The position numbers and the translations under genes are program-made. This document shows positions 1 to 64,000 of a DNA stretch of 64,000 nt, piece by piece; the stretch's first letter is position 1; each line of letters opens with the position of its first letter. This DNA comes from Hawksworthiomyces lignivorus (lineage: Eukaryota; Ascomycota; Sordariomycetes; Ophiostomatales; Ophiostomataceae). The stretch covers positions 248,001 to 312,000 of the forward strand of contig NTMA01000016.1 in the NCBI GenBank assembly GCA_002917075.1, written 5' to 3'. The notes beneath the pieces were generated by a model. It was not told the origin of the DNA and searched no databases. It saw nothing but the letters and a program-made list of their open reading frames with translations.

Positions 1-18
1 TGATTTACCACTTCTATG

Positions 19-2239
19 TTATCCCCACACATCTTCAGTGTATCCGCCTCCCATTCTCCAACTGGTCCACCACTCATTACAAGCCGAATCACTCCCAAGA
101 TTAGCGGGCTTATATGCCTGCACTACCTCGCGTAGCGCGACGCATACTTCTCTTCCCATGGAGGCGCGGCCGCAGACAAACACGCGAGCTCCCCGGTCGA
201 TAATAAGCTCCGCAAGGTTTGGATACCGGCGAATAGCATGCTGGACATAGTTCTTGCCTGGAGTTGTTTTCTCACCAGTTCCATCGTGATGCCGAGAAAA
301 TACTGGCACAATTTGGCCGTCTGGAAGAGATCCCATGGCGGCTTCCAACTCTTCACGGTATATGAAATCTTCTTTCGGTGACCGGCATCCAAAAAACAGC
401 AGAGTCTTACCAACAGTCTGTCCCATTCCAGAAACCTTGGCGCGCTCCAACACGAACGCTCGAAAAGGCGCCAGTCCAGTCCCAGCGGCAATCATAATCA
501 TTGGAGTAGTAAAGACGGGCGGTGTGAATGAGGATTTTCGGATGGCCGCGTAGACTTTGGGTTGGCTTTTGGATGCGGTGCTCCGAGTGCACTGCTCGAA
601 CAGATAGCTCGACGTAAGACCTGGTATAGATGTAGAAGGATCACCCGCAAGAGGAGTATTTACCACTAATGCTGTCAAACTAGGGCGTCGCGGAGAAATG
701 GTACTGCTGCTAGAGATAGAGTAGAGGCGGGGGTACGAGGGCGGCAGAGACTCGATGATGAGGGAAATAGGGAGCGACCATGATGCCTCTCCATAGTCAT
801 TTGCGGCTCCTTGTTTTATAGAATACTGTAGTAACCTTGCCAGAGTGACGTGATTTCGGCTGGTGAAGTCAGCGTAGGCATGCTTATTCTTTGCCAATTC
901 TTGAAGGAAATCGCGCGCTGCTGGGAACGGCGCAAATGGTATCAATGCCGAGATAGCGTCGCGGGAAACAGGTGCACCGATCTCGAGATAGCTTGTGAAC
1001 AATGCTTCAATGGTAGTAGGCGATGGTACCGGAATTTTGACTGCGGCATTGAGCTTCTGAACAAGCACGGGTACTTTATGCTTGTCTTCGGATTCCAAGC
1101 CCAGAACCGACAACAAGAGCTTGACTTCGCTAGCTCTGTTGGTAGGCCACAAAGCCAGATAGTCGCCCGTCTTATATCGCAGCTGAGGAAAGTTCGCGAT
1201 ATCCAAGTCGACATGTATGCAATGTCTCGCATCACTAATGGATTCTCCTTGCCGCTGATTGAAAAGCTCCTTCCAGTTGGCAATGGGTAGTTCCGCAATG
1301 GGCGAAAAGTGTCTTCGGCTTTCGGAGTAGGGGTAGATCGGTGTTCCCAGGAAGAGATCGATACTGTCCATTGATTCGTCTTCAATCACCTTGAGCTGTG
1401 GGACATAAATTGGCGTCTGTTCCTTAAGATTAAACATAGATTGTAATTTGCTGAGAAGCAATTCCTTCCACTCCATAAAATGCTCTTCTGTGGCATCCAT
1501 TGCGGCGTCAGCTTTTGATAGCGGCAAGATTGCAACAGCCCCCAGTCTCTCTAATTCTGCTGCTGCCGTAACCGCAACTCTATTGAAATACTGATAATTG
1601 CTGTCACCGAGTCCCAACATGCAGTAATGGAGATTCTTGAATGAAGTGTCGTCTGGCTTTGCAAGTCGAATGTGCTCCATGAAGCTGGCAGAATTATCGC
1701 TGGGGTCACCATCACCAAAGGTAGCCATGATGAATATGGCCAACTTTGATGCAGGAATGAGTGATATTGTTGCAGCATCATAGTCAGAAAGATCTGCGGA
1801 CATGGATTCGACACCAAGCCGAGTTAGAAGTTCACGCTCAAGGCGGGACGCGAAACCTTGTCCTGTTCCTGATTGTGACCCCCAGAATATAACCATATTT
1901 TTTCCCTAGGAATCGAATTATTGTCAATTTAATAATTTCTTAATAGCCTTCTTAAATCACTAAAGACGGACCTACCGTCTCTTCCATGCGCAGGGCAATA
2001 TTGCGTGTTTCCTGTTGCATAGAGCTTTCGCTTCCCCCGTTCTTGAGCTGAGGCTTCTCATACCACTGATAACTCAGCGGATCTGGACGATTCCATGGCT
2101 TAGACAGTAAGATTGAAAATGCGACAACGAAAATAGCCAATGCCAGAGAGTCAAAGTGAGACCGAGGCTGAGCAACCTCAATGAGGCCAGCAAAGAACTC
2201 GCCACCAAGGGGCGGAAACGGAACAGCGCCTTCAATCAT
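19..2239 (-). CDS. NADPH-cytochrome P450 reductase (CPR), two exons
   Basis: This enzyme passes electrons from NADPH through FAD and FMN to microsomal P450s at the ER membrane. Exon 1 is 2239-1976 and exon 2 is 1905-19, with a 70-nt intron (GTAGGT...CCTAG) between them. The model is 716 aa, normal for the family. A hydrophobic anchor (FDSLALAIFVVAFSILLS) lies near residues 29-46. The FMN flavodoxin motif FWGSQSGTGQGFA lies just after the splice, RLYSISSSS (FAD) near 485, and GTGLAPFRAF (NADPH) near 560. The C-terminus YTEDVWG keeps the Trp near the end. Splicing restores the conserved T-G-K-N stretch before the flavodoxin loop. It is divergent to a P450 gene and so may be its dedicated redox partner, an extra copy beside the housekeeping CPR. 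That last point is inference. Confidence 0.93.
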
Positions 2240-3095
2240 CGTATCGACTAGAGGATATCGAAACTTGTGTTGTAAATAGCCTCCTTATTCGATACCATAT
2301 CATATATCAATGATTAAGGCCAGAGTTGAGGAATTGCTAAGATTTAAACTTTTAAAAGTTGTTCAGGCTCCTTCCTAACAAAGCAGCACGCTATTTACTT
2401 CCTAGCGGGTCAGATTTCCGTTTTCAGAGTCATTTTCAGTGAACAAAAAAAAATAAATATCTGTTGTCAATTCATGAGGTCTACTGAACACTCCATAATG
2501 TAATTGTCATGCTTGTCGAACACTCTTGAGAATTTCACGGCTAGGTCATCTCCCATCGGATCTCTGTGAGACTAGCTGATTCCCCCACAGCGGCCCCAGT
2601 GCGGAGTTGCTGGATCCATTTGCACACTCTCTGGTTGATATTGCCAACTCCACTCTAATCACTTGCACCCATCCATTACGTTTGGATGCCATCTTTGTTG
2701 CCATTAACCTCTGCTTGTCTCCGAATAAGGAAATTTTCCTCAGCTTGCAGCGCCAACGTAGCCCACCTACTTAGTAGAAAAACAATGACCCACTCTTGCA
2801 AGAATATGACGGAGTCTCAGGGCGGAAACTCCGGGGAGGAGAAGTATGAGTTAAGAGTAAAGTTTGTCGGAGTCTGATAAATTCCATGTGCTACCTAAAA
2901 TCACTCGCGGAGTGTAAGAGCTGGAAGATAAATAATATGTGCATTTAAACACTAAGACAAGACGCTTTGGAGCCCGCGTCGAAAGATAATCATTTGTGGT
3001 TTCAGACTACCTCATGATACTTTACTCTCTATTTACATCCATCTGAGAACATATTCAGGATCTGCGCATACATTTCTCGCGGCAAAACATTCATC
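2240..3095. promoter_or_regulatory. Shared divergent intergenic region of the CPR and P450 genes
   Basis: These 856 bp separate the two start codons and must hold both promoters. I found no gene. A short open frame at 2686-2877 resembles nothing I know. The stretch before the P450 start is pyrimidine-rich. Co-regulation is inferred from the head-to-head layout only. Confidence 0.5.
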
Positions 3096-4747
3096 ATGTA
3101 TTCTATTGTTTTGCCAATAGCAGTGCTAACTGCAACGGTACTTTACTTTATCGTCTGGCCCGTGATGGTGTATTTCCAGGATAAGAAGGGATTTCGCAAG
3201 TATCCTAATATGAACTGGATTGCAGGGATATCAGATTGGGGGTTTATGTGGGAGGCTCACAAGGGATTTCGTTCGCGGAGATTGTATGAGATGCACCGAC
3301 AGCATCCCATTATCCGAATAGGACCTAATTCCTTGTCCTTTGCCGGCGGCGATGCCATCAAGGTAAGATATTGCATTTTGTGTCTTTTGAACGAATCACT
3401 TAGACTGACTTAGACAAACAGGACATGTACGGTCATGGAACACCCTGCACTAAGGATACATTCTACTCTGTCTTGGCGGGTACGCATTACCACTTGGCAG
3501 ATGTTGTGGATAAACCAGAGCATGCTCGCAAGCGCAAGGTGTTAGCCGCAGCATATGCACTGAAGAATCTCGAGGACTGGGAGTTTAAGGTGGCGGACAA
3601 GACGGTGCGGTTTCTACGTGCAGCAGATAGAGCCTGCACGTCACCTCTGCCTGCGAGCCAGACATGCCCTGACCCCGCTGACCTTTCATTTGACTACCGG
3701 GCTTTTACAAACTTCTTCACTCTTGATGCCATCGCCGACATTGGATTATCAGAGCGCCTTGGGTTCTTAGATGCTGGAGATGACGAATGCGACGCCGAAG
3801 ACCGCAAGGACGGGTCCATACGCCGGGTCAAATACCGCGAGGCTTTATATGCAACAGCTCGCGCACAGTCTCAACTGGTCTGGGCATACGACTGGTACAA
3901 AGTTAATGTCTGGCTGTCGAAGCTGATTTGCCCAGGGTATTTTGGAAAGTTGTGGAAATTGAACAAAAACTGGGACGACATAGTGTATCACCGGGCTACA
4001 AAGCGGCTGGCGCGCTTCGAGAAAGGCGAGAAGCTCAACGACTTTTTCCAGGTTCTGCTTGAAGACCAGCGATCAGGTCAGCCACACAACCTGGAATGGG
4101 GCGAGCTTGTTGCTGAGACGAGCATCATGATGAACGCAGGATCCGACACGACCGCGCTTGCAATGGCAAATGTCATGTATCTTTTGCTGAAAAACCCTGG
4201 TGTCATGCAAAAGCTTCGCGCGGAGGTGGACACTGCTCTCTCACAAGACGATGTGGTGGCTCCATACCAGAAAGTTAAATACCTTCCTTACTTGCGTGCC
4301 GTCTTGGACGAAGCTCTGCGCATCATCCCTCCAACCACGTTTGGCCTTCCCCGTCGCACGCCAGCGGAGGGTATGGCCATCGCTAATGAATTTGTGCCTG
4401 GCAACACTAGTGTCAGTATTTCGGCGTACGTCGCACATCGCGACGAGTCGGTTTTTCCAGAACCTGAAATATTTCGTCCTGAGCGCTGGCTGGAACAAGA
4501 CGCCAAGTCACTGCAAAGTGGGTTCATTTCCTTCAGCACGGGCGCCCGCGGATGCATCGGCCGTAACATCTCATATCTGGAGCAGTCAGTATTATTGGCC
4601 TCAGTTGTGCATCGGTATGAGCTGGCGCTGAGCTCGCCTGAGTGGGAGCCTGAGCGGGTTGAAGGTACCACGTTCCAGATGCTAGAGATGCCAGTGAAGA
4701 TTTGGAAGAGAGAGTCGTCAGCGCCGAGTATTCCAGAGAACCCTTGA
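3096..4747 (+). CDS. Cytochrome P450 monooxygenase (benzoate 4-hydroxylase-like)
   Basis: This is a haem monooxygenase anchored in the ER. The exons are 3096-3362 and 3422-4747, with a 59-nt intron, giving 530 aa. An N-terminal membrane helix covers about residues 3-25. The oxygen-binding I-helix motif AGSDTTAL is near 327, the K-helix ExxR (EALR) near 387, and the haem loop FSTGARGCIGR has its Cys near 467. The segments RIGPNSLSF, HYHLADVVDKPEHARKRK and SAYVAHRD are typical of fungal P450s often annotated as benzoate 4-monooxygenase-like or as tailoring P450s of secondary metabolism. I cannot fix the CYP family or the substrate. Its neighbours are a CPR (divergent), a Zn2Cys6 regulator (convergent, 238 bp away) and an MFS transporter, so an oxidative catabolic or small biosynthetic unit is plausible. 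Confidence 0.9.
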
Positions 4748-4985
4748 AATCCCAAAGAAATCCTGACTCTCGCAGAGGAAAAGCCAAAGTTATGAAATTG
4801 GAAGTTTTAATTGAATTGTACTCGCACTGAATATGTACTCACATCGTTAGACCAATGCATTATCAAGATTGAACACTAGACGCGGCCACAAAAAGCTATG
4901 TAGTTAAAAACAAAATCACTTAAGAATAGCTTGAGTACAGTGGAAGAAGCAAGGTGCAGCGATAACCAATCGCAACTGACCTAGA

Positions 4986-7917
4986 TTATCTTGCCTTGGC
5001 TTCTTTAACCCATCCCCATGCCACAGACAGTTGCTCCTTAGCCGTGACCACTGTCCACGGACACACCGCCTCTGTCTGCTCCAAAAATCCCAAGATCTTC
5101 TCCTGCTCTAACCGAGATTCAAAGCGCTCTCCAGCCACTGCTATGCCCATGCAAGCGGATACATAATTAGGGTAACACTCTTCGCCGTTGCTCAGCGCAA
5201 TGCCCACCAAGATCCGTACCTCTTCTCGTATCAACCGCCCTTGCTCCTTGGAAAACACTGCCCGGTTGGGTCCGACGCGCGGTGCGCGCGGGTCAAATGC
5301 CAGAAGAAGGATGCGTGCCAGGTGGTAATGCATCATCCCCGTACAAACGGCGTCAGAGATGTACCATATCTCGGGAAAAAAACCGTCTGGGTTGCGCTTG
5401 TAGTTTTTTCTCCGGAAGCTCACAGCCCAGTCCATTCCAGTACGCTTCCCTAATGGAGCGCTTACCGAATGTTCTCCACCAAGTTCGGATTCGTCCGCAA
5501 GTGGATCATGGTAATACATCGGATAGAAGCTCAGTGGCTTTTTCTCGAACCACTGCCGTGCATAGTCAATGAGGTCATCGTATCGAGAGTACATCGAATC
5601 CGTGGACATCGAGCAGATACCAGTTACAGCCACCTCTTGGCTGCTGTTAATATCTGAAGCGCCAACATTTCCACCAACTTTGTCACCAGACTCGCCGCCG
5701 AAACAGAACTGTAGAACATCTGCCAGCAGAAATACCGCCCGATTGGACCAGTCCGGGTCATCCACCGGCTCAGAATCCAATGACATATCTATAACAAGAG
5801 GACTGAATGAGGGACTGATAGGCCGTTGCGAAACAAACGACGTGTAAATCTCCTCGCGTACAGCCACCAAATATGATGCTCGCCTCAAGCCGGTAAACAT
5901 GGGGGTTCTGTCAAAACTATCCTCAAGTCTGGTCAGGTTGTGCAGGGCCACGGTGGCCTTGGCGAACAGGCTGTTGCCGAGAAGATGCGTATTACGAGTG
6001 CTGCCAGCAAGAGGAACTAGCGACGAAAAGCTGTCAGTAAATATGTGCAAGAATGAAGGTAAATGGCTCACATACTCTCAGCCTCTTCTACATTGCGCAG
6101 TATTACAGTGGCTGCAAACAAATTCTCGTCCATTAAAGCCGACTCATGTATCATCATCGGTCTCAGGGCAGCCAAGCTCCTCTGATAGTAGACATCAGCC
6201 ACAGCAGGATCCATGTCAGCATTTGTCCGGCTTAGTTGGCGTGCACTGAGTGCAAAGATGGCATTCAGAAGTGGAGCGTATGAGAGTGCGCGGCAGGGTA
6301 CGACGAGAGAAAAGTGACGCAGCAAGTCGCATAAGTCAAAAGCGCGGGAAGCACAGTCAACGTAATAACGGAACAGAAAAGCCTCCATGTCGTTCCGCAG
6401 GGGCCATCCAGACACTGGGGAGCGTTCCGTGATGACAGATGGTATTAAAATGTCAGTGTCTCCAGCGTCAGCAACTGCATCTCGAGGACTATCACCGCCG
6501 CTGCCTCCACGGCTGGGCCCTTGCCATCTCAAGGCCGCCAAGGCTGAAGCTGCAGCAGACTCTTGTTGCTCATCGTCTGATGGAACCAAGTCATCCAAAG
6601 GCAAATTGAAAGCGAGGATTGGGCTCAGCGATGACGATGATAACTCAGAAGACGCTCCGTTTTCCACATTTACTACATTTGCGTCTTCGGGACACAAAGT
6701 GCTAGTCGAGGTGCTTGTCGTCTGTTGCCCTTGTACTAACGACAGACTACCACAAGCGTCGGCCGTGGAGCCAATCTCACTTGGTCTCCTGTTGTCCTGC
6801 CACATGGACACATTGGAAATATTGACAGAATCAGGTATGCTGGAAATATTTGAACCAGTGGACGGGCTCCAAGGAAATGGGGCCTCAACGACGGAAGATC
6901 CATGGGCATTATTCAGCGTGGCATCAGGGGAGCTTGGGGGTATGTCGAAGGAGGCGGATGCGATAGAAGATGTTGCAATAGTAGCGGCCATTGGTTCCAC
7001 CTCATTCTGTTGCTGGGATGCTCGTCTAGGGGGCTGTCGCTCCAAGCCGTCAATAGAAGGGAGACATGAGTCGTCTTCTTCTCCGCGGTCGCCCGAGGCG
7101 TGATCGCCACCCTCTAGTAACCCATCATCGGACCCATTATCGTAGAGTGAGTAAATTTCTCTATTCTCACTTACGAATGTCAGGGGGTGGTTGGTACGAC
7201 ACCAAGGTTGTTTGCGGTCGAAGCTAGACTGGGATGTTTTCGCGACGTTTTGTGATATGCTTTTTGTATCATGTGTCAGCAATTCCTGGGCTTTCTTCGT
7301 TCTGCCTCATTGCCATCAACTGCTTGAAAGGGGTTAAAATTGCCGAATGGAATAGACACATACGATGGGTTCCAGCCGTGCCGGAATTGAATTAATAAAG
7401 ACCTGACACAGGTTCTTCCATCTGCCTTGCACGGAGAGCACGATGGCTCCTGTTCGTCGCCTAGCGTTGTAGGGAAGAAGTCAGCAAGCCATAATTTTTG
7501 TAAGATGCCTGTTTTTTTTCCAAGTCGAGACACTTCGTAATTTTTCCGCGTGTTTCCCCACGGCCACGTATATTTAGACTCATATCTTCCCACCAATAAT
7601 TAGGCTCACATTTGAGATGCCTGCCATAGTCGTGGAACAGTCAGCTCACGACCTAAATTCAAAAGCACGAGACTCGGCATAGCCTCGGAGAGTTGGGCTG
7701 CATGTGGCCTCGCACAGCACGGGGGTTCGGAATGTCTGAGCGGGAAGAAGTAATACCTCAATCTGCAGCGCTGCAAAAGTCAACACGCCGAAGGGACGCT
7801 GGTAATAAAGTGAATGGAAATGATGAGAAATACCTGGCAGCCGGTTCTGATACGCCTTGGCCGGCCCGGGTCGCCCGGCTTCCTAGAGGCTTTAACGCCA
7901 GACCGAGAATCAGCCAT
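4986..7917 (-). CDS. ARCA-like Zn2Cys6 transcription factor with 14-nt and 11-nt microexons
   Basis: This is a nuclear DNA-binding regulator. My six-exon model is 7917-7834, 7770-7757 (14 nt), 7620-7610 (11 nt), 7460-7364, 7301-6076 and 6016-4986, giving 820 aa with the frame closed. The zinc cluster is assembled only after splicing: Cys at 27, 30, 37, 44, 47 and 54, which is C-x2-C-x6-C-x6-C-x2-C-x6-C. Exon 1 gives RTGC and exon 2 RCRL. Exon 3 gives HLK plus one base of the third Cys. Exon 4 gives EPSCSPCKADGRTC and then the basic FRHGWNPS linker. The middle is low-complexity, rich in Ser, Asp and Glu. The C-terminal half has the fungal-TF region (FALSARQLSR, then the HLLGNSLFAKA segment after the last intron). 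It probably regulates the adjacent P450, CPR or transporter genes. The family is clear; the microexons are a hand model. Confidence 0.85.
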
Positions 7918-8652
7918 GATACCGTTGGTATAGAGAGCTTAAAAAGGCATCTAGCTAGTATTCAACCGCTATGGTGACGTATGTTTCCGTGCTGGCGTAA
8001 CACTGTCGTTTTGCAAGTAGGCACATGCAAATACGCAGAACGTAAGTTCAACCGTGCCACTACCAAAAAATGTCTTGCCCAAATATGAAAAAATTGGCAA
8101 CTTGGTCCTGGGGGGGCCCGCAACTTATACATGAGATAAAGCACTTGGTACGCCCCCCAGACAGCAAGTCTTGCCGCTAATTAGAACAGGGGAATGCGGG
8201 GAATTGCGGGGGAAGCAAAACTAAGAGGGTCAGTTCAGAAGGTGAAGTCGTGCTTTCGTGGGGTCTGGTAGAGATAGCTGTCATCGACGACCCACAAATC
8301 GGATGGCTTTTCCCAAGGTGGCATGAAGACTAAGCACTAGAAGTGGAAATCGCCTTCCGGTGAACTCTCCTAGCAGCCGTCACTCACCCTGGCGTCCCCC
8401 AGGTGCTAATATCGGGTCCCGCTCCCTGTTAACCTGAAATGCACTGGTGGCCTTGCTATACCATATTGGCCGTATCGCTGCTAACCAAAGCAGTATAAAT
8501 GCTGTGATTGTCCACCTCAAATTTCACATCGTCTGCTTATCAACCAGTTACCAGACTGTTCCCTCACCCTTATTTCACATCATCAACTTTATTTCGTCCT
8601 CCACTAAGCTCGTCATTATATCTGCGCATATTCCATAGAAGCGCGCATCACA
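7918..8652. promoter_or_regulatory. Intergenic region between the TF and transporter starts, with a TATA-like site
   Basis: The regulator and the transporter are divergent, so this 735-bp stretch carries both promoters. A TATAAA lies at 8494-8499, about 155 bp before the transporter ATG, followed by a CT-rich leader. No gene is seen. Confidence 0.4.
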
Positions 8653-10460
8653 ATGGCATCTCAGGAAGTAGAAAACAAGAATACCTCTAACGTCGGCGAA
8701 CATGTGGAGGTCGCTAGCGCCAAATTCAAAAATCACCTCATAGAGACGGACCTGGATGCTCTGGATAGCATCGAGCGTACACCTACGAGCAAGTTTACAT
8801 GGCTTGTCTCGATGACCGCAGGTGAGTCCCGTGCCAACAGCTCATGTGCTTCCAAGCCTGATACTCCAGTGCAGCTAACCACCTTTATGAACAGCCCTCG
8901 GGGGGTTTCTTTTTGGATACGACACAGGCATTATTGCCGCTGTATTAGTATACATTGGCCCGGATCTGGACCACAAGCTCTTGTCATCATCTGAAAAGGA
9001 GCTCATTACCTCCATCACCAGCGGTGCCGCTTTTTTCGGGGCCATCCTTGCTGGGCTGACAGCCGACAAGTTCGGTCGTAAGCCGCCCATATATCTTGGC
9101 TGTGTCCTGTTTGTCATTGGTGCTGCAATTCAGGCGTCGTCCTTCTCTGTTGCCCAGATGACTGTCGGGCGTCTCGTCGTCGGCTTCGGCGTAGGTAGCG
9201 CGGCCATGATCGTCCCCATGTACATCGCCGAGATCTCGCCAGCAAGGTATCGTGGGCGCATGATCGGTCTGGACAACTCGAGCATCACCGGCGGTCAGCT
9301 TATCAGCTATGGAATTGGAGCAGCTTTTGCCAAGGTTCCAGGTGGTTGGCGCTACATGGTTGGTGGTGGCGCCATACCGGCGATTGTGCTGGCCGCCCTC
9401 CTCACATTCTGCCCCGAGTCGCCCCGGCAGCTCATCTACAAGAACCGACGAGATGAGGCTGCTCGTGTCATCAAGCGCATCTTCCCACAGTCCACTGACG
9501 CCCAAGTCGAAGAAAAAATTCAACATATCACATTTTTTGTCGAAGAGGCCAGAACTTTGACCGAGGGCAAGTCACTGTGGTGGAACCTCAAGCAACTGTA
9601 CATCATACCCGCCAATTTCCGTGCCCTGATAGCTGCATGTGGACTCATGGCCATCAGTCAGCTGTCTGGATTTAATTCTTTAATGTACTACTCTCCCACG
9701 CTCTTCGCACTCGTGGGTTTCACCAATTCAGTTGCTGTTGGCACCGTCATTGCAGGAACCAATTTCATCTTCACCATTGTCAATCTTATGATTATTGACC
9801 GCGTTGGCCGCCGCCGCATCCTTCTCATCACCCTACCTTTGATGACCATTTTCCTTGTTGTCGCTGCGATCATGTTCCACTGGATTCCAATTAACCTTAG
9901 AACTATGGACCTGGCACCTGGTACGACGGTTGGACCGACGGAAATAGTCGTCCTTATCTGCATGATCGTCTTCGTTGCAGCCTACAGGTAACCTTCTTCC
10001 TTGTCTTCACAACACCTCTCCTCACCCCCTTTTTTTTTTTTGTGTGTGTGTGTGTGTGTTCGTGTTTTAAGTCACACGTTTTATATTTTTTAATGCCGTA
10101 TTTGTCTTTCTGCTCGATGTACTAATGGTGAGCAGTTCTGGGTGTGGTAACACAGCTTGGCTCTCGTCCGAGTTCTTTCCTATGGAGGTTCGCGCGATGT
10201 CGACAATGATGCTGACAATGACCTGCTGGGCCAGTAATGTCATTGTGTCCTCCACCTTCCTGACACAGATGCAAAACACGACACCTTCCGGTGCCTTCGG
10301 ATTCTATGGGGCGATATGCTTTTTTGGATGGATATGCGTTTATTTCTGCTACCCTGAGGTGAAGGGTATGACCTTGGAAGATATCACCGAGGTCTTTAGT
10401 CATGGTTTTGGTGTAAAGCACGCCCGCGAAATACAGAGAGCACGAAAGTATCATCAGTAG
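8653..10460 (+). CDS. MFS sugar/myo-inositol-type transporter
   Basis: This is a plasma-membrane permease with 12 expected helices. The exons are 8653-8821, 8895-9987 and 10136-10460, with introns of 73 and 148 nt, giving 528 aa with the frame closed. Sugar-porter signatures are present: FLFGYDTGIIAA in helix 1, DKFGRKPP in the loop between helices 2 and 3, PMYIAEISPARYRGR before helix 5, PESPR in the central loop, DRVGRRR between helices 8 and 9, and PEVKGMTLEDI at the C-terminal end. The GYDTGII start and the overall layout favour the inositol-transporter branch, but the substrate cannot be read from sequence. It is divergent to the ARCA-like regulator and near the P450/CPR pair, so it may import a substrate of that unit. 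The second intron carries a poly-T/TG microsatellite. Confidence 0.9.
10030..10060 (+). repeat. Poly-T plus (TG)n microsatellite inside the transporter intron
   Basis: A run of T is followed by about nine TG dinucleotides within intron 2 of the MFS gene. It is a pyrimidine/purine microsatellite and probably length-variable. Confidence 0.9.
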
Positions 10461-11066
10461 GTAGAAATAAGTTTATAAATTATAAACTAATACAGTGAAA
10501 ATAAAAACCAAAAAGAAGTCAGCATTATTGCGAGAGCTCTCAAAATCAAAGAGGAAACAAGGAATCCAAAAAAAAAAAAAAAAGTTGTGAAAGCAGCTGA
10601 GAGCGGAGCTAATCAGCATCCTAACTTTGTGACCCTGTAGTCCCTAATTGGGATCGCCATCAAACTGCAGCGGCCACATCAGTTTTAAATCACCAAAATA
10701 AGTCCTAAATACATGCTGTAGAATGACAACCTACAGACCTATAGGTGATGCCATCAGACATATACGTGTGACAGATTTGTGCTAATTTAATAAAAGTCAA
10801 ATAGTTCAAACATCATGAGGCTTTAGAAGAGTGTTGGCTGAAAACGATTGATCATTTTCCCCATGCGGTAAGTAGCGGGGTGGTATGGCACCAATTTCAA
10901 TGGAAAGTTAAATCTAATTGTAGAAGCACAGCCTTACCCCCCGCACCACGCGCGATAAATAATCTTTACAGCATGTTCTTAATCTAACCTTTGCTCAACA
11001 CATATTTACATTAGGTGTTCTTTGATTTGATTGCCTCTCGGTTAATTAATAGGATATCCCCATAAC
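10461..11066. other. Intergenic, no gene seen
   Basis: This AT-rich sequence holds the 3' flank of the transporter and the promoter side of the HET gene. An A15-type run lies near 10570. Nothing else is recognisable. Confidence 0.6.
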
Positions 11067-13414
11067 TTGAATTGGCAGCATTTATTTGCAGCAAGCATGG
11101 GGCTCTGCGAAGTTTGCACTCGTTTCTTTGAGACAACCATCTTCCTTCTAGATGGTACCAGCTCCAGCTATCCTCACCAACCTTCAATTGAGACTTTTCT
11201 CGAATCCGTGGATAAGCAATGCCGTTTTTGCTGCCGCTTATTCGGGAGGTTTGATTCTGATGAACAAGCCCTTCTCAGGCGCGTTATCACAGACATGTCG
11301 CCGATGTCTGTCAACGACCAGTTTGTGAAAATTGGCTTTTACCATAGAATGACGTCTGCTGGCACACGATTAGTCTTCATATTCAATCCTACATCTCCAA
11401 CCTCTCCTCTTTATGTTTCACTTCCATATTGGGGAGATCTATACGATGCGATTAGCAAAAGAGCTTTTGATAAATTCGACAGTGAGATTGTCGTTGCTCC
11501 CTTAACAGGTACGTCAGAGACATTTTATATGAGCGACCTAAGGAGCATAGCTAAGACATTGTGTCCATAAAAGGACATAGTACAGGTCCCCGGACTATGC
11601 CCAGATCAAGCAGTACGAACTCGTTGCATACAATTGATACTATTCGATCGTGGACTCAGGAATGTTCTGACAAGCACACTATCTGTAAAGCGAGGCGGAG
11701 CGATCACTCATGGCGCCCAACTCGTCTGCTGGATCTCGGCCTCAACATCTTTCCAGACAATCGGAGATGTCGTGTTGTGGGTCGGGACTTAATTACTCCC
11801 GATGAACCATATGCGACTCTCAGTCACCGATGGAATGTTGGAAACGTCATTTGCCTCACAACAAAAAACATACTGGAATTTTACACGTCTGGAGTGCTCA
11901 TCACGTCTTTGAGCCGCACATTTCAAGATTGTATCTCATTCGTTCGGGCTATGAATATTCGCTACCTTTGGATCGACTCCTTGTGCATAATACAGGAAGG
12001 AGACAACGGCCTCGATTGGAGCCATGAAGCAACGACTATGCATGATGTATACAGAAACTCTTATCTTAACATTTCGGCCGATTGGGGCGTGGATGGAAAC
12101 GGACTTTTCTTTCAACGCAAAGTCGAGCAGTTTGAGGAGACAGAGATCAATATCACAACGTCTCAAGATGGGGTTGTTAGTCGTGAATTATACCGGAGTA
12201 TCGATGTCCAGCAGTGGGATGTGGAGGTTACTGACTCGCCACTGAATAAGAGAGGATGGGTTCTACAAGAACGCCTTCTGTCACCTCGAAATGTTCATTT
12301 CTGTCGCAATGAGGTGTTTTGGGAATGCTGTGAAGCGACTCTCTGTGAGTCTTTCCCCAAGCAATATGTATCCGCCGATATGCTCGATTATAACAACACG
12401 GCCAACCTTAAGCGGTTCAACGGAGATGAACTACTGAGGCGCTGCAATATATTACAAAGAGTGCGGGACGTTACGAAAGTAAATCCCCAGTACCAGCTGT
12501 GGAATGACATCCTATCGACGTATGGGGGGTGTCACCTGACCTTTATCGCAGACAGATTAGTCGCTGTCTCTGGAGTTGCAAAATATCTCAAGCCTGGCTT
12601 GAAAGATACATACGTGCTTGGTTTGTGGTTGAAATACTTAGCAGCAGAGATGATGTGGTGTCGCAACAGTATGCCACTGATTGAGCGAAGTGATTCTAAG
12701 GATATGGCTAAATTGCGCTCCGGCACACAGAGATCTGGATCTAGGCCACCGAGCTTCTCTTGGGCAGCTGCAGATGGTGATTTTGCGCCAGGACACCCTC
12801 TACAAGAAGGTATGCTGCCGAAGGTCTCATGCGTCCATTATCGCAGCGGGTCTTCTGTTGCACAAGAGAGGCTTTGGCTAGAGGATGTCTTTACGCCGGC
12901 AGCAGACGCTATGGTAGAAGTCAAAGTTACAGCCACTATAAAACGAATGCACCTTCAACGCGACAGCAGCAACCTATACCTCGTTGTAGCACCGATGATG
13001 GGTTCCGGTTCTACTCTCGAGGGTATAGGATTACAGACTTCGTCCAGTACAGCTTCGCTATCTGAAGATTCTGAAACCGATACCTATGTCATGGCATTTC
13101 TCGACCGCCCCATATATAGCTCCGAGCTTCTTGCTCTCCAGAAGAAGGTTTTATACTACGCGCCGTGGAAGGACACCTTTGGAGATAAAGGCGCGCCTTA
13201 TGTGCACATGGATATCTATCAAGATCCAAGCCTTAATTTGATGCTGCTCGAGGTTGCTGACGAGGGAATGGGGCGATATTGGAGGATTGGGATTTGCATG
13301 GTCATGAACAGATCCCAGAGGGATTTATACACAGCTCGCCAGGATGGAGAGGATACAATTCCAAGTTGCCATTACGACCCAGAAACTCAAAGGCACACGA
13401 TATATATTATTTAA
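11067..13414 (+). CDS. HET-domain (heterokaryon incompatibility) protein 1
   Basis: HET-domain proteins of filamentous ascomycetes trigger cell death after fusion of unlike strains. The exons are 11067-11508 and 11574-13414, with a 65-nt intron, giving 760 aa with the frame closed. The second ATG at 11097 (MGLCEVC) is an equally good start. The HET core is clear: YATLSHRWN, then SLSRTFQDCISFVRAMNIRYLWIDSLCIIQ (about residues 250-285), and the late motif TDSPLNKRGWVLQERLLSPR. A Cys-pair region (LCEVCTRFF; CRFCCRLF) sits at the N-terminus. No NACHT or WD repeats follow, so it is a stand-alone HET protein. It opens the conflict-gene-rich middle of the window. Confidence 0.9.
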
Positions 13415-14434
13415 GCTTCTATTGACTCTGGAAAGGCATTCTTGTAGGAAAACCTGCTATAGATGGAAGCTGGTGCCGGAATGCTATGGATTTGTCGTGT
13501 ATTACGAAGGGCCTGTCTATAAGAAATACTTCGTACTTTGCATAAACATGTAATATGCTTTACTTGTCAAATTATGCCTCATGGAACCGGAAGAGCCCCA
13601 GACTAGCCACGGACTCCAGCTGAACTAGATCACCATTTAAAAAAATGAGCTATAGGTTGACCGCCTCGATGAGGTTTCGAGCGTCTACGGCTTGTTCTTG
13701 CAAGCTCAGACCCCGGGTGGTCTCTCGTCGTCACCGGGAGTTTGAAGACCCACGCTCCGCCATTTTTCAAGGAGAGGCCCTCAACACTGAAATGTTTGAG
13801 CAGGTTCAGCTTTACCATCTCCAGGCCGTTAGGGCCTTGGATCTTAATGCAGTTCAAAGAAGCTGGGCCAGAACTCGGACTTGTGGGACTTGGGCAGAGT
13901 CTAGTCCCAATACGGCATACGGAAAGGATGGGTGACCTTTTAGTACTTCCCAGACGGATCCGAGATTTTCTCAGTCTCCTTCTGGCCGTGTCCGTACATC
14001 TCTTTGCTGGAAGTTAAACAGTCAAATGGTCGGATTTTCTAACTCTCCTTCTCCATTGTCATCTACAAGATACCTAGCAGCGCTACATGTAGATACTGGT
14101 AAGGCTGGGTAGATGGAAAAGCCAGGTCCTGGGACAAGATCACAACTGAACTCCACCGCCCCTACCATTCCGAATCCAGCACACGGTGGTGTGGTCTCAA
14201 CTAATTGCACCTAATGTAGCTTCAGAGCACAGATCACCCCAAAAGTGAATCCTGAAAGGCTGACTAGTGACAACTATCCGTCATCGACATCAAGACCTTC
14301 TTCCCTGCCACATTCGATACATTCAGATTCCAACAACCAAGAGATCGGTTCCTTTAATATAGTTTAGCTTCACAATCTGGCCATATCAGCTGGACCACTC
14401 ACACATAAACCTGTAAGTAAAGACGAGTTTTAGA
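13415..14434. other. Intergenic, no supported gene
   Basis: Several short frames occur on both strands (for example 13630-13857 minus and 14022-14210 minus), but none has a recognisable domain or joins convincingly. It could hold degraded coding sequence. I see no firm evidence. Confidence 0.4.
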
Positions 14435-15019
14435 TTAAATATCATCAAAGAGCGGAACAAGCCTGCTCCAATCGACCGATGCTTCCACAGTGGTGCCGTC
14501 CTTTGAGACGAGCTGACTTGGTCTCAGACTGGCCATCAGATCTCTAAATTCTTCATCCGAGAGCCCGGAGGGCTTGTACGACCCATCTCGGAGATGACCC
14601 AACACGGGTGTCTCGCCATGGCAATCAATGTGGTCCGTGATGTCGAGATCGTCAGTCTGCGGGACCAACCAGATGTCCTTGACTTCGAATTTCTTGACTG
14701 AGTCGATCGCCATAATGGGATACCAGCTCTTGTCAACCTTCACCGTAATGTGGTACGTGCACTTGAGGGCCGCCGTTTCGCTGTCGTTGTTGAAAAGACG
14801 GGTGACGAATTCCTTTATGCCAAACAACAGGATCTCAGTGTTCCCGATAGGGCTGAAGTAGACGCCTTTGCCATAGTGTGTGTGCTGATTTCCCTCAAGA
14901 ACTGACGCGCGGAGAACGACTCGCTTTCCGGAGGGTTTCTTGGGATCATATCCGGCCATGATGGCATCATATCCGGCCTTGTTGGTATAATGGGTGAGAT
15001 ACGTAATTTGGGTGTTCAT
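14435..15019 (-). CDS. Putative HYD1-type ADP-ribosyltransferase-like protein
   Basis: This is a small single-exon protein of 194 aa. I start it at 15019 (MNTQITYLTHYTNK) because the open frame upstream to 15172 adds only a low-complexity leader. The N-terminal LTHYTNKAGYDAIMAG and the later HTHYGKGVYFSPI match the pattern of the ART-HYD1 toxin-type family, where HYT...G opens the domain and a GxGxYF strand follows. ADP-ribosyltransferases of this type modify target proteins or nucleic acids using NAD+. There is no signal peptide from this start. It lies at the edge of the toxin-like array and is in the same orientation as three of its members. The family call rests on two short motifs; a hypothetical protein is the alternative. 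Confidence 0.5.
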   Translation of the reverse strand: MNTQITYLTHYTNKAGYDAIMAGYDPKKPSGKRVVLRASVLEGNQHTHYGKGVYFSPIGNTEILLFGIKEFVTRLFNNDSETAALKCTYHITVKVDKSWYPIMAIDSVKKFEVKDIWLVPQTDDLDITDHIDCHGETPVLGHLRDGSYKPSGLSDEEFRDLMASLRPSQLVSKDGTTVEASVDWSRLVPLFDDI

Positions 15020-16588
15020 TTTGACTGGCGTGAGAAATGACAAAGGGGAGTGTAACGAGGTAGAGGAGACGAAAGGCACTAGAGAGCAACTTCCTGCTGG
15101 CTTCCTTAGCTTGGAGGAGCGGCAGGAGACCTCATCGACGGACGGGAGCATGAAATAAATATTTGACGACAAAATTGGGGTTGCTGAATCCTGGTCTTTC
15201 AGCCGGATAGTCTCTTCCGGTTTTCTCGGCTAGCTACATGGAAAGTCAATGTCATGTCTTTCCTCAGCTGAACTGCACTCCCGTCACCTTCGCGTGACAT
15301 CAGGTAGACATCCTAAGAATGCGGCAATAATTCTGGAAGAAATGCCACCGGTTCAACAGAACTCTACAAATGTGCAAAGTGTGTGTGCCTGGAGCACATC
15401 GTTCGTGCTCGCCTCCACACTGTGATCGAATCAGGTACTTCAGTCAGCCTCACATGCAGCTGTCACTGAAGCAGAGGTCGAGCTATTGATCATGGTCTTT
15501 TGTTTGTGGGGGTCTGCATGTTTACTCGTGAAGTGACCGGGGACGACAGAAAACAGGAAATGTTATGCAATTGATCCGGGGTGTCTGAAGAATGATGCAA
15601 GGGACCGAGAAGAGCAACAAACAGAAGTCCTCAACCCGATTTCCCGAAGCGAGCTAGGTAGGTTGCCACTTGGATGTCTGGCTCTCATCGATATTCTGGC
15701 TAGATTGTTGCCATTGTGGGCGCCGCTTCAGGCTATTGGTTGTGGAAGGTCTAGACTATACTGTGGAACTAAAGACCATGCATAAGACTCTCTAATCGTT
15801 GGTGTTTCTGCACGCCATCGCCATGCTGGCTTTGGACAACTTGCTCTTCAGCTGCCATTATGCAAGCCACATTAGGCTTCACTGCGCCAAATACTTCCTA
15901 CCGGAGGGTTTCCCCGAATGGGCAAGCACTCCATTCCACAGCTAGACGAAGAACGTGCCAGCAGAGCACAGCATGCAGGATGCAATGAAAGTTATGTGCA
16001 TTTTCTGCAGAGATGGGAGCTGGATGAACCGAAAGTGGCTGAAAGTCGCACCCAGGTGTTCCTTAAGGATCCTTCCGGAACTCCGCTACACTCTAGAGTT
16101 CCTCTAGGCACTGCAAGGCGCCTGCTGCAAGGAGGAAAACAGAGAACCCCAAAAGTCCCTTGGGGCAGCACCCAGGACTCTAAAAATCCCGGACCAATGG
16201 ATTCATTCCGCGTTCCTCGCTACTCAGCACATTGCTCTTCTTCTACAGTGTTTCATTGGATCAACAGTGGATTAGCACATTTTGTGTCGGCGGCGCGTGC
16301 CGTGACTGCATTTCCGAGGAGACAGTTTTCTATGGCGCGTCAAGGAACCAATCATCATTCTTCAAACATGCAAAATTGGTGCCAGCTGCCTAGGCGCCAT
16401 CGCCAATGAAAGTGCCCAATGTGCCAGACTGTTGTCGGGAAACACTACCTAAAGCAACGACCTTGAGAATCACCACCCTCGATCGAGCATACGAGGACCG
16501 CGCTACTTCATATAAAAATCACCTTCTGTACGTAAATTTTTGAGTATCGGGTGGCTCTCCTTAGCTTCAACTCCTAATTGCTGCGCCA
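15020..16588. other. Intergenic, one unsupported open frame
   Basis: A 163-codon plus-strand frame at 15918-16409 has odd composition (rich in Arg, Ser, Pro and His) and no family resemblance. I do not call it. The remainder looks non-coding and leads into the NACHT relic. Confidence 0.45.
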
Positions 16589-16795
16589 ATTCTTGTTGAC
16601 CAACAACCATCGATTATCTCGCATGTGAAGAAGAAATACGATCATGCATGTCATCCATTCTTCAGAGACACGAATGCCTGGGTACCTCGGTCGAAGATGT
16701 TTACCGACATTCTGGAAGGCCCCGGCCTGCGTCGCACCTATCTGATCATCGACGCGCCTGAAGACTTTCTTCTACGTATTCCTCGACTTAACAAA
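16589..16795 (+). pseudogene. Relic of a NACHT-domain NLR (HET-E-like) gene
   Basis: One frame encodes ILVDQQPSIISHVKKKYDHA, then FFRDTNAWV, KMFTDIL and TYLIIDA in order. This is the run around the Walker B strand (LIIDALDE in intact genes) of fungal NACHT NLRs. Only about 65 codons survive. The upstream Walker A segment is absent, the expected DALDEC reads DAPEDF, and the similarity stops soon after. No WD or other repeats follow. I take it as a dead fragment of an incompatibility-type NLR, left between the ART-like gene and the toxin-like array. The match is to remembered family patterns, not to a search. Confidence 0.75.
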
Positions 16796-16842
16796 CCTCA
16801 ATCTGCAACGATGAGCCTGGGATAAAATAGATCCGTGGCTAC

Positions 16843-18059
16843 TTAGGCCCGAGTCATGTATGGGACTTCAATCGTCTGCCCCATGACATAATCCCAAAGA
16901 GGAATCTTTTCATCGTCCTGCAGCGTGGTAGAGAACTGCTCCCACATGCTGCTCTCAAAGACAGCCTCGTAACAGAGCACACTGAATTCGCCCCTGATGC
17001 GAGATTGACTTCCGCCCCCTTTACCCCTGACGAGGTCATAGACTGAACTCTTGACCTCAAACGAGAGAAGTAGTATGTCTTGAGTGCAAAAGCAAATGCA
17101 CAAGTCAGTCTGGCGGGTGTCAAGAGCCTGTTTTCGGGGGTAACATACAAGAAGTAACACCTCTGTTCGACGGCTCATAGACGTACTTGTCCATGACGAC
17201 ATTCTTCATCTGGATAGACTCACGACTTCCCTTCTGTAACGCGTGAACGATGCCTTGAAAAACCGGCTCAACAGCCTCGATAAGAACACAATCGACGTTC
17301 GTCCAGTTCTGTATCACCTTCTCGACTAGCTGCGCGTGCAACTCTCCAGGCAAACAATCGTAATAGTATACCACATTGGCGGGAAACCTCGTGGTACGCA
17401 GCCTGGATGTCATCACGTTAGCTTTTTAGTTTTTCCTGCCTCATAACACTTCGTTACACCTACCAAGACATCTTCACCATATCTTCACACGCAATCTCCG
17501 CAAACTGCTTGCTCAGTTGAGCCTGCTGCAACGGATCATCCGGCATGCCATACCGCCTCGCCACCTCCTCCCACCACTTCTTGGACGACCAGCTCCGAAA
17601 GTCCTTCATGCTCTTCCGACCGCGCCTCAACGCCTCCTCATCCACAAACCCACCCCCTGACGCAGTCGGCCTCGGTATATTCACATACCACAGCGACGGA
17701 CACACGCGATGCAGCCCCGCAGCCCATGCCGCAATCACATTCGCCGACACCGGCGCAGCCGGGCCCCCAGCGCCAACCACGCTGTAAAAGTCGGCTGAGT
17801 TGTTATGCAGCAGCGCGAGCGCCTGCACGGGGATTGGAATGTCCCCGACCCGCATGGCTTGGATTAGCTCGCAGGTGGAGGGCATGACGAAGTCGGGCAT
17901 GCTGGCACTAACCCTCATGACGTCAGTGAAATCGAAAAGGGAGTTTGCAACGGGGCCTTCTTCGTCGGGGATGACTGGCTCAGTGGCGAGTCGGTCTAGC
18001 ATGGGTGGGGCGGAGGAGAGGGTGGCTGGGGTATCTGAGTCTGTTGCAGGTTGCTCCAT
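16843..18059 (-). CDS. Toxin-like array, member A (distant paralogue, two introns)
   Basis: The protein is of unknown function. The exons are 18059-17464, 17402-17149 and 17078-16843, with introns of 61 and 70 nt. The model is 361 aa with the frame closed, matching the 345-356 aa of its neighbours. The start at 18059 is chosen because the frame upstream is CT-rich, leader-like sequence. The C-terminal half has the order seen in members B-D: a helix with ELH, a hydrophobic helix (VFQGIVHALQ), then a strand (SYILLLSFEVKSSVY) and FSVLCYEAVF. The N-terminal half is divergent. There is no signal peptide or obvious membrane span. I infer a distant fourth member of the family; without a profile search this could be coincidence. 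Confidence 0.5.
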
Positions 18060-18537
18060 GGCCAGGGGGCTTTGGAAGTGGGAAGGAAAGTGGAAGGGGA
18101 TTGGAGGAATAACAAAGTAAAGGAATTCTTCAGAGACATGAAAGGAGAAGCGGTGATGGACAAATAGGACAGGCTCTGGGGAGGGGGGCGGGTTTATCAG
18201 GGAGGAAGGACGGAGTGGAAGAGATAGGACGCAGTGGAGGAGATGGAGGGAGACAGTGTTTAAATAGGAAAAATCCAATCCTTGGTCTCCAGACTGGGCT
18301 GCCCAGGTGGCGGCTGAGTTGGAATCAGGGCAGCTCGGGGTCCAGATCATCAGCACACGCAGGATAGGAACCAGGCATAGCGAGTTGCGGGACCGGAGCA
18401 ACCGCAGAACATTGGAGGCAGAAATATCCCAGTCAATTTCTCGTCTACCTCCAAAAAGACATGGCTACCTAACTTCTCTGACAAATTTCCAATCATCTCA
18501 GCACCCAATCAACCATACCTGACCGATCTCTCGTCTA
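18060..18537. other. Spacer between members A and B
   Basis: This 478-bp stretch is the likely promoter and leader of member A, with purine- and CT-rich tracts, plus the 3' flank of member B. No separate gene is seen. Confidence 0.5.
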
Positions 18538-19575
18538 CTACTTCGCAGCTGCATCGATGGGAACCGGGAACTTCGTCTTTCCGTACTGCTTAAACGTCTG
18601 CTTGGTGACTTCCTGGAAAATTGCTTCGAGCTGAGGCTTGGCTGCCAGCCACCTGGTGACGTTGAGGTCGATGTCAACCACGACGTACTGCATGTTAAAG
18701 GTGCTGTCCTCGTGGTTGGCCTTGTTGGTGGCCCACTTCCAGGTGCTGGCGTCGATGTGCATGTAGACGATGCGGGTTCGCGGCTGGTAAATCCAAATGG
18801 GGTGGTCGGTACTACCCGCGATGTTGGTTGCAATGGTCTGGTGGACACGGATGGTCTGGTCCACAGTGCTGGTGTTCTTTTCTTTGGTGACGGTGACGTC
18901 GCCTAGGGCCTTGACGAAGTTGGTGAGGATGCCGTCCAGCTGCTTCTTGGCCACGTCGGTCAGGCTGAACCCAGCGAAGAGCTCACTGATGAATCCAAGG
19001 TGCAGCTCTGTCTTGGAAAATTTCCGCGTGAAGGTGTGTTGGGTACCGCTGCCGAAACTGAACATGCCAGCCAGAGGTGGACCCAACATGACGTTGTAGG
19101 TCGAGTCGGCCATGTCGGCGAAGGCTTGGGCTGCTTCCGCAGGCACCGTGATGCGGTACTCCTCTGGGTGACCACGCTTCGTGCGCCTGGCAACATTGGA
19201 CATGGCGATGAACAGGTCGGCAATTGAAGTGATGTCTCGGAGATGGCCAAAATCCTCGAGCGCCTTACGAACGTGCGCCTCATCAGACAGAGGGTTGTCG
19301 GCGCTCTTGGGAGGGAGGATGGGCACGTCCTGCGGCATAGGCGCTAGGCCCTTGGCAGCATCAGCGACAGGGCCTCCCGCTGCTGTCGACATCCGATCCC
19401 AGAGCTCCGAGATCCCTGAGCCAGCAGCGGCATCCCCCGCCCCCGCCGTAACGGGGCCGTCGGAGGACGCGAGTTCCTGTGCCACCAACGCAGTCTGGAG
19501 CGGGTCGCTGGCGCGGATTAGGATATCGGCCACGGGCTGAAAGATGCCAAAGTCAATAGGGGTGGGGAAAGACAT
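18538..19575 (-). CDS. Toxin-like array, member B (suspected Cyt-like pore-former)
   Basis: This is an intronless 345-aa protein without a signal peptide. After a variable acidic and Ala-rich N-terminus come helices (IADLFIAMSNVA; GPPLAGMFSFGSG), a long helical hairpin (ELHLGFISELFAGFSL; LDGILTNFVKAL), then strands (RTRIVYMHIDASTW; STFNMQYVVVDIDLNV) and a C-terminal helix (KQYGKTKF). Members C and D keep the same order. The helix-layer then strand layout resembles Cyt-type cytolysins (CytB family; fungal volvatoxin A2), which insert into membranes. Lack of a secretion signal suggests an intracellular store or a cell-death role. A gasdermin-like fold is the alternative. The paralogy is seen in the sequence; the fold is inference. 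Confidence 0.7.
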   Translation of the reverse strand: MSFPTPIDFGIFQPVADILIRASDPLQTALVAQELASSDGPVTAGAGDAAAGSGISELWDRMSTAAGGPVADAAKGLAPMPQDVPILPPKSADNPLSDEAHVRKALEDFGHLRDITSIADLFIAMSNVARRTKRGHPEEYRITVPAEAAQAFADMADSTYNVMLGPPLAGMFSFGSGTQHTFTRKFSKTELHLGFISELFAGFSLTDVAKKQLDGILTNFVKALGDVTVTKEKNTSTVDQTIRVHQTIATNIAGSTDHPIWIYQPRTRIVYMHIDASTWKWATNKANHEDSTFNMQYVVVDIDLNVTRWLAAKPQLEAIFQEVTKQTFKQYGKTKFPVPIDAAAK

Positions 19576-21059
19576 GATGGTCAGTCAAAAGGCGGAATCA
19601 AATCTGAAACGGATCGAAGAAAGTGAAGGTGTCTCCTAGGGCAACGGTCAAGAATGATGGTGGAGCGGGAAAGCGTGCCGGGCTGGCGGCATTTAAGCAA
19701 GAATTGTCCCTTCTCTTTCGTTCCGGTTTCAACCACCGCAAGTGAGGGCATAAAGGGCCTTGCCAGAAGGCGCAAACTTAGTTTGCCATCCCTCCCTTGC
19801 CTTCCCAGTGGAACCCGTTCCTGTCCGCTCTACTGTCTGCCCTCCGGAGTCCCTTGTGACCTGTGTTCTTCCGTTTCTCTCGTAACTGTCCCTTCCTCTG
19901 CGCTCCCATTAGACGAACGACCCCCTCCCTCTTGACCAGCAGGGCGCTTGCTTCTCGAGATGACTTCATGCACCTGGTGGACTGAGCCGAAATACTGTCC
20001 AATCTCGGAGAAGCCTTTACCGTATCAAAGCTATGGATGTATGCTTTTTCGTCGTGGAGCTCTCTGAGCTGCTGGCCCCAATTATCGCTCACTGATGAGC
20101 ATCAGCTCCGACTTCATAGTTCATCAATGATTGATAACACCAAATGAAGCATGAAAGAGCGGTAATGATGCGAAAGCGACTATCTAAAAGACAAGTTTCA
20201 GCTGTTGACAAGACGCCTCCTAAGGCGTCACAGCGGGTCTGGATTTCAATAAAGATGATGCAGTTGTCCAGGCTTGGGCAAAAGCTGCTAGAAGCCCGCT
20301 GTGGCGCCTGCAATTAGAGACCAATTGGCTCGACTCGGAGCGCCAGTGCCAGTGCAGGCCCACACGTACATGCGCTATAACCTGTTGGAGGTTGCGTGGT
20401 CTGAGGCTCCACATCTCCAGTCTCCATCAGCGTAGGTATTTCAGCCAGACCTGTGGCTTTCATGACTTTCTTCCACACGCACACCAATATGACACAGTTG
20501 TTTGCTCTATCGGGCCGCTCAACCAAACCACATGCATGTGCGGCCGGGAGGAGGTCTAAGTCAACGCAGGGGGGAAATTCAAGTCTGGTTCATGTTGGGC
20601 ACCAAATGCCGATAGCCTATCTACACCGGGCGGAGGTCTCATCTGCACAAGATGCTCTACCACTCTGTATCCGCAATTTCCCCCACGTTGGAATGGTGAT
20701 ACGACAGGCGCAAGCTCTCGGAGCACCCCTCCGAGCCTGCGAGGCTCCGCTACCGCGCTCGGACCAGACGTCAACGTGGAAGCAGCTGCCAAGCATTGCC
20801 CATCACAGCCAGTTAAGTTCAGCGGATCATTTCTGGGTAGCGTCAACTGAAAGACATCACATAGTTACAGGAAAGGCCCGTCAAGCGGCTGGGAACTGGA
20901 AGTTTAAATCTCCTTTCCGTGCCGCGTCGTGTTTAGTATCAATTTTCATTTCGTTACGCGTGATGTATTCGAATTGAAGGCACGTACAGAAACAGGCAAA
21001 CTCTGCAACACTACAGGTAGCTAAAAAAAAATTGAACTCCATGCGGTACTGTTTCTAAA
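19576..21059. other. Intergenic between members B and C
   Basis: About 1.5 kb. The plus-strand frame at 20453-20977 has no recognisable features and I do not call it. The promoter of member B should lie at its left end. Confidence 0.5.
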
Positions 21060-22130
21060 TCATTCCTCGACCGCCTGCAAAAGCATGCAAGTCTCGCGCC
21101 CCAGACCCTGCAGCCCGTCCGCCTTGGCAATACTACTGAGCACGGCGTCGTCCTCAGCCATCTGCTTGAAAATCTCTTCAAACTTGCCCCTGTTAGCATT
21201 GTATTTGGCGTCGTCCAGTTCGAGCTCAAGAACAGTCGTGTTCAAGGTAAAGTTGATCTTCACGTCTTCCTGGGGAGGCTTGGGCTTCTTCTTCCCCCCG
21301 AACCCAGGGAGATGCCACTTTCCTGCTACCTTTTCCGTATTCAGTGTAGCCGAAGCTGGAGTGTCAGCCTGAGGAGCGTCAGAAGCAGCGTCAGCGCTAT
21401 GTTCCTTGCCACGAGAGGGGGCTAGTGTCTGCAGCACCGATGCCCAGTGTCGTAGTTTGACCGAGAAAACGACAATGCGGGTGTATGGCTTATGGATATA
21501 GATGCCACCGTCGCCGGTGACGTCGATGGATTTGACGTAATTCACAGCCACAACGTGCTTTAGATCCGACTCAGATGTATCATCGGTAGTAGTAGGAACC
21601 TTGAAAGGTTTGAGTGCAAACATGAAACCGGTGAGAACCTTGCCGAGCTTCGCCATGTCCTCCTTGTCAACCAGGCCAAGCCCGTCGAAAACGGAAGCTA
21701 GGACAATGTCATGTAGCTTTGCACTGGTCACTTCCAGGTGGAGGGTGGTAGCCGAGCCACCATCAGGCTGATGATACATGTTTGCAAGTGGACCCTTCGT
21801 GAAGGCTTGGAGAGTCGTCTCTGCCTTCTCGTTGAAGGCGGCCACATATTCGTCAGGATTGCCGAGACTGAGGTGGTGAGCCTGACGGCCACCGCCTTCG
21901 TCGCCGTCTTCGTCGGCAGAGTGGTCAGGGCCCGATCTAACGAGTGCCATGCCAGCAAAGATGCGCGCCAGTGCGGACGCGCCCAGAACAGCAGCGAATT
22001 TTTGCACCTTCTCCTCATCTTTATCGGACGGCTCGAAGGAGAAGAAGAAGGGCGGCGGCGCAGTTCCTTTCTTGATCAGGTCCGTCGGCTCTGCAATGAC
22101 TTCGCGCAGATGCAACTTCAGGTCTGACAT
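21060..22130 (-). CDS. Toxin-like array, member C (suspected Cyt-like pore-former)
   Basis: This is an intronless 356-aa protein without a signal peptide. It keeps the shared order: a helix (ALARIFAGMALV), GPLANMYHQPDG, KLHDIVLASVFDGLGL, LGKVLTGFMFALK, the strand YTRIVVFSVKLRHW and a last strand (INFTLNTTVLELEL). It differs by a Lys/Pro-rich insert of about 45 residues (GKKKPKPPQED) between the last two strands and by a shorter N-terminus. The insert could be a flexible, protease-sensitive linker, which is inference. It is transcribed in the same direction as B but 1.5 kb away, so it has its own promoter. Function unknown; the pore-forming idea is the same as for B and D. Confidence 0.65.
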   Translation of the reverse strand: MSDLKLHLREVIAEPTDLIKKGTAPPPFFFSFEPSDKDEEKVQKFAAVLGASALARIFAGMALVRSGPDHSADEDGDEGGGRQAHHLSLGNPDEYVAAFNEKAETTLQAFTKGPLANMYHQPDGGSATTLHLEVTSAKLHDIVLASVFDGLGLVDKEDMAKLGKVLTGFMFALKPFKVPTTTDDTSESDLKHVVAVNYVKSIDVTGDGGIYIHKPYTRIVVFSVKLRHWASVLQTLAPSRGKEHSADAASDAPQADTPASATLNTEKVAGKWHLPGFGGKKKPKPPQEDVKINFTLNTTVLELELDDAKYNANRGKFEEIFKQMAEDDAVLSSIAKADGLQGLGRETCMLLQAVEE

Positions 22131-23792
22131 GGCATCTGCTTTCTTGACTGTGCTACAAAGCAGGTTTGAATTGTAAGCTCAGCTCGTCCGAGAAAGAGAA
22201 ATGACAATTCACATACCCAGTAGGTGTTTGAGATGGGGCGCTCATGGTGGGCGACGTTGGTGAGGTTTGAGTCGAAAGCGTAGAAAGTGAGTGCAAGTGC
22301 TAGTGTGAGGTGCCGAGGGCTGGGGAGATTCGTTCCCGAGGAAGAGTGAGAGACGGACTTGTAATGACAAGAAGAAGCAACATCAACAGAACGATGCTGA
22401 GGTTGATGACGAGGTCTAGTAGGTGCCCGTAGATGGTGATGGTCGCTTCTATCAAGTAACATCAATCGTCGGCTCCTCACCTTCTGGTATCTCGAGAAGC
22501 ACGCTGGTCGGGCTTGCACATCCCACCGCCATCGCTACTGGCTTCCGCAGGAAAGGCGCCTGCTTACAGTGCCCCTCACATTACACCCATCAAGGTCGGT
22601 TTTCGGCTCATGTCAGTCCCTTCAGCTGCCATTCGGAAAGACCCACATGGGCGCCTACCTCAATCCTCAGCTTGCTTCGTGAACGCCACGGTGCACAACG
22701 GCTCTGAAGCCCAGTTAGGCCAGAAAGGACGGGCCAAGAGGAAAAAGACTCGGCATCATCTTTACCTTCAGTACATGTACCTACAATTCCCGCTAGTTAC
22801 AGGTAACGGCACCTGTTTAGAATCTAGATCGTCCCACGAAAGCTGCCGAGTCGAGCTAAGGTGGCCTGGCCAACCCAAAGGGGAAGTAATTCTGATGTCT
22901 ACATAAGGTACCTTAGCGAGATGTGAAGCAGCCAATGGGGAAATTTGAATCCATGCTTGTGCAGATAGTGTACACATATTCCCCACACTGGCGGCAGGAC
23001 CCGCTCCCGCTGCCTGAATTTTTTATTTATTTCCGCCCACAACTCCATGTCAGTCGCCACCCACACTTCGCATAATGAGGCTGCATTCATGTCAAAAGTC
23101 ATGGGTTTGTGATAGATACCCGGTTTTAACCAGCCTCGTGTCCACCACAATGGCTTTCGGACCGGACATGACCTCTCAGGCATCAGCATACATTTATTGC
23201 ATCCTGCATGCCTTCTCCTAGAGTCAATAATCAATAAAGAGATGCCCAGACCTCCTTGGCAACCTCCACCGGTTGGCCCGAGACTTACACTCTCAGCTCG
23301 CCACTGACGATGCAGCAACGCGAATCTTGTTGCGAAATGCGGCTTAGCTGAGGTCAAGTGTATGCCGGCTGGCACGCGTGACGTCGATTTGACACTGTTC
23401 CAGTTGGGATATGAGAAATCGGAGAGAGGTGATGGGAACCCAGTAACACGCCCCAACGAGCCTGGAAGTTACGAGGCCTGCATTTGTAGTATCTCTTATC
23501 TTGGGAGAACGCAGAGTGAAGTTACTGGTTTTGTTGAATCGCAGAAGACTTGTGAGCCGTCTGGCGAGGGACAGTAATGTCACTGGTATCGCACTAAGGT
23601 GCCGACTGTCAGAGGCCATGATCACGGGTCAGACAGGTTTGAGACGTACTACAAAAGCCGCCTTGTTCCCCGACCATGTTGTCCTAGACACGGCATCACA
23701 GGGCAAAGCTCAATCTTGAAACAGAGGAACAATCTCATCTTGATATAATATTGAATCTAACATTGGTCTCATCCCTCTCCCCGTTTTGCACA
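22131..23792. other. Intergenic between divergent members C and D
   Basis: About 1.66 kb that should hold the promoters of both divergent genes. Open frames here are short and overlap on both strands without domain resemblance. No repeat or RNA gene was recognised. Confidence 0.5.
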
Positions 23793-24842
23793 ATGGCAAC
23801 TCTCACGGTAGAAGAAGCAGCCAGCATCAACGCTTTTGTGCAGCAGCTGCAGAATGCTGCCACGGGCGCTCCTCCGGTCGATGAGGAGACGCTTGCATTG
23901 CAACTCTTAGCGAGCACCCAAGCCGACGCTGACTTTGACACTTCTCAGATCAAGTCGCTTGCAGCCGCCACTGGGGCCGCTCCAGTCGCCCTGGACGCCG
24001 GTGACGACAAGTTCAACAAGCTTGTTGAATTGATGATGAGCGACACCAAGCCACCTGAGGAGCAGGTGGGCAAGGGCAAGGCGCCCAACCCCCCGCCGGT
24101 TGTGATTGAGGACCTCATCGGCGATGACGTCGCGAGTTACGACATGAAAGCTGCCCTAGAGAACTTTGGCATCCTCAAAGACGCGCAGTCGGTCTGCCAG
24201 ATGTTCTCCAACATCATGCTATTGCAGACTAACCCCGAAGGGTTCGACATCACCAAGGGTGGCGCCGCCCTGGCGTTCAGTGAACAGGCCCGCTTGGCGT
24301 ACAAGGCCATGTCCGGCCCCATGGCCTCCGTCTACAACTTTCAGTCGGGAGAGTCTGTCAAGCACAGGTTCGAGATCCCCAAGAACCAATCTCACGAAAA
24401 GCTGCTTGGGACCATGTTCGATGGCATGGGTCTGGACGCCAAGCACAAAACAGAAATCGATGGCGAGATCACCAAATTCACCAAGTGCTTGAAAGATATC
24501 CAGATCGGGAAAGAAAGTAGCACGCTCGACTTTGCCCTGCGCTTTGGCCTCTGTCCCGTGACTAACATTTCTGCCGACGAGGCGCACGAGCTCCTCGCTT
24601 TCGAGCCCACGACATTTCTCATCTACATCAAGATGGACGCCGCAGCATGGAATAAGACTATCGACAAGAACAACAAAGAGGAGAAAATCACGTTCAGTTA
24701 CGAGCAGACCGTCACCAAGTTCGAGCTTAACGTCAATCGCTTTCTCAAGGTAAGGCCCAAGTACGACAAGATGATCGAGATAGCCACAGGCATGAGTCTC
24801 GCGAAGTACGGAGAGTTGCTCAACAAGTCTGTCAAGAAGTGA
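23793..24842 (+). CDS. Toxin-like array, member D (suspected Cyt-like pore-former)
   Basis: This is an intronless 349-aa protein. I start it at 23793 (CACAATGGCA, good context) rather than 23751. It has the clearest family pattern: AALENFGILKDAQSV, a helix (CQMFSNIMLLQTNP), GPMASVYNFQSG, SHEKLLGTMFDGMGL, IDGEITKFTKCLK, the strands TTFLIYIKMDAAAW and KFELNVNRFLKVRP, and AKYGELL near the end. It aligns by eye with B over most of its length, including the FG-L-D opening of the first helix pair. It has no signal peptide. It is the only member on the plus strand and lies 635 bp before the subtilase start, in the same direction. A membrane-active role is inferred, not shown. Confidence 0.7.
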   Translation: MATLTVEEAASINAFVQQLQNAATGAPPVDEETLALQLLASTQADADFDTSQIKSLAAATGAAPVALDAGDDKFNKLVELMMSDTKPPEEQVGKGKAPNPPPVVIEDLIGDDVASYDMKAALENFGILKDAQSVCQMFSNIMLLQTNPEGFDITKGGAALAFSEQARLAYKAMSGPMASVYNFQSGESVKHRFEIPKNQSHEKLLGTMFDGMGLDAKHKTEIDGEITKFTKCLKDIQIGKESSTLDFALRFGLCPVTNISADEAHELLAFEPTTFLIYIKMDAAAWNKTIDKNNKEEKITFSYEQTVTKFELNVNRFLKVRPKYDKMIEIATGMSLAKYGELLNKSVKK

Positions 24843-25477
24843 TGATTAGGGCGGCTCGTGGCCAGGAATGTGTGCGCAGCAACGAGATTAGAGTAGATAC
24901 CTTGCCTTAGTTTCGGTAGATTGAAAGTACAAGATACTCGTCCATGTGAAAAAGACCCGAGTTCCCATGCCGCAGCCAAACGTGGTGTGATATCAAGCTG
25001 TGCCTTGCTGATCCATGTCTGGGCCAAGGGCTCTTGCATGTGCTCCCCCACCATTACCATCGGTCATCGGTAGACCAAACTAGGGCCCAACCTGCCCATC
25101 CAGGAGTGCCTAGACCCATGGTATGTATGCGTATGCATGTACAAAGCAGCTACCCTGCATGAACACAGGGGCAAAGTTCCAGGCTGGTTGTGGGCGTGTG
25201 CGCTGCAGGTGTTCAGCTGGCTTCAACCCATGCGTGTTCTAGTCTCTTCCAATCCTTTAAAAGGCTCGCCCGAATTGGTCCCCAGTCGCCCAAAAGGGCT
25301 TCCAACTCCCGGGCAGCGTTTTAACGACTTTTTTAGTCTCTGTTTCCATTCTCTGGACACTTGCTACTTCATTACAACTCTCAGTTCCCCATCTTCAACT
25401 ATTCTACAATCACTATAACCCAACCACACTCAAGTTTACCATTCAACTGGCACAACCGCACAAAAACCATCCTCAAG
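24843..25477. promoter_or_regulatory. Spacer and subtilase leader
   Basis: These 635 bp lie between member D and the protease start. The last 150 bp are CT/CA-rich leader typical of fungal 5' untranslated regions. No gene is seen. Confidence 0.5.
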
Positions 25478-27857
25478 ATGTCAGCAGATGCCGTCATTAA
25501 CGGCAAGAGCTGGAGCACCGACATAACAGATCGGCAGGCCGACGTGTCGACTTCAGGGTACATCCTGATCCGCACGACCGGATCCCCTCTCAACAAGACC
25601 CAGAAGAGGGAACTAAAAGCTCTAGGAGTCGACATCCAACAGTTCCACGGCGGCGGCGGCCCCGGCGAGCACGAAAACGCCGAGGAGAAACAGCAGCAGA
25701 TCTACCTCTGCGGCTACCCCAAGGGTCAGCTGCTTGAACCTCTCCGCGCCTTGGCGTATATTGATTTCGTCGACGTATACCCTAACGACTTGGTAATCCA
25801 TGATGCTGTGCAGCGGCTGAGGGCGAGGCCAATGCGGGCAGTTCCTACTAACGACCTACCACCATCAAACGCCAGTGGTGGTGATGCACGTGGTGAGGCA
25901 TTCGCAATGATGGCTCCGGGTCCAGTGATGTCTATACAGGCAGCGAACGAATTTGTTGATGAGACAGTGGAGGTGGATGTTTTGCTGCATCACGATGTTG
26001 GAGAGATCTCACAGGAGCTGCTGGGCAAGATGGCCGCCGTCCCAGGTTTCATGTGTTTTGAGACGGATGAGGCCTCGCAGGGTGTGGTAAGACTCCGAAT
26101 CGACGAGGATTCTCTGGAGCAAATCGCAGCGCTGGATGAAGTACGGGTTATCCACCCGGTCAACGAGCGTGTGCTCATGGCGAATGTTGCTCGCCGGATT
26201 TTGGGGTTTACTCCAGAGGGGGGTGATGAGGTGGTGACGAGCGGCAACTCGAACGGGATTTCCGGTTCGTCTTTCTCGTCTTCTCGATATCGGGGCCTCG
26301 ATCAGGTCGTCTGTGTGGCGGATACCGGATTCGACAAGGGGAGCACAACAGACGTGCACGACGCGTTCACGGGCCGGGTCAAGTCGCTGTATGCCTGGGG
26401 ACGACCGGGAGGCGCCGCTGACGATCCTGATGGTCACGGTACACATGTTTGCGGATGCGTACTAGGCTGCGGTACCCACGCCTTGGAAGGCCACATCAGC
26501 GGTGCCGCCCCAGCGGCCACCCTCATTCTTCAGTCGTTCTTCGTCCGCTTCAACTGGCAACGCCAATCCATCCTCGGCGGCTACCCGGCTGACCTTGGCG
26601 TACTCTTCGCCGAGGCTTACGAAGCCGGCGCGCGCATCCACACCAACTCGTGGGGCACGCCGCCGTCCGCCAAGGACAACTTCAAGCAGCGCCCATACGA
26701 CAGCAGCGCCGAGAGCATCGACAAGTTTGTCTGGGACCACCCGGACATGACCGTCCTCTTCGCCGCCGGCAACGATGGCCAGGACGGCAACCTCGACGGG
26801 CGCATTAACGAGCGTTCGCTAGGCGCCGAGGCTTCGGCGAAGAACTGCATCACCGTGGGCGCGTCCGAGAACATGCGGCCCGGTTTAAAAGCAGAGACGC
26901 AGGGCCGGCCGTACACCTACGGTTTGTTCTGGCCCAGGAAGTTTACGGTAAATCCGCTCAAAGACGACCACCAGGCCGACAATCCTGAGGGGCTCGCGGC
27001 GTTTAGCAGCAGGGGGCCGACGGCGGAGGACAGGATCAAGCCGGATGTGGTCGCCCCTGGAACGGCCATCTTGTCGACGAGATCGCGGGCAAAGAAGTAT
27101 GTCGGTGACGTGGACGCCAGGGGTGTCTCTGGGGATGATGGGTTTCTCTACCAGTCAGGGACGAGCATGGCCACCCCGTTTGTGGCGGGGTGTTGTGCTG
27201 TGTTGCGGGAGGCGCTGCTTGCGAATGGATATAAAGATGTGACGGGTCCGGGTGTCGTCCAGCCCACTGGCGCACTCGTCAAGGCGCTGCTCATCAATGG
27301 TGCGCTCCCCGTCAAGGGGCAGTATGTCCCGCATGAACTGGGGGATGGGCCGAATCCCCATTCTGGCTTCGTGAGTGATCATACCTGTGAACTAACCGGA
27401 GAGCGTAGTCAACGTACTGACACAACACCAGGGCCGAGTCAACATCGCCGAGACTCTCTCCATGATCGAGCCCGGCATATCAGGAACCGGTGGGTACGGC
27501 ATCGGCCGCATCGACGAGGAGACTGAAGAACCAGTGGAAGTGGACATAGCGATCCCCGAAGGCGATAATCTCACCTTCAAGATCACCCTGACCTACCCCG
27601 ATATGCCCGGCGCCTCGCTCGCCAACGATCTCAACCTCGTCGTCATTTCGGCAGACGGCACAAAACAGCGTCATGGAAACAAAGGCGATCAGGATTTCGC
27701 TGTTGGTGCAACGAAGCCATTTGACCGGAGGAACAACGTCGAGCAGGTCGTCTGGACGCATGTAGCGGGCGACAGGCTGAAAATTGTGGTGAAGCCGTAC
27801 CGCATCATGTTGGCCGACGTTCCGTTTGCGTATGCTTGGAAATTTCTGCGGGGATGA
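25478..27857 (+). CDS. Subtilisin-like serine protease (S8) without an evident signal peptide
   Basis: This is a serine endopeptidase. The exons are 25478-27370 and 27432-27857, with a 61-nt intron, giving 772 aa with the frame closed. The catalytic triad motifs are all present: VVCVADTGFD (Asp), DDPDGHGTHVCG (His) and YQSGTSMATPFVAG (Ser). The oxyanion-side NSWG and AAGNDGQDG are also present. Two propeptide-like modules precede the catalytic domain, at about residues 22-110 and 165-235. A beta-sandwich domain follows (ITLTYPDMPGASLANDLNLV). The start at 25478 (MSADAV) has good context; the frame continues 39 codons upstream to 25361, but these look like leader and form no convincing signal peptide. 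An intracellular subtilase next to a suspected pore-former family suggests a processing partner, as known for fungal HET-Q2. That link is inference. Confidence 0.92.
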
Positions 27858-29152
27858 CTAGGTTTCACGAGGTTGCGAGTGGAAAGACTGACCTTGTCGC
27901 GGTTTGCTTTCTTGTACCTTTCCCTAATAGTACTCCGTAGCATTTAGTTGAACAGAAAGAATGCGGGACCACGATGTGGGACCATTCCCAATGATTCTCT
28001 TCCCTTTAGATACATCTAATATCATGAAATGGGAATTCCGTGTTAAACATCTTGATGAGGAAAGGCAAGTTGTCTCCCTCTCCCTCCAAAGCTGTCGAAA
28101 TGGCTCAGCTGTACCAAATAGGTCTAGTATATGGGTTGAGGCAGAAAATCTAACCAAATTCGACTCTGATACCTCAAACTATGGCGATATCCCTTCCTTT
28201 CGAGACGCTTTTATGTATTACCACCGCGGCTGCTTACCTTTGCGAGTCCCCCATGACTTCGGTATCGCGGACTTGACTTAATTTCAGCATTGTAGCCCTT
28301 CTTTTGTGGATCTTTAATCCTCTCACACTTTCGTCCGTGTATGCACTCATTCAAAATGACCAAGTGCAGGGTTAAAAGGAATACAACAAGTACAAAGTAC
28401 TCCCAAGAGACAACCCTCAGTGCAAAGGCCGCCAAAAACGGCGCCAAAAGCTACCAAAAGTGGTGGCCAGAACACCACTTTCTCGCTTTCACCTGTAAGT
28501 TTCAAAAAATCGATTGACTCCCATCAGTGGTAGGCCCAGCAGAAGAGAATCCCATTCCATAGCTTAATCACAAGCACGTCCTCTTGCCAAGATCTTTCTA
28601 CAGCTGAATCGCGAGTCAGCCCTGTAGCCAAGATCTTTTTATGTCTTAGCTGCAAGCCTATCCTGTCGCCAAGATCATTGCTTGTGTGAATCACACGACC
28701 ATGTTCGGGCCAAGATCTTTGGGTGTCTCAATTCCATGTCTCAACAAAGTAAATATAACCGATTTCAATAAGACACGACAGCAGCCACATAGTGAACATC
28801 GCCCACTAAGACGCAACTTAAAGCTCCAATTGGTTCTTGAAACCCCAATTTTTCTTGTGGCTGGTTTAAGCTATTTACTCCTCAAAGTTTATAGCTCCTT
28901 CAGCAGAGGGAACTGCATATAATTCCTACAGAACCCCATGCTCTCTCAAACAATAAACAACTGTCTAACCCTTCATCTATTTCATGACGACGAAGGAGTG
29001 AAGCTAAAGCCTAGGTATTTTCTGATAGGAGAATTTCAACCGCCACCTTCTTTAGCATTCGTCACACTTTGCGCTTGCCAGAGGCCATTCCATAGAATAG
29101 ATCAAAGCCACACATTAGTTAAAATCAACAATCTAGCTAATATCTTTATTCT
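27858..29152. other. Intergenic with a minisatellite
   Basis: About 1.3 kb. It contains the 41-bp tandem repeat listed separately; otherwise I see only short frames without features. Confidence 0.5.
28545..28749 (+). repeat. Degenerate 41-bp tandem repeat, about five units
   Basis: The core GCCAAGATCTTT recurs at 28586, 28627 and 28709, with a variant (GCCAAGATCATT) at 28668. The spacing is exactly 41 bp each time. A weaker unit precedes them at 28545. Units diverge outside the core, although GAATC/CAAG and CCTGT stretches recur at matching positions. The fixed period with a drifting sequence marks an old minisatellite. The core contains the BglII-type palindrome AGATCT. Confidence 0.85.
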
Positions 29153-30529
29153 ATGACACATTGTGTTCCATACGGGAAATCACCTTCGGCTCCAAGATTC
29201 ATGGCGGAACACGAGGCACCTCGCATCATTGTTCTCAGCGACGGGACCTGGTGTGGCCGGGAGACCAACACTCAGTCGAATATTTATCGACTAGCCAAGC
29301 TCATCGGAATTGAAATCGAGAACTCGAATTCTGAAAATGAACATACTTTCTGCGCTAATAACACTCATGCCCGTTATCGCCATGGCGTTGGTCTAAATAG
29401 TACATTCCTCGACTACCTCTTCAACGGCATTACTGCGCAAGACCTGGCAGACGAGTGCATCCGCGCCTACAGGTTCATCGTAGAACACTATACGGCGGAG
29501 CACGAGATATGGCTCCTTGGGCTCAGCCGTGGCGCCTATACCGTGCGATGCGTGGCTGGGATGATAAACAACTGTGGTATCGTTCGAAAATGCAACACGC
29601 CGGCAGAGACGGATCTGCTCTGCGAGGAGGTATACCGCATTTACCGCTCGCGGTATGCCATCAATGCTCCACATACAACGCAGTCGAAGGATTTTCGCAA
29701 GCGGAAGTCTTGGCCTCTAATTGGGGACGAAAAAGATGGCGAACCACGCCGCCGTCCGCCGGTCAGCTTCATGGGCTTGTTCGACACCGTCGGCGGGCTG
29801 GGCATTCCAACCTTCACTGGGGGCGTAGGACTCGACTGGCCTGAGTTTTACGACAACGTTGTGTCCTCTGTTGTGGACCAGGTGTGCCACTTTGTGTCAC
29901 TGCACGATCGGTTCTATATCTTCCAGCCCTGCCTCGCAATCCGGAAAGACGGATCGATGCTGGGGATCCATGAAGAATGGGTCCCTGGCGCGCATTATGA
30001 TCTGGGCAGGCAACGCTTTCGATTTTTTCGAAGTGGAGCCGGTTGGTTTGAGAGTGTTTTGGCCAATTGGATGTTTGCCAGTAAGGTCATCGAACCAAAT
30101 GCGGTCCTTGCAGATCTAGTGCTGTTGAAGATGTTGCGGTGCATTCAGAAGTATGATGAAGCCAGTGCCATCATTTCCAAGAAGAAGCTGGATGACGAAA
30201 TTCAAAGCCTGCGGCAAGCTATAACAGGTCCTAAGCCAGCGATAGGGGACGGTGACGTATATACCAAGGTTATAGAGTATTTACCATTTGGAAGCACGAC
30301 CGGAAAAATTTTCAGTAGCATATCCAAAACAGCACCCGCTATTTTGCAGCTACTATTCGCACCCAGAGACCGCTTGATTTCTAAGGATGGTGCGATTGTG
30401 TATGACTTTCGATTACAAGATGAAGATATCTCTATCGCCGTGGAGGAGACTGCTCAGATAACGAAGGAGAGGTACCCTTCTAGATCACTGCAGTCATGGG
30501 CTTTGAGAGTGACTGCAACGAAACCTTGA
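29153..30529 (+). CDS. DUF2235 alpha/beta hydrolase
   Basis: This is a predicted serine hydrolase of the DUF2235 family, related to the catalytic domain of bacterial type VI lipase effectors. It is a single exon of 458 aa; a start at 29201 (MAEHEAPRI) is also possible. Family marks are IIVLSDGTWCGRETN at the N-terminus, RYRHGVG with GITAQDLADECIRAYRFI, the nucleophile elbow LLGLSRGAYTVR (GxSxG-type, Ser near 127) and FMGLFDTVGGLGIP. No signal peptide is seen. Fungal members are common in multicopy form; their substrate is not established and a phospholipase-like activity is inferred from the bacterial relatives. It lies downstream of the subtilase, separated by 1.3 kb. Confidence 0.9.
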   Translation: MTHCVPYGKSPSAPRFMAEHEAPRIIVLSDGTWCGRETNTQSNIYRLAKLIGIEIENSNSENEHTFCANNTHARYRHGVGLNSTFLDYLFNGITAQDLADECIRAYRFIVEHYTAEHEIWLLGLSRGAYTVRCVAGMINNCGIVRKCNTPAETDLLCEEVYRIYRSRYAINAPHTTQSKDFRKRKSWPLIGDEKDGEPRRRPPVSFMGLFDTVGGLGIPTFTGGVGLDWPEFYDNVVSSVVDQVCHFVSLHDRFYIFQPCLAIRKDGSMLGIHEEWVPGAHYDLGRQRFRFFRSGAGWFESVLANWMFASKVIEPNAVLADLVLLKMLRCIQKYDEASAIISKKKLDDEIQSLRQAITGPKPAIGDGDVYTKVIEYLPFGSTTGKIFSSISKTAPAILQLLFAPRDRLISKDGAIVYDFRLQDEDISIAVEETAQITKERYPSRSLQSWALRVTATKP

Positions 30530-32390
30530 AGCAGCCAAGTCGAATTTTCGCTTTCTTTTCTTTTCTTTATTTTTTTTTTAAAAAAAATTGTTGTGTTATA
30601 AGGCCAAAATGCAAATAATGAATAGATACAGCCTTAGGCGATAAGTGTCTCATGAAGACAAAGACCACAAAGACCACTAGAATAGATGCAACCCCCAGCT
30701 ATGCGGCGGATAAAGTCACGCTTTTTCAAATTAATCTATAAACTCTCGTTTCAAAGTATCACGATGCAAAGCCATGTTTCACAGCTTTCTCTAAAACCCT
30801 CATATTCAGAGAAAAGATTCTTCAGTCAACTTTCGAGACGACAAGCCTCAACAATGAGATCGAACGCCCGGTTAGCTCAATCGGTAGAGCGTGAGACTCT
30901 TAATCTCAAGGTTGCGGGTTCGACCCCCGCATCGGGCTCAAATCCTGATGCGCCTTCATAGAAGGCATCTTCGAATTCTCATTTTTTTTATTTCTTATTT
31001 TTTTTTAAACAGAATTTGCCACAGACCACCGACGACCTCATCATTTGACTGTACATCATGAAGGAGACTGTCAGACTTATGCTACGGTGGATGAAGCGTA
31101 ACGGCGCATCCCAGACTACTGCCTGGCCTCCAGAATCGAGGAGGTCGAAGATCAAGAAGAGGAGACAGAGAGGAGGTAAGTATCCGTTCACTACCAACAT
31201 CACGTTGTTTACTACTATTTTTTGTAATCCCTTGCAATTCTATACCACTATCATTACATCGCTAAGATCTATATCTAAATCATATAGCGGTTTCTGCCCT
31301 AGCGGGTTACGTTTGGTAGGGGTGTACACGGCTAGAACTTCATAATTACGATTAAATTGATTATTAGCTAATTGATTAAATAAGTTGGTGAACAAGTTCC
31401 CATTTATTTTGCAGATGTCGACAGCAAGTTTTGTACTCCATCCTTCTTCAATACCTCGGCGTTTAAGTGCAAATTTCTCAAGAGTTCAGCACGCTTATTG
31501 CTGGGAAGATGTCGCTGAAGACTGTGGCTGTTCCTGCTGTGGCGCACACGAAGTCCTAGACAAGGCTGTCGCAGCTCCCCATTGACAGAGCTGTGTTGCA
31601 TGCATCTCAGCTCTCCAACAACACTCTGACCAATCTCCTATTTAGGATTAGCAAGAGACACAGGGGTGGAAAGAATTCTCGTAGATGGTTACATTTTGGC
31701 AAGGATGTAGGGTCAAGCTGAAAGCTCTCACCCAATTTGCACACGGCTGTCCGCCACACCCCCAGCGTGGCCAGAGCCTCAAATTGACCATTTCAGCCAC
31801 CGACCGTGACGCTGAACACCTTGCAGACAAACCTTTTCGTCCGTATCCTTGGAGCTGTTACGACATGGTGGTGTGAAGCCAACCGCCAATCATTACCCGT
31901 CGTGGGCCGAAGACCAAAAGGATACGAAATTACACTCTGCATTTCTTATTTCTTGGCCTCTCCTCTCATGCGGACTTTAACAAGGCTGGCCGCGCCTTCA
32001 GCCGCACAGGATTCCAACTTGCCCATTCGACAGCTTTATTAATACCTTGAATATGGTTCTTTCTCCAGGATTTCCCTCTTTTTGTATTTATCTTTTCGTA
32101 TACCCGACACCACGTACCTGTATCCTATGCAATTTCTTTCCCTATGTCGTTTATGTCTGAAGTTCTGCTTGATCTTGATTTAGTCGCTCCGTAGCATTGC
32201 AGCGCTTTTCTTCACGCTATTTTCAATTTTGCATGCCTTGTTTCGCGTGCTTCTTTTTGTGCTTGCTTGAAATTTCCACTCTTTCCCGGCCGTCAATTTT
32301 CGATACTCTTGCCACTTCCAACACCACTCAGTGTGACTACATCATATCAATTTATTCCGTATCGAGTCTCTGCTAGTTGGACTAAATAAT
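30530..32390. other. Intergenic around the tRNA gene
   Basis: Apart from the tRNA I see no supported gene. The frame at 31058-31345 has a plausible ATG and a possible donor (GGTAAG near 31176), but no domain. The last 300 bp are T/C-rich leader of the CorA-like gene. Confidence 0.45.
30866..30938 (+). tRNA. tRNA-Lys (CTT)
   Basis: This 73-nt gene has no intron. The acceptor stem GCCCGGT pairs with ATCGGGC. The D arm TAGCTCAATCGGTAGAGC, the anticodon stem TGAGA/TCTCA with loop CTCTTAA (anticodon CTT), and the T arm GCGGG-TTCGACC-CCCGC are all present. The A box (TAGCTCAATCGG) and B box (GGTTCGACCCC) are intact, and a T8 run near 30982 could terminate Pol III. Confidence 0.96.
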
Positions 32391-35300
32391 ATGGCTTCCT
32401 CATCCCAGGAGCCGACAGACTTTTCTGGGCCTCACCAGACGTACCCCGGAGCCTATTCCTTGGAGAAGGCAACCTGCCTCACAACATTAGAGCACGAGGG
32501 CAAGACCATCCGAGACCATCTAGCGCATTATATTGGCTGCATTGAGTTCTGCGACCGGGCCAGCTTTTTTGACGATGCTAAGATATGGGGCCCCTGGCGA
32601 GAAAAGGGCGAAGAGGACCTGTTGAAAAAGCAGATCAGCGTGGCCGCGTCGATTGCCACGCAACTTAAGCGCATCCAGGTCATTCGCCACACGATCGACG
32701 GCGAAAAGCCGCCTCCGGAAAAGAAGCGATCGAATACAGACCCTGATTCGGTGAAAACGAAGCGCGGCTGCGATCTGAAGGAAAAGTGGCGCCGGCGATC
32801 TGAAAACCCCGAAGACAAAAAGCAACCCGAAGAGAGGCGAACAAGCCTGGTGGAGGACGTGAGGGAGAGCCACAAGCGCTGGAAAGAATCCGATGAGTTT
32901 AAAAACGGAATTTGGAAGGTTGGGCAGTACCGCAGTGCAAGGGAAAGGCCAGTGTCAGCGGATGGCGTTCCCAGAATTCGCAATGGCACTAGACCAGAGA
33001 CGGGAAGCATGCTCGGTTCGGCAACACCTGCACATGCGGTAGACAGCCCAAGATATAAACTGGAAGAGTTGAAGCAACAAATATTTGACTTGCAAAATGA
33101 AAATTTCGAAGTCATTCTGAGCAATGGCACGGCCGAAACAACTGGAACTCCTGATCCTGCCGGTGCAACAGTCACCGATGCTACTGTCAATACCGACCAG
33201 ATGACAAACGCCCAGCCTGTCATGACAGCCAGTCTCCACAACAACATTGGCGGTGTGGCTTCTGCTGGTGATGAGACTTTTGCTGCCGCTGGCCCCGAGG
33301 GCGCACCTGGAGCCGTCGGTGCTTCTAGCTCTGCCGCCTCTGGACTAGGTGCTGAAAACAGCCGAAAGTCAAAAATCAAGATTGAGACGTATGATTTAGA
33401 AAAGGACATCAATATCTACATTGTCAATTTCAAAGTCAAGCGGCACAAAGATGACGATGATACATCTGTTGCCCTATGCGGAAAAGATTTGAAGAACAGG
33501 CACATCAAGGGCACTTTTCCCGATCAGAGGATCGCGTTGAGATATTTGCTCGAGGATGAAACCATAATCGGAGCAAGAGGAAAAAGAGGCGAAGGCGGTC
33601 GTACTAGTGGTCAGAACAGCCACGATGAAGACAGTTCTGAAGAGGACATACGCTACATTCACATCCCGGCGAACAATATGCATGTGAGTAAAATTTTAGC
33701 CATATCGGCTCCTTTCACTATTTTCCATTTAGAGCTTGTTCTTTTGTGTTCTAACAGACGCGAAGTGGGTTGAAGTAAGTGGACCGTGTCTTGGCAGACC
33801 GAGACAGATGTGGCCTGACAAAGTGTACACAGGAAGTGGTGAGGCGGTACTATGGCGATTCGGAACACAACTTGGACTTCTTGCACGAAACATCGCAGAG
33901 AAATAAGACCGACATGCTACTGCGGCCGCAATTTTGGCGAGGCCAACAGCACAACATCGGCAAAAGCATTATTCATGCAAGGCACATGAAGCCGATCTGC
34001 GAGAGAATCTCTGACCGTATGTTTGTCTATCGAGCCGTAGTTATGCTTCATTCATGCTGACCGTCGAAAAGATACGTCCCAGACGGAAGCTGTTCCCAAG
34101 AATGTTGTCTTGTTTGTAGGTTCTTATCCCTTGCAGGTTCTCTCCTCACACACTGCCCTTTGCAGCGGCTACTTCGCGCCTGCTCCTTATTGCTAACAAT
34201 TGTGTCTTGAAGATGCCTTATTTGCATTGGGAAACGGACAGAAAGCGCGAGACGGTAGCCCGCATGACCGACAAGCAGTTTGAAAAACAGCGTCTGGGCG
34301 CTCTACGCGATATGAAGAACGAATTAAAGCTGCGTAAAGACGCACGAATTGGCCTGAACCACGATCTAGTCGGCTTCCGCCCTGATTTTACACCCTCAAA
34401 GCCAGACAAGAGGCAGACGCTTCCACGAGAAATAGCCGACACCTTCGCCAGACGAGGATTTCGCGGCCCGTCCAACTTTGAAAACGCCGTTTTGGGTATG
34501 CTCCGGACGGACGGGAACAAATACATCCGAATCAACAAGCACGGCCGCCTCATCGTGAAAAATCCGCTTGGCCAATTCCTCTTGGACGTTGCACGTCTGT
34601 ACGAGGCCATGTCCAACTACCGCGACAAGACCATGATCGATAAGTATCTTTTCAGCACCGCGCCTCTGCATCCACGCCGTACGCTTGACCAATCGCACTT
34701 CTGGACGCTAAAGTCCACCCGTCGCCGCGATCGGGACCAGGTCGTATACCGCAGCACCACCATGGACCTTGAGACGGCCCACCGCCTTGTCCGGGATAAG
34801 AACGCAAAGAGTAAGCACCATGAAAGTGGGAAACAGGAGGATGACGACCCTAAACTCTATTGGTCGTGCCATGACTACCGGAAAAATTCCGCGCTGTGGC
34901 ACCCCTCCGATCAGGACGAAGATTCTTCTCATCCGGTTGACATAAGGCCGGCAGCAGCAAGGGCCGCGTCAGTCATCACGGCTGTAGCAGTGCCAACGCT
35001 TCGTCCTGAACCCAATCATACATCGAATAAAGGCGCCGGCATGGATGCGAAAGGGAAGAGCATTGATGGCCGCGAGCAGCCCAGAACCTCTGCTACGGCG
35101 CCTGCCGCGGACAAGGGAGACAAGGAAAAAGAGAAAGACTATCGATGTGAGAAATGCCGCGAGGACATCCGCAAGGTGTCACGCATCATCATGGTGGACC
35201 AACTGTGGATGTGGATTCTGGACGAGCACACTATCATCACTTGTTTCCCCCGGCGGTACGGCGTCAATAAGCGCGATGAATCAGGTGTGCACAGGTCCAT

Positions 35301-36977
35301 TCGCATGCGCATCAAGCTCGCTCGCGAGAACCAATTCCGCTCTGTGTACGACCTCGCCCTCGTCATTATTGACGAGTGTTCAAGCACATTTTTCGATCGC
35401 ACAAAGACGGCCGTAAGTTATTGACCCCAACCCCATGCTTTCAAACGCAACATGCTACTAGTCTCTAACTATTTACGTAGGAAGACTTACCCCAGGTCAT
35501 GGACATTTTTGCCGAGGCCATAGGCAGTGTGGTAAGTGGAATTTGCGCTAGGTGCTGCAAAATCAACTCAGCATTGGCAATCTCTATTTGTGCTATTCTA
35601 GTCTCTGCATGACTTATATCGTTTTTCGGTGTGCGTTAATCCTTGCAAACAAGAGATGGCAGCAGCTAACCAGATATGGCACATGTTTAGACCAACCAGC
35701 AAACCACATCTTTTCAGCACGTGTGGCACTGGACTGAAAGAGCTTCGCAAGTGTACCGGTCCAGGTCCAAGTATGAGTCCGTCAATGATATTCACGTGCC
35801 ATTGCTAGACATCAACCCGGAAGGACGCATGCAGCGTGAGATCAAGGACATAATCGAAGAGCTCGATATTATGCTGCACATAAAGAAAAAGCAACAAGAG
35901 ATTACTAAGAGGCTGGTCAAAAATGTTCAGTGTATCTTGGATCCCCGCAACCGCAGTCGGGCAGCCAACATGGCCATACTCCACGAGGCAAATTCACTTA
36001 TAGACGCAGACGAATTTGGAATCCGTAGAGCTGATATAGCTCGGCCTCGGTCGAACATAAAAGTAGACGAAGAAAAAGAGACCAAGAATCTCCAGCTGCT
36101 AGCGTGGTTCAGCGCTTCAGCCCTGGAGCTGCTCTCCGACATTTCAGACCGCATCTATGAGCTGCAGAGTCTGAAAACTTCTGCTGAGAGCACAGCGCAA
36201 AGTGTACGTTTTCTTTTCCCTCCATCTGAGAGATGATCGATTCAGATATGACAAGTTGGCGTCTTGCTCACATTCAGATATGATATGAAAGATCAACGAT
36301 CTTCTAGGGCTCAAACAGCAGCAGGCCGGCGTTGTTCAGGCATGGCAGTCAGTGCAGCAGGCCGAAGAGACTGTCCGCCAAGGCAGGTCAATCATGGTAT
36401 TTACCATTGTCACTATTGTATTTGTGAGTCATTACTTGTTCATCTTCTAGCATGCTCCTGGTTAGAGTTTCAAGCTGACAGGTGACCTCTGTAGCTGCCA
36501 TTAGCTTTCATGTCCAGTATCTTCGGCATGAACAACACCGAATTTAGCGGCGATAGCATGACTCTGCAGGCGCAGTTCAGGCTCATGTGTAAGTTTCTTT
36601 TGCTGACTCGTCGCATTTTCTTCTCAAAGACAGCCGCCCCTCGGTGTTCCGTTGAACTCTAACTGGTCCCAGTCCCGATTTCTCTTGGCATTACGGTTGC
36701 CGTCGTCTGCCTTGCTTTCAGCGATTTTGTGCGGGCCGTTATCTGGAGTATCTGGGTTCTCCTTACGAATATCATTCTCATCTTTACCCGCGTCTACGAT
36801 TTTTGGCTTGGAAAGAAGGACAAGTGGAGCAGCCGCAAGCTGCGGCAACGAGCGGAGAAAAAGGTGCAAGACCTCCGGGAGGGGGTAATGAAGCTGCGAC
36901 AGCAGCGCAAGACTGATATGATACGAAAAGCAAGGAGACAGGATAATGAGAGCGAGGGAAATAAACTGTCGGTCTGA
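32391..36977 (+). CDS. CorA-like magnesium-transporter-family protein with a long cytosolic region
   Basis: This is a membrane protein of 1274 aa in ten exons: 32391-33683, 33766-33774 (9 nt), 33833-34016, 34072-34115, 34213-35412, 35481-35531, 35691-36203, 36292-36423, 36495-36588 and 36673-36977. The total closes the frame. The C-terminal part has the CorA layout: a long helical stalk (LLGLKQQQAGVVQAWQSVQQ), a first membrane helix (FTIVTIVFLPLAFMSSIFG) ending in the GMN signature, and a second helix (ISLGITVAVVCLAFSDFV) with a basic tail. The middle has the PYLHWETDR block common in fungal homologues. The N-terminus is charged with a Gly/Ala/Thr-rich stretch. Mg2+ transport is not shown; many fungal relatives may be regulatory. 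The 9-nt exon restores the conserved WVE before the RYYG block. Confidence 0.85.
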
Positions 36978-37910
36978 ACGACTGTTATAGGTACAGCGTC
37001 TTCTATGTGTCATCGTCAAAGTTGGTCTACTAAAAGCAATTAAAGTCATGTACTGAAACATATATGCATTGAAGGCTAGCATCAGTTTTTGCTTCCCAGA
37101 GATTATGTGCAACTATTCACATGAATTTAGTCCGCTAAAGGCCATGATAATAATTAAACTATTAGAATAACTTTGAGCTTTTTTGACACATAACAGCTCA
37201 ATAAGAAATCAGGAATCTTCTCATTAAAAATTTTCTAATGGGGTTTGCTAGAATGCCTTCAACTTCGACTACAATGCCTTCAGATAGTGGAAATAACAAT
37301 CATTGTCCAATAAACAGACTTTGAATAAAAGCTTTTCTAACAATAGATTTTTTTTTTTTTTTTTTTACCTCAATCGCAATGAATAAGTATAAAAAAAAAC
37401 ATCAAATAGTTAGTTGCTTTAAAAACTACATTTATTTTTACTTAACGGCTAAGGTCTTGGTTGTTGTCAATGTCCAAGGAGCAATTGCACAGCAGAGAAG
37501 CGGTGATTATAATGTATATGATATGTAAGAACGTTCCACATATTCCGCATAAAACGACAAAAAGAATAAAAACTATGATGAATCTATAATGTTGTCTCTT
37601 TACTTCAATAGGCGCAATAGTCTATGGGTTAAAATTGGAGGGGTTCACGCGCTGCACAATAAATTGTCTGAATAGAATGAATTGTAGAAGAGAAGATCAA
37701 TTAATAAAGATTAAGGAAAAAAACCTGACGCCACATAATGTAAAAAGGCTTCGCCAGAAAAAAGGACAGCAATAAAGAGAGCAATGCTTTCAAGATTGCC
37801 CTGTCATCCCACCCCAAAGTTAAATAGAATAGATAGAAGTGTAAATATCATTATTTAGAAAGGCGAGAGAAGAGATATGATCTCTCTTTCTTTTTTATCC
37901 TTCCGGACAC
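36978..37910. other. AT-rich intergenic
   Basis: Strongly AT-rich, with a long T run near 37350-37367. No gene or RNA was recognised. Confidence 0.6.
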
Positions 37911-38513
37911 TCAAATCTCCGAGCCAAAGGACGGGTACTGTAGCGCTATGATGCCGTCGCACGAGTAGCGCGACACGTATGGGCTGCTGGTGGTGGAGTC
38001 GCTGACCAAGACGCCACCCGAGGGCGTGGTGATGGTAAAGGAGAATTTGCCGCCCGCCTGCGCCTGAGCGTAGACGATGCGCAGCGGCACGTAGGTTTGG
38101 GCGGGCAGGTTGAACGAGAAGGTGCCGCTGCCCGCGATGGCGGCCTCGGAGTTCCAAATGGCCTTGACGTCGGCATTGTCGCCCGTCCAGCCGGCGTACG
38201 CCTTAGCCCCGATCCAGGCGTAGAGTCCATCGTCGACGTTAGAGACAGTCAGTTGGTACGTGCCCGCCTCGCAGCTGTAGAGGTACGTGTGGTGGTTCAG
38301 AGCAAAGTAGGAGGTCGAAAACTCTTGCGTAGAGTCGTAGATGGGCTCCACGGCGTCGTAAGTGTACACGCCGCCGATGTAGGTGGTGACACCGACATAC
38401 TCGGGATCCTCTTCCTTGAGGTTCTGCGGCACAAAGTTGGGGTAGTCGGTGCCCGAGTTTGTGGTTGGGTTGTAGAGAACTGACGAAAACGAGTGAAATG
38501 TCTGTCGTTTCAT
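37911..38513 (-). CDS. GLEYA adhesin-domain protein, N-terminus unresolved
   Basis: GLEYA domains are extracellular beta-sandwich lectin-like modules of fungal adhesins. The frame covers the domain core: GTDYPNFVPQNL, YVGVTTYIGGVYTYD, FALNHHTYLYSCEAGTYQL, VDDGLYAWIGAKAYAGW and YVPLRIVYAQAQAGGKFSF. It ends after the strand DGIIALQYPSF. What is missing is the start: the conserved beginning of the domain and any signal peptide should precede VLYNP. The acceptor-like CAG at 38482-38480 suggests an upstream exon, but the only donor I find nearby would make a 36-nt intron in the wrong phase. It may be 5'-truncated or have an exon I did not find. The cysteines and Ser/Thr stalk of full adhesins are absent. 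Confidence 0.7.
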   Translation of the reverse strand: MKRQTFHSFSSVLYNPTTNSGTDYPNFVPQNLKEEDPEYVGVTTYIGGVYTYDAVEPIYDSTQEFSTSYFALNHHTYLYSCEAGTYQLTVSNVDDGLYAWIGAKAYAGWTGDNADVKAIWNSEAAIAGSGTFSFNLPAQTYVPLRIVYAQAQAGGKFSFTITTPSGGVLVSDSTTSSPYVSRYSCDGIIALQYPSFGSEI

Positions 38514-39060
38514 ACTGGTCCTTCGAGATCATCTTCATTGACTAAAGCTGTGCTATATTCCGAGAAAGACAACGCAAGAGGCAACATGAAATGAAGCTGT
38601 AGTAAGGGGTAGCAGACTTTCCTTGCTTATGACCCTCTTTTCTGATGGCTCTGCTCTATTTTCCGTCTATTGGGCGGGAAATGAGCCTATAGAAACATAT
38701 GGCCAGAATGGGATTAACTAGTGGTCTATAGTTGCTTGAGCAATATGATCTGCTTTTGAAATACACTATCTAGCTAAAGAAGTTTGTCTCTGCGCTCTCA
38801 TAGAAAGAGAGGAGCATTTCCTTTCCACTCGTTAATTATTACCTAGTCTTTAATTTTGTGTAATAAAGTAGAAGCAAAATTTAAGACTGAGGCTTATTCA
38901 GTTACCCACAAAGCGACATCACTTTCTCTCAACTGGTAGGACACTGGCTTGGACATAATATAGCGACGTTACTGGGTAGTAGGCATTGTAGAGGAAATGA
39001 AGCATTTGGAGGTCAAGCGTGTGCTCTTTATGTGGAGCTGTACAAATAGATCGAAAGGCC
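38514..39060. other. Intergenic
   Basis: No gene is seen. A possible short leader frame (MLPLALSF...) near 38587-38511 on the minus strand could be the lost start of the GLEYA gene but does not join in frame. Confidence 0.4.
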
Positions 39061-41556
39061 TTAGACGAGGAGCAGCTCTTTCATGCAGCTGTCTTTCCAG
39101 AATGGCGTGTCTCTGAGAGTAGTGTTTCCTCTCGCCACGCGTGCCTTTCCGATCCCCACGCGCTCCCAGGCTCCTGCAATCTTTCTCGACTGCTGCAGCA
39201 AAAGGTAGAATAGCTCGTCAAATTCGTCTTTAGGATCAAAGGTGCCTTGCAGAACTGACACGCAACACATCTCAAGAGGATCTTCCGTGCTGCCGTGGGT
39301 CATGCTGCTGCCGCCGCCGTGCACTTGGCAGGTGCTACACCATTTTAATTCGTCGTCGTTGCGGAACTGACAGCCGGCCAGTACGGCATCTTCTTCACTC
39401 TGGCGGATGTCTGGTGGCAACGCGCCGCTGTGACGCCCCTTGATCTTGTGCACTTCGTCCTTGTCGCGAACATGTGGCCCTAGCCAGCACGCATAGGCCG
39501 GATCATCTTCGTGGAGGTCGACGGCGCGAATGTCGTCACATGCGACTTCCCAAGCCCTCCCGTCTGTCGTCCGCACGACGCTGATGCGGCCTTTCAGCCT
39601 GTCAGTGCAGAGGTCAGCATCGTTTGCCGCAGGTTGGCGCGGGCCGCCAGCTGTTCGAAGCCATACGGAGACGGTCCGCCCGTACACACGCAAACCGGTA
39701 ACGTCGCGGCAAACCGTCGGAGCAGTCGATCCCACTGTCGTGCTGGTCTGTGTCGTGCCCTGCGAAGAGAGTATTTCAAAGCCGCGCACATCGATGAGGT
39801 AAGCAGGGTGGTCAACGCTCGGATGGAAGTGGCTGATTGCCGCGTCGACGGACGCCCAGGACCAGGACGCCGCCTGGAGACATGCGCTGCGGCGCTGGTA
39901 GAACGATGAAGGCGGCGGTGACACCCATCGAGGCTGCATAAGCGCCATTGCCATTTCGTCCGCTGCCCAGAGAAGCTGCTTTGGCAAGTGGCTGAGAAAT
40001 AAGCCGTCTCGGTACTGAAGCGTTGCAGGCATCGCCGTTCCCTGTTGCAAGACAGCGCTAATGGCTTGCGCAATTCCATCGATAGCGATTAGCTTGTCCG
40101 ATAGCTTGGTGAGCCTGCGCTGAGTGTACTGCTCGACTAGGAGCATCCACCTATACAAGATCACCTCATCCAAAACAGCGCCTCCGCTGTTCTTCAGCCA
40201 TTTGGTCATGTAGTCATTTAGAATCACACTGTTCATCGTAGAATATGGAATATGGAGTCGCGGCTCTTCGCCACACTCGCAAAACTGATTAGTCTGGCAC
40301 TCCCAGAACATTTCCGACCCAAGAAAGTGAAGCCGCCGGCGCGGGAGAATAGACTCTTGCAGAGTCCAGCCTCGGGTATCTAGAACTCTGGATGAGAACG
40401 CGTCTTTATCAAAACCATCCTTTTCAATTCGTAACAGCATCTGTGACTGCCCGTTGCCACTTCCTTGACCGGTATCACCGCGGGCGGGTCGTTGCGTCCA
40501 AAAGATGCGCTGTCGATCGGATTGTCCCAGCGTCTGGGGCCCCAAAAAGCCATCCTTGCAGGACGCAGCGGCGTGCGCCAGAATCGTCACGTGGGACATG
40601 TAGTATGTGTCACGCATCTTGGATGCTTCGCGTTTCCAATCGTCGTCGTCGTTCTGGACGATGCAGAGTGCATCAACCCAGAGAGAGCGTATGTTGAGCT
40701 TGCGGCATACGAACACTGCATCTTGGACGGTGCGACTCAGGGACGACACTGCGATTTTCTTCATGTGTGCTTCTTTGTTCGACTGCAGCGTTTTCAATAC
40801 GCCGTCTAAGTCTTGGCCCCAGCAATAGCTCAGAGCTACGTATCGACCTGGCTTCGGGCAATCTTCAACAAGACGGATATAGTCGTCCGTACCGCTCGAT
40901 CCATCGAGCATATGCACATCCAGTACCCTGCGTGGCATATATAATGATGCGTGGGAATCATGGTTTGGAGACGAAGGCTCGAAAAGCACACTGGCGCATC
41001 CCTTATGATTGTTGACACAGTCGGAGAGCCACTCTGCAGCACGCTGAAAAGTAGCCTCTGATCTCGTGTTTGCAACCACCTCATATCGAGGGCGAAATAC
41101 TTCTGCCTGTAGAGGGCTGCCAGAATCGTCTTATGCGAGGCACATAGGAAAAGCATCAGCCGTAAAATCTCAAATACAAAATTGTGTCTTGGCTTTTCTT
41201 TTGCATATTTCTTTCCACCTACCTCGATGTTGAAATAGCACAATCTCTTCCCAGAATCCCGGCTCTTCAATAGCGACCGAGATGCCTTCTTCCAGTTGGT
41301 CAATCGTGATCTTGGTGTGGTGGTGCGTCCTCCTATTGGTAATCCACTGCGGCCGCCATGCTTCCAGCGCATCGATTACGATAGAGCAGCAGACGCAACC
41401 AGCTTGCTTGGCACTGAGCAGCCTATGTGGAGTTGTTTCGGAGCTATCGAGATCCGCACCATTCGGGGCCCATTGACAGGCGAAGGGGTCATACAAGTTG
41501 CATTCGTGGCAGAAATTGACTTCGGCCTCATCATCATGCGAGTATTTTCGGTTCAT
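39061..41556 (-). CDS. HET-domain protein 2
   Basis: This is a stand-alone HET protein of 791 aa. The exons are 41556-41223 and 41102-39061, with a 120-nt intron, and the frame closes. The N-terminal module has Cys pairs (NFCHECNLYD; GCVCCSIVIDAL) typical of the region before HET. The HET core is YVALSYCWGQDLDGVLKT, then SLSRTVQDAVFVCRKLNIRSLWVDALCIVQ, the DTYYMSHVTILAHAAASCKDGFL segment, and LDTRGWTLQESILPRR. It differs in detail from HET protein 1 and is not a recent copy of it. The splice join gives the usual hydrophobic VFRPRYEV linker. Its allelic or partner specificity cannot be read from the sequence. Confidence 0.92.
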
Positions 41557-42191
41557 TTTAGATGCCAGTCCGTGAATGGCACGTCCTGAAAATGGATCAA
41601 GGTTTTGAATTTTCCGTGGTGATTTGAGTTTCCTGACGTGTCTTGTTTTTAGACCATCATGTCTTTCGCCTGTTCTATAGCTAAATAGGATACCATGCAG
41701 ACCAGCCGCAGTTCAGCCGCACGTGGCGCTTATGATCAATGACTCTAAGCCGTATTGGAGAAGCATCTCCAATAAGTTTGTTAGAAACTACCTGACCCAT
41801 AAAACGATTTGCAGCCCTTTTAACCCTTATAATCCAGTGAAAACCATATTGTATGTAGGATTTGGCGCACTTATTGTGGCTGGGGACGACTGCAGGCACT
41901 CTCTCCGGTTCTCTATTATCTGACCTTCTGCTCTAATTCGTTAGATTTCAAGTGAAAATGTGCTAGAAACAGAATAAATCATAATTGCATACAAGACTCT
42001 CAACCTATACGAATAAGATTAAAGTTTTTTTTTTTTTTTTTAGCAAAATAAATTGCTTCCCTATCTCACATCTACGAAACTGATAAACTAATTTGATTCA
42101 CCGTCGAAGATTATATCTGTCCATGTTGTGATGAAGGTCTGACATGCGCATCTCGGGAACAACGGGCTCAACAATCTGGCAGAGGTTCAGC
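41557..42191. other. Intergenic
   Basis: Between the HET gene and the 3' end of the aldolase-like gene. A T17-type run lies near 42026. No gene is recognised. Confidence 0.55.
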
Positions 42192-43286
42192 TTATGACGA
42201 TTCTGGCGGCCCCAATGGCGAACGACCTGCTGTTTTCGCTTGGCTTAACACTGTGCAGAAAGTTACTATATCTTGTAAGGTTGTTGCAAAACTTGTTACT
42301 AGTCTACAGAGGGACTCGCCGGGACCGAGGACAATTTCTGGTGGCGCAGGCCAAGGGCAAATTGATGCACCCTGCTCGGTCGCATGATCGAGCATGTTCT
42401 GATTGATAATGACAAACAGCTCGTTTGATGCTGGCGTGCGAAGGATCCGACCGAGACCTAACCCTTGCAGTCTGTCGGCTAGCTCGCGCGCCATTGTATT
42501 AGCGTGTTTAGCGAGCTCCAGCCAGAGGCCGTTGCGAAAATAGGCCTCGAACTGGGCTGACACAAAGCGCGACTTGGAGATGAGATGGCCGGCACGCTTG
42601 CGAACAAAAGCAAAGTCGGCCGCCATGGACACGTTGAAGAGCAGCACGGCCTCGGCGCACCAGCAGCCGTTCTTGGTCCCGCCGAAGGACACCATGTCGA
42701 TCCCGCGCTTCCACGTCATCTCGGCTGGCGTGCAGCCCAGGGACACAAGCGCGTTGGCAAAGCGCGCGCCGTCCATGTGCAGCGGGAGTCCAAATTCCTT
42801 GGCCACGGCGGCAATGGCATCGAGCTCTGCGAGCGAATACACCGTGCCGGACTCGGTGGTCTGTGTGACCGAGATGGCACTGGGCCGGCCGAAGCGGATG
42901 TTGCCCTCTCGGCCCAGAACCGCAATCTGCCTGCGCAGCTCTGCGACGTCCATTTTTCCCTCCGACCCGTCAATGGGCGCGATCCGCAGCTGACCCGACA
43001 GGTACTCGGGCGCACCGCACTCGTCGGCCGCGAGGTGCGCCTCGCGGCTTGCATAGACAAAGCCTCCCGGCTTGGCCACGGCGGTGAGACAGAGCGAGTT
43101 TGCCGCGGTGCCCGTCGCGACGTAAAAAACAGCCACGTCGCACTCGAAAATCTCCTTGAAGCGGTCTGCTACGGCTTGGTCAAAATCGGAATCTCCGTAG
43201 GCCGGGGCGTAGCCCGCTGCGTGTTCAGTAAGTCCAGCTACGACTGCTGGGTGGGCACCAGCCCAATTGTCGGAGAAGAAATGCAT
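42192..43286 (-). CDS. Low-specificity L-threonine aldolase-like PLP enzyme (beta-eliminating lyase family)
   Basis: This is a fold-type I PLP enzyme of 364 aa in one exon; the family cleaves L-threonine or related beta-hydroxy amino acids to glycine and an aldehyde. It begins with FFSDNWAGAHPAV, has the cofactor-contact region YVATGTAANSLCL, the substrate/PLP loop LHMDGARFANALVSL and the Schiff-base Lys in DMVSFGGTKNG (near residue 203). The C-terminal small domain contains RTPASNELFVII and LCRLVTSFATT. The length fits bacterial-type members, and this branch is common in fungi and bacteria. Its cytosolic location follows from the lack of any targeting peptide. The neighbours are not related in function. 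GC is higher than the surrounding intergenic DNA, but not beyond that of other coding regions here. Confidence 0.88.
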   Translation of the reverse strand: MHFFSDNWAGAHPAVVAGLTEHAAGYAPAYGDSDFDQAVADRFKEIFECDVAVFYVATGTAANSLCLTAVAKPGGFVYASREAHLAADECGAPEYLSGQLRIAPIDGSEGKMDVAELRRQIAVLGREGNIRFGRPSAISVTQTTESGTVYSLAELDAIAAVAKEFGLPLHMDGARFANALVSLGCTPAEMTWKRGIDMVSFGGTKNGCWCAEAVLLFNVSMAADFAFVRKRAGHLISKSRFVSAQFEAYFRNGLWLELAKHANTMARELADRLQGLGLGRILRTPASNELFVIINQNMLDHATEQGASICPWPAPPEIVLGPGESLCRLVTSFATTLQDIVTFCTVLSQAKTAGRSPLGPPESS

Positions 43287-43797
43287 GGGAGGGCTGCGTG
43301 GTGAAATAATTGTGTGACGCCTGTAGAGCTAACTCATTCGCACCGCCAGAAAGTGCGAGTTGAATATCTGCTACGGCTTGTTGTTAGATCAGGCCAAGTG
43401 GTCCAAGAGACTCCACGGGACGGGAAATATATCAAATTTACAGACATGCATGCCGTGCTAGAGGACCTGATGAGGGGTAAGGGACCGCTGTGCTGGAACA
43501 TAGCCAAGATTAATCCAGCATCATTCCCTTGCACAATTCACAGAATGATGACTTTATCACTGGCTACCCGCATGCATGTCTAGTGCCTGCCTGTCTCTGA
43601 TGCGTAACTGATGTTGAGAGAAGAGGCTATTGTACCTATATATTATTTTATACCAGAGAATCATTTGTACGCAGTTCAATGGTCTGGACTAACATACTTG
43701 GCCCATCTTCACTATGTTCAGGTTGACATGGATAATAGCAATTCTCTTGATTGGATAGTTTAGTATCTGCATTTGTGAGAAGGACCCTCTTCCTTCT
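43287..43797. promoter_or_regulatory. Upstream region of the aldolase-like gene
   Basis: These 511 bp hold the promoter of the minus-strand aldolase-like gene and the 3' flank of the pseudogene beyond. No other signal is recognised. Confidence 0.4.
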
Positions 43798-45260
43798 TCA
43801 CCCGTCGCTTTCCCGGTTCCCGGTATACGGAACGATGGTCCACCCCGCCTCGATGAGAGGGTCAAATGAATCTGCGTATATCAAATACGTTTCTTCAGCA
43901 GAGATGTGTATGGATTGGAGATCTACGTGATAGATCATCCTACAGACCTCGCCACGTTCACACGCAGACTCGATGGTGTCATCCTTCCCTCGCTTCCTCA
44001 CCAAAACCGCTCCACAGGCACTACCTCGGATGAAGAGTTTGCTGGTTTGCACAGGATCGCTTGTTGCACAAACATCTTGGTATGCTGCGATGTAGGCGGC
44101 ATCGGCGCGAGGTAGGAGATCAGATCGGCCGCTCGGCGCCGCAAGACCAGGCTGCGGTTCGTCAGGCGCTCTTCCGATGACGAACCGTGCGCCTAAGCCC
44201 TTAGTAAATCTGTCTTCTAGTCGCAAACGAGTCAAAGATGTAATCATCACCGATATTTATCTCTGAGCTCGGTACAAAGACTCTTGGCGATCCCGGCATG
44301 TCCATGAATTTGTTCTCAAAGCCCACACCTTCGCTTAGTTAGACTAAGGCGATATCAGTCCTCCCGATGCGCTCGTTTAAAACGCCGACAGCCGTCCCCC
44401 CCTCGCCCTGTACGACTTGGAAGATGCGGGACGCCGTGCGCGAGTTGCGGCCTGACGTGTTTCGGTAGGTCTTGTCGTGCTCTTCCCAGTTGTGGAAGGA
44501 GCAGGTTAGTCGCCGCTGGCCGTCTTTTTCGTCCAGGATTCCGGCCGAAGCCGAGGTGAATGTCTCCTGAGCCTTCGTCAACGAGCACAGCTTGGCACTG
44601 GGGTAGAATCTCCCGTCGAGCGCAACGTAATCTGTCTCGTCTGCGACAAGCTCATCCTCATCTAGTTGTGGCATGGGCTGCGTGGCTCGACGCGGCGCTG
44701 CCGTGTTCGGAAGCGGGCCGTTGTAGAAGACTAGTTCGAAGGGCGCACCTTCAATTCCGGCTGGAAGGCTCTTCAGACGCTGGTGAAACTCCTCTGGTGT
44801 TCTTTCGGTAAGTTCGACGACCAAGATGCGCCATAGCCAGGTGATAGCTTCGCAGTCGGGGAAGACGCCGGCAAGGTGAAGGGTCAGATCTCGGCCTGGG
44901 ACATCATTTGGGCTCGTGCTGGCCGACAACTCTGAAGGAAATTTTGATAAGAATTCCATCGTCGTCATTGATGCTGAGTTTCGCCTCGCCGGAAGCGCCG
45001 ATACACGTGTTGAGGCTTACGTCGTGGCCGGTTCGCCAGATCGCGACAAGGCCAGCGATGCAGAATGGCCTCTCAGACCGAGAGGGAGGGTTGCCGTCAC
45101 AGCCGAAGACGATAAATGGCTCACAGAAGAGTATGTCGACGACATTGCATTTTTCAGAGAGATACCGAACCAGCTCTTCTCTTCCATGGGCTGCCGCTTT
45201 ACAGTTGGCGAGAGACCACTCTGGGAAATCGGGACTAGGCGAATCATACACCATCGCCAT
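43798..45260 (-). pseudogene. Broken hypothetical protein gene (two frameshifts, one stop)
   Basis: Three stretches in different frames line up as one fungal protein of unknown function. Part 1 starts at 45260 (MAMVYDSPSPDF) and runs to about 44915 (KISFRVVGQHEP). Part 2 continues in another frame from about 44915 (NDVPGRDLTLHLAG) through RRLTCSFHNWEEHD and IGRTDIALV to a TAA at 44341-44339, after which the same frame resumes (LSEGVGFENKFMDMPG). Part 3 is in a third frame from about 44250 to 43798 (LFIRGSACGAVLVRK; SFDPLIEAGWTIVPY). The gap at the first shift is far too short for an intron (35 nt at most). The order of motifs matches a common fungal family that I know only as hypothetical, perhaps with a trypsin-like core. 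Assembly error is possible for single indels, but three lesions argue for real decay. Confidence 0.7.
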
Positions 45261-45519
45261 AGAAGAATGGCAAGAGACTTGTGATGAGAGTTTTCTGAGA
45301 AGAGAAAAAGAATGGCCCAGGGTTGTGGATTTTCCTCTTAATAATAAAGAGGGATTACGTAGGCTGCAAACGAAATTATTGAATGAAGGGACTCGATTGA
45401 TGAATACAAGGCAACACACGTAGCAAGATCCTAGCTTCGTCACCGAAGTGGATTTTAGCAGATATGTAGCAACCTCTTGGGCGTCTCTCTGATGTTCCAA
45501 AGGCGAACAGATATCGACG

Positions 45520-47541
45520 CTACACTAGAGTGATTTCTTGAGGCTCGAAAGAAGGGAGGCTGAGCGACTCGCCATGCATTAAACCGTGAAAATACCCACT
45601 CCCAACCAGTGTATACACCGGATCTTCGCTATTTGGCTGCGGCCTTATCACGAAGGGCACTATGCCGCCATAAAATACTGCAACACGGTCACCTGGCTGT
45701 GCGCCTCCTGGCCCCAGTCCGAAGTATCCATTTCCGGTAACACAAAACGATCTACTTTCAGCATCGCTAGATGCCGTGCTGCCCTCAGCAAAGTCTGTCT
45801 CTTCGGCCTGGATATCCGAGGCCGGACTGGTACCGTCGCCACACGGCGTTGCGTTTTTGTCCTCGTCTAACCTGCGTATAAAAGCCAGAAAGCTATTCCT
45901 GAGAGCGTCGATATCTACGCTGCTGTCTCGGTAAGGCGGTCCTCGGATCGCGGTCCGGAAGATGAACTCGGTGCGACTTTCTCCCGTAGGATAAGGCCCC
46001 TGGAGAAAGTCCCGTGCGAGCGAAAACCCGCTTCGTATGAAAGCGTCCAATGGTAAGCGGTCAGGCCGTACAAAGGAGCTCGTGGCCAGGGACGTCGAGG
46101 CCTCAATAGTACCGATAATCGCGCCTTTTACGACTAGCATGGTGCCGCCATCTTCAAGACGCGCGGTCGCTGGTTCGGAGCCGGCAGCACAGAAGTGGCT
46201 CGAGCCGTCATAAATGTCTGCAATGGGGTTCTCGTCCAATTTCCGAGACCAGTCCTGCCTAAGAGTGAGAACTGCACAAGAGGTTTAGATACCTTCGCTC
46301 ATTATCAGTGTCCGCGAACTTACTGGGACCCAGGACGGGAGCGGGAGCGTGGGCGACAGCCGGCTGTCAATCTGGTAGAGCATCTCTACCGCCTGCCCGC
46401 CTTCTACGAACAGTCTGGCGAATTTGCGATAGACGTCCACGACGTCATCTGCGTAGGAGACGCTGGCGAGGTATCGGCCGCGGTCGGCCGCCAAGTTGAT
46501 CGCGCTGTAGAGCTTGTCTCGCGGGTCCGTGGCGAGAGACTGCCGCGCCATGTGGACCTTGCAGAGCAGCGTCTCCGAGCCTTCGGTGAACGCTTTGCTC
46601 ATGGTTGCCCGCTGGAGAAGCAGCGAAAAGGCGGCAGCGCCTCGGCGCGCGGCCTCCTCTCGCGAAATCTCATAGTGTTGCGCACTCACTCGGCTTTCCA
46701 GGCTCTCGCGGTCCTGAATCGGGAGATCGTTCATCCACTGCCTCTCAAAAGCGAGCTGAGCCATGGTCTCGGCGACGTCAAGCACATTGTCTCCGAGTAT
46801 TGTGATCGGCCCGCTCCTTGCAAGCACAAACTCCTGCCTGATCCACGCGCGGCCAAAGTACTCAGAGAGACAGAGCTGATCAAAGGCGTCCTTGGCGTCT
46901 GACCACCCGGGCGGCAGCATACTCCCCTCCTCAAGGGACAGCCGGGATTTGTCGGTGCCTGAAGATGACTGGTCGTTGCGGCTGCGGCTTTCTCGGATCT
47001 CCTCGAGCTTCGCTTTGGCTTCCTTCTTCCACTCTACGTATTCAAACGCCTTCTCTTCAGATTGGAGGGAGAGCCCGAGTTCGACCAGCACAGTATCTGC
47101 TTCCTCGTAGATGCGGCCCATGAGTTTTACCTGCGCCTCTCGTTCCGCGATGTCAGTCTGGTTGATGCAGATGGCATCGGCCCAGAGCAGCTGCTCCGGC
47201 CTTCCGATTCGAGCAAAGAGTTGTCGGATCTTTGTCAGCGCCTGGAAGAGATTTCGGCCAACCAAAAACGGTTGGTCGTTGAGCAAGATTGTCTGTGGAT
47301 TGCTCATGTCACCCCAGACGTACGAAAGAGCGACATAGGTCGTCAGCGGCTCCTGCGTAATTTCGCCATCAGATGCAATTTCACAAGGGACTGAAGATGT
47401 CACAACTTCATCTAGATCCAGAGTCAGGAGCGTGCAGCGAATCGTAAATTCGTCGGCATGTTGAGATAGTTCTAGCCTGACGGCTCTTGTAGAGGTTGCA
47501 TTTTCTAGAGGAGGATACTGGATATGATCATTGAGTGTCAT
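45520..47541 (-). CDS. HET-domain protein 3
   Basis: This HET protein has 650 aa; the exons are 47541-46324 and 46254-45520, with a 69-nt intron whose removal gives PSWVPDWSRKLDENP, the hallmark joint of this HET subtype. I start it at 47541 (MTLNDHIQYP) because the frame before it looks like leader. The HET core: YVALSYVWGDMSNPQTILLN, NLFQALTKIRQL, LLWADAICINQTDIAERE, then FGRAWIRQEFVLA and ATDPRDKLYSAINLA. The C-terminal half ends with GDRVAVFYGGIVPFVIRP and the YTLVGSGYFHGLMHGE block. It belongs to the most widespread subtype (WADAICINQ), unlike HET proteins 1 and 2. It lies 259 bp upstream of the pseudogene start, in the same direction. Confidence 0.93.
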
Positions 47542-49997
47542 CGTGAAGAAGATATATTGGGAGTGGCACTTGGAGAACTTTATGAGCCCAAGTGAGACTT
47601 TTGCCCGTTGCAACGCTCCCCGTTGGATCGCAATGAGAAAAACCCCACTTTCTCCAAGATGCACAACCCTATCGTACCATCATCGTTTGCTAATCTTACA
47701 TGCGGGACAGTTCTCTAAGCCTTACCTAAACTTCGTCATCATTTTCCGTTTTGTAGCCTTTCGCACAGAGTTTTAGTTATGTAGAAGCCGCTCTGTTAAC
47801 TGTCTGCAATATTCACAATTTTTTTAGGATCCTATGACCTAGAAGACTTCTCCTTTCCGCCTCAATCCACGACTGTCGTAAACCCAGCGTAGAAGCATAC
47901 CCGTACTGGTATGGTCAGAACGAGCAAAGCTGGGCAGGCTTCTCGCCACACCTCTACTGGAGGTGTACCCAATAATCAAATTCAGCCATATCAAGTGCAT
48001 CTACACTTCCATAACAGGTCTGTTGTCGATCTCTGCCTGAAAATGCAATGTTACCAGGACGCTATATCGGGGATGTATATTCCTAGGGAGTTTTGAGAGA
48101 GACGAGAATATAGACAGCGTTGAGGGCGTCAAAGATCTAAATGGATAAAATCGAAAATAAATAAGTAAATAAGTAGTAAAGAAAATAAAATAGCAAAATA
48201 GCAAAATAAGATTAAGATAAATAAAATAAAATTTTTAAAAATATATAAACAAATGAAATGAAGTAACAAAGAAATTTGAAAGTAAATTGCAGGAAAAAGG
48301 CTTCAAATAATAGAAAAAGCAAGACTTTTCACTTCAGTAAGCGGCGTGCTGCTTCCAGATGAGTTTTTGTTCTTGCTATCTTCATTAACGATAATATCGC
48401 GTGCCATCTTCTACTCCATACGGTCATAACTTCATGTCCCCATGCTGTTGAGTGCCACCTTCGTAACAGAGTCGAAGAGCAAATCCTCCAACTTCCTTGG
48501 TTGGATGAAACGGAGTCCTGATTGCAATTTGGAATAGACCAGTTTTAAGCCCATTGAGAATTCTTCAACAACTACTATGGCAAAGCCGAATGATATAGCC
48601 AGTTGATCCTGAGACTAGGCTCATACTCTCTACTCCTGGTGGCAGCACTGAGAATGAGAGTCCTGATAGAATTAATTCTGGATCCCTGAAAACCCGCGCC
48701 CGGGAGGACTATCTTTCGCGGGTGCCATTCAATACTGTGCCGCCATAAACGCTATGGCCCGCTCACCGGATTGAGACTGCTAAGGAATGCCCCTTAGCCA
48801 TGTTTATACTTTTTCTGTTGTGGACTGTTTACGGGTGTTCCGACCAATTATACTCGTATTTTGGTCAGGCATGACCCAAAGCGATGTGGAGCGATGGGTG
48901 ATCATGGGTACGCCCAGACCGGGCGTAGGTTCGACCATTGCGTACTTTTTCTCAGCTGAAAAGAGCCTCAGGCGATCAGACGAATGGTAATGGTGAAAAA
49001 CATAGGGTACCATCCAGACGATAAAGTAATGCTGTTAGAGCCCCAACCAAACCCCGGTTCCTTCAATAGTTCTAAAACAAGGGTCCATTTGCCTCCCTGG
49101 GAAGAGCTTCTTGTCGAGGGGCAACCAACAGCTCACAAAATGGAGCTAATGGGATCACGACGATAACAGTTGAATTTTTTCTGTGGCGTCGCGCGATGCT
49201 ACATTGAAATATTGGACAATGAAGAGATTCTGTACAGTGTGCCAGGCAACGAGTCGTCTTTGGCACTGATATAGAGTATGTTGTGGAATAATTTTGAGTG
49301 AAGATTGTCGGAAAGAGCGGACATTGGAATTTGAGCCTCAGATATTCCAAATGATATCAACCATCGTCACTACCAGCAATTCCAGCATATGCAACTAGTT
49401 TCCATAAGAGCGCCTCTGATGAAGTGTATGCTGGCACCTCGTTTATTGCTATCAACTATTTCATGTCTGGAGATTTGAGGAAGAAGTATATTGCCCTTGA
49501 GAAGCTTCTTACTGAAATAGCTGTAGCTGCCTTGGGGACCATTAATATGGCAGGTGTATTGGTAGTTTTTCGGTTACTGGATGTGGGTGATCAAATACAT
49601 CTAGGGGGCCAATTACACGTCGATGAAGAACATATATTTTTCTACCGCCCTTTTGGGCAATAGTGCAGCCATCTTGAGATCATTGCCTATATAACCTCTA
49701 TAAAGACCGTCTAGTGCAATAACAGCGAACCAGGGTAACCTTCAAATGATAGAGTAAGGCAGACGCCATGGATTGAGCTGAGGTCTGCACGATACGTATA
49801 AGGGGCAAGGCATACTTTCCACAATAAAGGAGCGCATGTTTTCCTCACATATATCTTCCTGGCCGCATGTCTCCCATTATGGCTTCGCCTTTAGTGGCTC
49901 TGTTTTTGCCATCGCTCTTCATTCTACATCGGTGATTTCTATCTTATTACTGTCTTTTCCCGACTTGAAGCTCTCATATTATTCTACAGTGATTGCA
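47542..49997. other. Long intergenic region, partly very AT-rich
   Basis: About 2.4 kb. The part at 48130-48330 is simple AT-rich sequence (AAATAAATAAGT-like). Frames at 47911, 48787 and 49424 lack any recognisable feature. It may hold eroded repeats. I found no terminal repeats or transposase signature. Confidence 0.5.
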
Positions 49998-51030
49998 ATG
50001 GCTAGACGGGTTGCTGCTTTCATTTTGTTCTCTGCCGCCAGAGTCTTCGCCGTTGATTTCCTTTTCAACAGTACGATCTGGATTCCGGCGGTTTGCTAAC
50101 CGAGCTAGTGGCCGAGGAGATCTTTGCGCAATGCGTGCTCTCTGGTTATGGTTTGTCCACAACCTCCCTCACCTCCCTCCCCCCTCCCTGGGCGCCCCCC
50201 TCTTCCACTTTACGAAACACCTTTCATGCGTAGAAGGTGGAAGGAAAGAAAAGATTCAAAGGACCGCATAGTCACTCATTTCTGAATTTGCAACTTACTC
50301 ACTCCATCTTTTGCGTGCCATAATAGGGGCAACCAGCGATGAAGCAGAGTATTGCTGGGGCATTAACGTTTGCGAAGCGGTCGACTCTTCTAGCGACTTG
50401 AGCCCCCTCATAAAAGGTTGCTGCTACGATGACTTTGGGCTGGGGCTCGGCCTGCCGACGGGCTGTATGTCGCTATGGAACGCACTCGCAGCCTACGAGA
50501 CGTTCATGGCGCCCCTAGTGACTGCTTCTGTGACGTCAGCTCCAGCGCCGTGCGCCACGTTGTCCGCGGGCTGGAGCAGCTGCGCACAATCGGCTCAGGA
50601 CGGCTTAGTGATTACTAGCTCCCAAGGTATCGGGGCTTCGTGCTTCTGCGACATGGCGTCTCATAGCGGCGTCAACGAGATCGCGTCGTGTTACACCTAC
50701 CTCGCATCGTGGATGACGGACATGCCCGTCCAGGCGCTCAGCAGCAACTACGTGTCGATGTGCGGAGGAACCCTGGCTCAGGTTACGGATCTGGGCCACG
50801 CGGTACGGGATAAGATGAGAACCTTTATCTAATCATGTTAACTGTAAGAACTAGGATTGCTGACACTCGAGCTGGTTTGGGCGTAGGTACCAACTACCGT
50901 CGGCGACGTTCCCACCACGACAACAGGCCTAGACTGGATTCCTCATGGACCTGCGAATACGAATGCAGCGGTTCACAACGGTGCTCCTGCTGGTGCTGTC
51001 GCCGTGGTATGCTCTATCTCGTCATTGTGA
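49998..51030 (+). CDS. Small secreted Cys-rich protein of unknown function
   Basis: I do not recognise the family. The model has exons 49998-50070, 50327-50802 and 50887-51030, with introns of 256 and 84 nt, giving 230 aa with the frame closed. Exon 1 is almost only a signal peptide (MARRVAAFILFSAARVFA, then VDFLF). The mature part has about a dozen Cys (YCWGINVC, GCCYDDF, ASCFCDM, SMCGGT) suited to disulphides. A Thr/Pro stretch (VPTTVGDVPTTTTG) and a hydrophobic end (AGAVAVVCSISSL) follow, perhaps a short GPI-type tail. Secreted effector-like or cell-wall protein are both possible. The first intron is long for this window and its acceptor (ATAATAG) is weak, so exon 1 is the least certain part. 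Confidence 0.6.
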
Positions 51031-52024
51031 ACTTCCCTTAGCACCATAGCATGTCTGGAAGCTAACTCTCGATAAGTTTGTCGTCGTTGTCCTGAACGTG
51101 GCAGTTTTTTGAGTGGCTATCTTTTGATGTTTTGCAGCCTGTCGACAGGGCAGCTGCCTTACACAGGATGCCAAGTTGCTGTGATTTGCCGTCATTTCAT
51201 ACTATGCTGTGTACGCTCTGTTTCTTCAATCCATATACTATGTAAGAATAAATACCCGCCAAACACGCATCTAGCTCAGCCAGTTATGTTTCAATACTCT
51301 GCCACGGAGGCAGAGATTGTTGCAGCGCTAGGGTTAGGGTAATTGTAATATTTTCGTCATTAAAGCACCTTGCTGATCGCCCATTTTCGAGTCTCCGTGA
51401 TTTTTACCTGAGGGTCTCGAGTGGTAATTTGTATTCGGATGTTAAAGGGGCCTCAAATTATGTGCAAGGTTTTGTATCCTGAGAGTTGAGCTGCAAATAT
51501 TTAAATAAATGAATTTTCGTGTATGCAAGAATTTCGCTGCTGAGGTTGCTGTAGAAAGAGATCTCCAGCTTCTGGCATTAGAATTCGTAGAACAACAGGA
51601 AGAATACTCTTCACAAATGGTCGCCAATTCCTTAAAATATCAGCGGCCAGTGTCACCGTTTAAACCTAGATGGGTATCTAGGCGAGAATCTATGGGGAAG
51701 TGACGGAAATGATTAGGGATGTGGGCAGAGCTGCAAGGGCGACGAAAGTCAGGCAGCCACTATTTTTTTTCCCCTTCAGGCACGGTTCATACTACAGGTA
51801 GAAATGGCGCCTAAGGCTAACACCTAAAACGCACGTCTACCATCGAATCTTCGGTTGCGATGTAAAGAGAGAACAAAGTTGGTATTCTGGCTATCTAAGT
51901 GGTAATGAGCGATGCTTCTTACTACCTTTTCTTATTTTTTTTTTCTCCTTTATTTGTTTTTATTGCACAGTCTGCCTCTCAGCCAGCTGGCCGCATACCG
52001 GATTGTCATGTCGCTAGCTGTCGC
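51031..52024. other. Intergenic between convergent genes
   Basis: The secreted-protein gene and nmt1 converge here. A 64-codon frame at 51509-51703 has no features. A single TAGGGTTAGGG element lies at 51329-51340. Nothing else is seen. Confidence 0.5.
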
Positions 52025-53309
52025 CTACACAGCCTGCGCCAGGCGGCGGCACCCGCCGTGGGCGGCGACGTCCTTCTGCAGCGCGGCCATGCGCTTCTGG
52101 TCGCCGACGGGGTCGGCGGACTCGGCGTCGAGCGGCCAGCCGAGGAGGTCGTTGGTAAAGTTGGGCTGGAAGGCGGGGTCGAGGACGCCGAGGCGCTTGC
52201 CGTAGGCGGTGACCTTTGCCCAGTCGCGCGGGACGTTCTTGACGTCGCGGGAGAAGTAGGCGAAGCTGCGCTCGTACATCTTGCGGTTGAGCTCGGTGGC
52301 CATGGCGGGCTTGTAGTCGGCGTACTCGCGCCAGGCGGCCTCGGGCTGGGCCAGCACGTAGTCGGTGGCGCGCTTGACGGCGCGCAGAAAGGCGCGGACC
52401 TTGGCCGGGTTCTCGGCGACGAAGCGCTCGTGACCGATGTAGAGGATGGTGCAGAAGCAGCAGCAGCCCAGCTCGGCAAGCTCGTCGATGCGCAGCAGCC
52501 GGACGTCGCTGCGCGGGCGGCCCTGGCTCGCCAGCCACTCCTCCAGCTCGACCATCTGCACGTTCTCCAGGCCGATGCCCGCGTCCACGGTGCCCTCCAT
52601 GATGGCCTTGGCCACGTTCATGCCGCAGCGCACCGCCGTGTAGTCCGTCGGCTCCATGCCGTAGTGGCGCGTCAGCTCGTCGATCTGGATCTTGCCAAAC
52701 TCGCCCACGTAGCCGATGCGCTTGCCCTTGAGGCTGCGGAAGTCCTCGGTGATCCCCGACGACTTGAGGTACAGCACGCCCGTGAACGGCTCGTCGAGCA
52801 AGCTGCCCACCGAGACGACCGGGAAGCCGCGGGCCTTGGCCTGCAAGAACGCGTTTGTCAGCAAAAGAAAATAGGCTCTGGCGCTGCAGGCGCAGAGAGG
52901 CAGAGACAAACGTACGGCTAGGGTGTGGATCATGGCCTTGAAGCCCATGTCGACCTTGCCGGAACCGATGATTTCCGTTACGTCCTGCACGGGTTAGCTG
53001 GGGCGCGAGGAGAGCTTGGCCATCACGCAGGTGCACTGCACTCACGCTCGGGTCGTTGGGCTCGAGGATGGCGACCTTGATGCCCTCATCTTTGAAGTAG
53101 CCCTTTGCCTGAGCTAGGAATAGCGGGGCATGGTACGGCGTGGCGTGCCTAGAAGCTATTAGAGAGTGGACGACCAGACACTTGGAACCGGCGAAGCCGT
53201 TGCGGCAGGAAGCAAGAGAAAGAAAAATAATAAAAAAATATCAATAGGGACAGCTGCATCTCGGTCCTGCATACCAGTTCGTCAGGAAGGTGATCTTATC
53301 AGTCGACAT
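52025..53309 (-). CDS. nmt1: Thiamine pyrimidine precursor (HMP-P) synthase
   Basis: The THI5/NMT1 family makes the 4-amino-5-hydroxymethyl-2-methylpyrimidine phosphate half of thiamine from PLP and an active-site histidine of the protein itself (a single-turnover enzyme). The exons are 53309-53275, 53148-53046, 52984-52916 and 52840-52025, with introns of 126, 61 and 75 nt. The product is 340 aa, exactly the length of yeast Thi5. Key residues sit at the yeast positions: Lys62 (PLP) and His66 (donor) in [10 protein letters not shown], and the CCCFC metal motif at 195-199. [30 protein letters not shown] and [13 protein letters not shown] are conserved. The coding part is very GC-rich compared with the flanks. 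Expression is expected to be repressed by thiamine through the riboswitch in its leader. Confidence 0.98.
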
Positions 53310-53342
53310 TGTGATAGACCAAGCCAATGGCTTCAGGGGGGG

Positions 53343-53417
53343 TTAGTAAACAATCGTTCGTGTCCAGGGCAGACACCATAGGGAAAGGGGGAGGGAGGGG
53401 GGAGGGAGAAGAAGCAT
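53343..53417 (-). CDS. Upstream ORF (24 codons) in the nmt1 leader
   Basis: It starts at an ATG inside the 3' strand of riboswitch helix P1 (GACATGC) and ends at TAA within the branch-point TACTAAC. It is present only in RNA that keeps the leader intron. In the known fungal mechanism, intron-retained mRNAs carry uORFs that block translation of the main frame, so this is the likely repressing element. The peptide is Leu/Pro-rich and probably irrelevant in itself. Confidence 0.6.
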   Translation of the reverse strand: MLLLPPPSLPLSLWCLPWTRTIVY

Positions 53418-53510
53418 GTCCTTTCGCTGGTATTATCCAGATCAAGTTCACCGGTATTTCTCAGATCAACAATCCGCCTGCTACTGCCCAGGTGTCTCGG
53501 GAAGACAGGC
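53414..53510 (-). promoter_or_regulatory. Eukaryotic TPP riboswitch (THI element)
   Basis: Read on the minus strand, the conserved elements come in order: CTGAGA, GTGAACTTGATCTGG, ATAATACCAGCGAAAGGA. These are the pyrimidine-binding and diphosphate-binding halves of the THI box. The outer ends GCCTGTC and GACATGC can form helix P1 with one mismatch, and a variable P3 stem lies between. It is located in the leader of the thiamine gene nmt1, as expected. TPP binding should shift splicing of the leader intron and lower expression. Confidence 0.96.
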
Positions 53511-55205
53511 CTGGAAGAAAGAATTGACCACCCAAAATGGGATGGAGACTTTCGACTCAGTCGCAGGGCGGACTGTCAAACACCCGGCTGCTTTCTCTAA
53601 TAGTTACCTTGATCTACAAGTAGATACGTTGCGATAGGAGCCATGGCTCTTTTCTGGGGTTTCCTACTGGAGAGGTGTTGTTGTAGTGGTAGTTGTTGTA
53701 GTGGTAGTTGTTGTGGTTGCTGTAATTGTAGTTGGCTACTTGGGGAAGAGTGTAGGGTTGTCAAGAGAAAACGAAGTTGAAGAATTGTGTAAGGAGGAAG
53801 ATCAGATTGCAAATTTTGCATCCGAGTGCCAAGGTCGGCGGATTTAAATACGCCGCGACAGGGTCGGATCGGCTGTAATCGGCACCGTACTAGAAGGCGC
53901 TCTCGGAGTCATGATATTCTCTTGTTATGCCCCTCGTATTGACACATCATAGTGCCCCGCGTGGGTCTACACAACTGCATCTGCATCTGCATCACTGTCG
54001 TGTCTTTTCTACTGCACAGGCCCAAGAACATCAGAAATATCAGAGTATCTAGTGGTCAGGACCCGCAGCAGCATCTCGTCTAAACTACATATATTCTGGC
54101 AAGGAATCCAAACTATTTTCCTTTCAGGCTGCTTCTGTCGAATGTCCCAGGAGCTAGTTCGTAGCACAGATTCGTGGATTCTGGGATGCGGGTATTTGAC
54201 GTCATGTTTGTTTTCTGGCTTGCTTAAAACCGGAGACTGCTTGGTAAGTACCGCACTAAGCACCGAGTCTGGCCTGTAGTAGGAGAACCGCTAAAGAGGA
54301 CTGTAGTGGTGCCGTTCAAATATATTCTAGTCGAAGGTAACATAACGTACCTAGGATTAGTTTTGATTCTATTGATCTTCGTGGATTACAGCAAATTGCT
54401 CAATCGTCCGCGTACAGCCTGGAGGCTTTGCTCGAAGTTTCTGCTAGCTTCGGTTTGACCAAGGCCACTCGAGTACAATAGTGCAGATGTTTTTTTAATA
54501 CGAAGTGATGCTCTAACTGTTAAGTATTCGATTTCCCCCCCGCAGTATGCGACTACAATATTGTGTTCTCTTCTACTTCATGGCTAGAAAAGAACTTGTC
54601 GTTTAAGCTTTGTTCGCTTGCTTCGGTACAGCCAGTCGACATATTGGCAGTGTCCGGTACTGTCTCAAGAAACCAGCGCTGCGTGATTCTTCGTTCGATC
54701 TTTGTATCACAAGACGCTGGAAACAATATATGACAGAATCTAACTGAATGTGAAGATATACATTATTCCAACATATTTGTTCTTCTTTTCTGTGCGTCTC
54801 AGAGAGCTTCGTAAAATAGAAAAAGAAAAAAAGAAAAAAAAAAACCCCCCCTTTAAATTAGAACCTGGAGTAATGATATGCGCTCAACAGAAAGTTGCAT
54901 GAAAGATGGACTAATGGAGTGAATGTATATCGTTGTTTGATGGCGAAATTCAATCAAATGCAAAACTTTTCTTAATTAGGACTATTAGCGTCTGCGGTAT
55001 CCGTTTGCAAATGCATCTCAGTTTTGCAGCTCTGCTTCACTTTTGTGGGCAAGCGGGCGGCCCTGTGCTAGGTAGATAAGCGTATCATCTGGAGCCTGGG
55101 CTTAGCAAAAAAAATGCTAATTTCTGTATCTCAACGTGGGACAATCGTCCCGTTGGAAAATCTCATTATTTTGTCTCACCGAAACTTTCGTTCCCCGCTT
55201 CTAGA
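53511..55205. other. nmt1 promoter side and long intergenic region
   Basis: About 1.7 kb. Near 53847 the minus strand reads GTATTTAAATCC, a TATA-like site for nmt1. The 15-bp repeat listed separately is also here. No gene is seen to 55205; the part around 54800-54860 has A and C homopolymers. Confidence 0.5.
53677..53736 (+). repeat. 15-bp tandem repeat upstream of nmt1
   Basis: The unit GTTGTTGTAGTGGTA occurs twice exactly (53677-53706), then as two degenerate copies. It lies in the promoter or leader of nmt1. Confidence 0.85.
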
Positions 55206-57560
55206 ATGGCAACGTCCAGCAGCGGTGCCAATGATGAGCAAATGCCATCTATGCGGCATCTCCCGCTGCGGCCCCAGTGCGGCGCTTGCGGAGACGCTGT
55301 CCTCGCCGGCGAGACGGTCGTTGCTCGTAGGTTCACAAAGTTTCCCTCTCTGAGCCTTGGGTGTGTCTTCTCTCGGCGCTTTGGCGACCTGCTGACAAAA
55401 AATAGTGGCCAGCGACGACGACGCCACGACGTATGGCGGATACACTACGCGTCCATTTCGCTATCCCCGTTCTCGACGCAGAGTGGCGACGAGCAAGAAG
55501 ATCCCGCAGAAGTTGTGCCGGCTCGCAGACTGCCAGCAGTGCGAGCTGGCGCCGGAATACGTGCTCGTCCACCACGAATGTTTCGCTGTCTTCCGCGCAG
55601 AGTGGCGGGCGGAGGCGGAGTGGCACACCACCGACAGCGGGACGCCATCAAGTGACGGCGACGACGATGGCTCTGACGGCGACGACAAGCTAGACAGCCG
55701 CCCCGAAGACCACAGATACGATGACGGCGGGTTGGCCCGGCTGTGGCGCGCGGGCGCGCGGAGGCGGCCTTGGACCGAGTCCGCCGTGGTCCAGCTCGAC
55801 CCGGAGCGCCCGGCCTTTGGCGACGAGCGCTGGCGCGCCGCGCTTGCCCGCGTGGCCGCCGCGGCGGGCCTGCCGCTCCTGGCAACCGCTTTGCCGATGG
55901 AGCTGGTCTGCATCATCTACGAGCTGTCAAGCCGCGCGTGGTTTTGGCGTGCCATCTCGGTCTTGTGCCTCTGCGGGGAGCTCTGCCGGTGGCCGTCCAG
56001 GGAGGAAGGGGTGCAGCTGATGACGCCCGAATCGATCTTGCACTGGGAGCGGGGGAAGCCCATAGTTCGTGAGAGCCCGACTTCGACTGCATCTCACTAC
56101 TGGTCGCCCCATGCCACGGCGCCGCTGTTTGTCCGCATCACCATTGACCGGCACGGCATCAGTCGCTACGAGCGCCTGCCCGAGCGCCCCGCCTACCGGG
56201 CTGCGGAGACGCCCACTGACAACAGAGAGGCCTACATTATCGAGCACCTCAGGGCTTTCTCGCAGGTGGAGGTGGAATTTCAGGTGCGTCCCCACAGGCC
56301 GCGTGCGTCGGATGCCTCTTCTTTCCGCCTGCCTTCTTTTGCTGATGGCCTATCTAGGACAATCTCTTGCGTCTGCGGTGGGTATCAGAGCATGTTCGGG
56401 GCTTTGTGCTCTGGAACACCCCAGCGCCGCCCAACCCGACCGCATGCTCGGTGCTCAACCCCTCTACATTTGAACGCTTTAACGCCACGCTGCCTCGTAT
56501 TTCGTCGACAATGCAGCTCTATGCGCTGGACGTTAATTGTCCCGCCACAACGGGCCGTGGCGCCGGCGCTGGTGGCTACTACGGCCTGACCTTTTTCTGC
56601 ATTACTGGCCAGATCTTGGGCGTCTACGCCCACCGGTCAGCAGACGACAACGAGGGCGCCATGGACGTGTTCGAAAATCTGCAGGGCGTGGACCAGGAGC
56701 GCGTGCTTTGGATCTTCCTACCTCTGTCTGGCGCGACGCCCGCCGATCGCGTCGTAGCCATTGGGACGTGCTGCGACGAGGATTATGGACTCTCTTTGCT
56801 GGTAAGCTAGAGCCGTGGTTCTCAGAATTGCTAGATTTTTGCTGTCGGTGTGGGCGTCTCTTCGCTAACAACTGTTGCTCCCCTTTTCGTTGTTTTTGCT
56901 GCTGCCGCGCAGATCCAGATGAAGCAAGCTGGAGGCGCTATCATCGGACAGCCATCCTGGGTATCTGCCGAGGAGCAGGACTTGGTGTGCCTAGCCGCCG
57001 GCGAGGAGGTCACGCTTCTCCACGGTGGACCCGACTGGCGCCAAGTCTCCGTTCTGGGAGGGTTCGCGGAGAAATACAATGCCGACACTGACGACGGAGC
57101 GGGTTTGCGATGCATCCAGGATGTGGCTAGGACCGGCGCGCAGGCGTATCTCTCTGCAGACCCGCCAGCGTCGAATCCCTTTGTGTATATCCCGTGGGCA
57201 CCGCTGGCCAACATCTGCGCCGTGACCGTTTTTCGTGACCCCGAAACCCACATGTGCAAAGGCCTCTTCTTCTGGTACCGCAACGGCGGCATGCGTGCAC
57301 TCGGGCAGCGGCGCCCCTGTACCGACGTCCAGGAGCACGTTTCGGAAGCAGTCATGATCTGTTGCAGAGACACCTCGGTTGCTAGCATATTGAGCGAAGA
57401 AGAAGGCGTCTTGGTTGAGGTAACGGCAGCTGGCGCTGCGGAGCACCACAGCCACCCAGAAGAAGAACCTGGGTGGGTATGCAACAAACTTGGCCATGGC
57501 ACGCTGGTGTTTGCCTTTGATTGGAATTATACGAATCTGTTTTTCTCGTCTGAAGAATGA
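55206..57560 (+). CDS. Hypothetical fungal protein with a Cys/His-rich start and F-box-like helix
   Basis: The family has no function that I know. The exons are 55206-55326, 55406-56283, 56358-56801 and 56913-57560, with introns of 79, 74 and 111 nt, giving 696 aa with the frame closed. The N-terminus has CGACGDAVLAGE, then CRLADCQQCELAPEYVLVHHECF, which may bind zinc (CxxC plus HHxC). An acidic stretch (DGDDDGSDGDD) follows. LPMELVCIIYEL near residue 205 looks like an F-box first helix. The C-terminal half has repeated Trp/Gly-containing strands (DNLLRLRWVSEHVRGFVLW; FFCITGQILGVYAHRS; FVYIPWAPLANICAV), suggesting a beta-rich sensor or lectin-like domain. If the F-box is real, a role in ubiquitin ligase recruitment is possible. 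The coding DNA is GC-rich. Confidence 0.75.
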
Positions 57561-57961
57561 AATATCTACGTCAAAAGATGCAATGTGCTGGTTGTACAGC
57601 AGCGACGAGAAAGAAACGACGAGAGTCTGATAAACTGTTTCTCACGACTGTCTTCTCATTTTTAGCTATAGGATTATTAGACATGAAACTAGAAGAGGGC
57701 CAACTTACTACATTTGATTAATTCTTGCAAACGCCCATCACGTTGAAATTACATCTATTGTCAACACGTAGACGATGTCTCCAGTTCTTAAATAACCACC
57801 ACTGGTGAATATTTCGTTCTTCAAGTCAGGCCAGTTAAGACAACCTTGGACGACGTTTGGTCCCTTTAACCAGAACCCACCTTTCTAGAGACAGAACTAT
57901 TAACTAGCGCCAGGATCGAGCTCTGTTCGATGAAAAAAGCTGAAATTCTTATTCAACTATG
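57561..57961. other. Intergenic between convergent genes
   Basis: The 3' flanks of the hypothetical gene and the flavoprotein pseudogene. Nothing is recognised. Confidence 0.6.
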
Positions 57962-59572
57962 CTACTTTCGAAATACGGCTAAAAGCTTTGCAGATCCGAT
58001 ATCTATGTTACCCACCGTCGCTATGAAACCCTCCGTCTTGACTTTGTCTAAAGCCTCCGAGCCTGCTCCAATATGTGTTTGTTCATGTCCTGTGGCTATT
58101 TTCAGAACATGCTCCACATCAACATCGCTGGTCTTCACAGGAGCTCGCCAAGCGACATGGTCGTCAGGCCGAATCAGGACTGCATCTCGGCCACACACAG
58201 ACCGAACATGACTCTCCTGGGGCAAAGTGACCTGCCTTAGTGGTATACCGAGCTTGGCTGCCGTAGGCGCAAATAGGGCAGCCCATTTGCCGTCTGAAGT
58301 GAAATCCACAAGGGTAAACTCCGGCCCGAACAAGTCAAAGATGTTCGTCTTGCCGTCGGCGAGGTTGACATGCGGCGCGCGGGCCCCCGGCCATGTCGAG
58401 ACGACATAGTCGCGGTAATTCCACTCTGGTTCCGCCTCATCCTCTTTGTCCGGTACAATGACAGGGCGACCCATTGTATCGATACCCCATTTCGATTCCC
58501 CAATCCTTGTTCTCTCCGTCGTGCGAGAGCACATGCTTCTCGATGCGGTCTCACAGTGCTGCGCCTTCATCTGACTGCGCTGCAACGACGCCAGCCCCGC
58601 TCTCCGTCGCCCAGCTGACGTAGTCCATGTGCATTTGTTGGTGGACGCCCGAGTGCTCGATGTTCTGGATCGCAACGGGTTTCCGCTCGGCTTCAAAGGA
58701 TGTGAGCAGGTGCTCGCCGCCCCAGCCATTGAGCACCGCCGCAAGCTTCCACCCGAGGTCGAAGCTGTCGCCGACAGCCGTGTTCATACCGTAGCCGCCA
58801 GTAGGAATGTTCTGGTGCGCAGCGTCGCCCGTGATGAAGACCCGGCCCAAGTCCGAGGTGTACCGCTCAGCCACGCAAATGTTCGGCCGCCAGGTGCTGG
58901 ACACCAGGATCTCGTCGATCTTGATCTGGTGTGGCACGCACGAACCGCCAAGAACTTGGTAGACGGCAGCTTCCGGATCGAGCGACTCCCAGTCGGTATC
59001 GATGGGGATGGGCAGGTGTGTCGTCCAGGTGTCGACCTCGTCTTGCGCAATGATAATGGCGCCGGTGGAAAAGAAAATATGCCAGAACTGGCCCTGCTTT
59101 TGAAGTGCCGTGAGATCGCGCGACTTGAAGTGAACAAGATACATTGCCATGGGCCTGCCGAAGCCTTAGAGTCAGCGAAGTGACAAATTTTCCTCTACTT
59201 TACTGTAAATTGGTTGGCTGCTTACACAGGCCCGCCAATAAGTTCAAACCCGAGCGTCTTCCGTATCCGACTGCCGGCGCCGTCACAACCAGCTAGGTAC
59301 TGGCTCCGCACAGTATGCTTCTCTCCAGATACGACATCAACTAGGGTCAATGTGACGCCTTCGGCGCCCTCGGTAAAGGACTCGAGCTTTAGGCCGAAGT
59401 GCGAGTCAATCAGCGGCTCGGCTTGGATGCGCGACTTCAGCCAGGCCTCAAAGATTGCCTGCGAACAGCGCTGGTAGGGCTCCCGGGGCATTGAGCCATC
59501 GTTTTGACGTCTGATTCTCTCTCGCCACGCGTCAGGGGAAGGCAAACCCTGTTCGGGGCTGCGTAAGAACAC
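57962..59572 (-). pseudogene. Phenol 2-monooxygenase-type flavoprotein, truncated and disrupted
   Basis: Family members hydroxylate phenols with FAD and NADPH. Remaining parts: 59572-59226 and, after a 71-nt intron, from 59154 on. The second FAD motif is excellent (VFITGDAAHQNIPTGGYGMNTAVGDS), as is the thioredoxin-like C-terminal domain (FGPEFTLVDF; GRDAVLIRPDDHVAWR). Three lesions are visible. The first ~100 residues with the GxGxxG FAD fold are gone: only 151 bp separate this end from the next gene, with an in-frame TGA. A TGA at 58553-58551 interrupts the frame between GAAL and DRIEKHVLSHDGENKDW; CGA to TGA would explain it. A frameshift at about 58475 separates GYRYNGS from PVIVPDKEDE. 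It is therefore non-functional as a hydroxylase. It sits head-to-head with the dioxygenase gene. Confidence 0.85.
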
Positions 59573-59723
59573 GATATCTCAATGTAACTCCTTATATTTA
59601 GCCTAGCTTACTCCATAACAACATTGTAAATCGCAATTCACAGATCTACATTCACCTCTGTTGCCTTTGAAAACGTTGTCAATTACCCAGTTTGAAAAAA
59701 AAAAAAAAAAGGAATCGTACATC
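59573..59723. promoter_or_regulatory. Short divergent promoter of the flavoprotein/dioxygenase pair
   Basis: Only 151 bp lie between the remains of the flavoprotein gene and the dioxygenase ATG at 59724, with an A-rich run just before the start. In an intact ancestor this stretch would have been longer or have held the lost N-terminus. Confidence 0.4.
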
Positions 59724-60892
59724 ATGGCAGTCCAGAAAGCTACCGTTGTGCGCCTTGCCTCTGTTCATTATCAGCACCCTTCTCTCGAAAAAGCTGCCCA
59801 GTTTCTGAAGGACTTCGGTTTGTTTGAAGTTGAGCGTAGCGACTCGCGGATATATTTTGCTCGATTTGGTAAAGATCCGTACATCTACATTGCCGAACAG
59901 GCCCCTGGCTCGCGTCGCGCCTTTCTTGGAGGCTCTTGGGTAGTTTCCTCGGAGAAGAATCTCAAGACTGCTGCCGCGCACCCAGACGCATCTACTCAGA
60001 TCCAGACAGCTGAAGGCCCAGGCGGTGGTAAAACGGTTACTCTCATCGACCCGAACGGTTTTCCCGTCACGTTTATCCATAAGCAGCAAGAGCGAAGTTT
60101 TCCTACAGTGGAGCATTTTACTAGCATCACTAATAGCGGCGGCTTACCAAAGTACAACACAGTAGAAGAGAAGCCCCGTCTCGGGAAGTTCTGTAGGTTC
60201 AATCAGGAGCCCAGCCCGGTTCATAAGTTAGGCCACTACGGCTATATCGTCCCAAAGACCAATTACAAGAAGACGCTTGAATGGTACTTGAGCTTGATGA
60301 ATCTAAAGCCTACTGATGCGATATATGACCCAAAGACGACTTGCTTCATGCACATCGACTTGGGCAAGAAATATACCGATCACCATGTAAGTCTAACTCG
60401 CCAGTGAAAAGAAGTGACTGCAAGCTGACAGAGGTACTCGCCCAAAGCTTCTTCTTAGGAGCAAATCATTTGGAAAAGCCGGCATTCCCGCACCACTCGA
60501 GCTTCGAAGTCAACGTTCTCGATACGGAGCAACTCGGCCACGACTGGTTAATCAAGAAGGGATATACCAATTGTTAGGGCATCGGTCGCCATGTGTTAGG
60601 TAGCCAAATATTCGACTATTGGTAAGTTCAATGCAGATTCGCCGTTATTAATCATAATTTCAACCCCCTGAGGTTCACTAGTTCTCCTTTAATGCAACTT
60701 GGGAATCTAGCTTACGATTTATGAATTAGGTTCGATATCTCTGGGAACATCGTAGAGCACTACTCGGACGGTGACTTGGTAAATGAAGAAACGCAACTCG
60801 AACGTTCACCAGAGGCGCCAAACTCACTCTATATCTGGGGCCCTAATGTCCCTCTCAGCTTCGTCACTGGTTCAGCTCAAGATGACGAGTAG
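59724..60892 (+). pseudogene. Extradiol (catechol 2,3-) dioxygenase-like gene with one nonsense codon
   Basis: This is a two-module glyoxalase-fold protein related to catechol and biphenyl-2,3-diol dioxygenases, which open aromatic rings using Fe(II). The exons are 59724-60386, 60434-60621 and 60730-60892 (introns 47 and 108 nt), 337 codons plus stop with the frame closed. Module 1 runs from VVRLASVHYQHPSLEKAAQF. Module 2 holds the likely metal ligands in LGHYGYIVPK, KYTDHH and VEHYSDGD. The only fault is TAG at 60575-60577, inside YTNC-stop-GIGRHVLGSQIFDYW, where relatives carry Trp (TGG). The break removes about 70 residues, including the last ligand. The start at 59724 follows an A-rich leader. 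A sequencing error at this base would make it an intact gene. Confidence 0.8.
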
Positions 60893-61450
60893 ATTGAATT
60901 TCTTAACGCACTTTTTAAAAATAAAAATGTGATATGAGGTTAATGGGTGAGACAGAAACAGAATGTATACAGACCCTTTTCATCACACAGTGGAACTACT
61001 AAGATTGGTGGGCAATAGTTTGTAGCCAGCCTCTAGGAGTGTTTTTATGAACTTTAAACTTAGAATCGGTGGTCAGATCAGAATCAAACATCAATGCACT
61101 ACCCTAGGTCCTTATATTATGTGCGCAGGCTCGATTGGCATTAACAAGAGCCTCTGCTGGGTTATCGAGAATTAAGAGAGCCTGAGTAATAAGAGATATT
61201 TCAGCTAGTGCTTCTTGATGAACACTTCCATCGTCATTCTCGAGACCCAAGATAGTCATCCTGTGTCCTACACGATGTCTAATGATTTTATAGTAATGTT
61301 GGCGTTTTATTCACCATATTGACAAATTATATTACTACAACTTCTATCATCATTGTCAAATTATGAACGTGTACATATGCATCCAAAATTAAATACCAAA
61401 TCCAACCTGGTAGAACAACTATCTTCTGCCAGAAATAGATCTAGTGATAT
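60893..61450. other. Intergenic between convergent genes
   Basis: The 3' flanks of the dioxygenase gene and the CTF1-like regulator; AT-rich, no gene. Confidence 0.6.
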
Positions 61451-63728
61451 CTATATAGCCAGAAGATCCGATTCTTCCACATTGAAGAACTGGAGCCATT
61501 CACCTATTTGTGATGAATCTGCAGCGGCGTGAGGACGGCTAGCAGTCGCCGCAGTCCAAGATGGCCTCGAGGGGAGAGGATTGTTCAGTGAAATCATGTC
61601 AGTCAAGGCGGCATCTGAGAGTGCGAGGGTAGCGACGATTGAGGCATCAGGTGTAAGAAAATCTGCAGTAGAACGAGGACTCGTGGGGGTCCACCGCAGA
61701 GCTTCCTTAGCCAGATCGGCGGCACCATACATATCCCGCATTGCCTCGATGACGAGCATACACTGCATATAGCCCATATACGCCATCGTTGCATCGGCTT
61801 TGATCCGGCCCTTCATTTCCAGAAGGTGGATCACTGCCGCCGAAACCATCACGGTGATTGCCGAAGTTGGTAAAGCGTGCGCCAAACCGGCTCGGTAGAG
61901 GTCTTTGGCTATTTCCGATATGTTCGCCGCAGCACGCTGCATGCAATGCTTGGCAACTTCTTGCTCTATCAGGGAGTCCCTGGGGTGGTGGAAGAGGAAG
62001 GCGAAGCGAGACTGGTGAATGCTCGCTACAATAGTTTGATATGTCATGTGCACAACGGCCCGGTTCAGAGCGAGGCACGCGTTGCTCATAATTTCACGAT
62101 CTGAGAGCGGACGATAGCGGCAGCTGTCTGGTAAGGAGCTGCACCATACGGCAAGTTGATGATTGCAAATCGCAAAGCCAATTCCATCGTCGCGTTCGAG
62201 AATTCTAAGCCTCTTTATGGCGCTGTCGTCTGGGTTCTCCGAAAATATCGAGTAGTGCGAACGAAAACTGTTGTTGATACACCGGCACAATTTCGCATGT
62301 ACGACGCAGAGCATGGCAAGCTCTTCACGCTTGGTGCGGTCTGTAACATAATCGCACATGGCAAGAAGTGAGATGTGGAGTCTCTCAGGCAGCTGTCTGA
62401 ACTCGAAGTCAGAAACTGCCAGCTCCGGCAGGTCAGAATCCTCAGTCCTGATTCGGGGCGGCCGCCGCATGCCCAGGGACACAAGTCTGTCGCGTGTATA
62501 GCAAGACCACCAGACTCTTCTAAGAAGGCATCTAGATCGAGCTGATGCATGGCCGCCAGAGTCGCGATGGAGCCCAACAATGAGTGCTTGAGATACGGCG
62601 GCGTCGATCCAGTGCCATGTGTTCCTGTGTTCGTCTGGCGTTTCGTACCAAAGGCTCATAAGTAGAAGCACTTGTACCAGGGTAAAGCCGTCGGACTCAT
62701 AATTGAAATCATATAACATCTGCAGTCTGCGTTAGAAAGATATACACCCAATATCTAAAGCAACTGGTCCAGAACATACCCTAACTCGTTGGAAGAACAC
62801 TCTACGCGCTTGTCTGCGGGAGTGATATCCCGCATTCCTCAACTTGTCCATATCTACATGGGCAATTCCAGCAAACATGATAGCCTGGAATAATACTAAA
62901 CTGATATGACCTTCGCTACCATCCCGTGCAGCGACTCTGAGGAGAAACTGGTCAAGGTCGAGAATTGGCATCAATGGGTGAATATACCGAAAGTAGGACT
63001 GTAGAAGGGCATTCTGGAGATCAAGTTCTGGCAGGCTCAGTGCTGTTTTTGTATACAAATAAGCTACATCGTCAATAGCTATATGTGACGGTACCGGAGT
63101 CAGGAAACCTGGCAACTGCATGAAGCTCGAATTTCCGAGAAAAATTGGCCAAGAGGGAGTATGACTAGATGAGGGTGCAACAGTGTTTTTCTTCGACTGC
63201 AATGGGCTCTGGTGGGTTTGCAGCCGGTCATCCACAGCATTGGGAGAAGTTGGAGAAGCATGCATCGATCCGTCTATGTGAGAGGCGGCAGTACAAGGAT
63301 CTACTGGCATCTCCAACTCAGACTCATCGTGCAGTCTTTCAAGAATAGGCGGCAGGACTCCAGTTGACGTTATACCTTTTTGAAACCGATTGCTTCTAGA
63401 AACATGGGCATGAACCAATTCTATCAATCTTAAAGTCCTTAATAGTTAAAATAGTGGACTGAACATACTTTGCATTGCGCCTTGTCGTAATAACGCACTC
63501 GCAGTCTGCCCACATGCAATTGCCGCATGGGAATCTCTGAGAGACGTCGCACCTGATCTTACGGTACCGACAGGAAAGGCAGGCCCGAGAGGCTCTACGC
63601 CTAGACTTGCTCGTAGAATTGGTAGACTGACGGGGTGCCGTGCGCTCCGGCGAGGGAGCAGGTTTGCTGGTGCCATCATTTTCTGGCATCTGCATCGACG
63701 TTGAGGATTGCGGGTTTAGTGCAGCCAT
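61451..63728 (-). CDS. Zn2Cys6 transcription factor, CTF1 (cutinase regulator)-like
   Basis: This nuclear regulator has 714 aa. The exons are 63728-63469, 63395-62780 and 62719-61451, with introns of 73 and 60 nt, and the frame closes. The zinc cluster ACLSCRYRKIRCDVSQRFPC continues GNCMWADCEC near residues 49-78, after a basic KSRRRASR. The fungal-specific TF domain has ALSLPELDLQNALLQSYFRY, HPLMPILDLDQFL, QVLLLMSLWYETPDEHRNTW and DRLVSLGMRRPPRI. This combination is characteristic of the CTF1 family, which controls cutinase, lipase and other catabolic genes. It lies next to the broken aromatic-catabolism pair and may have controlled it. The gene itself looks undamaged. Confidence 0.92.
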
Positions 63729-64000
63729 GATGTCAAAACCGGGGCCTCTACCTCGGAACAGCTAATGGAGAAGAAAGACAAAATTAAAAAAAAAAAAAAA
63801 AAATTATAATATCATCTTAACAAGCTTGCCGGGAGTCGTCAGTGGGGGTTGATTGAGTATGGAATGCATGCCATTGATGCTCAGATTGCGATCCAACAAC
63901 ATTGCAGCTTCAGACACCGAAACAGAACAGACGACAGCACCTTCGGTCGCCTTACCTTCGAAAAACCGCTCTCCCCACACGTACCTTTGCCGAGAATCGG
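63729..64000. other. Upstream flank of the CTF1-like gene
   Basis: It begins with a poly-A tract at 63784-63802. The rest has no clear coding sequence before the window ends. Confidence 0.4.

Follow-up and report, generated by a model that had tools for sequence, protein, structure and literature searches.

The protease-gated pore-formers of fungi are the gasdermins, and the locus described here raises the question of whether another protein family may be placed under a protease switch in a similar way. The sequence-only reading of the window (i.e., the whole stretch of 64,000 nt analyzed here) proposed a pore-former accompanied by its activating protease. In this work, we found that the modelled Cyt/Evf fold of two family members and the linkage with a protease gene partly support this proposal; cleavage and pore formation are steps that we infer.

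Genes of the locus

Three genes of one family, designated B, C, and D, are found near a subtilase gene designated S8. B (18538..19575, − strand) is intron-free and encodes 345 aa. C (21060..22245, − strand) encodes about 373 aa in two exons: a short first exon (22217-22245) and a second exon (21060-22152), separated by a probable intron (22153-22216). The first exon was picked among five splice options because its start fits the Echria orthologue. D (23793..24842, + strand) is intron-free and encodes 349 aa. The S8 gene (25478..27857, + strand) encodes 772 aa in two exons (25478-27370 and 27432-27857), and its end at 27857 is correct once the 61-base GT-AG intron (27371-27431) is allowed.

The S8 product matches PF00082 (Peptidase_S8; E 1e-37), and its catalytic core matches SubHal (5fax; E 1.1e-54) and the protease 1wmd (E 3e-53), an alkaline subtilase type that we take to be KP-43. 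The residues D321, H359, N471, and S602 (ORF numbering) are invariant in 13/13 aligned rows, such that the expected intact triad is confirmed (codons at 26321 for Asp, 26435 for His, and 27164 for Ser; + strand). Neither the N-terminal part of about 270 residues nor the second exon gave a Pfam line at E 10, and the Pfam scan found PF00082 alone, with no sensor parts (ANK/TPR/WD40 or NLR). The proposed lack of a signal peptide was judged by hydropathy only: no N-terminal hydrophobic stretch was found in the B, C, D, or S8 rows, in that none of 13 rows has ten consecutive residues exceeding 1.5 within its first 45.

The surroundings contain other genes of potential interest. A HYD1-like ART (14435..15019, − strand), present as a single copy in the genome, is retained as a candidate, with a PF15633 score of 15.5 bits that is below the cut-off of 25. 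The fragment previously regarded as a dead NACHT gene (16565..16822, + strand) is indeed an NLR relic: this 86-aa stop-free piece has no Pfam line, yet a genome search recovered 18 further sites with E of at most 3.7e-4, and both of the two matches scanned are HET-NACHT proteins. The flanking genes were also read correctly, namely, a HET gene (11561-13414) and a Tle1-like gene (29153-30529) with the T6SS Tle1-like catalytic domain PF09994, presumably the former DUF2235. Nothing was found to connect the recurring unit described below with the ART, the NACHT relic, or the HET and Tle1-like genes.

Relationship and fold of B, C, and D

The products of these three genes constitute one protein family. 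When profiles of each were compared with the stop-to-stop frames of the window (609 frames of at least 50 aa), the three proteins ranked first with each of their three profiles, and the best frame after them had an E of 0.36 or worse with any of the five profiles run. Profile-profile comparisons (hhalign) gave E of 1.2e-54 for B-D, 1.6e-18 for B-C, and 2e-15 for C-D. Genome searches with B and with D returned these three proteins alone, plus a single match at E 0.7. In a tree of 77 rows, they form three separate clades; the chimeric C/B gene model P0032 was left out of this tree and counted among the 13 C proteins used for linkage. The genes are single-copy in this genome, and identities between genera are about 40-80%. 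In these features, the unit bears less resemblance to a rapidly evolving het locus, although such a locus may show them as well.

The sequence-only reading listed a probable fourth member, for which we picked the ORF at 17460-18401 (− strand) as the one meant. This ORF is outside the family: no profile ranks its frame in the best six, and its own-genome search returned itself alone. The Pfam scan gave it a single line, BRX (E 0.32), and its 17% identity stems from a forced alignment.

The AlphaFold models of B (pLDDT 83.4, pTM 0.86) and of C in its 356-aa form (pLDDT 78.8, pTM 0.77) have the Cyt/Evf fold as their sole match among the PDB chains listed, with Evf, volvatoxin A2, and Cyt chains standing out. 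The VIA-align Z scores to Evf (PDB 2w3y) are 14.2 for B and 11.9 for C; those to volvatoxin A2 are 9.0 and 7.7, and those to Cyt toxins are about 7-8, versus 2.1 and 2.9 for the best unrelated chains. By their models, B and C belong structurally to this fold, in agreement with the membrane-active fold that had been anticipated, and D is joined to them by its profile homology to B and C. The B model has about 75 additional N-terminal residues, mostly helical. The C model has a disordered, low-confidence loop at about residues 239-290 (356-aa form), ahead of the last long strand, and this loop carries a conserved aromatic-GGKPKP motif.

The Cyt/Evf fold is beyond the reach of the sequence profiles. 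A Pfam scan at E 1 gave no PF01338 (Bac_thur_toxin) line for B, C, or D, and the only line for D was TetR_C_3 (E 0.056). A PF01338 search of the genome gave no match either, which is uninformative because its controls were missed as well. Searches of PDB sequences with the B and C profiles and with D singly found nothing at E 10. Gasdermin gave no Pfam line, which may reflect that Pfam can miss fungal gasdermins, and was absent among the fold-search matches listed. In a viral structure library, the best match was M1I283 (E 6.7e-4, TM about 0.2).

Linkage of the four genes in other genomes

We scored orthologues on contigs of identical size as co-located, based on 36 B-type, 13 C-type, and 26 D-type proteins and the best 120 S8 proteins listed. 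The recurring linkage of these genes, which had been suggested as a check in other genomes, is a new result of this analysis. At least two of the four kinds share 23 contig sizes, of which 12 are under 60 kb and 14 involve S8. No coincidence was found within a kind, and none of the 92 S8 rows ranked 29-120 coincides. All four genes together were seen in this window and on one Echria contig, and nowhere else. The unit members have consecutive gene tags in Gaeumannomyces, and the tags found include RB595_010187 (S8), RB595_010188 (C), and RB595_010189 (B), as well as CKAH01_06473 (D) with CKAH01_06475 (B) and RRF57_000582 (S8) with RRF57_000584 (B). One Colletotrichum gene model joins the front of C to the tail of B, as expected if adjacent genes share one strand. 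The pairing of a putative effector gene with an S8 protease gene is seen in the window layout, in the 14 contig sizes shared with S8, and in the gene tags. For each of the four proteins, the closest relative comes from Echria macrotheca (Sordariales), and the earlier placement in Hypocreales was wrong.

The linked proteases do not form a clade of their own; the window protease and the 14 other linked rows all fall within a clade of 40 of the 121 rows (support 99). Within this clade, the linked label needs 12 changes compared with a shuffled mean of 14.5, and values as low were obtained in 10/500 shuffles. Many of the unlinked rows in this clade may simply come from cut or other assemblies. The identity patterns mirror each other between kinds (Mantel r 0.92-0.96; C-S8, with three contigs, was left out), with C-D being weak (four contigs; values as high in 81/2000 permutations). 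Shared descent by itself would fit these results, which do not prove an interaction. Outside fungi, 467 pattern stretches in bacterial and archaeal genomes and 31 in IMG/VR included none confirmed as relatives, which is weak evidence because each scan used two short peptide patterns. Searches of the open-licence PMC literature listed no paper that describes the cluster.

Interpretation and comparison with known systems

Taken together, these patterns suggest that B, C, D, and the protease constitute a protease-switched membrane-damaging system unlike known gasdermins. As analyzed here, it may be a cytoplasmic, multi-subunit system arranged like gasdermin and S8 genes but with another fold, a reading to which we assign a probability of roughly 0.4. 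The recurring unit would encode three Cyt/Evf-fold proteins, stored inactive in the cytoplasm, and a cytoplasmic subtilase. Upon cell damage, fusion, or invasion, the subtilase would cut at least one of these proteins; the likeliest sites are the disordered loop of C and the extra N-terminal residues of B and D. The trimmed proteins would become membrane-active, probably as a mixed oligomer, and open the membrane of the fungal cell itself or of an invader. The fold of the models, the linkage with its gene tags and the fused Colletotrichum model, the three clades, the mirrored identity patterns, and the conserved motif in the loop of C speak for this reading, and so does precedent: passages of PMC10197012 place about 63% of fungal gasdermin genes in clusters with S8 protease genes, and part of PMC12881547 describes the cutting of HET-Q1 by HET-Q2.

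The main rival is a stored anti-grazer toxin, in which cytoplasmic B, C, and D would be eaten with the hyphae by nematodes or insects, matured by the subtilase, and directed at the animal gut. We regard this as somewhat unlikely. The insecticidal Cyt toxins, which are active after proteolytic maturation, share the fold (in the portion of PMC5390079 consulted), the lectins with which fungi defend themselves against fungivorous nematodes reside in the cytoplasm (PMC13324453), and the lack of N-terminal hydrophobic stretches agrees with such storage. However, Pfam found no receptor-binding or lectin domain, and gut proteases could mature such a toxin, which would leave no need for a conserved protease partner. 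It is less probable still that these are harmless lipid-binding or membrane-remodelling proteins, with turnover under subtilase control and the fold kept for its lipid pocket. The covalent palmitate on Evf and the putative fatty-acid pocket in Cyt proteins (as given in part of PMC5390079) favor this idea, as do single copies with moderate, long-term conservation; yet the proteins seem to occur in a patchy manner and alongside a dedicated protease, and the most familiar proteins with this fold are toxins or virulence factors. Linkage by itself is silent on which partner acts on which, and B, C, and D could instead regulate, inhibit, or chaperone the subtilase and not be cut by it. Three diverged regulators per protease would be odd, we know of no subtilisin inhibitor with the Cyt/Evf fold, and we consider this very improbable.

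The protease-switched reading has a bolder form, which we hold as doubtful: ascomycetes may have a gasdermin-independent, pyroptosis-like death based on a three-subunit Cyt/Evf pore switched by its own subtilase, inherited as one unit and possibly transferred between orders. If the protease-switched reading is right, a second, unrelated fold would occur in a protease-gated arrangement, with its three diverged subunits retained as a set in several orders of Sordariomycetes, and fungi would have built such a switch more than once. Cyt/Evf proteins would also gain a natural home within the producing cell.

Compared with known systems, B and C are 8-10% identical to Evf, with no sequence-profile match. 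Evf is bacterial, and no subtilase has been reported with it to our knowledge. Evf is palmitoylated on a cysteine, whereas B has no Cys in the window protein, and none of its alignment columns reaches Cys in half of the 17 rows; C carries Cys348 in 12/13 rows, and D carries Cys135 in 13/18. B, C, and D are longer than volvatoxin A2 and the Cyt delta-endotoxins and lack a PF01338 match at E 1 or better; here, by contrast, three diverged paralogues adjoin their own protease gene. The window S8 resembles SubHal and 1wmd in the catalytic core but is fungal, with about 270 further N-terminal residues and no apparent signal peptide. The HET-Q1/HET-Q2 gasdermin clusters are similar in that a few neighbouring genes combine an S8 protease with a protein that likely acts on membranes, but here the best fold matches are Cyt/Evf rather than gasdermin-like, and there are three effector genes. 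In gasdermin clusters, many, although not all, of the proteases carry ANK/TPR/WD40 or NLR parts, unlike the window S8. Finally, gasdermin genes occur in large numbers in fungi and have expanded in a strain-specific manner (according to passages of PMC10197012), whereas B, C, and D are single-copy and moderately conserved.

Gene content of the locus

The genome that carries the window comprises 43.7 Mb in 191 contigs. In this work, we analyzed three related genes, B (18538-19575, minus strand), C (21060-22245, minus strand), and D (23793-24842, plus strand), together with a gene for an S8 protease (25478-27857, plus strand). B and D are single-exon genes. For C, the probable model begins with a short exon at 22245, followed by an intron (22153-22216); it was picked from five splice options because its start agrees with that of the Echria orthologue. 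In the Pfam scan, B and C had no family, and D and the open frame at 17460-18401 (minus strand) had nothing beyond chance lines. The profiles of B, C, and D recovered only these three genes among the 609 frames of the window and match one another (E-values: B-D, 1.2e-54; B-C, 1.6e-18; C-D, 2e-15). Thus, the family has three members here, and the frame at 17460-18401, which we take to be the probable fourth member of the sequence-only reading, is not one of them. Together with the frames at 17120-17416 and 16843-17202 (all minus strand), it may belong to a single unannotated gene as one of its exons; no credible Pfam family was found by the scan within 16843-18401. Searches with B and with D revealed no further close copies in the same genome.

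The S8 gene has one 61-base intron and encodes a 772-aa product. All 13 rows aligned (chosen from the window and the 120 relatives listed) share its catalytic Asp, His, and Ser and the oxyanion Asn, and its catalytic core is close to those of SubHal and 1wmd. The genome holds the protease in a single close copy. The Streptomyces protein P0134 is ~44% identical to the subtilase; the fungal family may be of bacterial origin. Strongly hydrophobic N-terminal stretches are absent from the 17 B, 13 C, 18 D, and 13 S8 rows examined, with 10-residue maxima of 0.2-1.9 (a measure of hydropathy, not a signal-peptide prediction).

Among the genes treated as neighbors rather than as partners of B, C, D, and S8, the HYD1-like ART at 14435-15019 (minus strand) is present as a candidate with a sub-threshold Pfam score. 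The NACHT fragment (16565-16822, plus strand) is a real but dead relic, and the genome contains 18 further matches to it. Of the HET and DUF2235 flanks proposed earlier, HET genes were found at 11561-13414 and further right (39061-41079 and 46285-47664), and the gene at 29153-30529 is Tle1-like. The window also contains flavodoxin/FAD/NAD-domain reductase and cytochrome P450 sequences at its left end (19-4747) and a GLEYA-domain ORF (37911-38513).

Linkage and descent

Homologue searches returned 36 B-type, 13 C-type (one a chimeric model), and 26 D-type proteins. The protease search returned 1064, and the 120 best of these were used for linkage. Linkage was measured as equal length of the longest contig listed per protein, compared between kinds; for megabase contigs, this indicates a shared chromosome only. 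In this set, 23 lengths are common to at least two kinds, 12 of them below 60 kb (6378 to 56761 bases), and seven of these 12 include a protease. No length is repeated inside one kind. On contigs of at least 6 kb, a partner accompanies 19 of the 26 B proteins, 6 of the 10 C proteins, and 12 of the 19 D proteins. All 14 linked proteases rank 1-28 among the best 120 of 1064, and none of the 92 ranked 29-120 is linked. Gene tags agree with this linkage in Gaeumannomyces (RB595_010187, S8; RB595_010188, C; RB595_010189, B), Colletotrichum kahawae (CKAH01_06473, D; CKAH01_06475, B), Fusarium falciforme (FALCPG4_012503, B; FALCPG4_012505, D), Xylaria bambusicola (RRF57_000582, S8; RRF57_000584, B), and Echria (QBC47DRAFT_366440, B; QBC47DRAFT_366442, D). 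In one Colletotrichum caudatum gene model, the front of a C protein is joined to the tail of a B protein. Among the matches listed, the full set of four kinds is confined to the window and a 4.9-Mb Echria contig, and three kinds occur on three more contigs.

The 77-row family tree contains separate clades for B (37 rows, support 96), C (13 rows, 100), and D (27 rows, 98), so the triplication is older than the genera sampled. The nearest relatives of B, C, D, and S8 are all from Echria macrotheca (Sordariales). In the 121-row S8 tree, all linked proteases fall within one 40-row clade and do not form a clade of their own. Identity patterns correlate at 0.92-0.96 (B vs S8, 12 contigs; B vs D, nine; D vs S8, six), as would be expected of genes with a common line of descent. 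Colletotrichum (Hypocreomycetidae) groups with Sordariales, apart from Fusarium, in the trees of B, D, and S8; in those of B and S8 this grouping also includes Gaeumannomyces (Sordariomycetidae in the NCBI placement). Joint transfer may explain the Colletotrichum grouping, as may ancient paralogy.

Possible function of the unit

A putatively dedicated and cytoplasmic S8 protease accompanies three diverged proteins of the Cyt/Evf fold (AlphaFold models for B and C, profile homology for D). We tentatively favor, at a probability of roughly 0.42, a cytoplasmic, membrane-damaging system in which the protease would gate B, C, and D and thereby permit a mixed oligomer. Cyt toxins are described as maturing through proteolysis (PMC5390079). 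C has a disordered loop directly ahead of its last long strand (residues 241-290; block pLDDT, 26-56), largely variable but retaining an aromatic-GGKPKP-type motif. Among rows with a letter, the first G and first K are kept in 13/13, W in 11/12, and F in 10/12; this is a natural candidate for cleavage or membrane contact. Both B and D have N-terminal extensions, and that of D includes a seven-residue block (residues 30-36) identical in 18/18 aligned rows. B has a conserved Gly-Pro/Ala-rich stretch at approximately residues 40-52, in a low-confidence part of its model, and some D proteins have a similar stretch.

The main rival, a toxin stored against grazers, is somewhat unlikely; it has a precedent in the cytoplasmic defense lectins of fungi, as described in PMC13324453. 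We consider a non-toxic lipid-binding role for B, C, and D improbable, and a role as regulators more improbable still.

Protease gating in a membrane-damaging system had been suggested before by analogy with HET-Q1/HET-Q2. This was a good guess with respect to the fold and the linkage with a protease, and the cleavage mechanism stays a proposal. Fungal gasdermin genes are often adjoined by an S8 protease gene, in about 63% of cases as given in PMC10197012. The clustering of a protease with a membrane-active effector is a known arrangement; the effector fold that accompanies the S8 protease here is a different one.
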